The notes beneath the pieces were generated by a model. It had not been told where the DNA came from and did no database searches. It saw nothing but the letters and a program-made list of their open reading frames with translations. Shown here piece by piece: positions 1 to 55,086 of a stretch of DNA of 55,086 bases. A program made the translations under genes and the position numbers. Numbering within the stretch: position 1 is the first letter of the stretch; each line of letters begins with the position of its first letter. Source of the stretch: Catenulispora pinistramenti (GTDB taxonomy: Bacteria > Actinomycetota > Actinomycetes > Streptomycetales > Catenulisporaceae); the NCBI RefSeq assembly GCF_018274385.1, contig NZ_JAAFYZ010000052.1:1-55086 (forward strand), in the 5' to 3' direction.

Positions 1-10
1 TCCCTGCGAT

Positions 11-575
11 TGCTATTCTTCCGGCTGGTTTTCGGTTCGTTCCCCTCGGTCGCGTCGGCAGGGCTTCGCCTACAGTGCCGGTGGCCGGGGGTCAAGTTCG
101 CGCCGTACGAAACCGCAGCTCAGGCACCCAACCGCAGCGCGCGGACTTTACCCCCGGACACCGGTGCTGTACCCATCGGGCTGACGACGCGACCGTGGGG
201 AACGGACCGCACCACCTCACCGGCCGCAGCCGCTGAGACTCACCCAGCCACCCCAGGGAACCGCGCTAGTTTCCCTGAGGTTGCCGAGGCCCGCCGGAGG
301 CCCGGCCCTTCATCACAGCCCTTGACCTTGACCTTGACCTTGCTTGTGGCTCTGGCTCTTGATCTGGCCTGTGCCCTTGCCCTGACTTGCTGGAGTTGAA
401 GAGGCCTGAGTTGCGGCGGGGTTGTGAACGCGCGAACTGGCAGCCAACAAACATGACTCGCCGCCCCGAACCCCGAACCGGCACAACTATGACCGAAGGC
501 CGTAAAAAGCTTTGAAATCCACAGACTAGCCGCAACCCGGCCCGCAAACTCCAGCCCCACAAGAAGATCCGAACC
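11..575 (+). repeat. Long intergenic repeat, copy A
   Basis: This stretch matches 26254-26889 in the same orientation, and 25205-25870 and 54783-55086 in reverse. In order it holds a large imperfect inverted repeat (arms 34-103 and 137-208, about 70 bp each, 33-nt spacer), a conserved block with a small TTTCCCTG hairpin near 260-283, a degenerate hexanucleotide tract (about 321-386, roughly 11 units of CTTGAC/CTTGCT type) and a conserved block ending in a GACCGAAGGCCGTAAAA motif near 490-508. Open frames across it are not conserved between copies, so I read it as non-coding. This copy lacks the outer terminal sequence seen in copies B and C. Confidence 0.85.
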
Positions 576-600
576 CCGAACCGCCCTCAGGCGCATGCCC

Positions 601-651
601 ACACACCCCCACACCCACACACCCACACACCCACACACCCACACACCCACA
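601..651. repeat. ACACCCAC microsatellite
   Basis: An 8-bp unit (ACACCCAC) is repeated about five to six times, directly abutting the stop codon of the MerR gene. It is a simple-sequence tract with no evident coding role. Confidence 0.9.
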
Positions 652-1074
652 TCAGACCCGATCAGCACCCGACCCCTCGCGCATGTTGTGCAGCGCAGCA
701 TGGCGGACGGGGTCAGTCAGTTCAGGCGGTGCGGCGGCCAAGAGGCCGTCGATCGCCTGCTTCGAGCGCTCCAGACGCGCGATGGACGCTGTCTGCCGAT
801 CCTGTTCCCCGGCCAGGTGGGTGAGCATCTCCGTGCAGGTCGGCACCAGGTGGCCGGCGCGGTAGTCGGTGCAGGGCAGCACGATGCGGATGGTCTCGGT
901 GTTCAGGCCTGCCGCGAGCAGCGCGCGGATGGTTTCGACGCGGGGCACGTCGGAGTCCTGAAAGGTGCGGTGGCCGGCGTCGGTGCGACCGGGGGTGAGT
1001 AGTCCGCGTTCCTCGTAGTAGCGCAGGAGGCGCTGCGGGACCCCGGTGCGGTCCGCGAATTCCCCGATCTGCAT
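652..1074 (-). CDS. MerR-family transcriptional regulator
   Basis: A 140-residue protein starting MQIGEFADRTGV, with the N-terminal MerR winged helix: the helix-turn-helix is followed by LLRYYEERGLL and a GHRTF wing. A predicted dimerisation helix follows from about residue 75. There is one cysteine near residue 68 (LPCTDY) and another near 79 (PTCTEM), but no clear metal-site signature, so the effector is unknown. It is divergent from the SDR-like gene at 1170. A dyad inside an over-long promoter spacer lies between them (1101-1132), the classic MerR arrangement, so it probably controls that gene and perhaps itself. Confidence 0.9.
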   Translation of the reverse strand: MQIGEFADRTGVPQRLLRYYEERGLLTPGRTDAGHRTFQDSDVPRVETIRALLAAGLNTETIRIVLPCTDYRAGHLVPTCTEMLTHLAGEQDRQTASIARLERSKQAIDGLLAAAPPELTDPVRHAALHNMREGSGADRV

Positions 1075-1100
1075 ATGCCTGTGCCCTCCGTCACATCGGC

Positions 1101-1132
1101 TTGCCCTTCACATGGATGTCAGGCCCTACCGT
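1101..1132 (+). promoter_or_regulatory. Candidate MerR-type promoter/operator
   Basis: A TTGCCC -35 (1101-1106) and TACCGT -10 (1127-1132) are separated by 20 bp. An imperfect dyad CTTCACAT-GG-ATGTCAGG (1106-1123, 6 of 8 arm positions paired) lies in the spacer. MerR activators are known to bind dyads inside 19-20 bp spacers. The promoter faces the gene at 1170. Confidence 0.5.
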
Positions 1133-1169
1133 CGTGCCACTCAACACGAGGTGAGATGAGGAGATTCCC

Positions 1170-1829
1170 ATGGCAGGAGCAGTCGTTGTCGGTGCCGGGC
1201 CAGGTCTCGGGATCGCGGTGGCGCGCCGGTTCGCGCGTGCGGAGGTGCCGGTCGCGCTGATCGCGCGCAGTGCCCGGGTCGTGGAGCTGGCCGGCTCGCT
1301 GGAGCGCGAGGGTCTCAAGGCCCTGCCGTTGCGGGCCGACAGCACCGACGTGTCGTCCTTGCGGGCGGCCCTTGACGCCGCGGTGGCCGCGCACGGCGTG
1401 CCCGAAGTGCTCGTCTACAACGCGGCGATCATCCAACAGGACCGGCCCGGCGAACTGGACGCGGAACGGCATCAGCAGGCCTGGTCGGTGAATGTGCTCG
1501 GCGCTCTGCAGAGCGCGGCTCACATCGCGCCGGCGATGGCACGGCGGGGCCACGGCACGATTCTGCTGACCGGCGGCATGCCACGGCCCGACGCCCGGTA
1601 CGCCAGCCTGTCGCTGGGCAAGGCGGGGATACGCGCCCTGACTCACCTGCTCGACGAGGAATACGGCCCGGCGGGCGTCCATGTCGCGACCGTCACCGTC
1701 GACTGCCACATGGTCGCCGGCACGGATTCCGATCCCGATCTGGTCGCCGAGCACTACTGGACCCTGCATCGCCAGGCACGCGGGGCGTGGCAACGTGAGA
1801 TCGTGCACGTCGGCTCGACGCCAGTGTGA
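1170..1829 (+). CDS. SDR-like Rossmann-fold protein, atypical active site
   Basis: A 219-residue protein with a short-chain dehydrogenase/reductase layout: N-terminal glycine motif GAGPGLG (residues about 8-14), an NAA sequence at the usual NNAG position, and a KAGIRAL helix. The canonical YxxxK is not intact. Aligning on the lysine of SLGKAG puts Leu where the catalytic Tyr belongs; the only nearby Tyr is seven residues before the Lys, and the usual catalytic Ser strand reads LLTGG. It may therefore be a non-catalytic or altered NAD(P)-binding family member. A GAGGAG ribosome site precedes the ATG. It is probably controlled by the divergent MerR gene. Confidence 0.8.
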   Translation: MAGAVVVGAGPGLGIAVARRFARAEVPVALIARSARVVELAGSLEREGLKALPLRADSTDVSSLRAALDAAVAAHGVPEVLVYNAAIIQQDRPGELDAERHQQAWSVNVLGALQSAAHIAPAMARRGHGTILLTGGMPRPDARYASLSLGKAGIRALTHLLDEEYGPAGVHVATVTVDCHMVAGTDSDPDLVAEHYWTLHRQARGAWQREIVHVGSTPV

Positions 1830-1935
1830 CGTCAGCGAGGCCGGATGAGACAGTGGGCCCGAAATGCGCATTGGGCAGCGAAGGGTTAGGTTCGGCGAGC
1901 AGGAGCGCCAACCCGCCAATCCTGGAGAGCGGTCG

Positions 1936-2862
1936 ATGAGCACCTTTACCCTCACCGCCAAGGGCCCCTTCTCACTGGCCCCGAGCCTTGCCTTCCTCGA
2001 AGGCTTCACCCCGGCTTCCTACCAGCCCGGGTCCGACCCGGCGCTCAAGTTGGCGTTCCCGATCGAAGGGAGTTGGCAGACCGTCGGAGTCCGAGTGCGG
2101 GAACACGCCGGCGGAGTTCGGGGCGAGGTTCTCAGCCCACAGCCATCAGAGAAGAAGCTGACCGAAGCGGTCCGCGCGCAAGTGGCCCGAATTCTGTCGC
2201 TGGACGTCGACGGCTCCGGGTTCCCCGACGTGGGCCGGCGCGACAAGGTCGTCGCGGGACTTCAGCAGCGTTATCCCGGTCTGCGCCCGGTCTGCTTCTA
2301 CTCGCCGTACGAGGCCGCGGCGTGGGCGATCATCGGGCACCGCATCCGGATCCGGCAGGCCGCTGCGATCAAGACACGCATGGCAGAGCAACTCGGCGAA
2401 CCAGTCTCCTTCGGCGACGACACCGTGCACGCCTTCCCGGCCCCACAGCGCCTGGCCGAGCTCCAAGCGTTCCCCGGCCTGTCCGGCCGCAAGCCCGAAT
2501 GGCTGCGCGCTCTTGCTCACGGTGCGCTCGAAGGTCGGCTCGACGCCGCCAGACTGCGCGCGCTCCCGGCCGAGCAGGCCCTGGCCACGCTGAAGGAACT
2601 GCCGGGGATCGGGGACTTCTCCGCCGAACTGGTCTTGCTGCGGGGCGCGGGCGACCCGGACCGCGTCCCGCACCACGAGCCCAGACTCGCCCGCGCCGTG
2701 GCCGTCGCCTACGGCCTGCCCGCTACGCCTTCAGACGACGAACTGGAGCAGCTCAGTGAGAACTGGCGGCCGTATCGCACCTGGGTCTGCCTGCTCCTGC
2801 GCGCGCATCTTGAGGACGTGACCGGCGAGATCAGCGGTACCGGGCCCCACGCCGGCCGATAG
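1936..2862 (+). CDS. AlkA-like DNA-3-methyladenine glycosylase (HhH-GPD)
   Basis: A 308-residue protein. The helix-hairpin-helix LKELPGIGDFSAELVLLRGAG lies at about residues 219-239, in the HhH-GPD superfamily of base-excision glycosylases that remove alkylated bases. Counting from the GIG motif as in E. coli AlkA, the position of catalytic Asp238 is occupied by Glu248 (context PHHEPRL). The upstream in-frame ATG at 1864 lacks a good ribosome site; the ATG at 1936 follows GGAGAGCGG, so I chose it. It is downstream of and co-directional with the SDR-like gene, about 100 bp away. Confidence 0.8.
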   Translation: MSTFTLTAKGPFSLAPSLAFLEGFTPASYQPGSDPALKLAFPIEGSWQTVGVRVREHAGGVRGEVLSPQPSEKKLTEAVRAQVARILSLDVDGSGFPDVGRRDKVVAGLQQRYPGLRPVCFYSPYEAAAWAIIGHRIRIRQAAAIKTRMAEQLGEPVSFGDDTVHAFPAPQRLAELQAFPGLSGRKPEWLRALAHGALEGRLDAARLRALPAEQALATLKELPGIGDFSAELVLLRGAGDPDRVPHHEPRLARAVAVAYGLPATPSDDELEQLSENWRPYRTWVCLLLRAHLEDVTGEISGTGPHAGR

Positions 2863-2923
2863 CCGAGCGACTGGCGCGCCCCAGCCTGGCCGGCAAGTGA
2901 GGGACCTGATGTCCTCGGATGTA

Positions 2924-2952
2924 TTGACGGAGCTCGGACCACCTCCTACGCT
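2924..2952 (+). promoter_or_regulatory. Predicted sigma-70-type promoter for the GH95 gene
   Basis: TTGACG (2924-2929) and TACGCT (2947-2952) are separated by exactly 17 bp, about 80 bp upstream of the start at 3035. This is a good match to the housekeeping consensus in a high-GC background. Confidence 0.55.
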
Positions 2953-2993
2953 CCCACCACGCGAGGCTGCATGGTGAAAGTTCGAGATCTCGT

Positions 2994-3012
2994 CGAAACA
3001 TTCGATGTATCG
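2994..3012. promoter_or_regulatory. Candidate operator dyad in the GH95 leader
   Basis: CGAAACAT-TCG-ATGTATCG is an inverted repeat with 7 of 8 arm positions paired, lying between the predicted promoter and the start codon. Just upstream, TTCGA...TCGAA (2981-2997) encloses a CGAGATCTCG palindrome. The position suggests a roadblock operator for an unlinked sugar-responsive repressor; no such regulator is adjacent. Confidence 0.45.
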
Positions 3013-3034
3013 CTGACGCGTCTGGAGACGGCGG

Positions 3035-5845
3035 ATGCCCGAGTTCCACAACCCCTCACGTCGATCGCTTCTCCGCGGCGCCGCGGCCGTGGGGACCGTG
3101 CTGGCAGCGCCGGGGCTGTCCACGGGTGCGGCACGCGCGAGCGCGCGCGGCGCGTCGGCCGCGACCAGGCCGATACCTACCGGTCAGGCCACGACGATCT
3201 GGTACACGGCACCCGGCAGCGCCTCCTCGATGATGGCCACGGCCCTGCCGGTGGGCAACGGCCGTCTCGGTGCGCTGTTCACCGGCGATCCGGGCAGCGA
3301 GTTGTACAACGTCACCGACGCGACGTGCTGGGCCGGCGGGCCGAACGCCGATCCGGGGTCGAACGGATTCCCCTACGACACCTCGGGCTTCGGCACGCAG
3401 CAGATGCTGGCCCAGGCCACCTTGAACATCCCGGCCCACAGTATGTCGGCGGTCGGCGGCTACGTGCGGCAGCTGGACCTGAGCAACGGCTACGCCTCGA
3501 CGACCTACACCTTCGACGGCGTGACCTACCGCCGCGACGTGTGGGCCAGCCACCCCGACGACGTCGTCGTCATCCACCTCAGCCAGTCCGGCGGCGGCTC
3601 CTACACCGGCAGCCTGACGCTGACCGGTACCCGCTCGGAATCGACGTCCTCGAACTCCTCGGCAGGCACGGTTTCCTTCACCGGGGCGCTGGCCAACGGG
3701 CTGCTGTACGCCGCGCAAGTCCAGGCATCCGCGTCCAGCGGCTCGGTCGGCGCCTCGGGCTCGGGCTCGGCGGTGACGTTCACCGGCTGCTCGGACGTGC
3801 TGCTGGTGATCAGCGGCGGAACGAACTACTCGCCGACCACCTCAGGGTTCATGGACCCCGGCATCGTCCCGGCGACCGTGGCAGCCGACCAGGCATCGCG
3901 CGCCACCGGACTCGGCACGGCCGCGCTGTTCTCCCACCACCTGGCCGACTACCAGGCGCTGTCGCAGGCGATGACGATCAACCTGGGCACCTCGACCGCC
4001 GCCCAGCGCGCGCTGCCCACCGACCAGCGCCTGGCCGCGGCCCACAGTTCCGGGGCCGACCCGGAGCTGCACGCGGCGTTCGTCCAGTTCGGCCGCTACC
4101 TGATGATCAGCGGCTCCCGGACCGGGCTGCCGATCAACCTGCAGGGGCCGTGGCAGGATACGAACTCCCCGGCCTGGATGAGCGACTACCACACCGATAT
4201 CAATATCCAGATGAACTACTGGCTGCCCGACCGCACCGGACTGCCGTCCTGCTTCGCGCCGTTCGCGGACTACTGCATCAGCCAGCAGCCGTCCTGGGCC
4301 CAGCACACCCAGGCACACTTCAACGACGCCAGCAACGGGGCGTATCGCAACTCCTCCGGCCAGATCGCCGGCTGGACGGTGGCCATCTCCACGAATCCGT
4401 TCGGCGGTCTGGGCTGGGACTGGAGCCCACCAGGCGGTGCCTGGCTGTGCAACGAGCTGTTCGACCACTACCTGTACACCCAGGACACGAGCTACCTCGC
4501 CTCGATCTACCCGCTGCTGATGAGTGCCTGTCAGTTCTGGCAGGCCCGGCTGATCACCACCACCGACGCGGACGGCAACACGGTCCTGGTCGACGACAAC
4601 GACTGGTCGCCCGAACACGGCCCTTCCAACCAGATCGGCATCACCTTCGCCCAGGAACTCATCTGGCAGCTGTTCGCCAACTACCGGCAGGCCGCATCCG
4701 TCCTGGGCCGGGACTCCGGCTTCGCCGCGACCGTCGCCGGGCTCCAGAGCAAGCTCTACCTCCCGCAGGTCAGCACCGTCACCGGCTGGCTGGAGGAGTG
4801 GATGACACCCGACAACCTCGACACCGGTGACATCCAGCACCGGCACCTGTCACCGCTGATCGGACTGTTCCCGGGCGATCGCATCACCGCCGACCAGTCC
4901 CCGGCCGCGCTGCTGACCGGCGTCACCAACCTGCTGACCGCCCGCGGCATGACCAGCTTCGGCTGGGGCGTCGCCTGGCGCGCGGCGTGCTGGGCCCGGC
5001 TGCGGAACGCCGCCAACGCCTACCAGTGCTTCGTCAACGGGCTGACGCCATCGACCAGCGGCTCCACCGGCACGGCCGGGAACCTCCTGGACATCTACAG
5101 CGGCGACACCTTCCAGATCGACGCCAACCTGGGCCTGCCCTCAGCGGCGATCGAAATGCTCGTCTACTCCCGACCCGGCCTGCTGCAACTGCTCCCGGCG
5201 CTACCGTCGGCCTGGTCGGCGTCCGGCGCCGTCACCGGCATCGGGGTGCGCGGCGGGTTCACCGTCGACTTCGTCTGGAGCGGCGGACAAGTCACCTCCG
5301 GCACACTGCACAACATCGGCCCGGCCCCGGCGACGATCACCGTCGCCTACGGCGCCTCCAGCCAACAGATCACCTTGGCCGCCGGCGCATCCGCCGCCCT
5401 CGCCCCCTCCTCCGGCCCATCCGGCACCTACGTGCTGGTCAACCGCAACAGCGGCAAGGCGATCGACGATCCCGGAGCCTCGGGCACCGCGGGCACGAAG
5501 CTGATCCAGTACGCACGCGACGGCGGATCCAACCAGTCCTGGCGGCTCCAGCCGGTCGGCGCGGGGATCTACAACCTGGTCAACGTCTCCTCGGGCCTGC
5601 TGATGGACGTCTACGGAGGCGGCACCGCGGACGGCGCACCGATCTGCCAGTACACCTCGACCGGAGCGACCAATCAGCAGTGGCGGATCACCGACGCCGG
5701 CGGCGGCTACGTCACGCTGGTCAGCGTCCGCAGCGGCAAAGCCGTCGGCGTCGCCGGATCCTCCACCGCCGACCTGGCGGGCCTGGAGCAGGAGACCATC
5801 AGCAGCGGCGCTGCCAACCAGCAGTGGGAGCTGATCAGTATCTGA
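3035..5845 (+). CDS. Secreted GH95 alpha-L-fucosidase with ricin-type lectin domain
   Basis: A 936-residue protein with a Tat signal (RRSLLRG at residues 9-15, then a hydrophobic stretch ending in AARA). The body resembles glycoside hydrolase family 95: N-terminal beta-sandwich (PVGNGRLGALFTG), an (alpha/alpha)6 domain with INLQGPW, DYHTDINIQMNYW and DDNDWSPEHGPSNQ, and HRHLSPLIGLFPGD near residue 610. The family cleaves alpha-1,2-L-fucosyl or related galactosyl linkages. The last 130 or so residues form a ricin-B (CBM13-like) trefoil with three QxW repeats (NQSW, NQQW, NQQW), probably for binding galactose-rich glycans. The start follows GGAGACGG. It appears to be a single-gene unit. Confidence 0.9.
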   Translation: MPEFHNPSRRSLLRGAAAVGTVLAAPGLSTGAARASARGASAATRPIPTGQATTIWYTAPGSASSMMATALPVGNGRLGALFTGDPGSELYNVTDATCWAGGPNADPGSNGFPYDTSGFGTQQMLAQATLNIPAHSMSAVGGYVRQLDLSNGYASTTYTFDGVTYRRDVWASHPDDVVVIHLSQSGGGSYTGSLTLTGTRSESTSSNSSAGTVSFTGALANGLLYAAQVQASASSGSVGASGSGSAVTFTGCSDVLLVISGGTNYSPTTSGFMDPGIVPATVAADQASRATGLGTAALFSHHLADYQALSQAMTINLGTSTAAQRALPTDQRLAAAHSSGADPELHAAFVQFGRYLMISGSRTGLPINLQGPWQDTNSPAWMSDYHTDINIQMNYWLPDRTGLPSCFAPFADYCISQQPSWAQHTQAHFNDASNGAYRNSSGQIAGWTVAISTNPFGGLGWDWSPPGGAWLCNELFDHYLYTQDTSYLASIYPLLMSACQFWQARLITTTDADGNTVLVDDNDWSPEHGPSNQIGITFAQELIWQLFANYRQAASVLGRDSGFAATVAGLQSKLYLPQVSTVTGWLEEWMTPDNLDTGDIQHRHLSPLIGLFPGDRITADQSPAALLTGVTNLLTARGMTSFGWGVAWRAACWARLRNAANAYQCFVNGLTPSTSGSTGTAGNLLDIYSGDTFQIDANLGLPSAAIEMLVYSRPGLLQLLPALPSAWSASGAVTGIGVRGGFTVDFVWSGGQVTSGTLHNIGPAPATITVAYGASSQQITLAAGASAALAPSSGPSGTYVLVNRNSGKAIDDPGASGTAGTKLIQYARDGGSNQSWRLQPVGAGIYNLVNVSSGLLMDVYGGGTADGAPICQYTSTGATNQQWRITDAGGGYVTLVSVRSGKAVGVAGSSTADLAGLEQETISSGAANQQWELISI

Positions 5846-5976
5846 CCACGACTGACCACGACCTCCGTCTGACCACCCGCTCCGCGACGGCGCCGAGAGG
5901 CGCGGCCTTGGTGTCGGCCCGGCGGCGGGCTGCTGACCGCCCGGCGCGGGTCCCAGGACCGCGACCGGGTCGGCCC

Positions 5977-6855
5977 TCACGCCAGGGGCACCACCGCGAC
6001 CGGGCAGTCGGAGTGCTGCAGCAGCGTCTGGGTCACCGGTCCGATCTGCATTCCGTGCTGCCCCTCACCGTGTCGGCGAGCGCCGGTGACCAGCAGGTCG
6101 GCGCGGTATGAGGCCTCGACCAGCAGGCGGCCGGCCGAGCCGGTGGCGACCTGGTGGGAGGACTGGACCTCGGGGTGGCGGCGCCGGAGGGAGTGGATGA
6201 TCGCGGACAGATGGTCTTCGCGTTCGCTCTGGATGAGCGTGATCTCGTCGGCCAGGCCCGGGTCGTCCTGGCTGTAGGCCAGGATCCAGGGCTCGTCCCA
6301 GATGTGGATCACGGTGAGGCGGGCGCCGCGGCGGGAGGCCTCGGTGAAGGCGAAGTCGAGGACTTGTTCGCAGGGTTCGTCGATGTCGACCGCCGCCGTG
6401 ACGCGGTCGTGGTCGGCGTCGGTCTCGCCGCGGACCACCAGGACCGGGCAGCAGGCGTCGGCCAGGGCGCGCATCGAGGTGGAGCCCACTTGCAGGCCGG
6501 TGAATCCGCCCTTGCCACGGCTGCCCATCACCAGCAGATCGGCGCTGTGGGCGGCCTGCGCCACCGTCTTGCCGGCCGAGCCCACGAGGGCGCACGGCCG
6601 CACCTGAAGTCCCGGGTAACGCTCGTGGACTCGGTCGACGCCGTGTTGGGCGACGGCCTCGGCGGCCTTGCGCGCGGCGTCCTGCGGGTCGGGCTCCGCC
6701 GGCGACGGGACGGTCGGTCCGGAGGGCGCGGGGCGGCCGAAGGCGGTGACGACGTTCAGGTCCGCGCCGCGTATCGCCGCCTCGCGGGCCGCCGCGGCCA
6801 GCGCGACGTCGCCGTGCGGGGTCTGGTCGTAGCCGACGACGACGGTGCTCTTCAT
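5977..6855 (-). CDS. Universal stress protein, tandem UspA domains
   Basis: A 292-residue protein with two UspA domains. The first (residues about 1-140) starts STVVVGYDQTPHG and carries the ATP-binding signature GSRGKGGFTGLQVGSTS. The second (about 150-292) has GARRHGEGQHGMQIG and ends CPVAVVPLA. The tandem layout matches the mycobacterial dormancy USPs, which bind ATP. A DosR-like box at 6953-6966 lies 98 bp upstream of the start and is shared with the divergent gene at 7057. It is likely part of the redox regulon run by the genes at 7464 and 8284. Confidence 0.92.
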   Translation of the reverse strand: MKSTVVVGYDQTPHGDVALAAAAREAAIRGADLNVVTAFGRPAPSGPTVPSPAEPDPQDAARKAAEAVAQHGVDRVHERYPGLQVRPCALVGSAGKTVAQAAHSADLLVMGSRGKGGFTGLQVGSTSMRALADACCPVLVVRGETDADHDRVTAAVDIDEPCEQVLDFAFTEASRRGARLTVIHIWDEPWILAYSQDDPGLADEITLIQSEREDHLSAIIHSLRRRHPEVQSSHQVATGSAGRLLVEASYRADLLVTGARRHGEGQHGMQIGPVTQTLLQHSDCPVAVVPLA

Positions 6856-6952
6856 CGTTCCTCCAGGGCGCTTGAGCGTGCGTGTCGTTCACATCGCCTC
6901 CACTGTCGGCGCCAGGACGGCCGCGCCCCAGAGGCCGAAGGCCCGGCTGCCG

Positions 6953-6966
6953 GGGACCTTCGACCC
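6953..6966. promoter_or_regulatory. DosR-like box 1 (GGGACCTTCGACCC)
   Basis: This matches GGGnC-N4-GnCCC, the core of the mycobacterial DosR site, inside a wider GCCGGG...CCCGGC dyad. It sits in the divergent region between the universal stress gene and the small gene at 7057. A GGCCGAAGGCCC sequence about 15 bp to the left could be a second half of a double site. Confidence 0.6.
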
Positions 6967-7056
6967 GGCGGCTACGGGATCAAGGCCTCTGAACTCCGCG
7001 TCCTCGCGGCATGACGCTGGAGAAGGACAGGGTTTCTTCTACAGAGCGGCAAGGCC

Positions 7057-7359
7057 ATGAGCACCACCATCGACGTCCAAATCCCACACACCCCACACGC
7101 CACCGATCCCGGCCGGGACGCCTTCCGCGATGTCCTGCTCGGCGTCCAGCGCACCCTCGCCGCGAGCTGGGTCGACGACCAGCCGCGGATCGCCGTGGTC
7201 GAGCGCGACGGCCTGGCGACCGTCTACGTGAGCACTGCCCGCGCCCTGGATCCGCAGGTCAGGTCGGACATCCGGGGTGCGGTCCGGGCCGCGCTGGCGC
7301 AGTACATGTCCCTCGCGCCCTACACGAACGTGGTGTTCCTGCGGCGCAGGGCAGCCTGA
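7057..7359 (+). CDS. Small conserved-looking protein of unknown function
   Basis: A 100-residue soluble protein with no signal or membrane segment. It looks like a compact alpha/beta domain (strands around [14 protein letters not shown], helix around [14 protein letters not shown], final strand NVVFLRRR). I do not recognise the family. It is divergent from the universal stress protein, sharing DosR-like box 1, and lies immediately upstream of the response-regulator gene, which has its own box in the gap. The ribosome site (AAGG) is weak. Confidence 0.65.
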
Positions 7360-7380
7360 ATCCCCCGGCTCGCGCAAGAA

Positions 7381-7394
7381 GGGTCTTTCGGCCC
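7381..7394. promoter_or_regulatory. DosR-like box 2 (GGGTCTTTCGGCCC)
   Basis: This exact GGGnC-N4-GnCCC match lies 70 bp upstream of the response-regulator start. It suggests autoregulation, as is known for dosR in mycobacteria. Confidence 0.6.
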
Positions 7395-7463
7395 GTCCCC
7401 CAGCGGCAACTCGGCATTACTGTCGTTTCAGGACCTCGATGCGGGCCACGGAGGCTGGGCGAC

Positions 7464-8141
7464 ATGGACGGCGGCAACGGCGCTGACAACGGCAAGATCA
7501 GCGTGTTCCTACTGGACGACCACCAGGTCGTGCGGCGGGGGCTGAAGGACATGCTGGAGGACGAGCCGGATTTCGAAGTCGTCGGCGAGGGCTCCACGGC
7601 CGCCGAGGCGCTGGCCCGGGTCCCGGCGCTGCGGCCGCGGGTGGCGGTACTGGACGTGCGGCTGCCGGACGGGGACGGCGTGACCGTGTGCCGCGAGCTG
7701 CGCTCGAAGCTGCCGGAGCTGTCCTGCCTGATGCTGACCTCGTTCGCCGACGAGGAGGCACTGTTCGACGCCATCATGGCCGGCGCCTCGGGCTACCTGC
7801 TCAAGCAGACCCTCGGCCCGGAACTGGTCACCGCGGTGCGGACGGTGGCCGGCGGCGAATCGCTGCTCGACCCCAGGCTCGCGGCCAAGGTGATGGCCAA
7901 ACTCCGGGCCGCCGACGAGCGCAGAGACCCGCTGGCCCAGCTGACCGCGCAGGAACACAAGGTGCTGGACCTGATCGGCGAGGGCCTGACCAACCGGCAG
8001 ATCGCCGAGCGGATGTTCCTGGCCGAGAAGACCGTGAAGAATTACGTCTCCGCGCTGCTGGCCAAACTCGGCCTGACCCGGCGGGTGCAGGCCGCGGTGA
8101 TGGTCTCCGAGATCAAGTCCGAGCAGGCACGGCACCACTGA
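7464..8141 (+). CDS. DosR/DevR-like NarL-family response regulator
   Basis: A 225-residue protein. The receiver domain has acidic residues LLDDH (about 17-20), phospho-acceptor Asp64 ([12 protein letters not shown]), a switch Thr/Ser (MLTSF) and Lys (YLLKQ). The LuxR-type C-terminal helix-turn-helix [20 protein letters not shown] is nearly the same as in mycobacterial DosR, which activates the hypoxia/NO/CO dormancy regulon. The ATG at 7464 follows CGGAGG. It is convergent with the sensor kinase at 8284, its likely partner, and has a DosR-like box in its own leader. Confidence 0.92.
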
Positions 8142-8240
8142 GGTAGGGCACCCACCGAGGTACGGCACCGCTGAGGCGCGGCGCCCACCGAGGCACAGCA
8201 CCGCTGAAGCACGACAGCACTGAGGCGGCGACCGCAGCCC
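8131..8240. repeat. Degenerate 16-17 bp tandem repeat between convergent genes
   Basis: About six diverged units of the type CACCGAGGYACGGCAC / CGCTGAGGCGCGGC start at the last codons of the response regulator and fill most of the space to the convergent kinase. Half-units CACYGAGG and CGCTGARG alternate. I see no clear terminator hairpin. Confidence 0.7.
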
Positions 8241-8283
8241 GGTACCTGACACGCCCGCGCCGGGCCCAGCGTGCACCACGACG

Positions 8284-10002
8284 TCAGTCGTCCAGCGGGA
8301 CCCGCCACGTCAACACGGTGCCGCCGCCCTCGGCGGGCCCGACCGTGAACTCCCCACCCAACGCCACGGCCCGGTCGGCGAGATTGCCCAAACCGCTGCG
8401 GCGTCCGCCGCCCTCCGGCATCCCCACCCCGTTGTCGGCGACCCGCAGCACCAGGAAACCGTCAGCAGTCGCCACATCCACATCAGCCTTCGTGGCCTGC
8501 GCATGCCGCCCGACGTTGGACAACGCCTCGCGCACCACCGCCAGAGCGTGCTCGGCCGCCTCGTCCGACACCTCGAAGTCGATCGGCCCGGTGAAGCGGA
8601 CCGCCGGGGTGAAGCCCAGGACCGTGGCAGAGTCCTGACACACCTGCAGCACCTGCGCCCGCAGGCCGGGGTCCTCGTCCGGCCCGCCGCGCTCGGACAA
8701 CGCGAAAATGGTCGAGCGGATCACCTTGATGGTGTCGTCGAGCTCTGACACGGCCTTGTTGACGCGGTCCCGCACCGCCTGCTTGTCGGTGATCTTCAGG
8801 ACCGACTGCAGCGTCATGCCGGTGGCGAACAGCCGCTGGATCGCCAGGTCGTGCAGGTCACGGCCGATCCGGTCGCGGTCGGCGTACAAGGCCAACAGAT
8901 CCACGTCGGCCCGGCGGTCGGCCAGCTCCAGCGCCACCGCGGCCTGCCCGCCGACCTCCGTCAGCATGTGCATGGCGCCCGCGTCGAAGGGCAGAGCCCC
9001 GAACCGTTTGGCGGCGACCAGAACGCCGCGTACCTTGCCGGCCGTGCCCAGCGGCGCGATATAGGCCGGCCCGAGGCCGAGTTCCGTCCACGGCTGCCGG
9101 TCATCCCATTGCCCGTCGACGATCGCGCGCCCGACCCCCGCGGCGAACACCGCGCCGACCTCGGAGCCGGCGATCGGCGTGGAGTCGCCCCGGACCCGCT
9201 CCCCGCCGGGGCCGGCGGCGACCTGGACCGTCAAGTGATCGGCGGCCGGGTCCGGCAGCGACACCATCACCAACTCCGCGCCGGCCATGTCCCGTACCCG
9301 TTCGACCAGCACCGCCAGCACGTTGCGGGCGTCCGCCCCGGAGAGCAGCCCGCGGGTCAGCTCGGCCGTGGCCGTCATCCAGCGCTGGCGGCTCTGCGCG
9401 TCGTCGTACAGGCGGGCGTTGTCGATCGCCACGCCGGCCGCGGCGGCCAGGGTGCTCAGCAGGGTCTCGTCGTCGGCGTCGAACCGCGAACCGCCGCGCT
9501 TCTCCGTGAGGTACAGGTTGCCGTAGATCTTGTCCCGGACCCGGATCGGAACACCGAGGAAAGTCCGCATCGGCGGATGGTCGTCGGGGAACCCGAACGA
9601 CGACTCGTGCTCCGCGATCTCCGCCAGCCGCAACGGCACCGGGTGCCGGATCAGCTGCCCGAGCAGCCCCATCCCGGTGGGAAACGGCCCGATCGCGTCG
9701 ATCTCCCGCTGGGTCAACCCCACCGTGACGAAGCGTTCCAGATGCTCACCGCCGCTGTCGATCACCCCCAGGGCGCCGTACTGCGCGTCCACCAGTTCGG
9801 CGGCGGTGCCGATGATGGTGGAGAGCACCTGGTCCAGCTCCAGGCCGCCGGAGACCGCCAGAACGCCCTGCAGCAGCTGCTGCACGCGGTCACGGGTCGC
9901 CCGGATCTGGGTCACCCGGGAGATCAGCTCATCGAGCAACTCGTCCATCCGCAGCTGCGGCAACAAAGAGTTGCGAGGCTCGTCCGGCTCCCGATCGGCC
10001 AT
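8284..10002 (-). CDS. DevS/DosT-like GAF-GAF haem sensor histidine kinase
   Basis: A 572-residue soluble protein. GAF-A (residues about 45-200) contains DDHPPMRTFLGVP; His142 fits the proximal haem ligand of DevS (His149), so O2/NO/CO sensing is likely. GAF-B spans about 215-360. The HisKA_3 dimerisation domain has phospho-acceptor His384 in DRIGRDLHDLAIQ, followed by a HATPase domain (REALSNVGRHA, VADNGVGMPEG, GLGNLADRA). Order and length match mycobacterial DevS/DosT. It faces the response regulator tail to tail. Its start region is shared with the divergent gene at 10180 and contains a DosR-like box and a palindrome. Confidence 0.92.
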   Translation of the reverse strand: MADREPDEPRNSLLPQLRMDELLDELISRVTQIRATRDRVQQLLQGVLAVSGGLELDQVLSTIIGTAAELVDAQYGALGVIDSGGEHLERFVTVGLTQREIDAIGPFPTGMGLLGQLIRHPVPLRLAEIAEHESSFGFPDDHPPMRTFLGVPIRVRDKIYGNLYLTEKRGGSRFDADDETLLSTLAAAAGVAIDNARLYDDAQSRQRWMTATAELTRGLLSGADARNVLAVLVERVRDMAGAELVMVSLPDPAADHLTVQVAAGPGGERVRGDSTPIAGSEVGAVFAAGVGRAIVDGQWDDRQPWTELGLGPAYIAPLGTAGKVRGVLVAAKRFGALPFDAGAMHMLTEVGGQAAVALELADRRADVDLLALYADRDRIGRDLHDLAIQRLFATGMTLQSVLKITDKQAVRDRVNKAVSELDDTIKVIRSTIFALSERGGPDEDPGLRAQVLQVCQDSATVLGFTPAVRFTGPIDFEVSDEAAEHALAVVREALSNVGRHAQATKADVDVATADGFLVLRVADNGVGMPEGGGRRSGLGNLADRAVALGGEFTVGPAEGGGTVLTWRVPLDD

Positions 10003-10068
10003 CCCCGGGCCGCCTTTCTACGACGGTAGGCGAACCGATAGCCCGCACCGGCGTCTGCAATGCCCACT

Positions 10069-10084
10069 CTAGACGATCGTCTAG
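10069..10084. promoter_or_regulatory. 16-bp perfect palindrome, TetR-operator-like
   Basis: CTAGACGATCGTCTAG is a perfect palindrome in the region between the sensor kinase (start 10002) and the flavin-binding protein (start 10180). TAGACNNNNGTCTA-type sites are typical of TetR-family repressors, but no tetR gene is adjacent; the only TetR gene in the window is 41 kb away and has different operators. Confidence 0.55.
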
Positions 10085-10129
10085 TGCGCCCGGGTCTGTG
10101 AGACAGCGTGAGCGGTGCCCTGGCAAATA

Positions 10130-10143
10130 GGGCCCAAAGACTC
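10130..10143. promoter_or_regulatory. DosR-like box 3 (GGGCCCAAAGACTC)
   Basis: One base off the GGGnC-N4-GnCCC pattern and almost identical to the box at 21136. It lies 37 bp upstream of the start at 10180 and 128 bp upstream of the kinase start on the other strand. Confidence 0.5.
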
Positions 10144-10179
10144 TTCTGCCCCGGTCCCGGCCACGGAGACGATCGAGTC

Positions 10180-10608
10180 ATGACCGTAGAACAGCGTATG
10201 GAGCGCTTCTCTGAGGCTGAGTCCCTCGGCCTCGCCGCGACCGTGCCGATAGGCCGGATCGTCTACAGCCGCTACGCGCTGCCGGCGGTCTTCATCGTCA
10301 ACTTCAAGCTGGACGGCCGCGATCCGGTGTTCCGGACCCGCAAGGGTCCGATGTTCGGCGCCGGGGTCGCCGAGACCGTCGTCGCCTTCGAAGTCGACCG
10401 GATCGACGAGCAGGCCCACGACGGCTGGTTCGTGACGTTCCTGGGCCGCGCCAAGCTGATCACCAGCCCGGCCGAACAGGCCCGGCTGGCCGGGCTGGAC
10501 GTCGACCCGTGGGCACCGGGCGAGCGGGACCACTTCATCAAGATCGTGACGGAGAAGGTCATCGGCCGCCGCATCCCGCACCACCCCGACGACGAAGCAG
10601 AGGTCTGA
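10180..10608 (+). CDS. Pyridoxamine 5'-phosphate oxidase-fold flavin-binding protein
   Basis: A 142-residue protein with the split-barrel fold of small FMN- or F420-binding proteins: an early RIVYSRYALPAVFIVNFKLDG segment, a substrate loop, and a strand with WFVTFLGRAKLI. It is not a full-length vitamin B6 enzyme; family members are often reductases or flavin/haem binders, and the type is common in DosR-linked gene sets. The ATG at 10180 follows ACGGAGACG. An earlier in-frame start at 10108 would put the DosR-like box inside the gene, so I prefer 10180. It may head a transcript running into phosphoketolase. Confidence 0.82.
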   Translation: MTVEQRMERFSEAESLGLAATVPIGRIVYSRYALPAVFIVNFKLDGRDPVFRTRKGPMFGAGVAETVVAFEVDRIDEQAHDGWFVTFLGRAKLITSPAEQARLAGLDVDPWAPGERDHFIKIVTEKVIGRRIPHHPDDEAEV

Positions 10609-10784
10609 CGCGGCCGGTGGCGGAAGCGACCGCTCGGACAGCCGGCTGGTGACGCGCCGGCCCCGAACACCGCCCACCTCGTCCACGGCGAGCCGAAGGC
10701 CGCCGAGTTCCCGCATGAACGCATCACCGAACGCCTGCGGTGGACGGCCGTCGTCCCCCGCCCGGGAGAAAAGGTCCTGTTGCC

Positions 10785-13208
10785 ATGACCATCCGTGACC
10801 ACGCCAGCCACGCCAGCCACGCCAGCCACGCCGACCACGCCGACCACCTCGACTCCGTCAGCCTCGACGCGATCGACCGCTACTGGCGCGCCGCGAACTA
10901 CCTGGCCGCCGGCCAGATCTACCTGCGGGACAACGCACTGCTGCACCGCACCCTGGAGCCGTCCGACATCAAACCGCGGCTGCTCGGCCACTGGGGCACC
11001 AGCCCCGGGCTGAACTTCGTCCACGCGCATCTCAATCGCCTGATCAAGGAGCACGAGCTGGACCTGATCACGGTCCTGGGCCCCGGCCACGGCGGCCCGG
11101 CCGCGCTGGCCTGCTCCTGGCTGGACGGCACCTATACCGACCACTACCCCGACGTCACCCGCGACGAGGCCGGGATGAACAAGCTGTTCGCCGCGTTCTC
11201 CGCACCCGGCGGCGTCCCCAGCCACATCGCCGCGAACGTCCCCGGCTCCATCCACGAGGGCGGCGAACTCGGCTACAGCCTGGCCCACGCCTTCGGCGCC
11301 GCCTTCGACAACCCGGACCTGATCGTGGCCTGCGTCGTCGGCGACGGTGAGGCCGAGACCGGTCCGCTGGCCACCTCGTGGCAGAGCGTCAGGTTCCTGA
11401 ATCCGGCCCGCGACGGGGCGGTCCTGCCGATCCTGCACCTGAACGGCTACAAGATCGCCAACCCGACCGTCCTGGACCGCATCCCGCGCGAACAACTCGA
11501 CGGCCTGCTGGCCTCCCAGGGCTGGGACCCCCGCTGGGTTTTCGGCGACGACCCGCACGCCATGCACCACAAGATGGCCGAAGCCATGGACTCGGCGCTG
11601 GCCACGATCCGGCGCATCCAGAACGTCAAGCGGAACCCGAAGGCCGCCGACAACGGCGTCCCGCCCTGGCCGGTGATCATCCTGCACACGCCGAAGGGCT
11701 GGACCGGTCCGCGGACCGTGGACGGCGTGCAGATCGAGGGCACGTTCCGCTCCCACCAAGTCCCGCTGACCGGCGTCCGGGAGAACCCGCAGCACCGGCA
11801 CATGCTGGCGGACTGGATGAAGTCCTATCAGCCCGGCGAGCTCTTCGACCACTTCGGCCGGCCCAAGCCCGAGATCCTGGCCTGCGTCCCGGACCGCGAC
11901 CAGCGCATCGGCGCCAACCGGCACGCCAACGGCGGTGTCCTCACCCGCACCCTGGACCTGCCGCCCATCGACGCGTACGCGGTGCCGGTCGCCAAGCCCG
12001 GCGAGACCGAGCACGAACCGACCCGCGTGCTCGGCACCTGGCTGCGCGACATCATCGCCGCCGACGCCCCGCACGGCACGTTCCGCCTGTTCGGTCCCGA
12101 TGAGACCGCCTCCAACCACCTGGACGACGTCTTCGACGTCACCAACCGGGTCTGGACCCTGCCCACCAAGGCGACGGACGACCACCTGGCCCCGGACGGC
12201 CGGGTCATGGAAGTGCTCTCCGAGCACCTGTGCCAGGGCTGGCTGGAGGGCTACCTGCTGACCGGCCGACACGGCCTGTTCTCCTGCTACGAGGCCTTCA
12301 TCCACATCGTCGACTCGATGCTGAACCAACACGTGAAATGGCTCAAGACCGCGCGGGCACTGCCCTGGCGGGCCCCGGTCCCGTCACTGAACTACCTGCT
12401 CACCTCGCACGTGTGGCGCCAGGACCACAACGGCTTCTCGCACCAGGACCCCGGATTCCTGGACCACGTCGCGAACAAGACCGCCGATGTGGTGCGGCTG
12501 TACCTGCCGCCGGACGCCAACACCCTGCTGTTCGTCGCAGAGCACTGCCTGAACAGCCGCGACCTGGTCAACGTCATCGTCGCCGGGAAGAACCCGAGCC
12601 CGGACTGGCTCAGCCCCGAGGACGCGGCCCTGCACTGCGCGCGCGGGCTGGGCATCTGGGACTGGGCCGGCACCGAGGACGAGTTCGCCAGCGAACCGGA
12701 TGTGGTGCTGGCGTGCGCCGGCGACGTCCCGACCCTGGAGGTTCTGGCCGCGTCCCAGCTGCTGCGCGAACACCTGCCCGGGTTGCGCATCCGGGTGGTC
12801 AATGTCGTGGACCTGATGCGTCTGCAGCCCGAGTCCGAGCACCCGCACGGCCTGCCGGACACCCAGTTCGACGCGATCTTCACCGTCGACCAGCCGGTGA
12901 TCTTCGCCTTCCACGGCTACCCGTCGCTGGTCCACCGCCTGACCTACCGTCGGCACGGCCACGCGAACCTGCACGTGCGGGGCTACAAGGAGCAGGGCAC
13001 CACGACGACGCCGTTCGACATGCTGGTCCGCAACGACATGGACCGCTTCAAGCTGGTCTGCGACGTCATCGACCGGGTGCCGGGCCTGGCGCCGAGGGCC
13101 GCGGCGGTGCGACAGGCCATGGCCGACGCCCGGACCCGGCACCAGGGCTGGATCGTCGAGCACGGTGAGGACCTGCCGGAGATCCGCGAATGGAAGTGGA
13201 CGTCATGA
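10785..13208 (+). CDS. Xylulose-5-phosphate/fructose-6-phosphate phosphoketolase
   Basis: An 807-residue thiamine-diphosphate enzyme that splits xylulose-5-P or fructose-6-P with phosphate to give acetyl-phosphate and an aldose phosphate. Typical segments are [41 protein letters not shown] and the ThDP motif [14 protein letters not shown]; the C-terminal part contains the [10 protein letters not shown] and [16 protein letters not shown] segments. The N-terminus has an odd His-rich [16 protein letters not shown] stretch encoded by CACGCCAGC repeats. A GGGAG ribosome site precedes the ATG. The stop overlaps the next start (ATGA), so the downstream acetyl-CoA-handling fusion is translationally coupled. 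Confidence 0.95.
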
Positions 13209-15907
13209 CCGGGCCCGCGACGACGGCCGACCGGGCCGGCATCGCACGCGAACCCGTACACGCCCTGCTCTCCGACGGCACTACCGTCTCGATCCGGCCC
13301 ACCGCCGAGGCGGACCTCGACGGCCTGAACGCGATGTTCGCCACGCTGTCCCCGAACAGCCTGCGCATGCGGTTCTTCGCCTCCGGCGCCGCCGCGGGGC
13401 GCGACGCGGCACGCAGGTTGTGCGAGCCGCATCCGGACCGCATCGCCCTGGTCGCGGTGGTCCACCACGGCGCGGCCGAGGAGATCGTCGGCGAGGGCGA
13501 GGCCTGGCGGCTCGGGCCCGACGCCGACGCCGCCGAGGTCGGTTTCACCGTCGCCGAGAGGCTGCGCGGCCGGGGCATCGGCACCCTGCTCCTGGAGCAC
13601 CTCGCCGACGCCGCCCGCGCGGCGGGCATCCGGCGGTTCGCCGCCGAGACCCTGTCGGAGAACCTGGCGATGAAACGCGTCATCGCCTCGGCCGGGCTGC
13701 ACCACAGCGCGACGTTCGAGCACGGCGGCGCCGTCTTCCACGACATCGACCTCACTGAAGACGACGCCTTCCTGGAGGTCGTCGCCGACCGCGAGTTCAC
13801 CGGCAGCGCGGCATCCCTGACACCGCTGTTCCGGCCACGCGCGGTGGCCGTGGTCGGCGTCGGACGCACCCGGGGAGTCGGCCGCGCGATCCTGGAGCAC
13901 CTGCTCGCCGCCGAATTCGACCGGCCGCTGTTCGCGGTGAACCCGCACGCGCAGGAGATCGCCGGCGTACCGTGCGCGCGCTCGATCGAGCTGCTGCCGG
14001 ACCGGATCGACCTGGCGATGCTGGCCCTGCCGCAGGACGGCCTCGTCGAGGCGGCGATCGCGTGTGGCCGCCATGGCATCAGAGCTCTGACCATCGTCAC
14101 CTCACCGGTGACGGAGCCGGTGCGCACGACGCTGAAGGCGGTCTGCCGCCGCTACGGCATGCGCCTGGTCGGCCCGAACTGCCTGGGTGTCGCGGCGTTC
14201 GGACCGGACATCACGATGGACGCCACGTTCGGGCCGCACACCCCGCTGGCCGGTTCGGCCGGGGTGGGTGTGCAGTCCGGCGGCGTGGGCATCGCGATAC
14301 TGGACCACCTGTCCCGGTTGGGAATCGGCACCGGCTCCTTCGCCTCGCTCGGCGACAAGGCCGACGTCTCCGGCAACGACCTGCTGGCCTGGTGGGCGCG
14401 CGATCCCGCGACCGAGTCGGTGCTGCTGCACCTGGAATCCTTCGGCAACCCGCGCAAGTTCGCCCGCTACGCCCGCCGCGTGGCCCGCACCAAACCGGTG
14501 CTGATCGTCGCGGCCGGACGCTCCGCCGCCGGATCGCGGGCCGCTGCTTCGCACACCGCGGCCTCGGTCACCCCCGGCGTCACCCGCGACGCGCTCTACC
14601 GGCAGGCCGGCGTCATCGCCACGCGCTCGGTCGCCGAGCTGGTGGAGACCGCGGTGCTGTTGGCGACCGGTGCCCGCCCGGCCGGCCACCGGGTCGCGGT
14701 GGTCTCCAACGCCGGCGGCACGGGGGTGCTGGGCGCCGACGCCTGCGTCGAGACCGGCCTGGCCGTCCCGGAGTTCAGCGCGGCATTGCGCGAGCGACTC
14801 AGCACCCTGCTGGGCCCGGTCGCGGCCTGCGGCAACCCGGTCGACGCCGGAGCCGGAGCCGACGCGGACCTGCTGCGCGAAGCCGTGCAGACCGTGGCCT
14901 CCTCCGGCGAGGTGGACGCCGTGCTGCTGTTGCTGGTGCCGACAGCGCTGGCAGAGCTGCCCGCGAGCCTGGCGGCCGACGCCCGGACCGGAACGGTACC
15001 GGCGATCGCCGTGCGGGTGGACCAGGCTGCCGCAGTCGAGACCGTGCTGGGATCCGACGGAAGGCCCGCACCGGTCTACGGAGACGCCGAAAACGCGGCC
15101 AGGGCGCTGAGTCACGCTTGCGACTACGCGGCCTGGCTGCGCCGGCCTGGCAGTGAGGTGCCGACGCTGTCCGATATCCGCTCGCGGGACGCCGCGCGCC
15201 TGATCTCGCTGTTCCTCGCCGCGCATCCTGAAGGCGGATGGCTGCCGCCGGACCGCGCCGCCGATCTGCTGGCCTGCTACGGGATCGGCTGCCCGCGCCT
15301 GGTGCTGGCCACCGACGAGCAGACCGCGGTGACCGCGGCCGCTCTGTGGGGCACCCCGGTGGCGATGAAGGCGTACTGGCCCGAACTGGTGCACAAGAGC
15401 GACATGGGCGGCGTGCTGCTGGGCCTTTCGGGACCGGAGGACATCCGCGCGGGATGGCGCCGGCTGCACGACAAGTTCGGCGACCGTCTGGCCGGCGTCA
15501 TCGTGCAGGAGATGGCGCCGGTGGGCGTGGAGTTGCTGGCAGGCGTCGACAACGACGCGGTCTTCGGCCCGCTGGTCGCCTTCGGCATCGGCGGCACCGG
15601 CACCGACCTGGCCGCCGACCGCGCCTTCCGGCTGGCACCGCTGACCGGCGCGGACGCCGGGGAACTGGTGCGCTCCACGCGTGCCGCCCGGCTGCTGGCC
15701 GGCTATCGCGGCCGACCCGGCGGCGACGTCGCTGTCGTCCGCGAGGTGCTGTCCCGGCTGGCGCTTCTGGCCGCCGAGCAGACCTGCGTGGCCGAGGCCG
15801 AGATCAACCCCCTGATCGCCGCCCCGGACGGGGTGACGGCGGCGGACTTCCGGATCCGGGTCGAACCCCGTACCCCGACCGATCCCTACCTGCGCCGCCT
15901 GCGCTGA
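13205..15907 (+). CDS. GNAT acetyltransferase fused to NDP-forming acyl-CoA synthetase
   Basis: A 900-residue fusion. A GNAT domain (about 25-180, acetyl-CoA loop RGRGIG near 121-126) is followed by a CoA-binding Rossmann domain (from about 205), succinyl-CoA-synthetase-like domains (VQSGGVG near 357; SHT near 449-451) and a C-terminal ATP-grasp domain (about 670-900, with [18 protein letters not shown]). This is the domain set of Pat-type protein lysine acetyltransferases, but with GNAT at the N-terminus. His450 fits the phosphorylated His of ADP-forming acetyl-CoA synthetases, so synthetase activity may be retained. The start is the ATG in the 4-bp overlap with phosphoketolase; an in-frame ATG at 13190 is an alternative. 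Confidence 0.88.
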
Positions 15908-16119
15908 ACCTGGCACCGGCGCAGACCACGAGAAACAGAGTCATACCGAACAACTCTTCGACAGGCTCCCCGGACTTACCCGGGTGCCCAGGCTCCTGCG
16001 CGCGATGTACACGGGCCAGGACTGGTCCGTACGGCTCCGGAAACGGACCGGCACGGTCGCGGCCACCACCGCCGGGGTTCGCAATGACGGCGAGACGTTC
16101 GGCGTCGCTGTCGACTTCT
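15908..16119. other. Short gap between convergent genes with a possible coding remnant
   Basis: No complete gene fits here. On the + strand an open frame from about 15930 (residues such as YTGQDWSVRLRKRTG) has GC-rich third positions but no convincing start, and it runs into the opposite gene. GGTCCGT...ACGGACC (about 16023-16048) is a 7-bp inverted repeat that could act as a weak terminator. It may be a gene fragment or chance. Confidence 0.25.
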
Positions 16120-17301
16120 CTACGACCCGGGCTGCCCTGCTGCCGCGGGGGCCGGCGGCGGTGCCGCGGCCTGCGGCGAGGCATCCTGTTTCGCCCGATC
16201 CGCGGCCCACGCCGTCACCGCCAGGCCGATCAGGGCGGCGGCCAGGATCGCGGCGCCTTCGCCGGGGCGCAGCAGACCGGCCCGCTGACCGATCGTCACC
16301 GCCGCGACCGGCACCCCGAGCTGTGCCCCGGCCAGCACTGCCAGCGGCAGCGGCTGACCGAGCAGCCGAGCCGCCGCGTGGACGACCACGGTCGCCAGCA
16401 CCAGTGCCCCGGCCAGCGCCATCATCCCGGGATGGTCGATCAGTTCCTTGAGGTCCAGGGAGGCGCCGAGCCACACGAAGAACACCGGCCCCAGGAACCC
16501 GTCGGCCACCGCGAACAGCTGCCGTGCCAGCCGCCGCGGCTCGCCCTGCGCCGCCAGGATCAGACCGGCGGTGAACCCGGCGAGCATCACCGAGACCCCG
16601 GTCGCCTCGGCGATGCCGGCCAGCCCGAACACGATGATCAGCTGTTCCCGCAGTTCCAGGCCGAAGTTCCGGCGCCGGCTGAGCCGGTGCAGCCACTGTT
16701 GGCCGCCCCGCGCCCGCAGCTCGCGCACGATCAGGAACACCGCCAGCCCCGCGCCGCCGACGGCCAGCACGCCCAGGACCGCGCGCCCGGCCCGCGCGGG
16801 CTGCTCGGCCAGCGGCAGCAGGACGATGGCCGCGGTGTCCGCGACCGCCACCTGCGCCGTCATCACCAGCACCGGGGACGAGGACAGCCCCGCGTCCTGG
16901 ACCACCGGCATCACCAGCGCCGCCGAGCTCGAAGCGATCAGCACCGCGTACAGCCAGCCGTGCCCGGTCCCGGCGCCCACGGCCACCCCGAGCCCGGCGG
17001 GTACCGCCAGCGCCGAGGTGAGGACCACCAGCCGGACGCCCCGTCCCAACGCCGGCCGCAGCGTGGGCGAGCGGACCGGGATGTGGCTGCCGGCGACCAG
17101 CATGATCAGGGCGAACCCCGCCTGGGCCAGGAAGGTCAGCACCGCGGAGGAGGGATCCACCCAGCGCAGCGCCGTCCGCCCGACGAGGACCCCGGCCAGG
17201 ATCTCCCCCACCGCCACCGGCACGCCCCGGCGCTTCGGCGCGGCCAGGAGCGGGCCGACCAGCCCGACGGCCAGCACCAGCGCGAGAACATCCAGGCTCA
17301 C
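16120..17301 (-). CDS. CPA2-family cation:proton antiporter (Kef/NapA-like)
   Basis: A 393-residue membrane protein with about 11-12 hydrophobic segments, starting MSLDVLALVLAVGLVGPLLA. Features of the Na+/H+ exchanger domain include VGEILAGVLVG and the paired helix around QVAVADTAAIV near residue 150. There is no C-terminal RCK/TrkA-N domain; the tail is a short Ala/Pro-rich stretch. The likely role is exchange of Na+ or K+ for protons. It is divergent from the small gene at 17628, and two DosR-like boxes lie between them, so it probably belongs to the redox regulon, perhaps for pH or membrane-potential homeostasis. Confidence 0.85.
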   Translation of the reverse strand: MSLDVLALVLAVGLVGPLLAAPKRRGVPVAVGEILAGVLVGRTALRWVDPSSAVLTFLAQAGFALIMLVAGSHIPVRSPTLRPALGRGVRLVVLTSALAVPAGLGVAVGAGTGHGWLYAVLIASSSAALVMPVVQDAGLSSSPVLVMTAQVAVADTAAIVLLPLAEQPARAGRAVLGVLAVGGAGLAVFLIVRELRARGGQQWLHRLSRRRNFGLELREQLIIVFGLAGIAEATGVSVMLAGFTAGLILAAQGEPRRLARQLFAVADGFLGPVFFVWLGASLDLKELIDHPGMMALAGALVLATVVVHAAARLLGQPLPLAVLAGAQLGVPVAAVTIGQRAGLLRPGEGAAILAAALIGLAVTAWAADRAKQDASPQAAAPPPAPAAAGQPGS

Positions 17302-17509
17302 CGGCTCCTCCTCCTTCTCCGCTCCGCATCCGGTCGCGATGCCGAGCGGCAGCGGATCATTGAAAGCTACCCGGTCCGCGCTGTCAGGAACTCGAGGCGC
17401 TGAACATGGTTTCCCGTGCCCGAGCCGAGCCCGAGCCGTGCCCGAGCCGCCGCCATGACGGACGCCGGCAACCGCCGGGCACGATCACCCGGCTCCCGCG
17501 ACCGAATCC

Positions 17510-17547
17510 GGGCCCTTCGGCCCTGCGGCACAGGGGACAAAGGCCGT
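17510..17547. promoter_or_regulatory. Tandem DosR-like boxes 4 and 5
   Basis: GGGCCCTTCGGCCC (17510-17523) is an exact GGGnC-N4-GnCCC match. GGGACAAAGGCCGT (17534-17547) follows with its start 24 bp further on and matches less well at the 3' end. They lie in the 326-bp divergent region between the antiporter (start 17301) and the small gene at 17628. Tandem DosR sites are known in mycobacteria. I see nothing else in this gap. Confidence 0.55.
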
Positions 17548-17627
17548 TCCGCGGGACCCGGCAGCCGAGGCAAGCTGAGAATCAGGACCCGCCCCAGCGG
17601 AGCCCGGCCGGTACGCGAGGAGAAGCA

Positions 17628-17906
17628 ATGACACACGTGTGGATCAGCACTTCGGACGGCGATCTCCTGCGCGCCGACCAGGTCCGGCAGATCAACGTCG
17701 TCGAGGGCCTGCGCGTCGTGACGACCAGCGGCAGCCAGTTCCTGCTCGCCAAGGTCGAGGGGCGCGAGCCCACCCTGGCCGCCGCCCGCGCGCTGGCGAC
17801 CGCGATCGCCGACGGGGCCACGTCGTCCCACGCGGCCCAGATCGACGTCGTGCGCGAGGAGGCCGGCTGGAAGGTGCGCCTGACAGCGATCGCGGAACAA
17901 TCGTGA
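17628..17906 (+). CDS. Small protein of unknown function (regulon candidate)
   Basis: A 92-residue soluble protein beginning MTHVWISTSDGDLLRADQV. It shows two parts: an N-terminal beta-rich segment (LRVVTTSGSQFLLAKVEG) and a C-terminal alpha/beta segment. I do not recognise the family. The ATG follows GAGGAGAAGCA. It sits downstream of tandem DosR-like boxes and convergent to the flavodoxin gene. Its 3' end is followed by two copies of an 18-bp direct repeat (GTGAAGCACGGAACGATC, about 17904-17939). Confidence 0.7.
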   Translation: MTHVWISTSDGDLLRADQVRQINVVEGLRVVTTSGSQFLLAKVEGREPTLAAARALATAIADGATSSHAAQIDVVREEAGWKVRLTAIAEQS

Positions 17907-17955
17907 AGCACGGAACGATCGTGAAGCACGGAACGATCTCCCGCCGGACAACGGC

Positions 17956-18015
17956 CGCCGCCCACGGTTCGTGACCGGCCCCGGGCAGTCCGCCGGTCAC
18001 GAACCGTGGGCGGCG
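17956..18015. terminator. 24-bp perfect inverted repeat, bidirectional terminator candidate
   Basis: The arms 17956-17979 and 17992-18015 are perfectly complementary over 24 bp with a 12-nt loop, between two convergent genes. The right arm includes the last codons and stop of the flavodoxin gene. No T-tract follows; actinobacterial terminators often lack one. Confidence 0.75.
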
Positions 18016-18563
18016 AGCGACTTCCCCCACTGGACGGCGCGATCGATCTCGCCGGCCAACAGCTGGTCCTGGCCGTCGACCAGGAAGCTGGCCGGCCGGG
18101 CGGCACTGGCGTAGCCACGCTGCCGCAGCCGCTTGGCGATGGCCCGGCTGGTACGGCCGGTGAACAAGACCGGACCGGACCGGCGGGTGTCGAACGCGGC
18201 AGCAGCCACCTGATGCTTCACCGCGATGCCTTGCGGCTCGACATGGCTGCCCACGGGCAACGCGTCCAGCACACTCCTGAGGTCAGACTCCTCGGACGCA
18301 CCAGGCGCCGCTTGGGGCAGGCCGTAAGCGGACGCCGCCGTGCGCGGCTCGGGCTTACGGGTATACAGCGCCGGCAGACCGTGCCCGTGCGTCGGCCCGC
18401 CGATGATGAGGAGGTCGACGTCGACGCTCGCGAGAAGGCTCCCCTCGGCGTCCGCGGCCGGGACCAGAGTCGCTTCACCGGCGGTGCGCAGGCCTTCGGC
18501 GATCGCTTCGGCGACGGTGTGGGTGTTGCCGAACACGGACTCATAGATGATCAGGGCTCTCAT
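17997..18563 (-). CDS. Flavodoxin-domain protein
   Basis: A 188-residue protein with the FMN phosphate-binding loop IIYESVFGNTHTVAEAIAEGL at the N-terminus and a flavin-contacting GGPTHGHGLP loop near residue 55. The C-terminal half carries a LFTGRTSRAIAKRLRQRGY segment. It is likely a small electron carrier or flavodoxin-like redox protein. It lies 41 bp downstream of htpX on the same strand, so it is probably in one transcript driven from the box at 19559. Confidence 0.85.
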   Translation of the reverse strand: MRALIIYESVFGNTHTVAEAIAEGLRTAGEATLVPAADAEGSLLASVDVDLLIIGGPTHGHGLPALYTRKPEPRTAASAYGLPQAAPGASEESDLRSVLDALPVGSHVEPQGIAVKHQVAAAAFDTRRSGPVLFTGRTSRAIAKRLRQRGYASAARPASFLVDGQDQLLAGEIDRAVQWGKSLAAHGS

Positions 18564-18604
18564 TTCCGATTCCTCAATTCCGGTTCCTCATTTCCGCTTC
18601 CCCC

Positions 18605-19495
18605 TCACACCGGCCGCCCCAGCTGCTCGGTGATCCGGGCGAGCTGGTCCAGACGGCGCTCCAGCTTCGGGTGCGTCGAGAACAGGCCGGCCAGACGACC
18701 GCCGCCGACCGGGCTGATGAAGAAGGCGTTGAACGCCTGCACGCTGCGCAGGTCGCGACGCGGGATCCGGGCCGCGGAGTCGGAAAGCTTGACCAGCGCG
18801 GAGGCGAGCTGTGAAGGCTGGCCGGTCAAGATGGCGCCGTCCCGGTCCGCGGCCAGCTCGCGATACCGCGACAGGGCCCTGATCAACACGAAGCTGATCG
18901 CGTAGACCGCGGTCGAGACCACCATGATCGCCATGATGACCATCGCCGTGTTCTGGTTCCGGCGGCCGAACACCTGGGAGTACAGGGTGAAGCGCATCAT
19001 CAGCCCGGCCACGACGCCCAGGAAGGAGGCGATGGTGATCACCGCGACGTCCCGGTGTGCGACGTGCGTCAGCTCATGCGCGAGGACGCCCTCCAACTCC
19101 TTCTCGTCCAGCAGCCCCAGAATCCCGGTCGTCACACACAACACCGCGTGATCGGCGTTCCGGCCGGTCGCGAACGCGTTGGGCACGTCCAAGTCCGCGA
19201 CGGCCACCTTCGGCTTCGGCATGTCGGCCAGCGAGCACAGGCGGTCCAGGACCGCGTGCAACTGCGGATACTCCTCAGGCGTGACGATGTGCCCTTTGAG
19301 GGCGGCCAGCGCGATCCGGTCGGAATACCAGTACTGCGCGAACAGCAGGGCGCCGAGGATCACCACGATCAACACGACGGACTTGAGCAACACCACCAGC
19401 GCCGCGGCGAAGACGAGGTACAACAGTCCCAGAAAAAAGATCGTCACCCCCATCCGCACACTCAGCTGCCGGTCAGGCTTGATACGGCTTTGCAC
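18605..19495 (-). CDS. htpX: HtpX-like membrane M48 metalloprotease
   Basis: A 296-residue protein with two N-terminal hydrophobic segments, then the zinc motif HELTH in GVLAHELTHVAHRD (about residue 140), two more membrane segments and a downstream ELAADRDGA motif supplying the third zinc ligand. HtpX is a heat-shock-type protease that degrades misfolded membrane proteins. A DosR-like box lies about 64 bp upstream. It is the first gene of an apparent htpX-flavodoxin operon. Confidence 0.93.
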   Translation of the reverse strand: MQSRIKPDRQLSVRMGVTIFFLGLLYLVFAAALVVLLKSVVLIVVILGALLFAQYWYSDRIALAALKGHIVTPEEYPQLHAVLDRLCSLADMPKPKVAVADLDVPNAFATGRNADHAVLCVTTGILGLLDEKELEGVLAHELTHVAHRDVAVITIASFLGVVAGLMMRFTLYSQVFGRRNQNTAMVIMAIMVVSTAVYAISFVLIRALSRYRELAADRDGAILTGQPSQLASALVKLSDSAARIPRRDLRSVQAFNAFFISPVGGGRLAGLFSTHPKLERRLDQLARITEQLGRPV

Positions 19496-19558
19496 GACGC
19501 CTCCTGGTGTCTGGTGCTCCCGCTCTCAGCATGGGCCTCGACCAGTTCCTCAGGGCAG

Positions 19559-19572
19559 GGCCATACGACCCT
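19559..19572. promoter_or_regulatory. DosR-like box 6 (GGGCCATACGACCC)
   Basis: An exact GGGnC-N4-GnCCC match in the 106-bp gap upstream of htpX, between the htpX start (19495) and the stop of the deacetylase gene (19602). Confidence 0.55.
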
Positions 19573-19601
19573 GATCCAGAGCGCCTGGACACGCCCGCCG
19601 C

Positions 19602-20786
19602 TTACGGCTCCGGGTACAGCCCATGCGAAGGAAACACCGAGCGCCGAGTCAGCATGACGGCCCGGTCGACGGGATCGGCCGGGTCGTACCCGGCGCTCCA
19701 AGGACGCGGGACGGGCCGGTGTCCGTCGGTCATCACCGAGACCACGTCGGTACGGCCCGTCACCTGCCGGGCGAAGGCCAGCCATCCGCTGGGGACCGCC
19801 GAGGCCGGCGCGATCGGCTGACCGGCCGCTTCGGCCAGCAGGTGGGTCCAGGCCCGCGGCACGACGTTGACGGTCTCGTAGCCTCCCCCGCCGAACGCGA
19901 CCCACCGCCCGGACGCGGCCTCGTGAGCCAGCCCGTGCAGCCTCTCGGCCGCCGCACGCTGCCCGTCGACCGTGAGCAGCAGATGGGCCAGCGGGTCCAG
20001 GGCATGGGTGTCACAGCCGTGCTGCGTGACCAGCACCTCCGGCTCGAAGGCCCGAAGCAGCGGCGGCACTACCGCATCGAAGGCCCGCAGCCACATCTCG
20101 TCCCCGGTCCCCGCCGGCAGCGCGACGTTCACGGCGCTGCCCTGCGCGCCCGCACCACCGGACTCCTCCGGCAGACCGGTGCCCGGAAACAGGGTCCTGG
20201 GATGCTCGTGCAGACTGATCGTCAGGACCCTGGGATCGTCCCAGAAGGCGGCCTGGACCCCGTCCCCGTGGTGCACATCGACGTCCACATAGGCGACGCG
20301 CTGCGCACCCTGGGCCAACAGCCACGCTATGGCGATCGCCGGGTCGTTGTACACGCAGAACCCCGAGGCCCGGGAACGCATCGCGTGATGGAGGCCGCCG
20401 GCGATGTTCACGGCGTGCTCGCTCGCCCCGCTCCACACCTGGCGCGCGGCGGCGACGGAGGCTCCGACGATCCGCGCTGACGCCTCGTGCATGCCGGGGA
20501 AGTAGGGGTTGTCCTCGGTCCCGAAGCCGAAACGCACGCGCTCGGCATGCGTCACAGACGCGGAATGCCGGACGGCCCCGACGTACTCGGCGGAGTGCAC
20601 CAGTTCCAACAAATCGCCGTCGGCAGGCCGGAAGGCGACCACGTCCACGCCGGGCAGGTCCAGGAGACCGAACGACCGGGCCAGCGCCATCGTGAGTTCC
20701 ACTCGCACCGGCGCCAGCGGATGGTCGTGGCCGAAGTCGTACTCCAGCAGACAGTCATCCCACGGCACACTCAGCGACCCGGTCAC
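19602..20786 (-). CDS. acuC: AcuC-type acetoin utilisation / class II histone deacetylase-like protein
   Basis: A 394-residue protein of the arginase/HDAC fold. Active-site segments are GGLHHAM (His133/134), GFCVYNDPAIA and YVDVDVHHGDG (zinc ligands Asp168, Asp170 or His172 by alignment), with TISLHEHPRTLFPGTG after them. AcuC-type enzymes remove acetyl groups from lysines of acetyl-CoA synthetase and other proteins. The chosen start is GTG at 20786 behind a strong AGGAGGGAGG ribosome site; a longer frame to 20951 has no such support. Together with the GNAT fusion at 13205 it could form an acetylation/deacetylation pair. Confidence 0.88.
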   Translation of the reverse strand: MTGSLSVPWDDCLLEYDFGHDHPLAPVRVELTMALARSFGLLDLPGVDVVAFRPADGDLLELVHSAEYVGAVRHSASVTHAERVRFGFGTEDNPYFPGMHEASARIVGASVAAARQVWSGASEHAVNIAGGLHHAMRSRASGFCVYNDPAIAIAWLLAQGAQRVAYVDVDVHHGDGVQAAFWDDPRVLTISLHEHPRTLFPGTGLPEESGGAGAQGSAVNVALPAGTGDEMWLRAFDAVVPPLLRAFEPEVLVTQHGCDTHALDPLAHLLLTVDGQRAAAERLHGLAHEAASGRWVAFGGGGYETVNVVPRAWTHLLAEAAGQPIAPASAVPSGWLAFARQVTGRTDVVSVMTDGHRPVPRPWSAGYDPADPVDRAVMLTRRSVFPSHGLYPEP

Positions 20787-21282
20787 GAGATCCTCCCTCC
20801 TGGCAATGCTGTATGGAAGAAGTGGACCGCCCCCGCACCCGGCACTGTCTCCGGTCGGGGAGCCGGCGTCCACCGCACAGCGAAACGGCCCGTGCCGCAC
20901 GGGCCGCAAGATTCCGAGAGCCAGCGAACCTGCAAGGTGGGCTCCCGTCACCGGAATCGTCCAGATCAGGTGGTGGAGGTCGCTGTCCGGCCCCTATCAG
21001 CCTTCCAGCCTCTCAGCCCGTCCCGTCACACGATCTCGTCTGGTAACCCCTTCTCAAGATCGCCTTCCGCGTCGGACTCCCTCGCTCGCCCCGCAGGTCC
21101 ACTCCTTACGTTAGTCCGTGCCCAAGACCCCAACAGGGCCGAAAGACTCTAATCCCAACCTTTCCTTCTACCCTGCCCGCACCCGCCTGGGGCGCCATAC
21201 CGTGGCCGTATCGAGGGCTCATCGGACGCCCTGCGGCATGAGAGCAGGACCGCGTGCCCAAGCAGGCTGAAGGGCCGACATC
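20787..21282. other. Intergenic region, 496 bp, between divergent genes
   Basis: No convincing gene. It contains a weak DosR-like sequence GGGCCGCAAGATTC (20901-20914) 115 bp upstream of the deacetylase start and a better one at 21136-21149. There is an inverted repeat GGCCCGTGCCGCACGGGCC (20897-20915 region) that may form a hairpin. The rest shows no repeat or open frame with actinobacterial codon bias. Confidence 0.5.
21136..21149. promoter_or_regulatory. DosR-like box 7 (GGGCCGAAAGACTC)
   Basis: Differs by one base from box 3 at 10130. It lies 134 bp upstream of the small gene at 21283. Confidence 0.5.
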
Positions 21283-21651
21283 ATGAACGGATTCTTCGAA
21301 CCGGTCCCGCGCCCCGAGCCGGGACCGCGACCGAGACCGAGACCGCGCAAACCATCGCGAAGCAGCCAGCCGCACCAACGTCCACCGCGCGCGCCACAGC
21401 CGGTGTTGAGCCTGCACCTGGCGTCGGTCGGCAGCAACGTGGCCGCGCGGTTCCTGACCGAGTCGCCGTCGGTGGCGGTGCTCGTGGTGGAGGACCTGTG
21501 CTGGCAGGCGGCCACCGAGGACTGGAAGCACCGCCGACCGCACTGGTGGCGGCCCCGGGCGCGCACTGTGTGGAAGGCCGAGGGAGCACTCCTCGAGGCC
21601 AAGGCAGACCGCCTGCGGCAGCTGGCCGACGACGTCTTCCAGGAGCTGTGA
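21283..21651 (+). CDS. Small protein with Pro/Arg-rich N-terminus, unknown function
   Basis: A 122-residue protein. Residues 7-40 are a Pro-Arg-rich linker (alternating RPRPRPR), followed by an alpha/beta segment (VLSLHLASVGSNVAARFL, VAVLVVEDLCW) and a basic-aromatic KHRRPHWWRPRAR patch before a C-terminal helix. The MNGFFEP opening recalls small actinobacterial proteins that start FFEPPPP, but the remainder does not obviously match. A DosR-like box lies upstream. The function is unknown. Confidence 0.6.
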   Translation: MNGFFEPVPRPEPGPRPRPRPRKPSRSSQPHQRPPRAPQPVLSLHLASVGSNVAARFLTESPSVAVLVVEDLCWQAATEDWKHRRPHWWRPRARTVWKAEGALLEAKADRLRQLADDVFQEL

Positions 21652-21761
21652 CGACGCCTTCCAGGAGCCGTGGTGGCGGACACCGCCCGCAGCTGCCACG
21701 GATCAGCGCACTCCCCGCCTGGTCACCGGGACTCCCGTAGGACCGCCGCACCTCAACTACA

Positions 21762-23201
21762 TCAGCCCCCGAACACCCTCACCTCCGGTTGCTCCGGATC
21801 GTAGGCGGCCCAGCCGGGATCGCCGTCGCGGGCGAAGGCGGTCCAGGCTCCGTGCATCGCCTCGGCGAGCCCCTCCGGTGCGGGATCCGGGCCGAGCAGG
21901 CCGCTGTCGCCGTGCAGCCACGGCTCGTCGGCGAGGTCGAACACGTAGGGCAGCTCGGTGGTGTGCGTGGCCCCGAGCCGGCCGTCGAGTGCCGTCGAGC
22001 GCTGAGCGAATGAGTAGACGTACGTTCGGCGTCCCGAGATGCGGGAGTGCGCCTCGGCCATGCGCGTGGTGCCAGCGCCGAACAGTGCTGCGCCGAGTAG
22101 TGCCGAGCGCAGCTCGCCGGGATGGGCGTTCGGCCGGGCTGCTTTGACGGCCGCGACCGTGGCGCCGGGATCGGCGTAGCCCGCTGCGGCGACGGCGAGG
22201 ACGTCGGCCTCGGTGGAAGGCTCCAGTTTGCCCTGGGGCACGAGGTACAGGTTCCCCTCCTCGATGTTGTCGCCGATGAGCACGCTGACCTCGGCGGCTG
22301 GACCGTCGGCCAGCCCATCGGCGGGTTGGACGGGCAAGACCAGGCTGAACGGACTCAACCCGAGCAGCGGGTCCCGGGCCGTGGCCGTCCGCAGACCGAG
22401 TCCGGACAGCTCCGGCAGGATGCCCAGGAGGTGCTCGTCCGGAATCGCGGCGAACTGCTCGGCGGACGCCCGGATGCCGAGCGCCTTCGCCGCCGCTGCG
22501 GTCACCCGCTCGGCCTGCTCGGGGGTGAAGGCACCAGTGCCGCTGCCGCTCTGCACTATCGCGCGGCGGAACAGGCCCGCCGCCTCCGGCGCCGCGAGGA
22601 GCGCACCGACGATCGTCGCGCCCGCCGACTGACCGAAGACGGTGACGTTGCCGGGGTCGCCCCCGAACGCGGAGATGCCGTCGCGGACCCAGCGCAGCGC
22701 GGCCAGCACGTCGAGCAGGCCGCGGTTGGCCGGGGCCCCGGGAAGGTCGAGGAAGCCCGGAATGCCGACCCGGTAGTTGACCGTCACCAGGACGACTCCG
22801 TCGCGGGCGAAGGCCTTGCCGTCGTACAGCGCGGCGCGGTTGGAGCCGCTGACAAAGCCGCCACCGTGCACGAAGACCATGACCGGACGCTTCCCGCCAT
22901 CAGCTGCGGGGGTGCGGACGTCGAGGGCCAGGTACTCCGCACCCGGCACCCAGCCCGGTCCGAAGTAGGGCGTCATGTCGAGTCGGCCGAAGGGCCGGGC
23001 GGGCTGTGGTGCCGTCGGCGCCGGCTCGGTGGCATCCCTGATCCCGGGCCAGCCGGGATGCGGTTCCGGTGCGGCGAAACGTCGGGCGCCTTGTGGTGCC
23101 ATCGCATACGGGATGGCCCGGTACAGGTCGCCGAACCGGTCGCGCAGACCGCGCACGGAGCCGGCGTACGTCTCGACGACCGGGGGTGATTGCTGGGGCA
23201 T
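21762..23201 (-). CDS. Type-B carboxylesterase (para-nitrobenzyl esterase-like)
   Basis: A 479-residue alpha/beta hydrolase with oxyanion HGGGF (112-116), nucleophile elbow GQSAG (190-194), a Glu in the GDNIEEGN region and His in THTTELPYVFDL. It has no signal peptide and is slightly short for the family. The ATG at 23201 is chosen because a longer frame runs into the upstream gene. It lies 28 bp downstream of the metallo-hydrolase gene, probably one operon; its ribosome site (GAAAG) is weak. The two hydrolases together suggest breakdown of an ester or lactone compound. Confidence 0.88.
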   Translation of the reverse strand: MPQQSPPVVETYAGSVRGLRDRFGDLYRAIPYAMAPQGARRFAAPEPHPGWPGIRDATEPAPTAPQPARPFGRLDMTPYFGPGWVPGAEYLALDVRTPAADGGKRPVMVFVHGGGFVSGSNRAALYDGKAFARDGVVLVTVNYRVGIPGFLDLPGAPANRGLLDVLAALRWVRDGISAFGGDPGNVTVFGQSAGATIVGALLAAPEAAGLFRRAIVQSGSGTGAFTPEQAERVTAAAAKALGIRASAEQFAAIPDEHLLGILPELSGLGLRTATARDPLLGLSPFSLVLPVQPADGLADGPAAEVSVLIGDNIEEGNLYLVPQGKLEPSTEADVLAVAAAGYADPGATVAAVKAARPNAHPGELRSALLGAALFGAGTTRMAEAHSRISGRRTYVYSFAQRSTALDGRLGATHTTELPYVFDLADEPWLHGDSGLLGPDPAPEGLAEAMHGAWTAFARDGDPGWAAYDPEQPEVRVFGG

Positions 23202-23229
23202 GGGAACACTTTCTTTCGATGGAGCGGCT

Positions 23230-24135
23230 TCAGGCGATGCGGGAGAATCCCGCCCACTCCCTGATCGCGAACTTCGACCCGTCCTTGTCGACCTCGGCCG
23301 CACCCTGCCCGCCCAAGTGCGCCGGGAAGACGAGGGCGTTCGTCTCGGCGGCGCGGCCCAGCAGCTTGTGCCGGGTCGCCCGGGCCTGGGCCGGGTCCTC
23401 GCAGAAGCAGGAATTGGTGTCCGGCTCCATGATCTGCACGACGGTGTGCAACAGGTCCCCGACGAAGAGCGCACGATCGCCACCCGACTCCAGCGTCAGG
23501 ACGGACGAACCCGGAGTGTGGCCGGGCGCCGACTCCAGCCGCAGGTTCTTGTCGATCTGGTAGGAGCCGTCCCACAGTTCGGCCAGTCCGGCCTGATGGA
23601 CCGGGACGACGCTGTCCTCGAACACGTTCTGGTTGCCGCGGCCGAAGACCGTTTCATGCCCGTTGGCCGGGTTCCAGAAGTCGTAGTCCCGCCGCGGCAT
23701 GAGGTAGGTGGCGTTCGGGAAGGTCGGCACCCACGTGCGGCCGTCGAGGTAGGTGTTCCAGCCGACGTGGTCGATGTGCAGGTGGGTGTTGACCACGATG
23801 TCGACGTCTTCGGGCCGGACGCCGGCCGCCGCGAGGTTTTCGAGGTAGTCGGTGTCCAGACGGCTCCAGACCGGCGCGTAGGGCCGGTCTTTGTGATTGC
23901 CCACGCCGGTGTCGACGAGGATCGTGCGTCCTTCGCTGCGCAGCACCCAGGACTGGAGCGCCGTGTTGCACTCGTTCGTGGCGGGGTCCCAGAAGTCCGG
24001 CACCAAAACGGGGTGGGCCTGCTGCCAAGCCTCGTCGGAGGTGTCCGGGAAGAACTCCGCCGGAGTCATCCCGACTGGGCCGTAGTACTCCTTGACGCGA
24101 GCGACGGTGACGTCGCCCAGGGTGATCTGTTCCAT
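23230..24135 (-). CDS. MBL-fold metallo-hydrolase (lactonase-like)
   Basis: A 301-residue metallo-beta-lactamase-fold protein with the zinc motif THLHIDHVGWN (about 117-127), a second-site SAPGHTPGSS, the bridging Asp in LFVGDLLH and a late FPAHLGG. The lack of a signal peptide suggests a cytoplasmic hydrolase. The overall pattern resembles AHL-lactonase-like members, but the substrate is not determinable here. It is the first gene of the operon with the esterase and is divergent from the XRE regulator. Confidence 0.87.
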   Translation of the reverse strand: MEQITLGDVTVARVKEYYGPVGMTPAEFFPDTSDEAWQQAHPVLVPDFWDPATNECNTALQSWVLRSEGRTILVDTGVGNHKDRPYAPVWSRLDTDYLENLAAAGVRPEDVDIVVNTHLHIDHVGWNTYLDGRTWVPTFPNATYLMPRRDYDFWNPANGHETVFGRGNQNVFEDSVVPVHQAGLAELWDGSYQIDKNLRLESAPGHTPGSSVLTLESGGDRALFVGDLLHTVVQIMEPDTNSCFCEDPAQARATRHKLLGRAAETNALVFPAHLGGQGAAEVDKDGSKFAIREWAGFSRIA

Positions 24136-24221
24136 GGTCTTCCTTGTCGATCGGGCGCATGGCCGGGTGCTTCCGAGCTTCGGCGACGCCGGCCGGGCCG
24201 ACCAGACCCGCTCTGTCCTAC

Positions 24222-24232
24222 CCCTGGCAGGG
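24222..24232. promoter_or_regulatory. Candidate operator dyad of the XRE regulator
   Basis: CCCTG-G-CAGGG is a perfect dyad in TACCCCTGGCAGGGAGT, midway between the divergent starts at 24135 and 24270. Its position suits control of both directions by the MmyB-type regulator. Confidence 0.45.
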
Positions 24233-24269
24233 AGTGGCTGCGTCCTTCACCGCACGGCAGACTGCATGT

Positions 24270-25208
24270 ATGGACGGACCTGGCCCACTGGGCGACTTCC
24301 TGCAGGCACGCCGGGCTCAACTCCGGCCCGAGGACATCGGGCTGCCCCCGTTCGGGCCTCGCCGGGTGACCGGACTGCGCCGGGAGGAGCTGGCGCAGCT
24401 GGCGGGCGTCAGCGCCTCCTACTACACCCGGCTCGAACAAGGGCTGTCGCGCGGCGCCTCGCAGGAAGTCCTGGACGCCATCGGGCGGGCCCTACAGCTC
24501 AGCGACCACGAGCGCGATCACCTCACCCGCCTCGCCGACGCGTCACGCCGCACGACCCGGACCCGCCGGCCCCGGCCGGAAAAGGTCGCCGAGGAGACCC
24601 GGGACCTGATGCGCGCGATGGACGGCGTCCCGGCTCTGGTCCTCGGGCGGCGCACCGATGTGCTCGCCTGGAACAGCCTGGGCCACGCCCTGCTCGCCGG
24701 ACACGTGGATCCACTCGCACCCCACGACCCGGCCCACCGCCCGAACATGAGCCGCATGCTGTTCCTGGACCCGCACTGCCGCGAGCTGTACCGGGACTGG
24801 AACCGCAAGGCCCGCGCCGTCGTGGGCAACCTCCGCACCGCGGCGGGCCGGCATCCAGAGGATCAGCTGCTGGCCGAGCTGGTCGGCGAGCTGACGATGA
24901 AGAGCCCGGAGTTCGTCGCCCTGTGGCGGGACCACAGGGTGTCGGCCTGCGATCCGGTGTCCTACGACCTGCACCACCCGACGCTGGGCTCACTGACGGT
25001 GACGCAGCAGTCGCTGGCACTCATCCGCTCGCCGGAGCAGGTCCTCGTGGTGTGCACGGCACGCGCCGGCTCGTCCTCGGAAGCCGCCCTCGCTTTGTTG
25101 CGGCAGGCAGGCGCGGCGCAGGCACAGGCGCAGGCACAGGCACAGGCGCAGGCGCACCCGGCGGAGCGCGATGCAGCAGAGCGGGAGGGCTTGAAGTCCC
25201 AGAACTAG
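24270..25208 (+). CDS. XRE/MmyB-family transcriptional regulator
   Basis: A 312-residue protein: an N-terminal helix-turn-helix (LRREELAQLAGVSASYYTRLEQG, about residues 36-58) followed by a MmyB-like ligand-binding domain (PALVLGRRTDVLAWN ... DWNRKARAVVGNLR ... HHPTLGSLTV). Such regulators usually sit divergent from the oxidoreductase or hydrolase genes they control, as here. The C-terminal tail is an (Ala-Gln)n run encoded by a CAGGCA/CAGGCG hexamer repeat, likely length-variable. The ATG at 24270 is the first that leaves the operator free. The stop codon coincides with the outer end of repeat copy B. Confidence 0.88.
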   Translation: MDGPGPLGDFLQARRAQLRPEDIGLPPFGPRRVTGLRREELAQLAGVSASYYTRLEQGLSRGASQEVLDAIGRALQLSDHERDHLTRLADASRRTTRTRRPRPEKVAEETRDLMRAMDGVPALVLGRRTDVLAWNSLGHALLAGHVDPLAPHDPAHRPNMSRMLFLDPHCRELYRDWNRKARAVVGNLRTAAGRHPEDQLLAELVGELTMKSPEFVALWRDHRVSACDPVSYDLHHPTLGSLTVTQQSLALIRSPEQVLVVCTARAGSSSEAALALLRQAGAAQAQAQAQAQAQAHPAERDAAEREGLKSQN

Positions 25209-25870
25209 TGCTGCATCAGGCAACGTTTGCCCGGGAGTTTTCGCGATGTGGTTCGCGACATGCCGGTCGGGGGGCGGGATCCGTTTGGCGGGTGGAGTTT
25301 GCTGGGGCTGGAGTTTGTGGGTCGGGTTGCGGTTGGTTTGTGGGTTTCAAATGCATTTTACGGCCTTCGGTCATAGTTGTGCCGGTTCGGGGTTCGGGTC
25401 GGTGGGTGTGTTTGTCGGCTGCCGGTTCGCGCGTTCACAACCCCGCCCCACCTCAGGCCTCTTCAACTCCAGCAAGTCAGGGCAAGGACAAAGGGCCAGA
25501 TCAAGAACAAGATCAATAGCCACAAGCAAGATCAAGAGCCACAAGCAAGATCAAAGTCAAGAGCTGTGGTGAAGGGCCGGGCCTCCGGCGGGCCTCGGCA
25601 ACCTCAGGGAAACTAGCGCGGTTCCCTCGGGTGGCTGATCTAGTCTCAGCGGCTGCGGCCTGTGAGGTGGTGCGGTCCGTTCCCCTCGGTCGCGTCGTCA
25701 GCCCGGGGGGTACAGCACCGGTGTCCGGGGGTAAAGTCCGCGCGCTTGCGGTCATGTGTGTGAGCTGCGGTTTGTGATAGCGCGAACTTGACCCCCGGCC
25801 ACCGGCACTGTAGGCGAAGCCCTGCCGACGCGACCGAGGGGAACGAACCGAAAACCAGCCGGAGAAATAC
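25205..25870 (-). repeat. Long intergenic repeat, copy B (reverse)
   Basis: Reverse-oriented copy. The outer end (25206-25240) shares CTAGTGC and GGCAACGTTTGCC with the outer end of copy C. The hexanucleotide tract lies at about 25476-25565 (about 14-15 units), and the inverted-repeat core has arms 25674-25745 and 25780-25849. Spacer sequence inside the core differs from the other copies while the arms are conserved. The outer end overlaps the TAG stop of the XRE gene. Confidence 0.88.
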
Positions 25871-26253
25871 AAAACGCAGGGAACGAGGACACCGGTTGGC
25901 TGCTGCGGCTGCCGGTGAGGTGCTGGCGGCGGGCCGGTGGTCAACTGGTCGAGAACATGCCCGAGTGCGGTCCGGTATCCGATATGCCTTATGCGGCAAT
26001 GGACTGGTCGTGCTCGCAGCAGCCAGGCGCCGACTGCCAACATCCCCCCGGGCAGACCATGCCATCCGCCAGCATCGGCCATGGCGGCCAGGCCAATCAG
26101 CTATCCGGCGGCAGCCATCTTGGCGGACAGGCGAGCCCGCGCCCACACCTGCACCCGCCAGCCCGGAATACGCGCCCTCGGCACTGCCGCGCTGCCAGTA
26201 CCCCGACCGGCGGCCGAACTCGCCGAGCCGCCGGTACCGAACCACTGGGCTTT
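25871..26253. other. Unique centre between inverted repeat copies B and C
   Basis: 383 bp without a supported gene. Open frames exist on both strands but run out into the repeats and show no recognisable domain. The GC content is high, unlike the lower-GC repeats on either side. It might be a decayed cargo or simply the original intergenic DNA. Confidence 0.5.
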
Positions 26254-26889
26254 GCCATTCTTCCGGTCGGTTTTCGGTTCGTTCCCCTCGGTCGCGTCGG
26301 CAGGGCTTCGCCTACAGTGCCGGTGGCCGGGGGTCAAGTTCGCGCCGTACGAAACCGCCGCCTACCTGCATGTCCGCCGCGCGCGGACTTTACCCCCGGA
26401 CACCGGTGCTGTACCCCCCGGGCTGACGACGCGACCGTGGGGAACGGACCGCACCACCTCACAAACCGCAGCCGCTGAGACTAGATCGGCCACCCGAGGG
26501 AACCGCGCTAGTTTCCCTGAGGTTGTCGAGGCCCGCCGGAGGCCCGGCTCTTCATCACAGTTTTTGATCTTGCTGTTGATCTGGTCTTTGATCTGGCTCT
26601 TGCCCTTGCTCTGACTTGCTGGAGTTGAAGAGGCCTGAGGTGGGGCGGGGTTGTGAACGCGGGAACCGGCAGCCGACAAACACACCCACCACCCCGAACC
26701 CCGAACCGGCGCAACTATGACCGAAGGCCGTAAAAATCGCCTTTCAACCCACACGTCAACCGCAACCCGCCCCACAAACCCCAGCACCCCAGCAAACTCC
26801 GCCCACCAACGAATCCCGCCCGGCGACCAGCACGTCGCGGACTCCCGGGGCGCGAACTCCCAGGCAAACGTTGCCCGACACGGCACTAG
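26254..26889 (+). repeat. Long intergenic repeat, copy C
   Basis: Same orientation as copy A. The core arms are 26276-26345 and 26379-26450, the hexanucleotide tract is about 26561-26614 (about 9 units), and the conserved GACCGAAGGCCGTAAAA lies near 26717-26733. It ends in GGCAAACGTTGCC...GCACTAG (26869-26889), the inverted counterpart of the left end of copy B. The end lies 10 bp from the stop of the SARP gene. Confidence 0.88.
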
Positions 26890-26898
26890 CCCCGCGGC

Positions 26899-29880
26899 TC
26901 AGGCGACCGCGACGCTCCCGGCCAGCTGCAGATCCCCCAAGAAGGCCAGTACGTCCTTAGCCTCCTCGGCCGCCAGCTCCTGGAACTGCGCCAGCGCCCG
27001 TTTCGCCATCGCCGCCGCGGCACCCCGCTCCGCGGCCCGCACCCGGGCCAGCGCGAGCAGCGCCAGGCCCTCGTGGTAGCGGTCGCCGGCGGCCTGCGTG
27101 ATTCGCAGGGCCCGCACCAGGCAGCCTTGCGCTGCGCCCGCGTCGCTGAGGCCGTTGTGGGCCAGGCCCAGGTTGATCAGCAGGTTCGCCTTCAGCAGTG
27201 GACTGCCGCAGGCGTGTGCGTCGATGAGGCCGGTCTCGGCGTGTGCGACCGCCTCGGGCCAGCGGCCGGTCTCGGCGTAGAGCTCGCACAGTACGTCCTC
27301 GGCGGTCGCGCGGTGGTAGCCGTCTGCGCATTCCCCGGCCAGCGCCACCGCTTCCAGCGCCGCGGCCAGCCCCTCCTCATAGGCCTTCGACACGCGCAGC
27401 ACCGAGGCAAGCGTGCTCAGCAGGCTGACTCGCAGCAGCGGCTCGTCGGAAGCCTCCAGCAAGTCCAGCCCCGTACACAGATCCGTCACCGCGGCATCCG
27501 TCTGTCCGGTACGACAATGCGCGACGCCCATGTGGTTCAGCAGCACCGCACGCGCCCGCCGGTCGCCCGACGCCTCGGCCGAGCGCATCGCGATCCGGAG
27601 CAGCTCCAGCCAGTCGGCCGCCGATCCGCTCGCGTAGAAGTAGTCGAACATCAGGTACGTCAGGCGCCACGTGGACAGGTGATCAGCAGACCGTGCGGTG
27701 CTTCGGATGAGCGCACTGATATTCGGCCACTCCTGCGCACACCACCGCAGGAATTCGCCCTGGCCGCCAAACGGTCGCGGTTCGTGCCGGAAGTCCTCGG
27801 GCTCCAAGCCGGAGTCCACTTCCACGATCCGTCGCCGGCCCGCACCCACCACCTGCGAAAGCGTTTCCGCGTACCAAGCGCTCACCCGATCCCGCGCCGC
27901 CCGGACCTCGCCGTCGGGCAGTCCACGTGCCAGCTCCCTGATATAGGTCCGCGTCAAGTCGTGCATCGTGTAGCGATCGCCGTGCTGCTCCAGCAGGTGC
28001 TGCGCACTCAGCTTCTGCAACACCTCCGTGGCTTCGGCGACCGACACGTCCAACAACGCCGCCGCGCAGTAGCGCCCGATGCTCACGCCCGGGAACGCGC
28101 CGAGCATCCGGCAAGCGCGGGCCGTGTCGGCGTCCAGCGCGTCGAACGAACAGGCCATGACGCTGCGCACCGAGCACAGGTCGTCGTTCTCCAACCGCAG
28201 CGTGTCCAGCCTCTGATGCGCGTCCTCCAGGTTCCCGACCAGATCCGCGATCCGCCCGTCGGTGACCGTCACCAGCTGCTCGGCCGCGATCCGCAAGGCG
28301 AACGGCAGGTGGTCGCACAGCTCCGCCAGCCGCCGCGCCGCCCCGACCTCGGCGTTGATCCGCGCCGCGCCGACCGCGTCGGCGAGCAGTCCCAGCGCCT
28401 CGGCCACCGGCAGCGGGGCCAGCGTGACCCGGCGCGCGGCGTACTTCACGGCCAGCCGGCCGAGCCGCTCCCGGCTGGTGACCATCACGAAGCTGGAACC
28501 GGTGCCCGGCAACAGGTCCTCGACCTGTTCGGCCGACCGCGCGTTGTCCAGCAGCACCACCATCCGGCGTCCGGCCACCATGCTCCGCCACAACGCCACC
28601 CGCTGCTCGTGTTCGGCCGGGACCGTCGAGACGCCCAGCGACGCCAGCAGTTGGTGCAGCGCGGCGGATGGGGTCAGTGCCGGATGTGTCGGGTCGAAAC
28701 CGCGCAGGTTGATGTAGATCTGGCCGTCCGGGTACGCCGAGCGCAGCAGATGGCCGCAGCGCACGGCCAACGTGGTCTTGCCGATGCCGCCGACCCCGAC
28801 CACCATCACCACCCGCGGCGAGGAGTTACCGTCGGCGCCCGCGTGCGCCAGGACCTGCTGCACCTCATCCGACCGGCCGATGAACGACGCGCTGTCCCGA
28901 GGCAACTGCGCCGGCAACGTCGGCGACGGCGCGGTCGCCGGGAGGCTCCGCAGGCCTGGCAGCTCCGGCATCTGTGGCATCTGCGGCCGGTCCGGCAGCA
29001 CCGGCGACGCGACGGAACTGACAGCCACAGTCCCCACAGCCACAGCTCCCACAGCTCCCACAGCCCCCAGCGGACGCAGCAAATCCGTGGCCCGACCACG
29101 CCGGCCCGGCGCATCCTGAGCCAGGATCGCCATCTGCACCGCCCGGGTCGAGGCCTCCGGCTCGATCCCCAACTCCTCGCCCAGCACCCGGTGCAGCATC
29201 TGATACTGCGCCAACGCATCAGCGGTCCGGCCGCTGCGATGCAACGCCATCATCAGCGCCGACCGCAGCCGCTCGTCGAACGGGTGCGCCCGCGCGTGCC
29301 GCTCCAACTCGTCGGCCGCCGCCGCGAAATCCGCCGACCGCGCGTCCCCGGCGTCGACCATCAGCTCGGTCCGGTCCACCAGCAGCCGCAGCCGCATGTT
29401 CGCCAACCGGGCCCGCTGCTCGGCGGCGAACGGCCCCGGCAACGCCTCAAGCGGCCGGTCGCTGCGCCACAACGCCAACGCCGAGTCCAAAGCGGCGATG
29501 GCGCTCGGCCGGTCGCCGTCGTCGCGGGCCGCCCGGGCCCGGGCCGCCGACTGCTCGGCGCGGTTCAGGTCCAGCGCTTCGGGCGCCAGCCGCAGCAGAT
29601 AGCCGGAACTGCCGCCGGCCAGCACATCGCCGAGCCCTGACAAGATCCGTCGGAGCCCGGAGACGTAAGTGTGCAGATTCCCGGCGGCGGTCATCGGGAC
29701 GCCCTCGCCCCAGATCCGGTCGATCAACTCCCCGCGCGCCACCACCGTGTTCGCGGCCATCGCCAGCACGGCGAACACCGCCCGCTGCTTCGGCGCGCCC
29801 AGGCTGATCTCCCGGTTCCCGGCGTACGCGCGCAGCGGACCCAGGACCTCGACGCGGAGCCGTCGACCGCCGTCTTCCAT
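26899..29880 (-). CDS. AfsR/SARP-type transcriptional regulator with NB-ARC and TPR domains
   Basis: A 993-residue protein: OmpR-type winged helix (about 10-95), bacterial transcriptional activator domain (about 100-250), an Ala/Val/Pro-rich linker, NB-ARC ATPase with P-loop GVGGIGKTTLA, then an all-helical TPR-rich C-terminus. Large SARPs of this kind act as pleiotropic or pathway activators of secondary metabolism, often fed by Ser/Thr kinases. No biosynthetic cluster adjoins; the neighbours are type VII secretion genes. The ATG at 29880 follows GGGAGG; an upstream in-frame ATG (29955) lacks this. A predicted promoter is at 29956-29984. Confidence 0.92.
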   Translation of the reverse strand: MEDGGRRLRVEVLGPLRAYAGNREISLGAPKQRAVFAVLAMAANTVVARGELIDRIWGEGVPMTAAGNLHTYVSGLRRILSGLGDVLAGGSSGYLLRLAPEALDLNRAEQSAARARAARDDGDRPSAIAALDSALALWRSDRPLEALPGPFAAEQRARLANMRLRLLVDRTELMVDAGDARSADFAAAADELERHARAHPFDERLRSALMMALHRSGRTADALAQYQMLHRVLGEELGIEPEASTRAVQMAILAQDAPGRRGRATDLLRPLGAVGAVGAVAVGTVAVSSVASPVLPDRPQMPQMPELPGLRSLPATAPSPTLPAQLPRDSASFIGRSDEVQQVLAHAGADGNSSPRVVMVVGVGGIGKTTLAVRCGHLLRSAYPDGQIYINLRGFDPTHPALTPSAALHQLLASLGVSTVPAEHEQRVALWRSMVAGRRMVVLLDNARSAEQVEDLLPGTGSSFVMVTSRERLGRLAVKYAARRVTLAPLPVAEALGLLADAVGAARINAEVGAARRLAELCDHLPFALRIAAEQLVTVTDGRIADLVGNLEDAHQRLDTLRLENDDLCSVRSVMACSFDALDADTARACRMLGAFPGVSIGRYCAAALLDVSVAEATEVLQKLSAQHLLEQHGDRYTMHDLTRTYIRELARGLPDGEVRAARDRVSAWYAETLSQVVGAGRRRIVEVDSGLEPEDFRHEPRPFGGQGEFLRWCAQEWPNISALIRSTARSADHLSTWRLTYLMFDYFYASGSAADWLELLRIAMRSAEASGDRRARAVLLNHMGVAHCRTGQTDAAVTDLCTGLDLLEASDEPLLRVSLLSTLASVLRVSKAYEEGLAAALEAVALAGECADGYHRATAEDVLCELYAETGRWPEAVAHAETGLIDAHACGSPLLKANLLINLGLAHNGLSDAGAAQGCLVRALRITQAAGDRYHEGLALLALARVRAAERGAAAAMAKRALAQFQELAAEEAKDVLAFLGDLQLAGSVAVA

Positions 29881-29955
29881 GCTCGCGTGCCTCCCTGACG
29901 ATCCGCTTCCCGCCCCGAATGTTGCTTCGCCTGCGATTCGGAGTGGTATTCGCAT

Positions 29956-29984
29956 TGTTTACGCTTGGATCGGTGTCAGGTCAA
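29956..29984 (-). promoter_or_regulatory. Predicted promoter of the SARP gene
   Basis: On the minus strand, TTGACC (29984-29979) and TAAACA (29961-29956) are separated by 17 bp, about 75 bp upstream of the ATG at 29880. A direct repeat GGTGTCAG-N5-GGTGTCAG (about 29972-29992, + strand) overlaps the -35 and could be an activator site. If 29955 were the true start, the transcript would be nearly leaderless. Confidence 0.5.
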
Positions 29985-30047
29985 GGTGTCAGCGGTCTGA
30001 CGTGGCTAGGACAGCCTGTTTGGACAGGTTTCCGCCACGCGCGCGAA

Positions 30048-30084
30048 GGCCGCGCGCTCCGGGTCGATCCCGGAGAGCGCGGCC
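30048..30084 (-). terminator. Terminator hairpin downstream of the LysM-like gene
   Basis: The arms 30048-30063 and 30069-30084 pair at 15 of 16 positions with a 5-nt loop, 10 bp beyond the stop of the gene at 30095. There is no T-run. A second small hairpin CCTGT-TTGG-ACAGG lies at about 30015-30028. Confidence 0.65.
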
Positions 30085-30094
30085 CCGCTTCCCC

Positions 30095-31804
30095 TCAGGC
30101 GTGCTCCAACGGCCGCTTCCCGTGCAGCCGCACCGGCTCACCCAGCAGCCCGGTGTCCAGCGTCCCGGCGGCATCGGCGACCAGCCGCCAACTGGCGTTC
30201 TTCAAGCTGCCCAGCACCACCACCGACCACCGGCCGTCGGCCGTGCCGGCCAGGGTGCTGATCCGCTCCGGCTCCCGGCCGCCCGGTGCGCGCGCCAACA
30301 CCAGCACGCCGCCGTCGGCCTCGTCCAGAATCGCCGCCGCGGCCTCGATGTTCGGCGCGTCCTCGACCCCGGGCATCTCCCCGGAACCGAAACCGCCGCC
30401 GGAACTAGAACCCGAACCAGAACCAGAACCAGCACCGGAACCGCCACCAGAACCGAACCCGATCCGCAGCACCACGGTCCCCCGGGCCCAAGGACTCCCG
30501 GACAGCTCGCGGACCCAGTCCGCGACCAGAGTCCGAGTCAGGCGCGCGTCGCCCTCCAGGCTGATCACGCCGTGCGCCTCGGCCAGGTTCAACAGAACCC
30601 TGCCCTGGTCGGAATCGCCGGTGGAGACCAGCCGCGGATACGGCGCGGGCAACGCGTCGTCGACCGGCGCGCTCTGCAGCAGCCGCAACGGCGCGGCCCA
30701 CGACCGGCCCTGGTGCTCGGCGCTCCAGCCGTCCGGCGGCTGCTCGTCCGGGCGGGCCAGCCGCAGCGTCAGGGTGTCGGTGCCGACCACGACCGCCGCG
30801 ACGCCCGGCAGCGGACGTCCGGCCTGCACGCAGGCGGTGGCCAGCGTGCGCAGCACCCGGTCGATGGTCCACGCCGCCGCGTCATCCCGAGGCGCGACCG
30901 GTCCCGGCTTGCGGGACCTGCGCCCGCGCGTCTTCGCGCCCATCTTGGCGAACAGCCCGGCCCGCAGCGCCCACCACACCAGGCCCGCGATCACCAGCAC
31001 CGCCACCACGATCGCCAGGATCAGAACCAGCGGACTGCTCGACGAACTCTTCGACTTCGACGAAGCGGGGGCGGAAGCCGAGACCGGTGCGCTGTGTGAG
31101 GCACTGGCGCCGGTGCTCGCCGATCCGGCCGTGGTCGGTGCCGCGCCAGAGCCCTGAGAAGGTGCGGGCTGTCCGGGCGGCGCGGGTCCCAGGAACGGCA
31201 GCGGACCGGCGATGAGCCCGTCGCCCTTGGCGTCGTCGGGCAGTTTGACGAACCAGCCGGGGGTGATCTTCGCCGGGTCGGTGAACAGGCGGCCGTCAGG
31301 CTCCTGACGGTTCTTGTTGATCGCGAAGATGTCCTGGGCGCGGTTCTGGTTTCCCAGGAACCGCTGCGCGATCTCGGCCAGGAACTCCGGCTTGCCCTGG
31401 TAGCCGTCGGCGACCCAGTAGTACTTCACCGGCGTGCCGCTCGGGTCGAAGTGCAGCGTGGGGAGCACGCCGGTGATGACGCCGTCGCCGACGGCGTCGT
31501 TCGGCAGTTGCAGGAACCAGCCGGGGGAGATCTTCGTCGGATCGGCCACCGTGGCGCCGTCCGGCTCCAGGTGCCCCTTGTTCAGGTCGAAGATGTCGGT
31601 CGAGCGGTTCCCGTTGTGCAGGAACCGCTGCGCGATCTCGAACAGGAACTCCGGTTGACCCTGGTAGCTGCTGGTCACGACGTAGTACTTCACGGGGGGC
31701 GGCGCCTGGGCCGCCCTGGCCGTCGCCGGCCACACCGCGGCCAGCAGGACGAGCGCGGCCGCGACGACGGACGTCAGGGCGCGGCGCAGCACGGTCACCG
31801 GCAT
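30095..31804 (-). CDS. Membrane-anchored protein with two LysM-like repeats, type VII locus
   Basis: A 569-residue protein: signal peptide (to about ATARA), then two tandem about 75-residue LysM-like repeats (each VKYYVV/W...YQGxPEFL.EIAQRFL...PGWF.xLPxDA.GDG), a Ser/Ala/Pro-rich linker, one membrane helix (PLVLILAIVVAVLVIAGLVWW, near 270-290) and a cytoplasmic domain with a Gly/Ser hexamer-encoded loop. The repeats suggest peptidoglycan binding outside the membrane. The topology resembles a wall-anchoring partner of the secretion machine. The ATG at 31804 follows AGGAGG. It is divergent from the WXG100-EccC operon. The family is not firmly recognised. Confidence 0.75.
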   Translation of the reverse strand: MPVTVLRRALTSVVAAALVLLAAVWPATARAAQAPPPVKYYVVTSSYQGQPEFLFEIAQRFLHNGNRSTDIFDLNKGHLEPDGATVADPTKISPGWFLQLPNDAVGDGVITGVLPTLHFDPSGTPVKYYWVADGYQGKPEFLAEIAQRFLGNQNRAQDIFAINKNRQEPDGRLFTDPAKITPGWFVKLPDDAKGDGLIAGPLPFLGPAPPGQPAPSQGSGAAPTTAGSASTGASASHSAPVSASAPASSKSKSSSSSPLVLILAIVVAVLVIAGLVWWALRAGLFAKMGAKTRGRRSRKPGPVAPRDDAAAWTIDRVLRTLATACVQAGRPLPGVAAVVVGTDTLTLRLARPDEQPPDGWSAEHQGRSWAAPLRLLQSAPVDDALPAPYPRLVSTGDSDQGRVLLNLAEAHGVISLEGDARLTRTLVADWVRELSGSPWARGTVVLRIGFGSGGGSGAGSGSGSGSSSGGGFGSGEMPGVEDAPNIEAAAAILDEADGGVLVLARAPGGREPERISTLAGTADGRWSVVVLGSLKNASWRLVADAAGTLDTGLLGEPVRLHGKRPLEHA

Positions 31805-31847
31805 CGGGGCCTCCTGCCTCACGTGGGTTCACGACGCTTGAATCGTT

Positions 31848-31888
31848 GGCCCGGCCGGGCCTGGGTGTCAACGCAGGACCCTGGGTCC
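31848..31888. promoter_or_regulatory. Palindromes in the divergent type VII control region
   Basis: GGCCCGGCCGGGCC (31848-31861) is a 14-bp perfect palindrome and GGACCC-T-GGGTCC (31876-31888) is a second dyad. A TTGACA hexamer on the minus strand (31871-31866) lies between them, facing the LysM-like gene; no clear -10 follows at the right distance. They are possible operators, but the GC-rich background makes chance palindromes likely. Confidence 0.35.
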
Positions 31889-32015
31889 CTGGGCCCATAC
31901 GCGCAGATCAGAGCCTGGCCCGGTGGCCCGGGCCGCGCCTAGCGTGTCCGGTGTCCGCCGCACACACGTGTCGACGCAGCAGCGCCCGGCACCGTTTCGA
32001 AGGGAGCATCCACCG

Positions 32016-32315
32016 ATGCCGAACCTCAACGTCACCTACGGGGAGATGTCGGACGCCGCGACGCGGATGCGCAACGACAAGGCCGACATCGACTCCAAGA
32101 TCGCCGAGTGCAAGAGCATCGTCGACACCCTGACCGCCTCCGGCTTCGTCACCGACCAGGCCTCCGGCCGGTTCGACGACGTCCACAACGAGTTCGTGAC
32201 CTCCGCGAACCAGCTGATGGACTCGCTGGACCAGCTCTCGGGGTGGCTGGACAAGGCGGTCTCGGCGATGCAGGACATGGACACGCAGATGGCGCAGTCC
32301 CTGCCGCAGAAGTGA
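32016..32315 (+). CDS. WXG100/ESAT-6-like protein 1
   Basis: A 99-residue, all-helical, two-helix hairpin protein starting MPNLNVTYGEMSDAA. At the turn the usual WxG is replaced by GFVT in SGFVTDQASGRF, a variant common among actinobacterial EsxA-like proteins. It has no signal peptide and is a substrate and structural partner of type VII secretion. The ATG follows GAAGGGAG. It opens the operon running to EccC; the second Esx protein lies downstream of EccC. Confidence 0.85.
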   Translation: MPNLNVTYGEMSDAATRMRNDKADIDSKIAECKSIVDTLTASGFVTDQASGRFDDVHNEFVTSANQLMDSLDQLSGWLDKAVSAMQDMDTQMAQSLPQK

Positions 32316-32371
32316 CCGGTATCTGAATCAGCACTCTGGCTCAATCAGCGGATCTGGGAGAGGCGACCGCC

Positions 32372-35300
32372 ATGCGCATGCTGATCACCGTGGCCCGGCC
32401 GGCGGGCCGGTCGCATGACGTCGTGGTGGACGCCGATCCCACGACACCGGTCCGGGACGTCGTCAAGGGGCTGCTGGACGTGGTCGGCGCGGACGCCGTG
32501 GCCGACGTCGCCGAAGCCGTGTTCCTCGACGGCGTCCGCGTGGACCTGGCCGGCCCGCTGGGCACCGCCGGGATCCACGACGGCGCGGTCCTGTGGCTGG
32601 GCGCCCCCGGCGAGGCCGGGGAGCCCGGCCATCCGGCGGCTTCAGGCTCCGGCCTGGTCACCATCCGCGCCGTCGCCGGCAAGGACAGCGGCCGGGTCTG
32701 GCACCTGGGCGCCGGCGTGCACCAGATCGGCTCGGACCCCTCGTGCGCGGTCCGGCTCGGCTCGGGCCAGCCCGGCGTCGTGGCCACCGTCCGGGTCAGC
32801 CTGGACGCCTCGGTCCGGATCCGGCCGGTCGCCCTGCGCGAGCCGCCGGAGCTGGACCGGGTCCCGCTCGCCGACGCCGCCGCCGAGACCGACTGGCCCG
32901 AGGCCGTGCAGGTGCGGATCGGCGAGAGCCGCTACGAACAAGGCGCGGTCCGGCAACCCGACGCGATGATCGAGGTCTCGCCGGAAGGCGAGTGGCTGGA
33001 CTACAACCGGCCGCCGCGGCTGCTGCCGCCGGATTCCCGCAACTCTTTCCGGCTCCCCGCCGAGCCGGCGCCGGCCCGCCAGAGCCCCATGCCCTGGATC
33101 ACTGCCCTGATGCCGGTCGGCCTGGGCGTGGTGATGACGGCCATTCTGCACAACACCAGCTATCTGCTGATGGCCGGGTTCTCGCCGGTGATGATGATCG
33201 GCAACTGGCTCAACGGCCGCCGCACCGGCAAGGTCGGACACCGCCGGATGCAGGCCGAGCACGTCGAGCAGCTGGCCGCCGCCGAGCAGGACATCGGCCG
33301 CGCGATGGAGCTGGAGCGGTTGCGGCTGCGGTCCTGGAGCCCGGACGCCGCCGAGCTGCTGCTGATCGCGACCGGTCCGCGAAGTCGCCTGTGGGAGCGC
33401 CGTCGCAGCGATCCCGACCACCTCCTGGTCCGGGTCGGCCTGGCCGATCTGGACAGTTCAGTGGTGGTCGAGCAGGTCGACGGCGCGCAGCGCACCTCGC
33501 AGCACCGCACGGCCCACGACGCCCCCGCGGCGTTCTCCATCGCGCAGGCCGGTGTGGTCGGTGTGGCCGGGCGCGGGGAGTGGCCGCGGCGCATGGCACG
33601 CTGGCTGGTCGGCCAGATCGCGGTTCTGCAGAGCCCGCGCGACCTCCAGCTCTACGTCCTCACCGACCCCGCCGGCGACAGCCTGTGGGACTGGGCCACC
33701 TGGCTCCCGCACGCCCGGCCGAGCCTGGGACAACGAGCCCTGACTCTGGTCGGCGCGGACGCCGAGACGCTCGGCCACCGCGTCGCAGAGCTCGGAGATC
33801 TGATCGCCGCGCGCCAGCGGGCCCGGCTCGACTCCGGCGCCGGCGCGGGCCGTGTCGACCCGGACATCGTCGTCGTCCTGGACGGCGCGCTGCGGCTGCG
33901 CGCGCTGCCCGGCGTCGTCACGGTCCTGCGCGAAGGCCCGGCCGTCGGCGTCTACAGCATCTGCGTCGACGCCGACGAGCGCACGCTGCCCGAGGAGTGC
34001 ACGACGATCCTGGCCGGCGGCATCCCCGGCCAGCCGGTGAGCCTGCGTCAGCAGCGGGCCGCGCGGATCGACGGGATCCTGGCCGACGACGTGAGCGCCG
34101 ACTGGTATCCGGTGGTCGGCCGCCGCCTGGCGCCGCTGCGCGACGTCAGCGAGGTGGCCGGCGGGATGGCGCTGCCGGACGCCGCCCGGCTGCTGGACCT
34201 GCTGGATCTGTCCGACCCGAGCCCCGCAGTCCTCAGCGGACGCTGGCACGCCGGAGGCCGCAGCACCAAGGCGATCATCGGCGCCTCGCTCGACGGCCCG
34301 TTCGCCCTGGACCTGGTCGCGCACGGCCCGCACGGCCTGGTCGCCGGGACGACCGGCTCGGGCAAGTCAGAGTTCTTGCAGAGCCTGGTCGCCTCGCTCG
34401 CGGTCGCCAACCGGCCGGACGCGATGACCTTCGTCCTCGTGGACTACAAGGGCGGCGCGGCGTTCAAGGACTGTGTCGACCTCCCGCACACCGTCGGCAT
34501 GGTCACCGACCTGGACACACACCTGGTCGAGCGCGCGCTCACCTCGCTGGGCGCGGAGCTGACGCACCGCGAGCGGCTGCTGGCCGCCGCCGGGGCCAAG
34601 GACCTGGAGGACTACCTCGACTACGCCACCCGGCGGCCGGACCTGGCACCGATCCCGCGACTGCTGATCGTGATCGACGAGTTCGCCTCGATGGTCCGCG
34701 AACTGCCGGACTTCGTCACCGGTCTGGTGAACGTCGCACAGCGCGGCCGTTCCCTGGGTATCCATCTGATCCTGGCGACCCAGCGGCCGTCCGGCGTGGT
34801 GTCCGCCGAGATCCGGGCCAACACGAACCTGCGGGTGGCGCTGCGGGTCACCGACGCGGGGGAGAGCACCGACGTCATCGACGCCCGGGACGCGGCGAGC
34901 ATCTCGCCCACGCATCCCGGCCGCGGCTACGCGCGCCTGGGTCACAGCTCCCTGCTGCCGTTCCAGACCGGCCGCGTCGGCGGCCGGCGGCCGTCCAAGG
35001 ACCGCTCGGTCGCCGCGCCGGCGCCGTTCCTGCGTCCGGTGGACTGGCTGGATCTGGGCCGGCCGGCACCGGAGCGGCCGGCCGCGGTCGCCGAGACCGA
35101 CGTGGTCACCGACCTGTCGGTGCTGGTCTCCGCGCTGCGCCAGACCACTGATTTGCTCGGCCTGCCCGAGCAGCGCCGCCCCTGGCTGCCGCCGCTGCCG
35201 ACGGCCCCCGTGGTGGAACTCGCCACCGAGCCGACGCCCGCGGAGTCCGGCGAGCCGGTGTTCTCCTGGGCGATCCAGGACCTCCCGGCGGCGCAGGCGC

Positions 35301-36811
35301 AGGAGCCGGTCACCATCGATCTGGCCACGTTCGGCCACTTCCACATCATCGGCGCGCCGCGCTCGGGCCGGTCCCAGGCGCTGCGCACCATCGCAGCCGC
35401 CGCGGCCAGTGCCGCCTCGGTACCGGACCTGCACCTGTACGGCCTGGACTGCGGCAACGGCGCGCTGCTGCCGCTGAGCAAGTTCCCGCACTGCGGCGCG
35501 ATCGTGCAGCGCTCGGAGACCGAACGCGCCTCCCGGCTGCTCAAGCGGCTGCACGCCGAGGTGATGAACCGGCAGCGGATCCTCGGCGAGGGCGGGTTCG
35601 CCGACGTCACCGAACAGCGCCGGGCCAGTGCGCCGGAGGAACGGCTGCCGCACATCATGCTGCTGCTGGACCGCTGGGAAGGGTTCATGGGGACGCTCAG
35701 CGAGCACGACAACGGCTCGCTGACCGACATCATCCACACCCTGATGCGCGAGGGCGCCAGCGTCGGCGTGCACGTGCTGATCGCCGGTGACCGAACCCTG
35801 ATGTCGGGCCGCATCAGTTCCCTGACCGAGGACAAGCTGGTACTGCGACTGCCGGACAAGTCCGACTACTCGTTGGTCGGTCTGAACCCGCGCACGATCC
35901 CGGAGAACATGGCGCCCGGCCGTGGCTACCGCTCGATGGGCTCCACCGAGACGCAGGTCGCCCTGGTCGCAGCCGACCCCTCCGGCCCGGCGCAGGTCTC
36001 CGCGCTGCGGTCACTGGCCTCCCAGCTGACCGACCGCGAGGTCGACGTCCCCAAGAGCCAGCGGCCCGGCCGGATCGCGGTGCTGCCGGCACAGCTGACG
36101 TTCGAGGAAGCATGGGGCTATCTCGAAGAGGAACGCAAACAGCCCTGGGCGTTGCTCGGCGTCGGCGGCGACGAGTTGGAGCCGGTGGGCGCGACCCTGT
36201 TCGGCGACCGGCCGACGTTCCTGATCGCCGGACCCTCTGGATCCGGGCGCAGCACGGCGCTCGGGGTGATGGCCGAATCGCTGCTGCGCACCGGCGCCGA
36301 GATCGTGATCGGCGCGCCGGGCCTGACGCCGCTGACCGCGCTGGTCGGCCGCCCGGGGGTGCGCGGCGTGGTGAGCGCATCGGACCCGGTCGAGGAGGAA
36401 CTGGCCGCGCTGCTCGACCCGGGCGAGGGCCCGGTGGTGCTGATCATCGACGACGGCGAGGCCTGGCGCGAGTGCCGGGCCCGGGAATGGCTGCGGTCCT
36501 ACGTCCGCACCGGTTCGGGCCGTAACAGAGGCCTGATCCTCGGCGGCGAGATCGGCTCGGTGGCGATGGGCTTCTCCGGCTGGCAGGCCGAGGTGAAGAA
36601 GAACCGCCGCGGCGCGCTGCTGTCCCCGCCCGAGCTGAGCAACGGCGACCTGGTCGGCATCCGGCTGGCCCGCTCCCAACTCGCGCCGCGCGTGGTCCCC
36701 GGCGCCTGCCTGGTGCACCTCGGCGACGGCGTCCTGATGACCGCGCAGATCCCGACCGTGAGTCCTGACCAGAACCGGAACCAGAACCAGAACCCGAACA
36801 AGGAGCCCTGA
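32372..36811 (+). CDS. eccC: EccC/EssC-like type VII secretion FtsK-SpoIIIE ATPase
   Basis: A 1479-residue protein. The N-terminal about 200 residues look ubiquitin/FHA-like (GxVWHLGAGVHQIGSDPSCAVRLG), then membrane segments near 240-280, then three ATPase domains. Domain 1 has Walker A GTTGSGKS (about 657-665) and Walker B LLIVIDEF (about 765). Domain 2 (GAPRSGRS, about 993) and domain 3 (GPSGSGRS, about 1287) carry Arg in place of the Walker A Lys. It powers export of WXG100-type substrates at the membrane. The tail ends in an Asn/Gln run encoded by AACCAG hexamers. Its TGA overlaps the next ATG. Confidence 0.95.
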   Translation: MRMLITVARPAGRSHDVVVDADPTTPVRDVVKGLLDVVGADAVADVAEAVFLDGVRVDLAGPLGTAGIHDGAVLWLGAPGEAGEPGHPAASGSGLVTIRAVAGKDSGRVWHLGAGVHQIGSDPSCAVRLGSGQPGVVATVRVSLDASVRIRPVALREPPELDRVPLADAAAETDWPEAVQVRIGESRYEQGAVRQPDAMIEVSPEGEWLDYNRPPRLLPPDSRNSFRLPAEPAPARQSPMPWITALMPVGLGVVMTAILHNTSYLLMAGFSPVMMIGNWLNGRRTGKVGHRRMQAEHVEQLAAAEQDIGRAMELERLRLRSWSPDAAELLLIATGPRSRLWERRRSDPDHLLVRVGLADLDSSVVVEQVDGAQRTSQHRTAHDAPAAFSIAQAGVVGVAGRGEWPRRMARWLVGQIAVLQSPRDLQLYVLTDPAGDSLWDWATWLPHARPSLGQRALTLVGADAETLGHRVAELGDLIAARQRARLDSGAGAGRVDPDIVVVLDGALRLRALPGVVTVLREGPAVGVYSICVDADERTLPEECTTILAGGIPGQPVSLRQQRAARIDGILADDVSADWYPVVGRRLAPLRDVSEVAGGMALPDAARLLDLLDLSDPSPAVLSGRWHAGGRSTKAIIGASLDGPFALDLVAHGPHGLVAGTTGSGKSEFLQSLVASLAVANRPDAMTFVLVDYKGGAAFKDCVDLPHTVGMVTDLDTHLVERALTSLGAELTHRERLLAAAGAKDLEDYLDYATRRPDLAPIPRLLIVIDEFASMVRELPDFVTGLVNVAQRGRSLGIHLILATQRPSGVVSAEIRANTNLRVALRVTDAGESTDVIDARDAASISPTHPGRGYARLGHSSLLPFQTGRVGGRRPSKDRSVAAPAPFLRPVDWLDLGRPAPERPAAVAETDVVTDLSVLVSALRQTTDLLGLPEQRRPWLPPLPTAPVVELATEPTPAESGEPVFSWAIQDLPAAQAQEPVTIDLATFGHFHIIGAPRSGRSQALRTIAAAAASAASVPDLHLYGLDCGNGALLPLSKFPHCGAIVQRSETERASRLLKRLHAEVMNRQRILGEGGFADVTEQRRASAPEERLPHIMLLLDRWEGFMGTLSEHDNGSLTDIIHTLMREGASVGVHVLIAGDRTLMSGRISSLTEDKLVLRLPDKSDYSLVGLNPRTIPENMAPGRGYRSMGSTETQVALVAADPSGPAQVSALRSLASQLTDREVDVPKSQRPGRIAVLPAQLTFEEAWGYLEEERKQPWALLGVGGDELEPVGATLFGDRPTFLIAGPSGSGRSTALGVMAESLLRTGAEIVIGAPGLTPLTALVGRPGVRGVVSASDPVEEELAALLDPGEGPVVLIIDDGEAWRECRAREWLRSYVRTGSGRNRGLILGGEIGSVAMGFSGWQAEVKKNRRGALLSPPELSNGDLVGIRLARSQLAPRVVPGACLVHLGDGVLMTAQIPTVSPDQNRNQNQNPNKEP

Positions 36812-37095
36812 TGGCCGACCTCATCGTCAGAGACGACCTGGTGAGCCTGCTCAACGATCTCAATTCGCTGATCGGCGAGTTCGAGGGCGCGCTGGACTTC
36901 CAGAACGAGGACAAGGGCCTGTGGGGCCAGAAGAACGCCAACTTGTCGATGGGCGACTTCGCCGCCAACTGGCGGATCCACCGCGACTCCATGGTCAAGG
37001 ACATGAAGTCGCTGCGGGACTCGGTCGACAAGATCAACCAGGCGTGGCAGCAGGGCGACCAGCAGCTCGCCGACAGCCTGAACCAGCAGTCGTGA
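36811..37095 (+). CDS. WXG100/ESAT-6-like protein 2
   Basis: A 94-residue helical hairpin protein, MADLIVRDDLV..., with an LWGQK turn near residue 38 that fits the WxG motif shifted towards the N-terminal helix end. It probably pairs with the protein at 32016 or with the larger candidate substrate next door. It overlaps the EccC stop by one base, so it is translationally coupled. Confidence 0.82.
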   Translation: MADLIVRDDLVSLLNDLNSLIGEFEGALDFQNEDKGLWGQKNANLSMGDFAANWRIHRDSMVKDMKSLRDSVDKINQAWQQGDQQLADSLNQQS

Positions 37096-37111
37096 CCCGG
37101 CGGGAGGAACC

Positions 37112-38548
37112 GTGAGCATCCGCAACCTGGGCAGCTGGGAGGCGCTGGGCCTGGACTCCGATCCGGTCCACGCCGACCCGGACGAGGTCGCCTCGGCCCA
37201 GCAGCGCTACCAGAACATCGCCTCCACCATCGACGACGCCGTCTCCCGGCTGCAGAAGGTGATGGACGACAACGCCGACGGTCTGGTCGGCCAGTACATC
37301 GACGGGCTGCGCAAGAGCGCGGGCTCGCTGCACGACGAGTTGCAGAAGGCCGGCGTCCGCTATCACGACGTCGCCGACCAGATCAAGATCTACGAGCCCG
37401 AACTGCAGACCGGCCTGGACGAGACGGCCGCGGCGCTGAACGACGCGAACAGCGCCGCGGGCCAGCAGAAGCAGGCCACTTCGATGCCCGACCCGCAGAA
37501 GGGCACGGACGGCACCGTCTCGCCGCAGGAGCAGCAGAAGGGCACTGACAAGACCAACGCCGAGAACCAGGCCAACGACGCGCTCTCCGCCGCCAAGAAC
37601 CGGCTCAACAACGCCCTGGACCAGCTGAACGTGGCCGGCAAGCGGTTCGGCGACGCGGTCAACAGCAAGAACTACCACGACGGCCTGACCGACACCTTCA
37701 AGGACAAGCTCGACGAGATCCTGGGCTGGTTCAGCAAGATCCTGGGCTACATCGGCATGGCGCTCGGCGCGCTGGCGCTGCTGGTCCCCGGGTTGGACAT
37801 CGTGGTGTTGGCCGGGGTGGTGGTCGGGGCGGCGTCACTGATCGTCAACTCGATCCTCTACGCCGACGGCAAAGGCAGCGTGTTGGACGTGGTCTTCGGC
37901 GCGATCGGCCTGGGCCTGGGCTTCATCGGAATCGGGGCGGCCCAGCTGGCCAAGGGGCTGGCCAACGACGCCAAGGCGCTGGCGGGCATCACCGGGCGGC
38001 CGGGCGCGCCGCAGCTGGGCTTCGCCGACAACACCTTCGGCGGGGACCTGAACAACATCCCGCTGCGCCCCATCGGCCCGGCCCCGTCCACCATGAACGA
38101 CCAGTTCCTGATCGACCCGGTGACCAACGCGGCCACCAAGTGGGACCACATGTCCGACTGGTACAACAACCCGGTCACCAACAGTGCCCTGGCCTGGCTC
38201 GGCGGCAAGGCCGGCAACCTGCCCGGCATGCTGGGGTTCTACGGCGGCAAGATGGGCGCCGTCCCCGAGATCGGGTTCTGGGGGTCGGCCGGCAAGCAGA
38301 TCGGCGACGCCTGGAACATGTGGAAGGGCCTGGGCACCAACCCCCTGAAGAGCATCGCCGACTGGGCCGGCGTGCTCGGCGGCTGGAGCGGCTACAAGGG
38401 GCTGGCCGGGATCATGGGTGCCGTCGGCGGCAAGATCAATCCGGCCTGGTACGTCTGGGGCGGCTTCAACGCCATCTTCGGCCTGGGCATCGGCATCTCC
38501 TACACCGGCGGACGCGAGTCCGGCCTGATCCCCGCGGTGAATCCCTGA
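37112..38548 (+). CDS. Candidate type VII-secreted protein with WXG/LXG-like helical N-terminus
   Basis: A 478-residue protein. Residues 1-140 form long amphipathic helices like those of WXG/LXG-type substrates (ARKS-like helices DPDEVASAQQRYQN). A Gln/Lys/Thr-rich linker follows, then two hydrophobic segments (about 210-260, LGWFSKILGYIGMALGALALL and VVLAGVVVGAASLIV) and a Gly/Trp/Asn-rich C-terminus. I recognise no toxin domain. GTG start at 37112 behind GGGAGGA. It is the best candidate effector of the locus, but a structural or pore role is equally possible. Confidence 0.65.
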   Translation: MSIRNLGSWEALGLDSDPVHADPDEVASAQQRYQNIASTIDDAVSRLQKVMDDNADGLVGQYIDGLRKSAGSLHDELQKAGVRYHDVADQIKIYEPELQTGLDETAAALNDANSAAGQQKQATSMPDPQKGTDGTVSPQEQQKGTDKTNAENQANDALSAAKNRLNNALDQLNVAGKRFGDAVNSKNYHDGLTDTFKDKLDEILGWFSKILGYIGMALGALALLVPGLDIVVLAGVVVGAASLIVNSILYADGKGSVLDVVFGAIGLGLGFIGIGAAQLAKGLANDAKALAGITGRPGAPQLGFADNTFGGDLNNIPLRPIGPAPSTMNDQFLIDPVTNAATKWDHMSDWYNNPVTNSALAWLGGKAGNLPGMLGFYGGKMGAVPEIGFWGSAGKQIGDAWNMWKGLGTNPLKSIADWAGVLGGWSGYKGLAGIMGAVGGKINPAWYVWGGFNAIFGLGIGISYTGGRESGLIPAVNP

Positions 38549-38575
38549 TGGCGGTAAGGAAAGGAGACGACAGCC

Positions 38576-39469
38576 ATGACAGCGGACGATGATTCGGCCG
38601 AGCTCACAGTGCCCTGGTTCTGGGGCCGGGTCCCCGATCCCGGCGCCACCGAGGACGAACAGAGCGCCTGGGCCGACGGCGTGGTCGAGATGTTCGAGGA
38701 GTGGACCCGCGACGGCTGGGACGAGGACTTCCGCCAGCGCTGGATCGCCGAGGAGAACCTGCCCGAGGACTACCCCTTCACCGCCGACAACATCGGCCGC
38801 GGTGTCGCCCGCTGGCTGACCGACCGCGCCGCCACCCTCCCGGTGTGGCAGCGCATGGCCTGGGGCACCGCCTTCATCCAGGGCTGGCCGCGCTGGTCCC
38901 CGGTGCCGGTGGTGGTCGAGTACCGGGCACCGGTCGCCGACGACCCGATCTATCTGATGGAACTCGTCGGGGCCGACTCCGGCGGCGGCGAGCCGGCGTC
39001 GTCCGACGGCGGCCTGGGCCTGGGCCGACAGATCGAGTACGTCAGCACCCCGTACGGCGACGGACTCCGCGTACTCAGCGTGCAGCGCACCAACGACCAC
39101 CTCGCCTACGGCCGGCTGGACGCGGCGATGCGGCTGGACTGGCCGGCCGCCGAGGACCGGCCGGCGGCGCGGGTCGACGTGCTGCTCACGACCCGGGTGA
39201 TGGATCTGCAGCTGATGGGGCTGATCGGTCCGGGGGTGGAGAAGCTGATGCAACAGATCGCCGAGCATCCGAAGCCGATCGGGCCGAATCCTGAGCCCGC
39301 AAGGGATTCAGCGCTTGGTTCGACCTCCAGGACGAACGCCGGGACGACGACCGACCCGACCGCCGGCGCCACGTCGAACACACCGACCGCCGGCGCCACG
39401 TCCAACACGAACACGAACACACCGACCGTGCCGAACCAGATCCCGCGGGCCGAGCCCGCCAGGGGGTGA
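38576..39469 (+). CDS. Type VII locus protein of unknown function
   Basis: A 297-residue soluble protein. The N-terminal half is acidic and Trp-rich (WFWGRV, WADGVVEMFEEWTRDGWDEDF), the middle is beta-rich with strands such as QIEYVSTPYGDGLRVLSV, and the C-terminal 60 residues are low complexity with a 9-residue tandem repeat (PTAGATSNT twice) encoded by a 27-bp DNA repeat. A strong AAGGAGA ribosome site precedes it. There is no recognised family. It lies between the candidate substrate and the gene at 39474, so it may be a chaperone, immunity or regulatory component. Confidence 0.65.
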   Translation: MTADDDSAELTVPWFWGRVPDPGATEDEQSAWADGVVEMFEEWTRDGWDEDFRQRWIAEENLPEDYPFTADNIGRGVARWLTDRAATLPVWQRMAWGTAFIQGWPRWSPVPVVVEYRAPVADDPIYLMELVGADSGGGEPASSDGGLGLGRQIEYVSTPYGDGLRVLSVQRTNDHLAYGRLDAAMRLDWPAAEDRPAARVDVLLTTRVMDLQLMGLIGPGVEKLMQQIAEHPKPIGPNPEPARDSALGSTSRTNAGTTTDPTAGATSNTPTAGATSNTNTNTPTVPNQIPRAEPARG

Positions 39470-39473
39470 ACCG

Positions 39474-40142
39474 ATGATCGACGTCGAACTGGTGCTGCCG
39501 GCCGGCTGGGCCGTCCTGCCGACCGCCCCGGACACCGAACGCGTGCGCAAATGGGCCATCGACGGCATCATCGGCCGCGCCCTGCCCGCCACCCTGCCCC
39601 GCGACCGCGCCGAACCCTGGCGCCGCGAACTGCGCAAGCAGCTCACCGCCAGCACCGACGAGGCCAGCCGCCAAGGCGCGCGCTGGGTCGTCATGCCCCT
39701 GCGCGAGTTCAACAGCACCCGCATTCCCGGCTCGATGCTGATCACCATCCTGGAAGACCAGGATCCGCAGGACCCCGAGCAACTGCTGGCCTCGATCCTG
39801 GACGACGCCGGACCGGACGGGTCGTGCGTCGACATCGGCGGCGCCACCGCCGCGCGGATCTCAGCCGTCATCCACCAGGAGATGTACGGCAGGGACACCG
39901 TCGGAGTCCGGGTGTCGTACTACCTGCCGCACCCGGCCCGCCCCGGCGTCTGGGGCCTGATGACGTTCTCCGTCCTGGCCGGCGCCGACGTCGACGACCC
40001 CGTGGTCCGCGCCATCGTGTTCCTCTTCGACACCATCGCCGCCACTTTGCGCTGGGTGGAGCGCGACGCCGCGCCGACCCAGGACGAGGTGCTGGCGATG
40101 GTCACCGCGACCGTCGCGGAGCTGGAAGGAGTCGCCTCCTGA
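39474..40142 (+). CDS. Type VII locus protein of unknown function
   Basis: A 222-residue soluble alpha/beta protein, MIDVELVLPAGWAVLP..., without signal or membrane helices. It has an N-terminal helical Arg-rich segment (RRELRKQL) and a beta-rich second half (VGVRVSYYLPHP, GLMTFSVLAGADV). I do not recognise the family. It starts 4 bp after the previous stop, behind AGGGGGTGA, so it is in the same operon. A role as chaperone for the secreted proteins would be typical for this position, but that is inference. Confidence 0.65.
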   Translation: MIDVELVLPAGWAVLPTAPDTERVRKWAIDGIIGRALPATLPRDRAEPWRRELRKQLTASTDEASRQGARWVVMPLREFNSTRIPGSMLITILEDQDPQDPEQLLASILDDAGPDGSCVDIGGATAARISAVIHQEMYGRDTVGVRVSYYLPHPARPGVWGLMTFSVLAGADVDDPVVRAIVFLFDTIAATLRWVERDAAPTQDEVLAMVTATVAELEGVAS

Positions 40143-40143
40143 A

Positions 40144-41343
40144 TCAGGGGACGATGACGTCCGTCGTCCACTGTTTCTCGTCGGGGCCGATCAGGGTGAG
40201 GAGTTTGAGCAGTCCCTTCGGTCCGCCGACCTCATTGAGCCCACCGGCGTTGCCCGGGGCCTCCACACAGGCGTCCAGGCCCGCCGAGGTCTTGCACTTG
40301 TCATCCTTCGTTCTGCTCACCGAGCCGTGCGGGCCGACCTCGATGTCGACAGGCCCGCCGTCTCTATCGAAGACGAGTATCGCGCTCCAGGTCCCCGGCG
40401 CTCCGTCGCCGAATCCGCCCGGGCGCCACAGGAAGGCTTGGTCCGGCTGGAGGTCCGCTGGAAGTCCCGCCACGGTGAACGGCATGGGAACCTGCGCCGG
40501 AGTGTCAGTCACCTGCGTTGCGATGCGCAGCAGCGTCGCCTGCCATTGCACCGAGACCGGGACGGAGGCTGGCGGAGCGCTGTCGCCAGAGGCCGCCGGG
40601 TCCACCGGTACCCCGCTGATCTTGGAAACGGCGGCGGCGGACTGGTTCCAGTTGACGTCCCAAGTCAGCATGAACCACCGGCCGCCCTGCGCGGGGAAGC
40701 GCAGCTGGAAGAACCCCGCGAACTGACCTTGATTCCCGGATTGGGTGACCCAGTACGCCTTGCGCCCGTCGTCCAGAGTCGCCGGGATCATGCGCTCGTG
40801 GATGTTGGGCGCGCCGGGGCCGTCGCCGGGAAGCGGCTGGAGATCGACGCGGGGTGCGCCCTCAGGCGACTTGTTCCCCTGGGCGGTGACATCACTGTCG
40901 TGGCCGTTGACCGCGGCCTCGTAGCTCACGTTCGGCAGCGAGTCGGGCAGCCATCCGAAATGGGCGACCGTGGCCAGCGGATCGGCGCCGATTCCGGATC
41001 TGGCCGCCGCGGCGGCGGAGATCGCCGATGGCGCCGTCGGGGCGAACGCCGCCGCGATCCCGAAAACCGCCGCCACCGCGAGTGCACCGCTGCCCCCGAC
41101 AGCCGAGGCCCGAGCCGCCAACACCCGCCGTCGGCCCACGGCGGCCACCCGAGCCGGATCGAACGGGCTCGGCGGTGCCGGGGCGTCGGCCAGGTCGGTC
41201 AGCCGCGAGCTCAGGCGGTCGAAGCCGGGCCCGTGGAAATGGTGTCTATCGAAATCGTGTCCGTCGAAGCCGGGCCCGTCGAAATCGTGCCCGTCGAAAC
41301 CGTGTCCGTCGAAGTCATCGCTTCCGTGGAGTCCGTCGTTCAC
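40144..41343 (-). CDS. Membrane protein coupled to ECF sigma factor (anti-sigma-like)
   Basis: A 399-residue protein. A His/Asp/Phe/Gly pentapeptide repeat fills residues about 5-35 (GHDFDGPGFD type), followed by a short cytoplasmic helix (LSSRLTDLADAP), a basic patch, one membrane helix (about 80-105) and an extracellular domain of about 280 residues. The GTG start at 41343 overlaps the sigma-factor stop (GTGA). Coupling to a SigE-type sigma factor suggests an anti-sigma or cognate sensor role, although no classical zinc anti-sigma motif is seen. Confidence 0.7.
   Translation of the reverse strand: MNDGLHGSDDFDGHGFDGHDFDGPGFDGHDFDRHHFHGPGFDRLSSRLTDLADAPAPPSPFDPARVAAVGRRRVLAARASAVGGSGALAVAAVFGIAAAFAPTAPSAISAAAAARSGIGADPLATVAHFGWLPDSLPNVSYEAAVNGHDSDVTAQGNKSPEGAPRVDLQPLPGDGPGAPNIHERMIPATLDDGRKAYWVTQSGNQGQFAGFFQLRFPAQGGRWFMLTWDVNWNQSAAAVSKISGVPVDPAASGDSAPPASVPVSVQWQATLLRIATQVTDTPAQVPMPFTVAGLPADLQPDQAFLWRPGGFGDGAPGTWSAILVFDRDGGPVDIEVGPHGSVSRTKDDKCKTSAGLDACVEAPGNAGGLNEVGGPKGLLKLLTLIGPDEKQWTTDVIVP
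41221..41316 (-). repeat. 15-bp coding minisatellite
   Basis: About six units of GAAATCGTGTCCGTC type (read on the + strand) encode, on the minus strand, the pentapeptide repeat FDGHD/FDGPG at the N-terminus of the sigma-coupled membrane protein. Unit identity is high, so the length may vary between strains. Confidence 0.8.
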
Positions 41344-41879
41344 AGTCCTCGTCCTTCCATGGTGTCGGCGGCCCCGGATTCCAAACGGACCCGCAGCGTC
41401 TTCAGGCCGTGCCAGGTCTGGCTTTTCACGTTGCCCGCCGAACACTGCAGGATCTCAGCGGTCTGATCGACTGACAGGTCGCAGTAGTAACGCAGCACCA
41501 CGGCCGCACGCTGCCTCGGCGGCAGCGCCGCGAGCGCGGCGCGCAGGTCCAGTGCCGCGTCCAGGTCCAGCACCGTCGCCGACCGGGCGTCGGCCAGCAC
41601 CTCCGGGTCCGGCTCCCGCTCGTGGTTGACTACGCGCTGCCACCAGGGCCCGCGCTGTTCGGCCAGGAACACGTTGATCAGCGTCCGGCGCGCGTAGCCG
41701 TCGATGTTCTCGACCTGCCCGGCCCGGTGCCAGCTGGTGTAGAGCCTGAGCATGCTGGCCTGGACGAGGTCGTCCGCGCGGTGCCAGTCCCCGCACAGCA
41801 GATACCCGACCTTGCGCAGCCACGGCGCGCGTGCCCTGGCGAATTCGGTGAACTCGGCGTCCCGCGCCAGTTCCCCCAC
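41340..41879 (-). CDS. SigE-family ECF RNA polymerase sigma factor
   Basis: A 179-residue protein with sigma region 2 (WLRKVGYLLCGDWHRADDLVQASMLRLY) and region 4 (ALAALPPRQRAAVVLRYYCDLSVDQTAEILQCSAGNVKSQT). The LLCGDWHRADDLVQ segment is typical of the actinobacterial SigE/SACE group. The start is placed at GTG 41879 because GGGGGA lies at the right distance; an upstream ATG at 41915 adds 12 residues. It is translationally coupled to the membrane protein downstream. Confidence 0.88.
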   Translation of the reverse strand: MGELARDAEFTEFARARAPWLRKVGYLLCGDWHRADDLVQASMLRLYTSWHRAGQVENIDGYARRTLINVFLAEQRGPWWQRVVNHEREPDPEVLADARSATVLDLDAALDLRAALAALPPRQRAAVVLRYYCDLSVDQTAEILQCSAGNVKSQTWHGLKTLRVRLESGAADTMEGRGL

Positions 41880-42009
41880 AGCCGTCCCCCTGTCTCGATC
41901 ACAGCGTGGATGCACACTGCCAGATCACTAATGCGTGGGCCCGTGCCGAGGGTTGCATCGCGTGGACCGACTTCTTCACAGTCGCGGCGGCGGTTGTACG
42001 CTGACCTCT

Positions 42010-42309
42010 GTGACGAACCGAGGAGCGACCGCCGCGAGACTGCTCGCCGCCTTCGCCACGCTCCTGGTGCTGTTCGGCGGGCAGAACACCGCCGTCCTGG
42101 TCGCCTCGGCCTCCGCCCTGGCGCTGCTCGCCGCCGCACTGCGGCGCAGCGCGTTCTCGGTGCTGATGGCCGGGACCGCGGTGGCCGCGCAGACCGCCGC
42201 CGCCGCGCGATCCTTGTTGCGCGACACGGCGTTCCTGCCGCAACGCGACCCCGATGCGGCCGGCAAGCCCCATCCCCGACCGCCGGGATCGAACCCCGCG
42301 ACCGTCTGA
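42010..42309 (+). CDS. Small membrane protein, DUF6412-like
   Basis: A 99-residue protein with two hydrophobic segments and the C-terminal pattern AFLPQRDPDAAGKPHPRPPG, characteristic of small actinobacterial proteins next to YidC-like insertase genes. GTG start at 42010. The function is unknown; its position just upstream of the YidC homologue suggests a linked role in membrane insertion. Confidence 0.7.
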   Translation: MTNRGATAARLLAAFATLLVLFGGQNTAVLVASASALALLAAALRRSAFSVLMAGTAVAAQTAAAARSLLRDTAFLPQRDPDAAGKPHPRPPGSNPATV

Positions 42310-42319
42310 CCGGCCGCCG

Positions 42320-42375
42320 CGCTGATCCGCGATCGCTGATCCGATAGCGCTGATCCGCCACCGCTGACCCGCGGC
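42320..42375. repeat. 14-bp tandem repeat, four units
   Basis: Four adjoining units of CGCTGATCCGNNNN (starting 42320, 42334, 42348 and 42362) lie between the DUF6412-like gene and the YidC-like gene. The last unit has one change. No hairpin is implied. Confidence 0.85.
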
Positions 42376-42437
42376 CATGCCGGCCCGGTCCATCTCGCCG
42401 ATCTCATCCATCCGCAAGATGCCCGAAGGGGTTCGCC

Positions 42438-43199
42438 ATGCCGTTCTACTCCCTGCTCACCCCGGCCATCGTCGCCGCCTACCACGCCGTCACCGGCCTG
42501 TCCGTCGTGCTGGTCCCGGTGCTCGGCGGCCTCGGCCCGGCCGTCGCGATCGTCGTGTTCACCGCCGCCGTCCGCCTGTGTCTGCACCCGCTGAACCGGG
42601 CCCAGATGACGGCGCAACTGTCCGGGCAGAAGGCCCGCGCCGCGCTCGCCCCGGCCGTGCAGAAGCTCCAGCGCAAGTACAAGAACGACCCGCTGCGCGC
42701 CCAGCGCGAGACCGTCGAGTTGTACCGGGCCAACGGCGTGAAGCTGGCGCCCGGCATCGGACTCGGGCTGGTGCAGATCCCGGTGTTCATCGTCGTGTAC
42801 CGGCTCTTCGTCTCGCCGACCATCGGCGGGCACCACAACGCACTGCTCAGCGACCAGCTGTTCGGCGTCGGCCTCGGCTCCCACTTCCGGGACGTCTTCA
42901 GCGGGTCGTCAGTGGCGCTCGGGCACGCCGCGGTGTTCGTGGGGCTGATCGCGGCGCTCGCGGTCCTGGCCACCTGGTCCTCGCGCCGGATGCGGGCGAG
43001 TGCCGCGCTCGACGCAGTCCCGGTGACCGGTGCGAGTACCCCCGCCCCCGGCGTCACCAAGCTGATGTCCCTGCTGCCGTACTTCTCAGTCCTCGGGGCC
43101 GTCGTACTCCCGGTCGCCAGCAGCCTCTACGTCGCGACCACAACCCTGTGGACCCTCGTCGAACGGCGCCGAATGGTGGTGCAGCCCGCTCAGTCCTGA
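42438..43199 (+). CDS. YidC/Oxa1/Alb3-family membrane insertase
   Basis: A 253-residue protein with about five membrane segments and the cytoplasmic loop LQRKYKNDPLRAQRETVELYRANGVKLAPGIG, diagnostic of the YidC/Oxa1 family; the hydrophilic-groove Arg sits in the first helix region (AVRLCLHPLNRAQM). It is shorter than the main actinobacterial YidC, lies away from rpmH/rnpA, and is probably a second copy. The ATG follows GAAGGGG. Confidence 0.9.
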   Translation: MPFYSLLTPAIVAAYHAVTGLSVVLVPVLGGLGPAVAIVVFTAAVRLCLHPLNRAQMTAQLSGQKARAALAPAVQKLQRKYKNDPLRAQRETVELYRANGVKLAPGIGLGLVQIPVFIVVYRLFVSPTIGGHHNALLSDQLFGVGLGSHFRDVFSGSSVALGHAAVFVGLIAALAVLATWSSRRMRASAALDAVPVTGASTPAPGVTKLMSLLPYFSVLGAVVLPVASSLYVATTTLWTLVERRRMVVQPAQS

Positions 43200-43207
43200 A
43201 CCACGGC

Positions 43208-43714
43208 TCAGTCCTGAATCACCCACTGGCTGCCGTCGATCAGCTCCCGCACCACATCCAGATGCCCGGCGTGCGTCGCGGTCTCGGTGATGTGGTGCAG
43301 GACGATCTGCCGCACCGAGTCCAGCCGCCACGTGCCGAACACGTACTCCGGCCACCACGTCGGGGCGGCGTCCAGATCGCACTCGGCCAGCACCGCGTCG
43401 GAGCGTTCGGCCTCCGCGCGGTAGCGGGCGAACACCTCCTCGGCCGGCAGGTCCGCGTCGAGCTTCCAGCCGCCGGGCTCCCGGCGCTCCACGGTGTCGA
43501 TGACCTCCTGGTCGCGGGCGATGACGCCGCGGAACCAGAAGCGCTCGTCGTCATAGGTGAGATGGCTCACCAGCGCCAGGCAGGTCCAGCCGGACGGCAG
43601 GATCGGGCGGCGCAGCGTCTCGGCGTCCAGGCCCTCCAGGGCGCCGAGGACGTGTTCGCGCTGGCTGCGCAGGTAACGGAGCAGGTTCGCACGTTCGTCA
43701 GTCACCCCGCGCAT
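43208..43714 (-). CDS. DinB-like (DUF664) four-helix protein
   Basis: A 168-residue protein. The DinB/YfiT fold shows histidines in SHLTYDDERFWF (about residue 50) and HHITETATHAGHLDVVREL (about 140-158), a three-His metal site typical of mycothiol- or bacillithiol-dependent transferases and unknown DinB proteins. The substrate is unknown. It is divergent from the zinc operon, so the Zur boxes lie 30-80 bp upstream of its start. Confidence 0.87.
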   Translation of the reverse strand: MRGVTDERANLLRYLRSQREHVLGALEGLDAETLRRPILPSGWTCLALVSHLTYDDERFWFRGVIARDQEVIDTVERREPGGWKLDADLPAEEVFARYRAEAERSDAVLAECDLDAAPTWWPEYVFGTWRLDSVRQIVLHHITETATHAGHLDVVRELIDGSQWVIQD

Positions 43715-43743
43715 TGTTCGCTACCCGGCGTGACCTTGCCAAG

Positions 43744-43795
43744 TGGAAACGATTTTCATATGCTTCCGGCTGTCGGGACTTGAAAACGGTTTTCA
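43744..43795. promoter_or_regulatory. Two Zur boxes upstream of the zinc operon
   Basis: TGGAAACGATTTTCA (43744-43758) and TGAAAACGGTTTTCA (43781-43795) are 15-bp inverted repeats matching the actinobacterial Zur site (TGAAAATNATTTTCA type). Their starts are 37 bp apart. They precede the lipoprotein gene at 43840, and a zur gene closes the operon. Confidence 0.85.
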
Positions 43796-43839
43796 TCATC
43801 AAGCTCATGAGCGTGAGCCTGCACATAGAGGGGGTCTCC

Positions 43840-44799
43840 ATGAACGGGAGTCTGAAGCGCGCGGCCGGCGGCCTGCTGGCGGTCGGGGTGGCCGTGGCGC
43901 TGACCGCGGGCTGCTCGACCAAGTCGACGGCCAAGCCCGCCGCCGCGGCGGTCCCGGGCGGCCAGGCCGGGTCCAGCACGAAGATCGCGGTGGTCGCCGC
44001 CGAGAACTTCTGGGGCTCGATCGCGCTCCAGCTCGGCGGGACGCACGTGGCCGAGACGTCGATCATCACCAACCCGGACACCGACCCGCACTCCTACGAG
44101 GCCACCCCGAACGACGCCAAGCTCATCGCCGGCGCGCAGCTGTTCATCCAGAACGGCATCGGCTACGACACCTCCTGGGCCCCCAAGCTGGTCTCGGCCA
44201 ACCCGGCCTCCGGCCGCGACGTCCTGACCGTCGGCGACGTGGTGGGCCTCAAGGACGGCGACAACCCGCACCAGTGGTACTCGCACGACAGCGTCTACAA
44301 GGTCATCGACGCCATCGTCGCCGAGTACAAGAAACTGGACCCGGCCGACGCCTCCTACTTCGACACCCAGAAGCAGAGCTTCGAGAACACCACGCTGGCC
44401 ACCTTTAACCAGCTGGAGTCCGAGATCAAGACCCAGTACGCCGGCACCCCGATCGGCGCCTCGGAGTCCATCGTCTCGCCGCTGGCCGACACCCTCGGCC
44501 TGAAGATGCTGACGCCGTACTCGTTCCTGAAGGACATCTCCGAGGGCAACGACCCCTCGGTGGCGGACAAGACCACGATCGACGGCCAGATCAAGGGCAA
44601 GCAGATCAAGGTCTACGTCTACAACTCGCAGAACTCGACGCCGGACATCGCGGCTCAGGTCAACGAGGCCAAGGCCGCCGGGATCCCGGTGACCACCGTG
44701 ACCGAGACCCTCGCACCGGCGTCCGCTACCTTCCAGGACTGGATGGTCGGCGAACTGCAGGGGCTGAAGGCGGCACTGGCCCAGGCGACGGGCCACTGA
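43840..44799 (+). CDS. Zinc ABC transporter substrate-binding lipoprotein
   Basis: A 319-residue protein with a lipobox (LTAGC, Cys about 24), so it is membrane-anchored outside the cell. The cluster A-I fold has metal-ligand segments DPHSYEATPND and NPHQWYS; at the usual third His position the sequence has Glu (GASESIVSPLADTLGL). The His-rich loop of classical ZnuA is absent. Zur boxes upstream and zur at the operon end argue for zinc rather than manganese. The ATG at 43840 follows AGAGGGGG. Confidence 0.9.
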   Translation: MNGSLKRAAGGLLAVGVAVALTAGCSTKSTAKPAAAAVPGGQAGSSTKIAVVAAENFWGSIALQLGGTHVAETSIITNPDTDPHSYEATPNDAKLIAGAQLFIQNGIGYDTSWAPKLVSANPASGRDVLTVGDVVGLKDGDNPHQWYSHDSVYKVIDAIVAEYKKLDPADASYFDTQKQSFENTTLATFNQLESEIKTQYAGTPIGASESIVSPLADTLGLKMLTPYSFLKDISEGNDPSVADKTTIDGQIKGKQIKVYVYNSQNSTPDIAAQVNEAKAAGIPVTTVTETLAPASATFQDWMVGELQGLKAALAQATGH

Positions 44800-44868
44800 C
44801 GCCCTGGCGGAAGCAAGCGGGCGGCGGCGGCGTTGGCAGCCGACGGGCCCGGGAAAGTGGTGGAGACG

Positions 44869-45924
44869 ATGACGGCGGTGGATGCGGTGGATGCGGTGAA
44901 CACGGATTCTGAGGCGGCGGCCGCGCTGCTGGACGGCGAGAGCCGGGTGTGCAACGCGGGCAACGAACCGGTGGCGGTCGTGGAACTGCGCGGCGCCTCG
45001 GCGTCGGTCGCGGGCCGCACCCTGTGGGGCGGCGTCGATCTGACGGTCGAGTGCGGCGAGTTCGTGGCCGTCCTGGGTCCGAACGGCGTCGGAAAGTCAA
45101 CGCTGGTCAAGGTTCTGCTCGGGGTGCTGCCCGCGGCCGCCGGCGAGGTCCGGGTCCTGGGCCACCGCCCCGGCACCGCAGGCGCGCAGATCGGCTACCT
45201 GCCCCAGCGCCGCTCCTTCGACGCCTCGCTGCGCATCCGCGGCATCGACGTCGTCCGCCTCGGCCTGGACGGCGACCGCTGGGGCATCCCGTTGCCCGGC
45301 ACCCGCCGGTTCGGCGGCACCAAGCGGCGGGAAGCCGACGCCCGGGTCCGCGAGGTGATCGAACTGGTCGGCGCGTCAGCCTACGCGCACCGGGCGATCG
45401 GCGAGTGCTCCGGCGGCGAACAGCAGCGGCTGCTGATCGCCCAGGCGCTGGTCCGCAAGCCCCGGCTGCTGGTGCTGGACGAGCCGCTGGACTCCCTCGA
45501 CCTGCCGAATCAGGCCTCTGTCGCGGCCCTGATCGGCCGGATATCGCGCTCGGAGGACGTGGCCGTGGTGATGGTCGCGCACGACGTGAACCCGATCCTG
45601 CCCTACCTGGACCGGGTCGTGTACCTGGCCGACGGCGGCGCGGCCTCCGGCACGCCGGAGGAGGTCATCACCACCGAGACCCTGTCCAAGCTGTTCCGCA
45701 CGCCGGTCGAGGTGCTGCGGGCCTCCGACGGCCGGCTGGTCGTGGTCGGCGGCCCGGAGGCGCCGGTGATGCACTCCGATCGGCACGCCGGGGCGCTCGT
45801 CGGCGGCGACGGTCGTGATGCCGACCGGCGTGCGACGGACCGTCGCGTCACGGATGGCCGCGCCTCTGACCGGCGCGCCGCCGACCGCCGCCCGGCCGGA
45901 TCGGAGGCCGACGATGCCCGCTGA
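44869..45924 (+). CDS. Zinc ABC transporter ATP-binding protein
   Basis: A 351-residue protein with Walker A GPNGVGKST, signature CSGGEQQR, Walker B LLVLDEPL and an H-loop AHDVN. The first 45 residues are an Ala/Asp-rich extension. The last 45 form a basic-acidic tail built on DRRATDRR-type repeats that is not usual in the family. The ATG at 44869 is chosen over a TTG 12 codons upstream. The stop overlaps the first permease start by 11 bp. Confidence 0.92.
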   Translation: MTAVDAVDAVNTDSEAAAALLDGESRVCNAGNEPVAVVELRGASASVAGRTLWGGVDLTVECGEFVAVLGPNGVGKSTLVKVLLGVLPAAAGEVRVLGHRPGTAGAQIGYLPQRRSFDASLRIRGIDVVRLGLDGDRWGIPLPGTRRFGGTKRREADARVREVIELVGASAYAHRAIGECSGGEQQRLLIAQALVRKPRLLVLDEPLDSLDLPNQASVAALIGRISRSEDVAVVMVAHDVNPILPYLDRVVYLADGGAASGTPEEVITTETLSKLFRTPVEVLRASDGRLVVVGGPEAPVMHSDRHAGALVGGDGRDADRRATDRRVTDGRASDRRAADRRPAGSEADDAR

Positions 45925-46816
45925 CTCCGGCCTGTCCTGGAACCTGCTCTCCGACATCGACCAGATGTGGAAGCTGGACTCGATGGTGAACGCCTACCGG
46001 GCCGGCACGATCGTCGCCGTCCTGGCGGCCGTCGTCGGCTGGTTCGTGGTGCTGCGGCGCCAGACCTTCGTCGCGCACACCGTGTCCCTGGCCGGTTTCC
46101 CTGGCGCCGCGGCCGCGGTCTTCCTCGGCGTGAGCGCCTCGTGGGGCTACTTCGGGTTCTGCATCGGGGCGGCGGCGGTGATCGCGGCCCTGGCCCGCAG
46201 CGGCAAGGGCGGGATGGCCGAGGAGTCCGCGCTGACCGGCATAGTGCAGTCCTTCACGCTGGCCTGCGGGATGCTGTTCGTCGCGCTCTACAAGGGCTTT
46301 CTCAACGGGGTCAACTCCCTGCTGTTCGGCAGCTTCCTCGGCGTCACGCCCGGCGACATCGCGGTGCTCGCCGCCGTCGCTGCCGTGGTCTTGCTGGCCA
46401 TGGCGCTGATCGGCCGCCCGCTGCTGTTCGCCTCGGTCGACCCGGCCGTCGCCGACGCGCGCGGCGTCCCGTCCCGCACGCTCAGTTTGCTGTTCCTGGT
46501 GTTGCTCGGCGCCACCGCCGCCGAGGTCTCGCAGATCACCGGCTCGCTGCTGGTGTTCGCGCTGTTGGTGATGCCGGCGGCCACGGCGCAGCGGATCACC
46601 GCGCGGCCCGGCCGCAGCCTGGTCCTGTCCGTCGTGTTCGCGTTGGCGGTGACGTGGTTCGGCTTGGGGGCGGCGTACTTCTCGCCCTACCCGATCGGCT
46701 TCTGGATCACGACTTTCGCGTTCGGTTGCTACCTCTTGGCGAACCTCTACGGGTTCGTCGTGCGGTGGCGTGGTGCCGGGCGTCGGCACATGGTGGAAGC
46801 CCTGGGGGTCTCATGA
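45914..46816 (+). CDS. Metal ABC transporter permease 1
   Basis: A 300-residue ZnuB/TroC-like integral membrane protein with about eight hydrophobic segments, including FVAHTVSLAGFPGAAAA and LLVFALLVMPAATAQ. It overlaps the ATPase gene and the second permease (ATGA), so all are translationally coupled. It differs clearly from permease 2, so a heterodimer as in Tro/Mnt systems is likely. Confidence 0.9.
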   Translation: MPADSGLSWNLLSDIDQMWKLDSMVNAYRAGTIVAVLAAVVGWFVVLRRQTFVAHTVSLAGFPGAAAAVFLGVSASWGYFGFCIGAAAVIAALARSGKGGMAEESALTGIVQSFTLACGMLFVALYKGFLNGVNSLLFGSFLGVTPGDIAVLAAVAAVVLLAMALIGRPLLFASVDPAVADARGVPSRTLSLLFLVLLGATAAEVSQITGSLLVFALLVMPAATAQRITARPGRSLVLSVVFALAVTWFGLGAAYFSPYPIGFWITTFAFGCYLLANLYGFVVRWRGAGRRHMVEALGVS

Positions 46817-47724
46817 GCATGTTCAGCCATCCGTTCATGGTCTACGCGCTGCTCGGCGGGACCGGGATCGCGGCGGCCTGCGGGGCGGTCGGGTTCTTCC
46901 TCGTGCTGCGGGCGCAGGTGTTCACCGGCGACGCCTTGTCGCACGTGGCCTTCACCGGCGCGCTGGCGGCCCTGGCGTTCGGCATCGACCTGCGGGTCGG
47001 CCTGTTCGCCGCGACGATCGCGGTCGCGCTGCTGCTCGGCGCGCTCGGCCGGCGCGGACGGGCCGACGACGTGGTGATCGGCAACGTCTTCGCGTGGATC
47101 CTCGGGCTCGGGGTCTTCTTCCTGACGCTGTACACGACCAACCGTTCCGGGTCCGGCAACGGCTCGGCGACGATCAACGTGCTGTTCGGCTCGATACTGG
47201 GCCTGTCCTCCTCGCAGGCGCAGACCGCGCTGTGGATCGGCGTCGGCGTGGTCGCGGCGCTGGTGTTCATCGCGCGGCCGTTGCTGTTCGCGACCCTGGA
47301 CGAGGCCGTGGCCGCCGCTCGCGGGGTGCCGGTCCGGGTGCTGGGGTTCGTGTTCTTGGCGCTGGTCGGCGCGGCCACCGCCGAGGCCACGCAGGCCGTC
47401 GGGGCGTTGCTGCTGCTCGGATTGGTCGCGGCGCCGGCCGGCACCGCGCTGGTGCTGACCGACCGGCCGTTCCGGGGCCTGGGCCTGGCGGTCGCGCTGG
47501 CCGTGGGGGAGATGTGGGCCGGGCTGACGCTGGCCTACTTCGTGCCGCGCATGCCGCCCAGCTTCTCGATCACGGCGGTCGCCACGGCCGTCTACGCGGC
47601 GGCCATGATCTATCGGTGGTCTGCCCGGCGCCGCGCGGCGGTGCGTTCGGCGGCGACCGCTGTGGCCCCGGCGCACATCCGGGTCGCGGAACCGGTCGCC
47701 ACCGCGGACACCGTCTCCGTCTGA
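46813..47724 (+). CDS. Metal ABC transporter permease 2
   Basis: A 303-residue ZnuB-like membrane protein with the family segment [17 protein letters not shown] and a late [17 protein letters not shown]. The C-terminal tail is about 40 cytoplasmic residues, Ala/Arg-rich. It is the likely partner of permease 1 in the same zinc importer. Confidence 0.9.
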
Positions 47725-47739
47725 CGGGGCCGCGCCGCC

Positions 47740-48144
47740 GTGCCCGGATACGTCACCCGGCAACGCCAGATCATCGCCGAATGCCTCACCGGCCACGCGG
47801 AGTTCATCACGGTGCAGGACCTGCACCACCTGATGCGCTCCGCGGGCCATCGGATCGGCCTGTCCACGGTCTATCGCACACTCAGCGCTTTGGTGGCCGC
47901 CGGGGCCGCCGACACGTTCCGCGACACCTCTGGAGTCCAGCACTATCGGGCCCGCACCACTGGCGACCATCAGCACTACCTGGTGTGCCGGGCATGCGGG
48001 ATCAGCGAGCCGGTCGCATCCGACATCGTCGAGCGGTGGGCTGAGGACACGGCGCGGCGGCTCGGATTCGCTGAGGTCGCGCATGTTGTCGAGCTGTCAG
48101 GGGTCTGTCGCACGTGTCAGAAACCTGACGGCCTCTGCCTATAG
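47740..48144 (+). CDS. zur: Zur, Fur-family zinc uptake regulator
   Basis: A 134-residue protein. It has an N-terminal winged helix (TVQDLHHLMRSAGHRIGLSTVYRTLSALV) and a C-terminal metal domain with HQHYLVCRACG and a second CRTC pair for structural zinc. GTG start at 47740, 15 bp after permease 2. As last gene of the operon behind two Zur boxes it should repress its own operon when zinc is sufficient. Confidence 0.92.
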   Translation: MPGYVTRQRQIIAECLTGHAEFITVQDLHHLMRSAGHRIGLSTVYRTLSALVAAGAADTFRDTSGVQHYRARTTGDHQHYLVCRACGISEPVASDIVERWAEDTARRLGFAEVAHVVELSGVCRTCQKPDGLCL

Positions 48145-48165
48145 CTGCTGCGGGCTCTGCTGTAG

Positions 48166-49188
48166 CTACAGTCCGCGCGCCAGCTCTTGGATCACCTCGA
48201 CCGCCGGTACTTCCCTCGCGGCCCGGAACCCGGTGCCGGCCCACAGATGCAGCCGGTCCGCGTCACCGGCCTTCGCAGCAGCCTGACGGAGAGGGCGGGT
48301 CAGGTGGTGGATCGCCGGGTAGCCGTAGGGGGCCGCGGTCTCGTGCCGGTCGATGAAACCGTTGCGGAGGCCGCGTGCGGGGCGTCCGGTGAAAGCGTGG
48401 GTGATCGTGGTCTCGGCGAAGATCGGGGCGGCGAGCGCGTCCTTGTGGGTCTGCGAGGCGCCGGACTCGTCGGTACGCAGGAGCAGGGTCCCTACCACGA
48501 CCGCTTCGGCGCCGGCCGCTAGGAGAACCCTGACATCCTCGGCGCTCGCCACCCCGCCGCCGACCACGACCGGCAGCTCCACGGCCGCCCGCACCTCGCG
48601 CACCAGATCCGGCGCGCTCACCGGTGTGAGCGTCCGCAGCGGATCGTAGGTCCCGCTGTGTCCGCCGGCTGCGGGAGCCTGGACGACGAGCCCGTCGACC
48701 CCCGCGTCCCGGGCGATCTTCGCCTCGGCGGCCGTCGTCACCGTCGCCAGCACCCGGCTCCCGACCCGGCGCAGCGCCGCGATGTCGCGCACGTCCGGCA
48801 AGCCGAACGTCAGCGACACCACCGGCACCGGCTCGGCCAGGAGTAGCGCGAGCTTGTCAGGCCACTCATCGTCGTCATCCACGACCGGCTGCGGGTTCAG
48901 TTCCAGCCCGTACGGCGCGGCCTCGGGTGCCAACTCCGCGGCGTAGGCGCGGAACGCCGCGGCGTCCACCGCGTCGGCCCCCGGCACGAACAGGTTCACG
49001 CCGAACGTCCCGCCGAGTTCGCGAACCTGCCGGACTTCCGCGGCCAGCGCCTCGGCTTTCTTGTAGCCGCCTGCCAGAAACGGGAACGCGCCGGCTCCCT
49101 GCACCGCGCCCACGAGGGCGACCGTGGTCGGCCCACCCGCCATCGGCGCGGCCACGATCGGCAGTTCGGACTCCAGAAACCCGGTCAT
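48166..49188 (-). CDS. Nitronate monooxygenase (2-nitropropane dioxygenase-like)
   Basis: A 340-residue FMN-dependent TIM-barrel protein. FMN-phosphate segments are VVVGGGVASAEDV and AEAVVVGTLLLRTDES; the flavin-near segment is LVVQAPAAGGHSG, with the catalytic-type His in AGGHSG. It oxidises nitronates to carbonyl compounds and nitrite. It lies 9 bp downstream of the MFS gene, so it is in one operon with it under the divergent ArsR protein. Confidence 0.9.
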   Translation of the reverse strand: MTGFLESELPIVAAPMAGGPTTVALVGAVQGAGAFPFLAGGYKKAEALAAEVRQVRELGGTFGVNLFVPGADAVDAAAFRAYAAELAPEAAPYGLELNPQPVVDDDDEWPDKLALLLAEPVPVVSLTFGLPDVRDIAALRRVGSRVLATVTTAAEAKIARDAGVDGLVVQAPAAGGHSGTYDPLRTLTPVSAPDLVREVRAAVELPVVVGGGVASAEDVRVLLAAGAEAVVVGTLLLRTDESGASQTHKDALAAPIFAETTITHAFTGRPARGLRNGFIDRHETAAPYGYPAIHHLTRPLRQAAAKAGDADRLHLWAGTGFRAAREVPAVEVIQELARGL

Positions 49189-49197
49189 GGGTCATGC

Positions 49198-50478
49198 CTA
49201 CCTGACTTCCGCCCGCCGAGCCATCCGGGCGAGCACCGCCAACACCACCACGCACAACACCGCAGCTCCCCAGGCGAAGTACTGCACCGCTGTGAGCAAC
49301 CCCACTCGCGTCGCGACGAAGCCGACCCCGACCACCGGCACGCCGACTCCCAGATACAGGATCACGAAGAAGCTCGACATCACGTCCGCGCGCCGGTCCG
49401 CCGGTGCCCCGCTGTTGATCGCCGTCAGCCCGCCGAGGAACGTCAGCCCCTGCCCGACGCCGGCCACCACGGTCGCGCCGAGCAGCAGCGCCAGCGACGA
49501 CACGTTGCCCGCCACCGCGAGCGACGCCAGCCCGATCGCCAGCAGCGGCAGTCCGGCGATCTCCAGCCCGCGCGCCGAACGGCCGTAGCCGAGAACCTGC
49601 GCGGTCGCCGAGCAGGCCAGCATCAGGGCCACCGCCGCGCCGCCGAGGAACAGGTTCTTGCTGCCGGACAGCGTCGCCACGTAGGTCGGGATCAGGGTGA
49701 GGAACAGCCCCACGACGGCGAACGCCGCGAAGCACGCCGTCCCGCTGGTCGCGAACTCCGAGCGCAGCGCGGCCGGGATCTCGGGGCGTCGCGGACGCCA
49801 GCGCGTGCGGGCCTGGTGCGCGGGCAGCGACAGGACCAGCACCATGGCCGGGACCAGCAGCACGATCTCCAGCACGAACGGGAACACCCGCGGCGCCGGT
49901 GCGTACTGCGCCAGGAAACCCGCCAGCAGCGGCCCGAGCCCGAGGCCGCCGGCCGTGGCCACCGTCGACACCAACGCCGCCTTGCGCCGGTCGCCGTCGG
50001 GTTCGAGCCCGGTCAGCGACGCGGTCAACGGCCCGGTCGCCGCGCCGATCGCGACGCCTTGCAGGACGCGTCCGGCGAACAGCCATCCGGTGCTGGACGC
50101 CAACGCGAACACCAGCGCTCCGCCCGCCGCCACGACCAGGGCCGGCACCAGCATCACGCGGTAGCCGACGGCGTCCGCGGCCGGGCCGACCACGAGGAGC
50201 GAGGGAATCAGGACCGCGACATACGCGGTGAAGATCAGCGTCAGGGTCAGCGGCGAGAAGCCGAAGCGGGCCTCGTAGCCCTTGTAGAGCGGGGTCGGCA
50301 GGTTCGTGCCGGTCAGGAGGATCAGGAACGTGTAGGCCGTTCCCCAGAAACGGATCCGCCGACCTGCCACCGACAGCCCGCCGGGTGCGGCGGTAGCGGT
50401 GCCGGTGGAGGCAGTTCCAGCAGTGCCGGTGGCGGCGGTGGTAGCGGCGGTAGCGGTGGCAAGGCGATCGGGCGCCAT
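49198..50478 (-). CDS. MFS transporter
   Basis: A 426-residue, 12-segment major facilitator. The N-terminal motif region has TNLPTPLYKGYEARFGFSP and VVGPAADAVGYRVML (motif A-like), and motif C-like glycine-rich GGLGLGPLLAGFLA. A 30-residue Ala/Thr-rich leader encoded by GGCGGTAGC-type repeats precedes the first helix. The ATG at 50478 follows GGGAGGGA. The substrate is unknown; drug or metabolite efflux is likely. Confidence 0.87.
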   Translation of the reverse strand: MAPDRLATATAATTAATGTAGTASTGTATAAPGGLSVAGRRIRFWGTAYTFLILLTGTNLPTPLYKGYEARFGFSPLTLTLIFTAYVAVLIPSLLVVGPAADAVGYRVMLVPALVVAAGGALVFALASSTGWLFAGRVLQGVAIGAATGPLTASLTGLEPDGDRRKAALVSTVATAGGLGLGPLLAGFLAQYAPAPRVFPFVLEIVLLVPAMVLVLSLPAHQARTRWRPRRPEIPAALRSEFATSGTACFAAFAVVGLFLTLIPTYVATLSGSKNLFLGGAAVALMLACSATAQVLGYGRSARGLEIAGLPLLAIGLASLAVAGNVSSLALLLGATVVAGVGQGLTFLGGLTAINSGAPADRRADVMSSFFVILYLGVGVPVVGVGFVATRVGLLTAVQYFAWGAAVLCVVVLAVLARMARRAEVR

Positions 50479-50497
50479 GAGTCCCTCCCGGGGCAAC

Positions 50498-50544
50498 ATG
50501 TTCGGTTATCTCGAACATAGCAGATGTTCGAGAATCGCGAACAT
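50498..50544. promoter_or_regulatory. Two 21-bp operators for the ArsR-type regulator
   Basis: ATGTTCG-N7-CGAACAT occurs twice (50498-50518 and 50524-50544), both perfect in the 7-bp arms, in the 85-bp gap between the divergent MFS and ArsR-type genes. Centre-to-centre distance is 26 bp. They are ideally placed to control both directions. Confidence 0.8.
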
Positions 50545-50563
50545 GATGCTCTAGACTGGATCC

Positions 50564-50908
50564 ATGGCCAGTCGCACCGCCACCGAACTCACCCACCCGG
50601 ACCGCACCGAGCTGCGCTTCACCGCGGTCCTGGCGGCGCTGAGCGACCCCATGCGGCTGGCGATCGTCGCCCGCCTGGCCGACGTCGAACCGGACGGCGA
50701 ACTGGCCTGCGGCGTGTTCCAGCTGCCGGTGAGCAAGTCCACGCAGAGCGGCCACTTCCGGACGCTCCGCGAGGCCGGCGTCATCCGGCAGCGCGACGAG
50801 GGGACGCGGCGGCTGAACCGGCTGCGCCGCGGGGATCTGGACGAACTGTTCCCGGGGCTGCTCGATCTGGCGATCCCGCAGGGGCGCGAGGTCATGGCCG
50901 GGTTCTGA
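50564..50908 (+). CDS. ArsR-family winged-helix repressor
   Basis: A 114-residue protein with a helix-turn-helix around LSDPMRLAIVARLAD and QLPVSKSTQSGHFRTLREAGVI, then the wing RQRDEGTRRLNRLRR. There is one Cys (ELACGVFQ) at a helix position but no CxC metal motif, so it probably senses something other than a thiophilic metal. It is divergent from the MFS-nitronate operon and probably binds the two ATGTTCG dyads. Confidence 0.88.
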   Translation: MASRTATELTHPDRTELRFTAVLAALSDPMRLAIVARLADVEPDGELACGVFQLPVSKSTQSGHFRTLREAGVIRQRDEGTRRLNRLRRGDLDELFPGLLDLAIPQGREVMAGF

Positions 50909-50922
50909 TACGCGCACGCCCC

Positions 50923-50966
50923 GGCATCTTCCGCGCGGGCATCTTCCGCGCCGGTATCTTCCGTCC
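50923..50966. repeat. 15-bp tandem repeat, three units
   Basis: GGCATCTTCCGCGCG, GGCATCTTCCGCGCC and GGTATCTTCCGTCC follow each other in the gap between the ArsR-type and TetR genes. Confidence 0.8.
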
Positions 50967-51021
50967 CCGCGTTCCGCCCCGTGTCCAGCCCCGCGTTGGC
51001 CAGGTGCCGGCCAGGTGTCAG

Positions 51022-51639
51022 TCAGGCCTTTGTCGTCGTGCGGTAGGTCGCGATGAGGCGGATCGCGCCGTCGAGCGCACGGCGCAGCGGCAGCGGGTCG
51101 CGGCGGGCCTGCGCGAGGATGAGCCCGCCCTGGAGGCTGGCGAGCGTAGACGCCGCGAGCCAGTCGGCGTCGGCGTCGGCCCGAAGCTCGCCGGAGGCGA
51201 CCATGGCGGTGAGACCGGCTCGGATACTGGCCTCCCAGCGGTCGAAGCCATCGGAGAGGACCGCCCGGATCTCGTCGTCGCGTTCGCCGAGCTGGCCCAG
51301 GAGGTTGGCGATCGGACAGCCCCCCACCCCGCCCCGCTCCTCTTGCAAGGCTACGAGGGCGTCGGTCCAACGCACCAGGCCCGGCCACGTGCCGAGGCCT
51401 GCGAAGAGATCGTCTTGGGCGCCGAGCACCGCCTCGTTGGTCGACTCGGCCACCGCGCGCAGCAGGTCGGATTTGTCGTCGAAATAGTGGTACAGCTGGC
51501 TGCGTGAGGCGGCGGCGCGTTCGCCGACCTCGTCCAGGCTCGCCCCGAGGGCCCCCTTCTGCGCGACGACCTCGGCCGCGGCGGCCACGATGCGTTCGCG
51601 GGTCCGGCGCCCCCGCTCGGTTGTCGGCTGTACTCCCAT
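51022..51639 (-). CDS. TetR-family transcriptional regulator
   Basis: A 205-residue protein. The N-terminal helix-turn-helix (RERIVAAAAEVVAQKGALGASLDEVGERAAASRSQLYHYFDDKSDLL) is followed by an all-helical C-terminal ligand domain with a Cys in GGCPIANLLGQLGER, a pattern of the LmrA/YxaF-type subgroup. The ATG at 51639 is chosen; a longer frame would run through its own operators. It is divergent from the peroxiredoxin gene. Confidence 0.9.
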   Translation of the reverse strand: MGVQPTTERGRRTRERIVAAAAEVVAQKGALGASLDEVGERAAASRSQLYHYFDDKSDLLRAVAESTNEAVLGAQDDLFAGLGTWPGLVRWTDALVALQEERGGVGGCPIANLLGQLGERDDEIRAVLSDGFDRWEASIRAGLTAMVASGELRADADADWLAASTLASLQGGLILAQARRDPLPLRRALDGAIRLIATYRTTTKA

Positions 51640-51659
51640 AGCCGCAGTATCCCACCGAC

Positions 51660-51714
51660 TGGACTTGACAGTCCACTCCGCGTCGGTCAGGGTAGTAGTG
51701 GACTGCACAGTCCA
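51660..51714. promoter_or_regulatory. Two TetR operators
   Basis: TGGACT-N4-AGTCCA occurs at 51660-51675 and 51699-51714, with starts 39 bp apart. The second extends to a near-perfect 22-bp palindrome. The first overlaps a TTGACA hexamer (51665-51670), a possible -35 for the peroxiredoxin gene, though I see no well-spaced -10. Confidence 0.8.
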
Positions 51715-51793
51715 CTAGCGCCACTGACGTCACCAACGGCTCTGTCACTCAACGGCTCGTCACTCCGAGCCCTCACCAACCCATGGAGGTCCG

Positions 51794-52462
51794 ATGTCCG
51801 CCACCATCAGTGAGCAGTCCGGCCAGATCAAGGCCGCCTCGGCCGAGCGGCTCCCCGGCGAGGTGGTCGCGGTCTTCGACCGCAGCGTCGCGGACCTGCT
51901 CGAGACGGGGATCCCCGCCGACGCGGTCAAGACCGGTGACCGGGTGGAGCCGTTCACGCTCGACGACGCCGCCGGCCGGCCCGTCAGCCTCGATCAGCTC
52001 CTCGCGGCCGGTCCCGCCGTGATCGTGTTCTACCGCGGCGGCTGGTGCCCCTACTGCAATGTGGCGCTGCGCACCTACCAGCGCGAGCTGCTCCCCGAGC
52101 TCGATGCGTTCGGCGCCCGGCTGGTGGCCATCAGCCCTCAGACACCCGATGAATCCCTGTCCACCGCTGAGAAGGCGGAGCTGGCCTTCACGGTGCTCTC
52201 CGACCCCGGCAGCCGCGTGGCCCAGAGCCTCGGAATCGCTTTCCGGCAGCCCGACGAAGTCCTCGCCGCCCAGCAGCAGCTGGGTCTGGACCTGGCCGCG
52301 GTCAACGCCGAAGGCTCGGTCTACCTTCCCCGCCCGACCGTGCTGATCGTCGGCCAGGACCGAACCGTGCGCTTCGTGGACATCCAGCCTGACTACACGG
52401 CTCGCACCGAGGTCGCCGATGTCCTCACCGCGCTTGCCGCCCTCGAAACCGACAGGAGCTGA
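51794..52462 (+). CDS. Peroxiredoxin-like (AhpC/TSA family) protein
   Basis: A 222-residue thioredoxin-fold protein with a CxxC active site in FYRGGWCPYCNVALRTYQ (about residues 75-92), the place of the peroxidatic Cys in AhpC/TSA proteins. There is no signal peptide, so it is cytoplasmic. It probably reduces peroxides or acts as a thiol reductase. The divergent TetR regulator with paired operators suggests induction by a small electrophile or oxidant. Confidence 0.88.
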   Translation: MSATISEQSGQIKAASAERLPGEVVAVFDRSVADLLETGIPADAVKTGDRVEPFTLDDAAGRPVSLDQLLAAGPAVIVFYRGGWCPYCNVALRTYQRELLPELDAFGARLVAISPQTPDESLSTAEKAELAFTVLSDPGSRVAQSLGIAFRQPDEVLAAQQQLGLDLAAVNAEGSVYLPRPTVLIVGQDRTVRFVDIQPDYTARTEVADVLTALAALETDRS

Positions 52463-52501
52463 CGGAGCTGAGAGGGCTGAGGGGGCTGACGGGCAGCCCC
52501 C

Positions 52502-53227
52502 TCACTCACCACCCAGAAACCGCGTCGGCAACGCGGTCTCCTCGACCACACCGTCCGCACCGCGCCGCACCGAGAACGCCACGGCCCCCGGCCGATCCGC
52601 GACGGCCTCCGCCAACTCCTCGTCCACGTAATGCAGCCCGACCCCGTCGTCGCACGCGAACCCGTCCGGCAGCGCGCCCTCGGCGACGAGCCCGTGGAAC
52701 AGCGGCCGACGCCGGGCCTCGGAGGCGTAGTGCGGGCAGTACGAGCCCTTCAGGAACCCGAGTGCGTCGGTGAACGGCCGCAGGTCCGGGCCGAACGAGT
52801 CCGTGGTCCCGCCCTCGAACCAGCAGATCCCGCCGGCGCTGGAGCCGAGCAGTACCACGCCGGCTTCCCAGGCCTTGCGGAACACCTGGTCCAGGCCGTG
52901 CACGCGCCACACCGCCAGCATGTTGGCCACGCTGCCGCCGCCGACCCACACCACATCCTGGGACAGCAGCAGGTCTTCGGGGTCTGCGACGTTCGGCATC
53001 GGGAACAGGGCCAGATGGCGCACATCCGCCGGGGCGCCGGCGAGACGGTCGTAGAAGCGCAGGGTGGTGGCCGGGTTGTCGCCCTCGGCGGTGTTCAGCA
53101 CGCACATCTTCGGCCGGGTCTTGCCGCTGAGCCGCCACGCCAGCTCGAAGTAGAGCGGAACGTCCTCGCGCGGCATCATGGCGCCGCCGCCGATCGCCAG
53201 GATGTGCTTCCGTCCGTCTGCTGCCAT
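52502..53227 (-). CDS. Peptidase E-like (S51 family) protein
   Basis: A 241-residue protein with the nucleophile Ser in GSSAGGICWF (about residue 125), an early IGGG and a GGSVANML loop, and a later SYCPHY. S51 members are Asp-dipeptidases or cyanophycinase relatives with a class-I glutamine-amidotransferase-like fold. It is a single gene, convergent with the peroxiredoxin gene. Confidence 0.88.
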   Translation of the reverse strand: MAADGRKHILAIGGGAMMPREDVPLYFELAWRLSGKTRPKMCVLNTAEGDNPATTLRFYDRLAGAPADVRHLALFPMPNVADPEDLLLSQDVVWVGGGSVANMLAVWRVHGLDQVFRKAWEAGVVLLGSSAGGICWFEGGTTDSFGPDLRPFTDALGFLKGSYCPHYASEARRRPLFHGLVAEGALPDGFACDDGVGLHYVDEELAEAVADRPGAVAFSVRRGADGVVEETALPTRFLGGE

Positions 53228-53426
53228 GGCACCGACGGTAGCGCACCGGCAGACACCTCAAAACGCCAGCGCTGAGCAGCCGCGGCCGCTTCCAGTTGCA
53301 CAGACGCGTCCACCGAGGCAGGCTGGCCCGGCAAAGCGGTGTCGCCGTCCGGATCCTCAAGGACGGCACGCCGTTCCTCACGCTCAACCCGGCCCCGGAT
53401 CCGGCGTCGGCGATATTTTGGTGTCT

Positions 53427-54278
53427 ATGGACGCGATCGACGTTGCGGAGCTGGCCTTGAGTCTTCCGGACATTGACCCTTCGCAGCCCAGTCCGGCTCG
53501 CATCTACGACTTCTGGCTGGGCGGCAGCCAGAACTTCGAGGCCGACCGGGAGGCCGGCCGACGGGCCGCCGAGGCCATGCCCACCCTGGTCGGCGCCATC
53601 CGCGCCAACCGCGCCTTCCTCGGCCGGGTGGTGCGCCGCCTGGCCCGCTCCGAAGGCATCACCCAGTTCCTGGACCTGGGCTCCGGTGTACCGACCGTGG
53701 GCAACGTTCACGAGGTCGCGATGGAGACGAACCCCGAGGCACGCGTGGTCTACGTCGACGTGGACCAGGTCGCCATCGCCCACGCCCGGGCCCTGCTGAC
53801 CGACGTCCCCAACGCCGTCGCGATCCTGGCCGACCTCCGCCGCCCCGAGACCGTGCTGGCCCACCCACTGCTCCAGCAGACACTGGACATGTCAAAGCCG
53901 GTCGCGGTACTGATGAACGCGGTCCTGCACTTCGTCCCGGACAGCGAGGACCCGGCCGCCATCGTCGCCGCCTACATCGCCGCCACCGCCCCAGGCAGCT
54001 ACCTGGCCCTGTCCCACGCAGCCCCGGACCTGGCGCACCCCGGCGAGCAACAACAAATGCTCGACGACTACCAGCGCTCCACCCGCGTCCCCTTCATCAA
54101 CCGCGAGCCCGAGGTCATCGCGGCCTGGCTGACAGGCCTGGAGATCCAGCCCCCGGGCCTGGTGACGGTCGACCAGTGGGAACCCGAGCCGAACGCCGCC
54201 GAGACACCGATCCTGCGCACCTACGGAGTCCTGGCCCGCAAGCCACTGTCAGGCCACGAAGACGAAAGCACCGCCTGA
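53427..54278 (+). CDS. SAM-dependent methyltransferase, DUF574 family
   Basis: A 283-residue protein. The N-terminal signature PSPARIYDFWLGGSQNFEADR is typical of actinobacterial DUF574 proteins; the SAM-binding motif is FLDLGSGVPT and the acidic residue is in VVYVDVD. Lineages like this encode many paralogues. The substrate is unknown. A GTG two codons upstream is an alternative start. A TATTTT hexamer at 53413-53418 could be a -10. Confidence 0.88.
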   Translation: MDAIDVAELALSLPDIDPSQPSPARIYDFWLGGSQNFEADREAGRRAAEAMPTLVGAIRANRAFLGRVVRRLARSEGITQFLDLGSGVPTVGNVHEVAMETNPEARVVYVDVDQVAIAHARALLTDVPNAVAILADLRRPETVLAHPLLQQTLDMSKPVAVLMNAVLHFVPDSEDPAAIVAAYIAATAPGSYLALSHAAPDLAHPGEQQQMLDDYQRSTRVPFINREPEVIAAWLTGLEIQPPGLVTVDQWEPEPNAAETPILRTYGVLARKPLSGHEDESTA

Positions 54279-54319
54279 ACCGGCTGAGCGGCCACACCCG
54301 GGGGAGGTAGCCTGCCATC

Positions 54320-54643
54320 ATGGCGATCCGCAAGTCACTGGAAGAATCCGTAGTGTTCGACGGCCCCAGCACCTACTGGGGCCCGAGATGCGTCGCGGCC
54401 ATGCAGGCAGCCGGATTCACCCTCACCATGGTGGACGACGCCGCCGGCCGCGTGGAGGGCACGTTCAAGTCCGCCACCGTCTGGGGCGGACTCGTCGTGA
54501 CCTTGACGCCGGTCGGCCCGACGACGACGCAGATCACCGCGAAGGCGACAGCGAATGTTGACAACCTCTATGCGGCGTTCCGTAGTCCTGGGCGCAAGAT
54601 TATTGAGGAGTTCAAGGCTGCGCTTACGCGGCTGCCGCTCTGA
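54320..54643 (+). CDS. Small protein of unknown function
   Basis: A 107-residue protein with no signal or membrane segment: an alternating beta pattern (VVFDGPSTYW, GGLVVTLTPVG, TQITAKATANV) and a C-terminal helix KIIEEFKAAL. It may be a small START/polyketide-cyclase-like or DUF1499-like domain, but I cannot confirm this. The ATG follows GGGGGAGG. A terminator-like hairpin and repeat copy D follow. Confidence 0.65.
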   Translation: MAIRKSLEESVVFDGPSTYWGPRCVAAMQAAGFTLTMVDDAAGRVEGTFKSATVWGGLVVTLTPVGPTTTQITAKATANVDNLYAAFRSPGRKIIEEFKAALTRLPL

Positions 54644-54681
54644 TTTGGCTCGGTGATGTGGCACTTTGGTCCGGCTCTTTG

Positions 54682-54706
54682 AGCTGGTTTTTTGGGCCAG
54701 CTTTTT
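54682..54706 (+). terminator. Hairpin with T-run after the gene at 54320
   Basis: AGCTGG (54682-54687) pairs with CCAGCT (54697-54702), and TTTT follows. It lies 40 bp past the stop and resembles an intrinsic terminator. Confidence 0.5.
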
Positions 54707-54782
54707 GGGCCAGCTCTTTGGTCCGGCGCACCGGATCGCCGTTGCCCTGCTCTGGCGTGGGGCTGTTCGGGTTCGGGTTTTT

Positions 54783-55086
54783 TTGGGGCTGGGGTTTGTG
54801 GTCCGGGTTGCTGTTGGGGCGTGGGTTGAAAGGCGATTTTTACGGCCTTCGGTCATAGTTGTGCCGGTTCGGGGTTCGGGGTGGTGGGTGTGTTTCTCGG
54901 CTGCCGGTTTCCGCGTTCACAACCCCGCCCCACCTCAGGCCTCTTCAACACCGGCAAGTCAGGACAAGGGCACAGGCCAGATCAAGAGCAAGATCAAGGG
55001 CACAGGCAAGATCAACAGCAAGATCAAGGTCAAACCCATGGTGAAGGGCCGGGCCTCCGGCGGGCCTCGGCAACCTCAGGGAAACT
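54783..55086 (-). repeat. Long intergenic repeat, copy D (reverse, cut by window end)
   Basis: Reverse-oriented copy. TTTTACGGCCTTCGGTCATA lies near 54838-54857 and the hexanucleotide tract at about 54958-55035 (about 13 units). It continues to the GGAAACT at the window end, just before the inverted-repeat core that copies A-C contain. Like copy A it lacks the GGCAACGTTTGCC terminal segment. Confidence 0.85.

Follow-up and report, generated by a model that had tools for sequence, protein, structure and literature searches.

Does one locus of Catenulispora pinistramenti tie carbon flow at low oxygen to reversible lysine acetylation? The question arises from a window of 55,086 nucleotides (the whole stretch of DNA analysed), in which a phosphoketolase gene overlaps a gene for a fused acetyltransferase and acyl-CoA synthetase, with an AcuC-family deacetylase gene nearby. 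Since the phosphoketolase is coupled to a fusion with an active-looking synthetase half and the deacetylase lies close by, low-oxygen carbon flow is possibly tied to acetylation. We regard the chances as about even that these genes form a DevR/OsdR-controlled module, in which a ligase-competent acetyltransferase handles the acetyl-phosphate made by phosphoketolase and AcuC erases the marks. The gene pair and the genes preceding it are as follows:

10180..10608, plus strand: Pyridox_ox_2 (PNPOx-like) gene.
10648..10785, plus strand: remnant of a beta-CASP/RMMBL gene (its last 46 codons, 83% identical to codons 496-541 in locus L044).
10785..13208, plus strand: phosphoketolase (XFP) gene, full length, with XFP_N, XFP and XFP_C; ATG at 10785, stop at 13206-13208.
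13190..15907, plus strand: gene for the fusion of GNAT and ADP-forming acyl-CoA synthetase; alternative start at 13205.

The phosphoketolase matched NCBIfam model NF003619 with 1370.7 bits (cut-off 962). The Pfam domains of the fusion follow the order GNAT, CoA_binding_2, Succ_CoA_lig, Ligase_CoA_2, and ATP-grasp_5. The coordinates bear out the original prediction that the phosphoketolase stop overlaps the fusion start: an ATG at 13205 shares the letters ATGA with the stop codon, and use of the ATG at 13190 instead gives a 19-nt overlap. In relatives, an intact beta-CASP/RMMBL gene precedes phosphoketolase.

Conserved linkage of the two genes, proposed earlier as a check, was found. The overlap is kept with identical relative coordinates in seven of nine Catenulispora copies; phosphoketolase of one copy (L051) lacks its middle. 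In other families, the fusion gene comes first and is followed by phosphoketolase on the same strand after 244 bp (G242), or the two genes are divergent (G097). Phosphoketolase is non-adjacent to the fusion in presumed Streptomyces genomes, being 2 to 21 kb off or not seen. Locus counts were made for 44 loci of the group that contains the window fusion (non-SlPatA) and 39 loci of fusions resembling S. lividans SlPatA; all 18 added control loci were verified as closest to SlPatA-type. These loci overlap with the set used for residue counts (44 non-SlPatA and 31 SlPatA-type proteins) but differ from it. The decayed fusion L057 and the neighbouring stretches L041, L043, L045, L048, L053, and L055 were omitted, while the near-identical L088 and L089 were counted separately. 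XFP was present within 9 kb of the fusion in 13/44 group loci (three partial; L052, with phosphoketolase at 9.9 kb, was scored negative) versus 0/39 SlPatA-type loci.

A second phosphoketolase is encoded at another locus of the genome, beside pta and ackA, whose products could also consume acetyl-phosphate. The assumption that acetyl-phosphate has no other sink was therefore rejected. Neither pta nor ackA was found near fusions in the 50 loci examined.

The window also contains a two-component system and several candidate boxes:

7380..7395: DevR/OsdR-type box preceding the regulator gene, 0 mismatches to GGGNCNNNNGNCCC.
7464..8141, plus strand: DevR/DosR/OsdR-type response regulator gene (E=3e-80 to DevR 3c3w, nearly full length).
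8284..10002, minus strand: DevS/DosT-type sensor kinase gene (GAF-GAF-HisKA_3-HATPase_c).
10129..10144: box with one mismatch, at -51 of the PNPOx gene.
17509..17524: OsdR-type box with the top score in the window (15.1), preceding a 92-aa ORF (17628).
19557..19572: exact box, at -77 of htpX (-80 in L046).
21135..21150: imperfect box, about 350 bp upstream of acuC.

The predicted placement beside a DosR-type sensor holds: the first GAF domain of the kinase matched DosT-like 2vzw with E=9e-47, DevS was also matched, and the regulator is DevR-like. The regulator bears a 14-residue peptide comparable to the K182 peptide of Mycobacterium tuberculosis DosR, whose sequence was taken from the excerpted text of PMC5861037.

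Exact copies of the pattern AGGGCCNAAAGACTCT stand before the PNPOx gene (10129) and upstream of acuC (21135). With up to three mismatches, the pattern was found seven times in the window versus 0.59 expected, a partly circular comparison since the pattern was derived from these two sites. Both sites scored low (0.4 and 4.1) with a matrix made from published OsdR sites. In the window, the number of matrix sites above threshold was near chance, and a looser DevR consensus with one mismatch was rarer than in shuffled sequences. The simple consensus and the OsdR matrix being uninformative here, the boxes were judged by position-conserved comparison, and it is only through comparison with relatives that these candidates are convincing. 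A box occupies the same offset from the PNPOx gene in all four copies examined (two exact, two with one mismatch). An exact box, CGGGCCGAAAGTCCCG, heads the phosphoketolase-containing unit in all six Catenulispora relatives with an intact phosphoketolase; it lies upstream of beta-CASP-XFP-fusion in L040, L044, and L049, and directly upstream of XFP in L042, L047, and L050, with offsets computed from approximate gene starts. In the window itself, no box was found immediately before phosphoketolase. Its operon appears to have lost its own box along with most of an upstream gene and, as a result, probably relies on the promoter of the preceding oxidase gene.

Across the loci, DevR-type genes lay within 9 kb of the fusion in 30/44 group loci versus 0/39 SlPatA-type loci, under filters that required, among others, at least 50% identity for the regulator and at least 40% for the kinase; these exclude weak regulator matches in four SlPatA-type loci (L110, L112, L113, and L118; 32-35%) and in L079 and L128 (30-40%). 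An exact box was present upstream of the fusion in 16/35 group loci versus 0/39. DevR-type genes were missing from 14/44 group loci and the box from 19/35, and such absences mean little where contigs end close to the fusion (e.g. L091 and L107). A hand-made count of upstream regions (14/25 with the rows for kinase, exchanger, and flavodoxin left out; 14/26 with flavodoxin included) was not relied on. The placement of phosphoketolase and fusion under DevR/OsdR-type boxes in relatives is supported by these comparisons. The genes for universal stress protein, PNPOx, beta-CASP protein, and exchanger vary between clusters.

Residues E116, E416, H455, K727, H735, E781, E869, and N873 are all present in the window fusion. 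We take E416 to be the alpha-Glu, H455 the alpha-His, H735 the beta-His, K727 the ATP-grasp Lys, and E869 and N873 the metal ligands. H455, H735, E416, and E781 are retained in 44/44 proteins of the group, and K727, E869, and N873 in 43/44; among SlPatA-type proteins, E781 occurs in 0/31, E869 in 6/31, and N873 in 9/31. Judged from these residues, the synthetase half looks catalytically intact and, as such, looks to add a metabolic role that was absent from the original prediction. An AlphaFold2 model of the fusion has a mean pLDDT of 86.9. In a fold search, Escherichia coli PatZ came top, and the ADP-forming 4-hydroxybutyryl-CoA synthetase 8wzu and ACD1 were among the top matches. With the NCBIfam ACD models, the fusion stayed well short of the equivalog cut-offs. 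In the GNAT half, the acetyl-CoA motif begins with Arg in nine of the 44 proteins (all from Catenulispora), with Gln in six, with His in 28, and with Ala in one. The catalytic Glu116 is kept in 40/44 and replaced by Asp in 4/44. Given the motif residues other than Arg or Gln and the Asp variants, the GNAT half may be weak outside Catenulispora.

The fusion could thus be mainly a metabolic ADP-forming acetyl-CoA synthetase, which conserves energy by converting acetyl-CoA or acetyl-phosphate to acetate and ATP when respiration fails, with a vestigial or self-regulatory GNAT domain and no acetylation switch. The nearly invariant ligase residues (43-44/44), the departure of the first GNAT motif residue from Arg or Gln in 29/44 proteins, the fold matches to 8wzu and ACD1, and co-regulation with a fermentative enzyme all agree with this possibility. 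We nevertheless think it somewhat unlikely, since Glu116 persists in most of the group, the canonical Arg opens the motif in the nine Catenulispora sequences, and an HDAC-family gene adjoins the fusion in several lineages.

The last point concerns the third gene of the proposed module, which lies among the following:

16120..17301, minus strand: Na/H exchanger family gene.
18605..19495, minus strand: htpX metalloprotease gene, the next gene downstream of acuC and co-oriented with it, as also in L046.
19602..20786, minus strand: AcuC-family Zn-dependent deacetylase gene, GTG start at 20786.

The Hist_deacetyl domain of this protein scored 287.6 bits (on a longer ORF from 20951). Its alignment to HDAC6 showed the HH pair, the D-x-H metal site, and the distal Asp and Tyr of a class I Zn-dependent KDAC. 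A search of NCBIfam gave no family at E<=0.001, so that the name AcuC denotes family resemblance. The gene was said to lie 4 kb away behind a weak box: its 3' end and that of the fusion gene are 3.7 kb apart, the two genes being on opposite strands and in separate operons, and the imperfect box at 21135 is there, with a low matrix score. The exchanger gene, a small ORF, a flavodoxin-like gene, and htpX lie between. L040, L044, and L047 also have an exchanger homologue, at a distance from the fusion of 1.2 kb in the first two and 9.3 kb in the third.

No Hist_deacetyl gene other than acuC was found in the genome; deacetylation could also be the work of two sirtuins encoded elsewhere. Within the genus, acuC was found in five of six fusion-bearing genomes (one a fragment) versus none of four fusion-less ones. 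The gene clearly has its own promoter, and in two Catenulispora copies an exact box lies near -50 of the gene. Linkage of AcuC to the phosphoketolase-fusion pair, as originally predicted, is therefore seen in part: several lineages have AcuC-family genes beside the fusion, and those of these two copies have exact boxes, but the pattern is patchy. AcuC-family genes lie within 9 kb of the fusion in 7/44 group loci versus 2/39 SlPatA-type loci, in both of which AcuC likewise adjoins the fusion (Fisher p = 0.16, a value that ignores relatedness, many loci being from one genus). A general linkage was rejected, as homologues occur in 229/296 genomes of the class and near the fusion in 5/51 fusion-bearing genomes of the class sample.

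Patchy AcuC linkage, the distance of kilobases to phosphoketolase in presumed Streptomyces, and the coming and going of universal stress protein, PNPOx, beta-CASP, and exchanger genes in the same clusters would all suit three ordinary members of a low-oxygen stress regulon, co-regulated but with no common substrate or target. This explanation is unlikely in our view: phosphoketolase and fusion share a conserved translational overlap and are adjacent in G242 and G097, and acetyl-phosphate chemistry is common to the product of phosphoketolase and the enzyme family of the fusion.

For the module that we favour, whose gene identities, overlap, boxes, catalytic residues, and DevR association come from sequence comparison, we propose the following course. 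When oxygen runs low, or respiration is stressed in a related way, the DevS-like kinase would act with the DevR-like regulator to turn on phosphoketolase, which would release acetyl-phosphate by cleaving sugar phosphates. Handling of this compound would fall to the translationally coupled fusion. The natural reaction of its synthetase half would be acetyl-CoA + ADP + Pi <-> acetate + ATP + CoA; we infer that this half may turn acetyl-phosphate into acetyl-CoA or pass its phosphoryl group to ATP. The GNAT half, if active, would spend acetyl-CoA on acetylating lysines of putative target enzymes or regulators, and the AcuC-family enzyme, presumably of the same regulon and acting on the same targets, would strip these marks.

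In its boldest form, the model implies an undescribed bifunctional class, ADP-forming acetate:CoA ligase and lysine acetyltransferase in one, which takes acetyl-phosphate directly from phosphoketolase, makes acetyl-CoA on the spot, and sets marks that act back on the low-oxygen response, including one on the conserved DosR-K182-type lysine of its own controlling regulator, and that AcuC erases. We consider this form very improbable. If true, carbon flux through phosphoketolase would tune the DevR/OsdR response. If the fusion is active, one protein of the low-oxygen programme would bring together the supply of acetyl-phosphate, the yield of ATP, and the acetylation of lysines, and the source and fate of acetyl groups in dormancy-like states would become testable. 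Among the open-access matches listed, none described phosphoketolase, an ADP-forming synthetase, DosR/OsdR, and AcuC or acetylation together.

Of the known systems, OsdR/DevR (DosR) regulons share the DevR-like regulator, the DevS/DosT-like kinase, universal stress proteins, PNPOx, and palindromic boxes (PMC5069765). That paper does not name phosphoketolase, and no acetyltransferase-synthetase fusion or AcuC was seen among the targets in the excerpted text. The AcuA-AcsA-AcuC system of Bacillus subtilis also combines a GNAT, an acetyl-CoA synthetase, and a class I Zn deacetylase. According to PMC11255334, a paper that does not mention phosphoketolase, its AcuA-AcsA complex combines acetyl-phosphate with CoA to give acetyl-CoA, with which it acetylates AcsA, and AcuC reverses this. 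However, AcsA is AMP-forming and a separate protein, and the operon includes acuB. The Acu-like switch of the original prediction was not upheld, as the fusion is not AcuA, and neither acuB nor acsA was seen among the Pfam-annotated neighbours.

The ADP-forming synthetases ACD1 and Nmar_0206 share the subdomains and catalytic residues of the fusion, but are archaeal and have no GNAT domain. Enzymes of this kind use a phosphohistidine mechanism (PMC11494057). The type I proteins E. coli PatZ and Salmonella enterica Pat contain both modules and gave the best fold match (9it0, 9isq), but in reverse order, and PatZ lacks the alpha-His in the alignment.

SlPatA, a type II GNAT, is similar in size and likewise has its GNAT at the N terminus, ahead of an NDP-forming acyl-CoA synthetase half, and the GNAT domain of the fusion aligns with 4nxy, that of S. 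lividans Pat. Identity between the fusion and SlPatA-type proteins is about 33-39% (tblastn). The latter have mostly lost the ATP-grasp residues, and the loop His is shifted by one column. This shift, seen in 30/31 proteins (GH[T/A]V and similar), weakens the idea that SlPatA simply lost the alpha-His and makes the ATP-grasp residues the safer criterion. No collagen-like G-P-S stretch was detected by regular expression in the window fusion, nor in the SlPatA-type sequences themselves, so that this search does not tell the two apart. A type II Pat-like regulator, whose synthetase half senses acetyl-CoA only (cf. SlPatA and PatZ) and with which phosphoketolase is merely co-expressed, would fit the shared domain order (PMC4053389), the top fold match to PatZ, and a review that calls such domains sensors, inactive because they lack the catalytic His (PMC8556138), but it is quite improbable, as H455 and H735 are present in 44/44 proteins of the group, SlPatA-type proteins form a separate branch (SH-aLRT 100; L077 omitted from the tree), and DevR-type genes, phosphoketolase, and exact upstream box are each 0/39 in their loci. 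Tree, residues, and neighbourhood together rule out that the fusion is SlPatA itself. Synthetase domains of bacterial Pat-type acetyltransferases have thus been described as dead acetyl-CoA sensors, while a widespread group of actinomycete proteins with the same architecture retains the synthetase catalytic set; among the loci covered, DevR/OsdR-type boxes and an adjoining phosphoketolase mark this group and not the studied SlPatA group.

The window is a single contig within an 11.46-Mb genome, related most closely, among named genomes, to metagenome-assembled Catenulispora genomes. It includes the following genes:

10785-13208, phosphoketolase
ATG at 13205, overlapping the phosphoketolase stop (ATGA; alternative in-frame ATG at 13190), fusion of an N-terminal GNAT domain with ADP-forming acyl-CoA synthetase domains
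19602-20786, strand opposite to the fusion, AcuC-family deacetylase, with htpX downstream of it

The regulator encoded upstream is DevR-like (E=3e-80 against M. tuberculosis DevR), and the closest relatives of the first GAF domain of the upstream kinase are DosT/DevS. The His of the kinase stretch HPPMRTFLG is conserved and is presumably the haem ligand (DevS H149). The gene content agrees with the original prediction, which combined phosphoketolase, fusion and AcuC into an Acu-like low-oxygen acetylation switch under a DosR-type sensor. Apart from the AcuC-family gene, no Hist_deacetyl gene was found in this genome; two SIR2 genes are located elsewhere. A second phosphoketolase gene of the same genome (G000:C122, L078) adjoins pta and ackA. 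Positions 32372-36811 of the window hold a large FtsK/SpoIIIE-type ATPase gene, then a 94-aa ORF, which we presume could be a type VII secretion locus.

Judged by its residues, the fusion belongs to a predicted ligase-competent group separate from SlPatA, the studied type II GNAT of S. lividans; this distinction is new relative to the original prediction. In a tree of 79 fusions, built by a quick method and with long-branch warnings, the SlPatA-type sequences formed one branch (31 rows; SH-aLRT 100), recognised as such because L035 is nearly identical to the S. lividans Pat GNAT domain (PDB 4nxy). The 44 full-length non-SlPatA fusions were compared with the 31 SlPatA-type sequences. H455 occupied the aligned column in 44/44 versus 0/31, but is unsafe as a sole criterion because 30/31 SlPatA-type fusions have a His one column earlier. 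The corresponding counts were 44/44 and 26/31 for H735, 44/44 and 0/31 for E781, 43/44 and 6/31 for E869, 43/44 and 9/31 for N873, and 43/44 and 31/31 for K727; E416 and S363 were retained throughout both kinds. The top matches in a fold search with the AlphaFold2 model of the fusion (mean pLDDT 86.9) were PatZ and ADP-forming synthetases. The sole internal stretch of this model below 50, residues 446-459, is the loop bearing H455, which might fit a swinging loop.

The GNAT half followed the opposite trend, being better kept in the SlPatA-type. The first residue of the GNAT motif R/Q-x-x-G-x-G/A (PMC8556138) was Q in 31/31 SlPatA-type fusions, while the non-SlPatA group had R or Q in 15/44, H in 28 and A in 1. 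The catalytic Glu was present in 31/31 SlPatA-type and 40/44 non-SlPatA fusions, with Asp in the remaining 4/44. All nine Catenulispora fusions have the motif Arg and none has Asp at the catalytic position, so that both the GNAT and the ligase halves look intact there. The fusions L016-L028 of genus g4, taken as Streptomyces because of the S. lividans match, kept the ligase residues but have His as the first motif residue, and Asp replaces the catalytic Glu in L020, L021, and L027. Their GNAT half may be drifting.

It is the group with predicted ligase competence, not SlPatA, that belongs to DevR/OsdR-type clusters, a second point going beyond the original prediction. DevR-type genes (regulator, kinase, universal stress protein or PNPOx) were found within 9 kb in 30/44 non-SlPatA loci (21/35 with Catenulispora removed) versus 0/39 SlPatA-type loci, 18 of which are a control set from genus g4 genomes of the same order. 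The 300 bp preceding the fusion contained the exact palindrome GGGNCNNNNGNCCC in 16/35 non-Catenulispora non-SlPatA loci (1.7 expected) and in 0/39 SlPatA-type loci (0.95 expected), the expected numbers being derived from the remainder of the same loci. The OsdR consensus is given in PMC5069765 as AGGGCCGATCGGCCCT. These comparisons support the proposed DosR-type control. Among OsdR-type boxes in the window, the best one (17509-17524) precedes a 92-aa ORF (17628-17906) without Pfam match.

The proposed linkage of phosphoketolase and fusion is likewise borne out within the genus. The fusion is present in 6/10 same-genus genomes (G000-G009; best copy 79-100% identity). Among the nine copies whose surroundings were compared, seven (window, L040, L042, L044, L047, L049, and L051) share an identical 16-nt overlap of the aligned phosphoketolase and fusion ends, counting L042, where the alignment ends one residue short. 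The middle of the phosphoketolase is gone in L051 of G002 (residues about 131-613), and the overlapping fusion is open throughout. A 244-nt gap separates both genes in L050, and the phosphoketolase is reduced to a remnant in L046. In L040, L042, L044, L046, L047, and L049 a universal stress protein gene lies 3' of the fusion (alignment gaps 26-65 nt), unlike in the window, where it does not follow the fusion. Of 296 genomes sampled evenly across the class, 51 contained the fusion (E<=1e-140) in 52 places, all of which were inspected as far as contigs or fetched stretches extend. Phosphoketolase was located within 9 kb in 6/52 (window, G033, G038, G242, G097, and G310; partial gene in G038 and G310); its distance was about 10 kb in G014 and about 21 kb in G028.

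The window copy of this operon is atypical. A beta-CASP/RMMBL metallo-hydrolase gene, with Beta-Casp and RMMBL domains in the intact L044 copy, stands ahead of phosphoketolase in L040, L044, and L049, preceded by the box CGGGCCGAAAGTCCCG. This box is directly ahead of phosphoketolase in L042 and, with the last base differing, in L047. L050 has an exact but different box, and no box was found at the corresponding upstream place in L046. In the window, the 176 bp ahead of phosphoketolase retain just the final 46 beta-CASP codons (10648-10785; 83% identical), and the stop of this remnant overlaps the phosphoketolase ATG; the rest of the gene and the operon's box are missing from them. PNPOx and its box at 10129 are therefore next in line, and the operon is likely transcribed from the PNPOx promoter. 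The PNPOx box lies at -51 in 4/4 copies, two of them exact.

The AcuC part of the prediction fared less clearly; the association of AcuC with the phosphoketolase-fusion module is suggestive. Within the genus, the window, L042, L046, and L047 have AcuC close to the fusion (a fragment in L047), and AcuC occurs in 5/6 fusion-bearing versus 0/4 fusion-less genomes (two-sided Fisher p = 0.048), with G002 and G006 only about 80% complete and the sampled genomes related. The AcuC gene of G004 sits on a short separate contig (L075), and its box matches all carry one mismatch. An exact box near -50 precedes AcuC in L042 and L046, whereas that of the window is imperfect and about 350 bp off, across a stretch without evident gene (20787-21134). 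The htpX box is at -77 in the window and -80 in L046. AcuC homologues are common (229/296 class genomes), so adjacency is informative and presence is not. Adjacency was seen in five genomes of the class sample, namely the window and G068, G071, G093, and G161, with 48-93 nt to the aligned fusion in the latter four; the fusions of G068 and G161 are SlPatA-type. Other genomes of the same family have a shorter fusion (L072-L074 and L076; 751-789 aa), with AcuC within 2.7 kb in three of the four loci; in G011-G013, where this fusion has 787-789 aa, 0.9-2.7 kb separate its aligned part from AcuC. In these shorter fusions the alpha-His appears to be missing, as does most of the ATP-grasp portion. 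One metagenome contig (L071:3752-7326) carries a ligase-intact fusion, then, after 51 nt, a Hist_deacetyl gene of divergent sequence (28% against the window AcuC).

The acetylation switch composed of phosphoketolase, fusion, and AcuC is putative. The path of ADP-forming synthetases includes an enzyme-bound acyl-phosphate. Their action via phosphohistidines is described in sections of PMC11494057. By this route such an enzyme beside a producer of acetyl-phosphate could convert acetyl-phosphate and CoA to acetyl-CoA, and the fusion, beside phosphoketolase, could run this half-reaction. In the B. subtilis AcuA-AcsA complex, as outlined in parts of PMC11255334, an intrinsic phosphotransacetylase activity feeds lysine acetylation, which AcuC reverses. 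Passages of PMC5861037 and PMC5999986 report that DosR of M. tuberculosis is inactivated by GNAT acetylation of K182 and reactivated by a sirtuin. The window regulator matches 13/14 residues of the DosR K182 peptide, and we speculate that the fusion might acetylate the K182-type lysine of this regulator.
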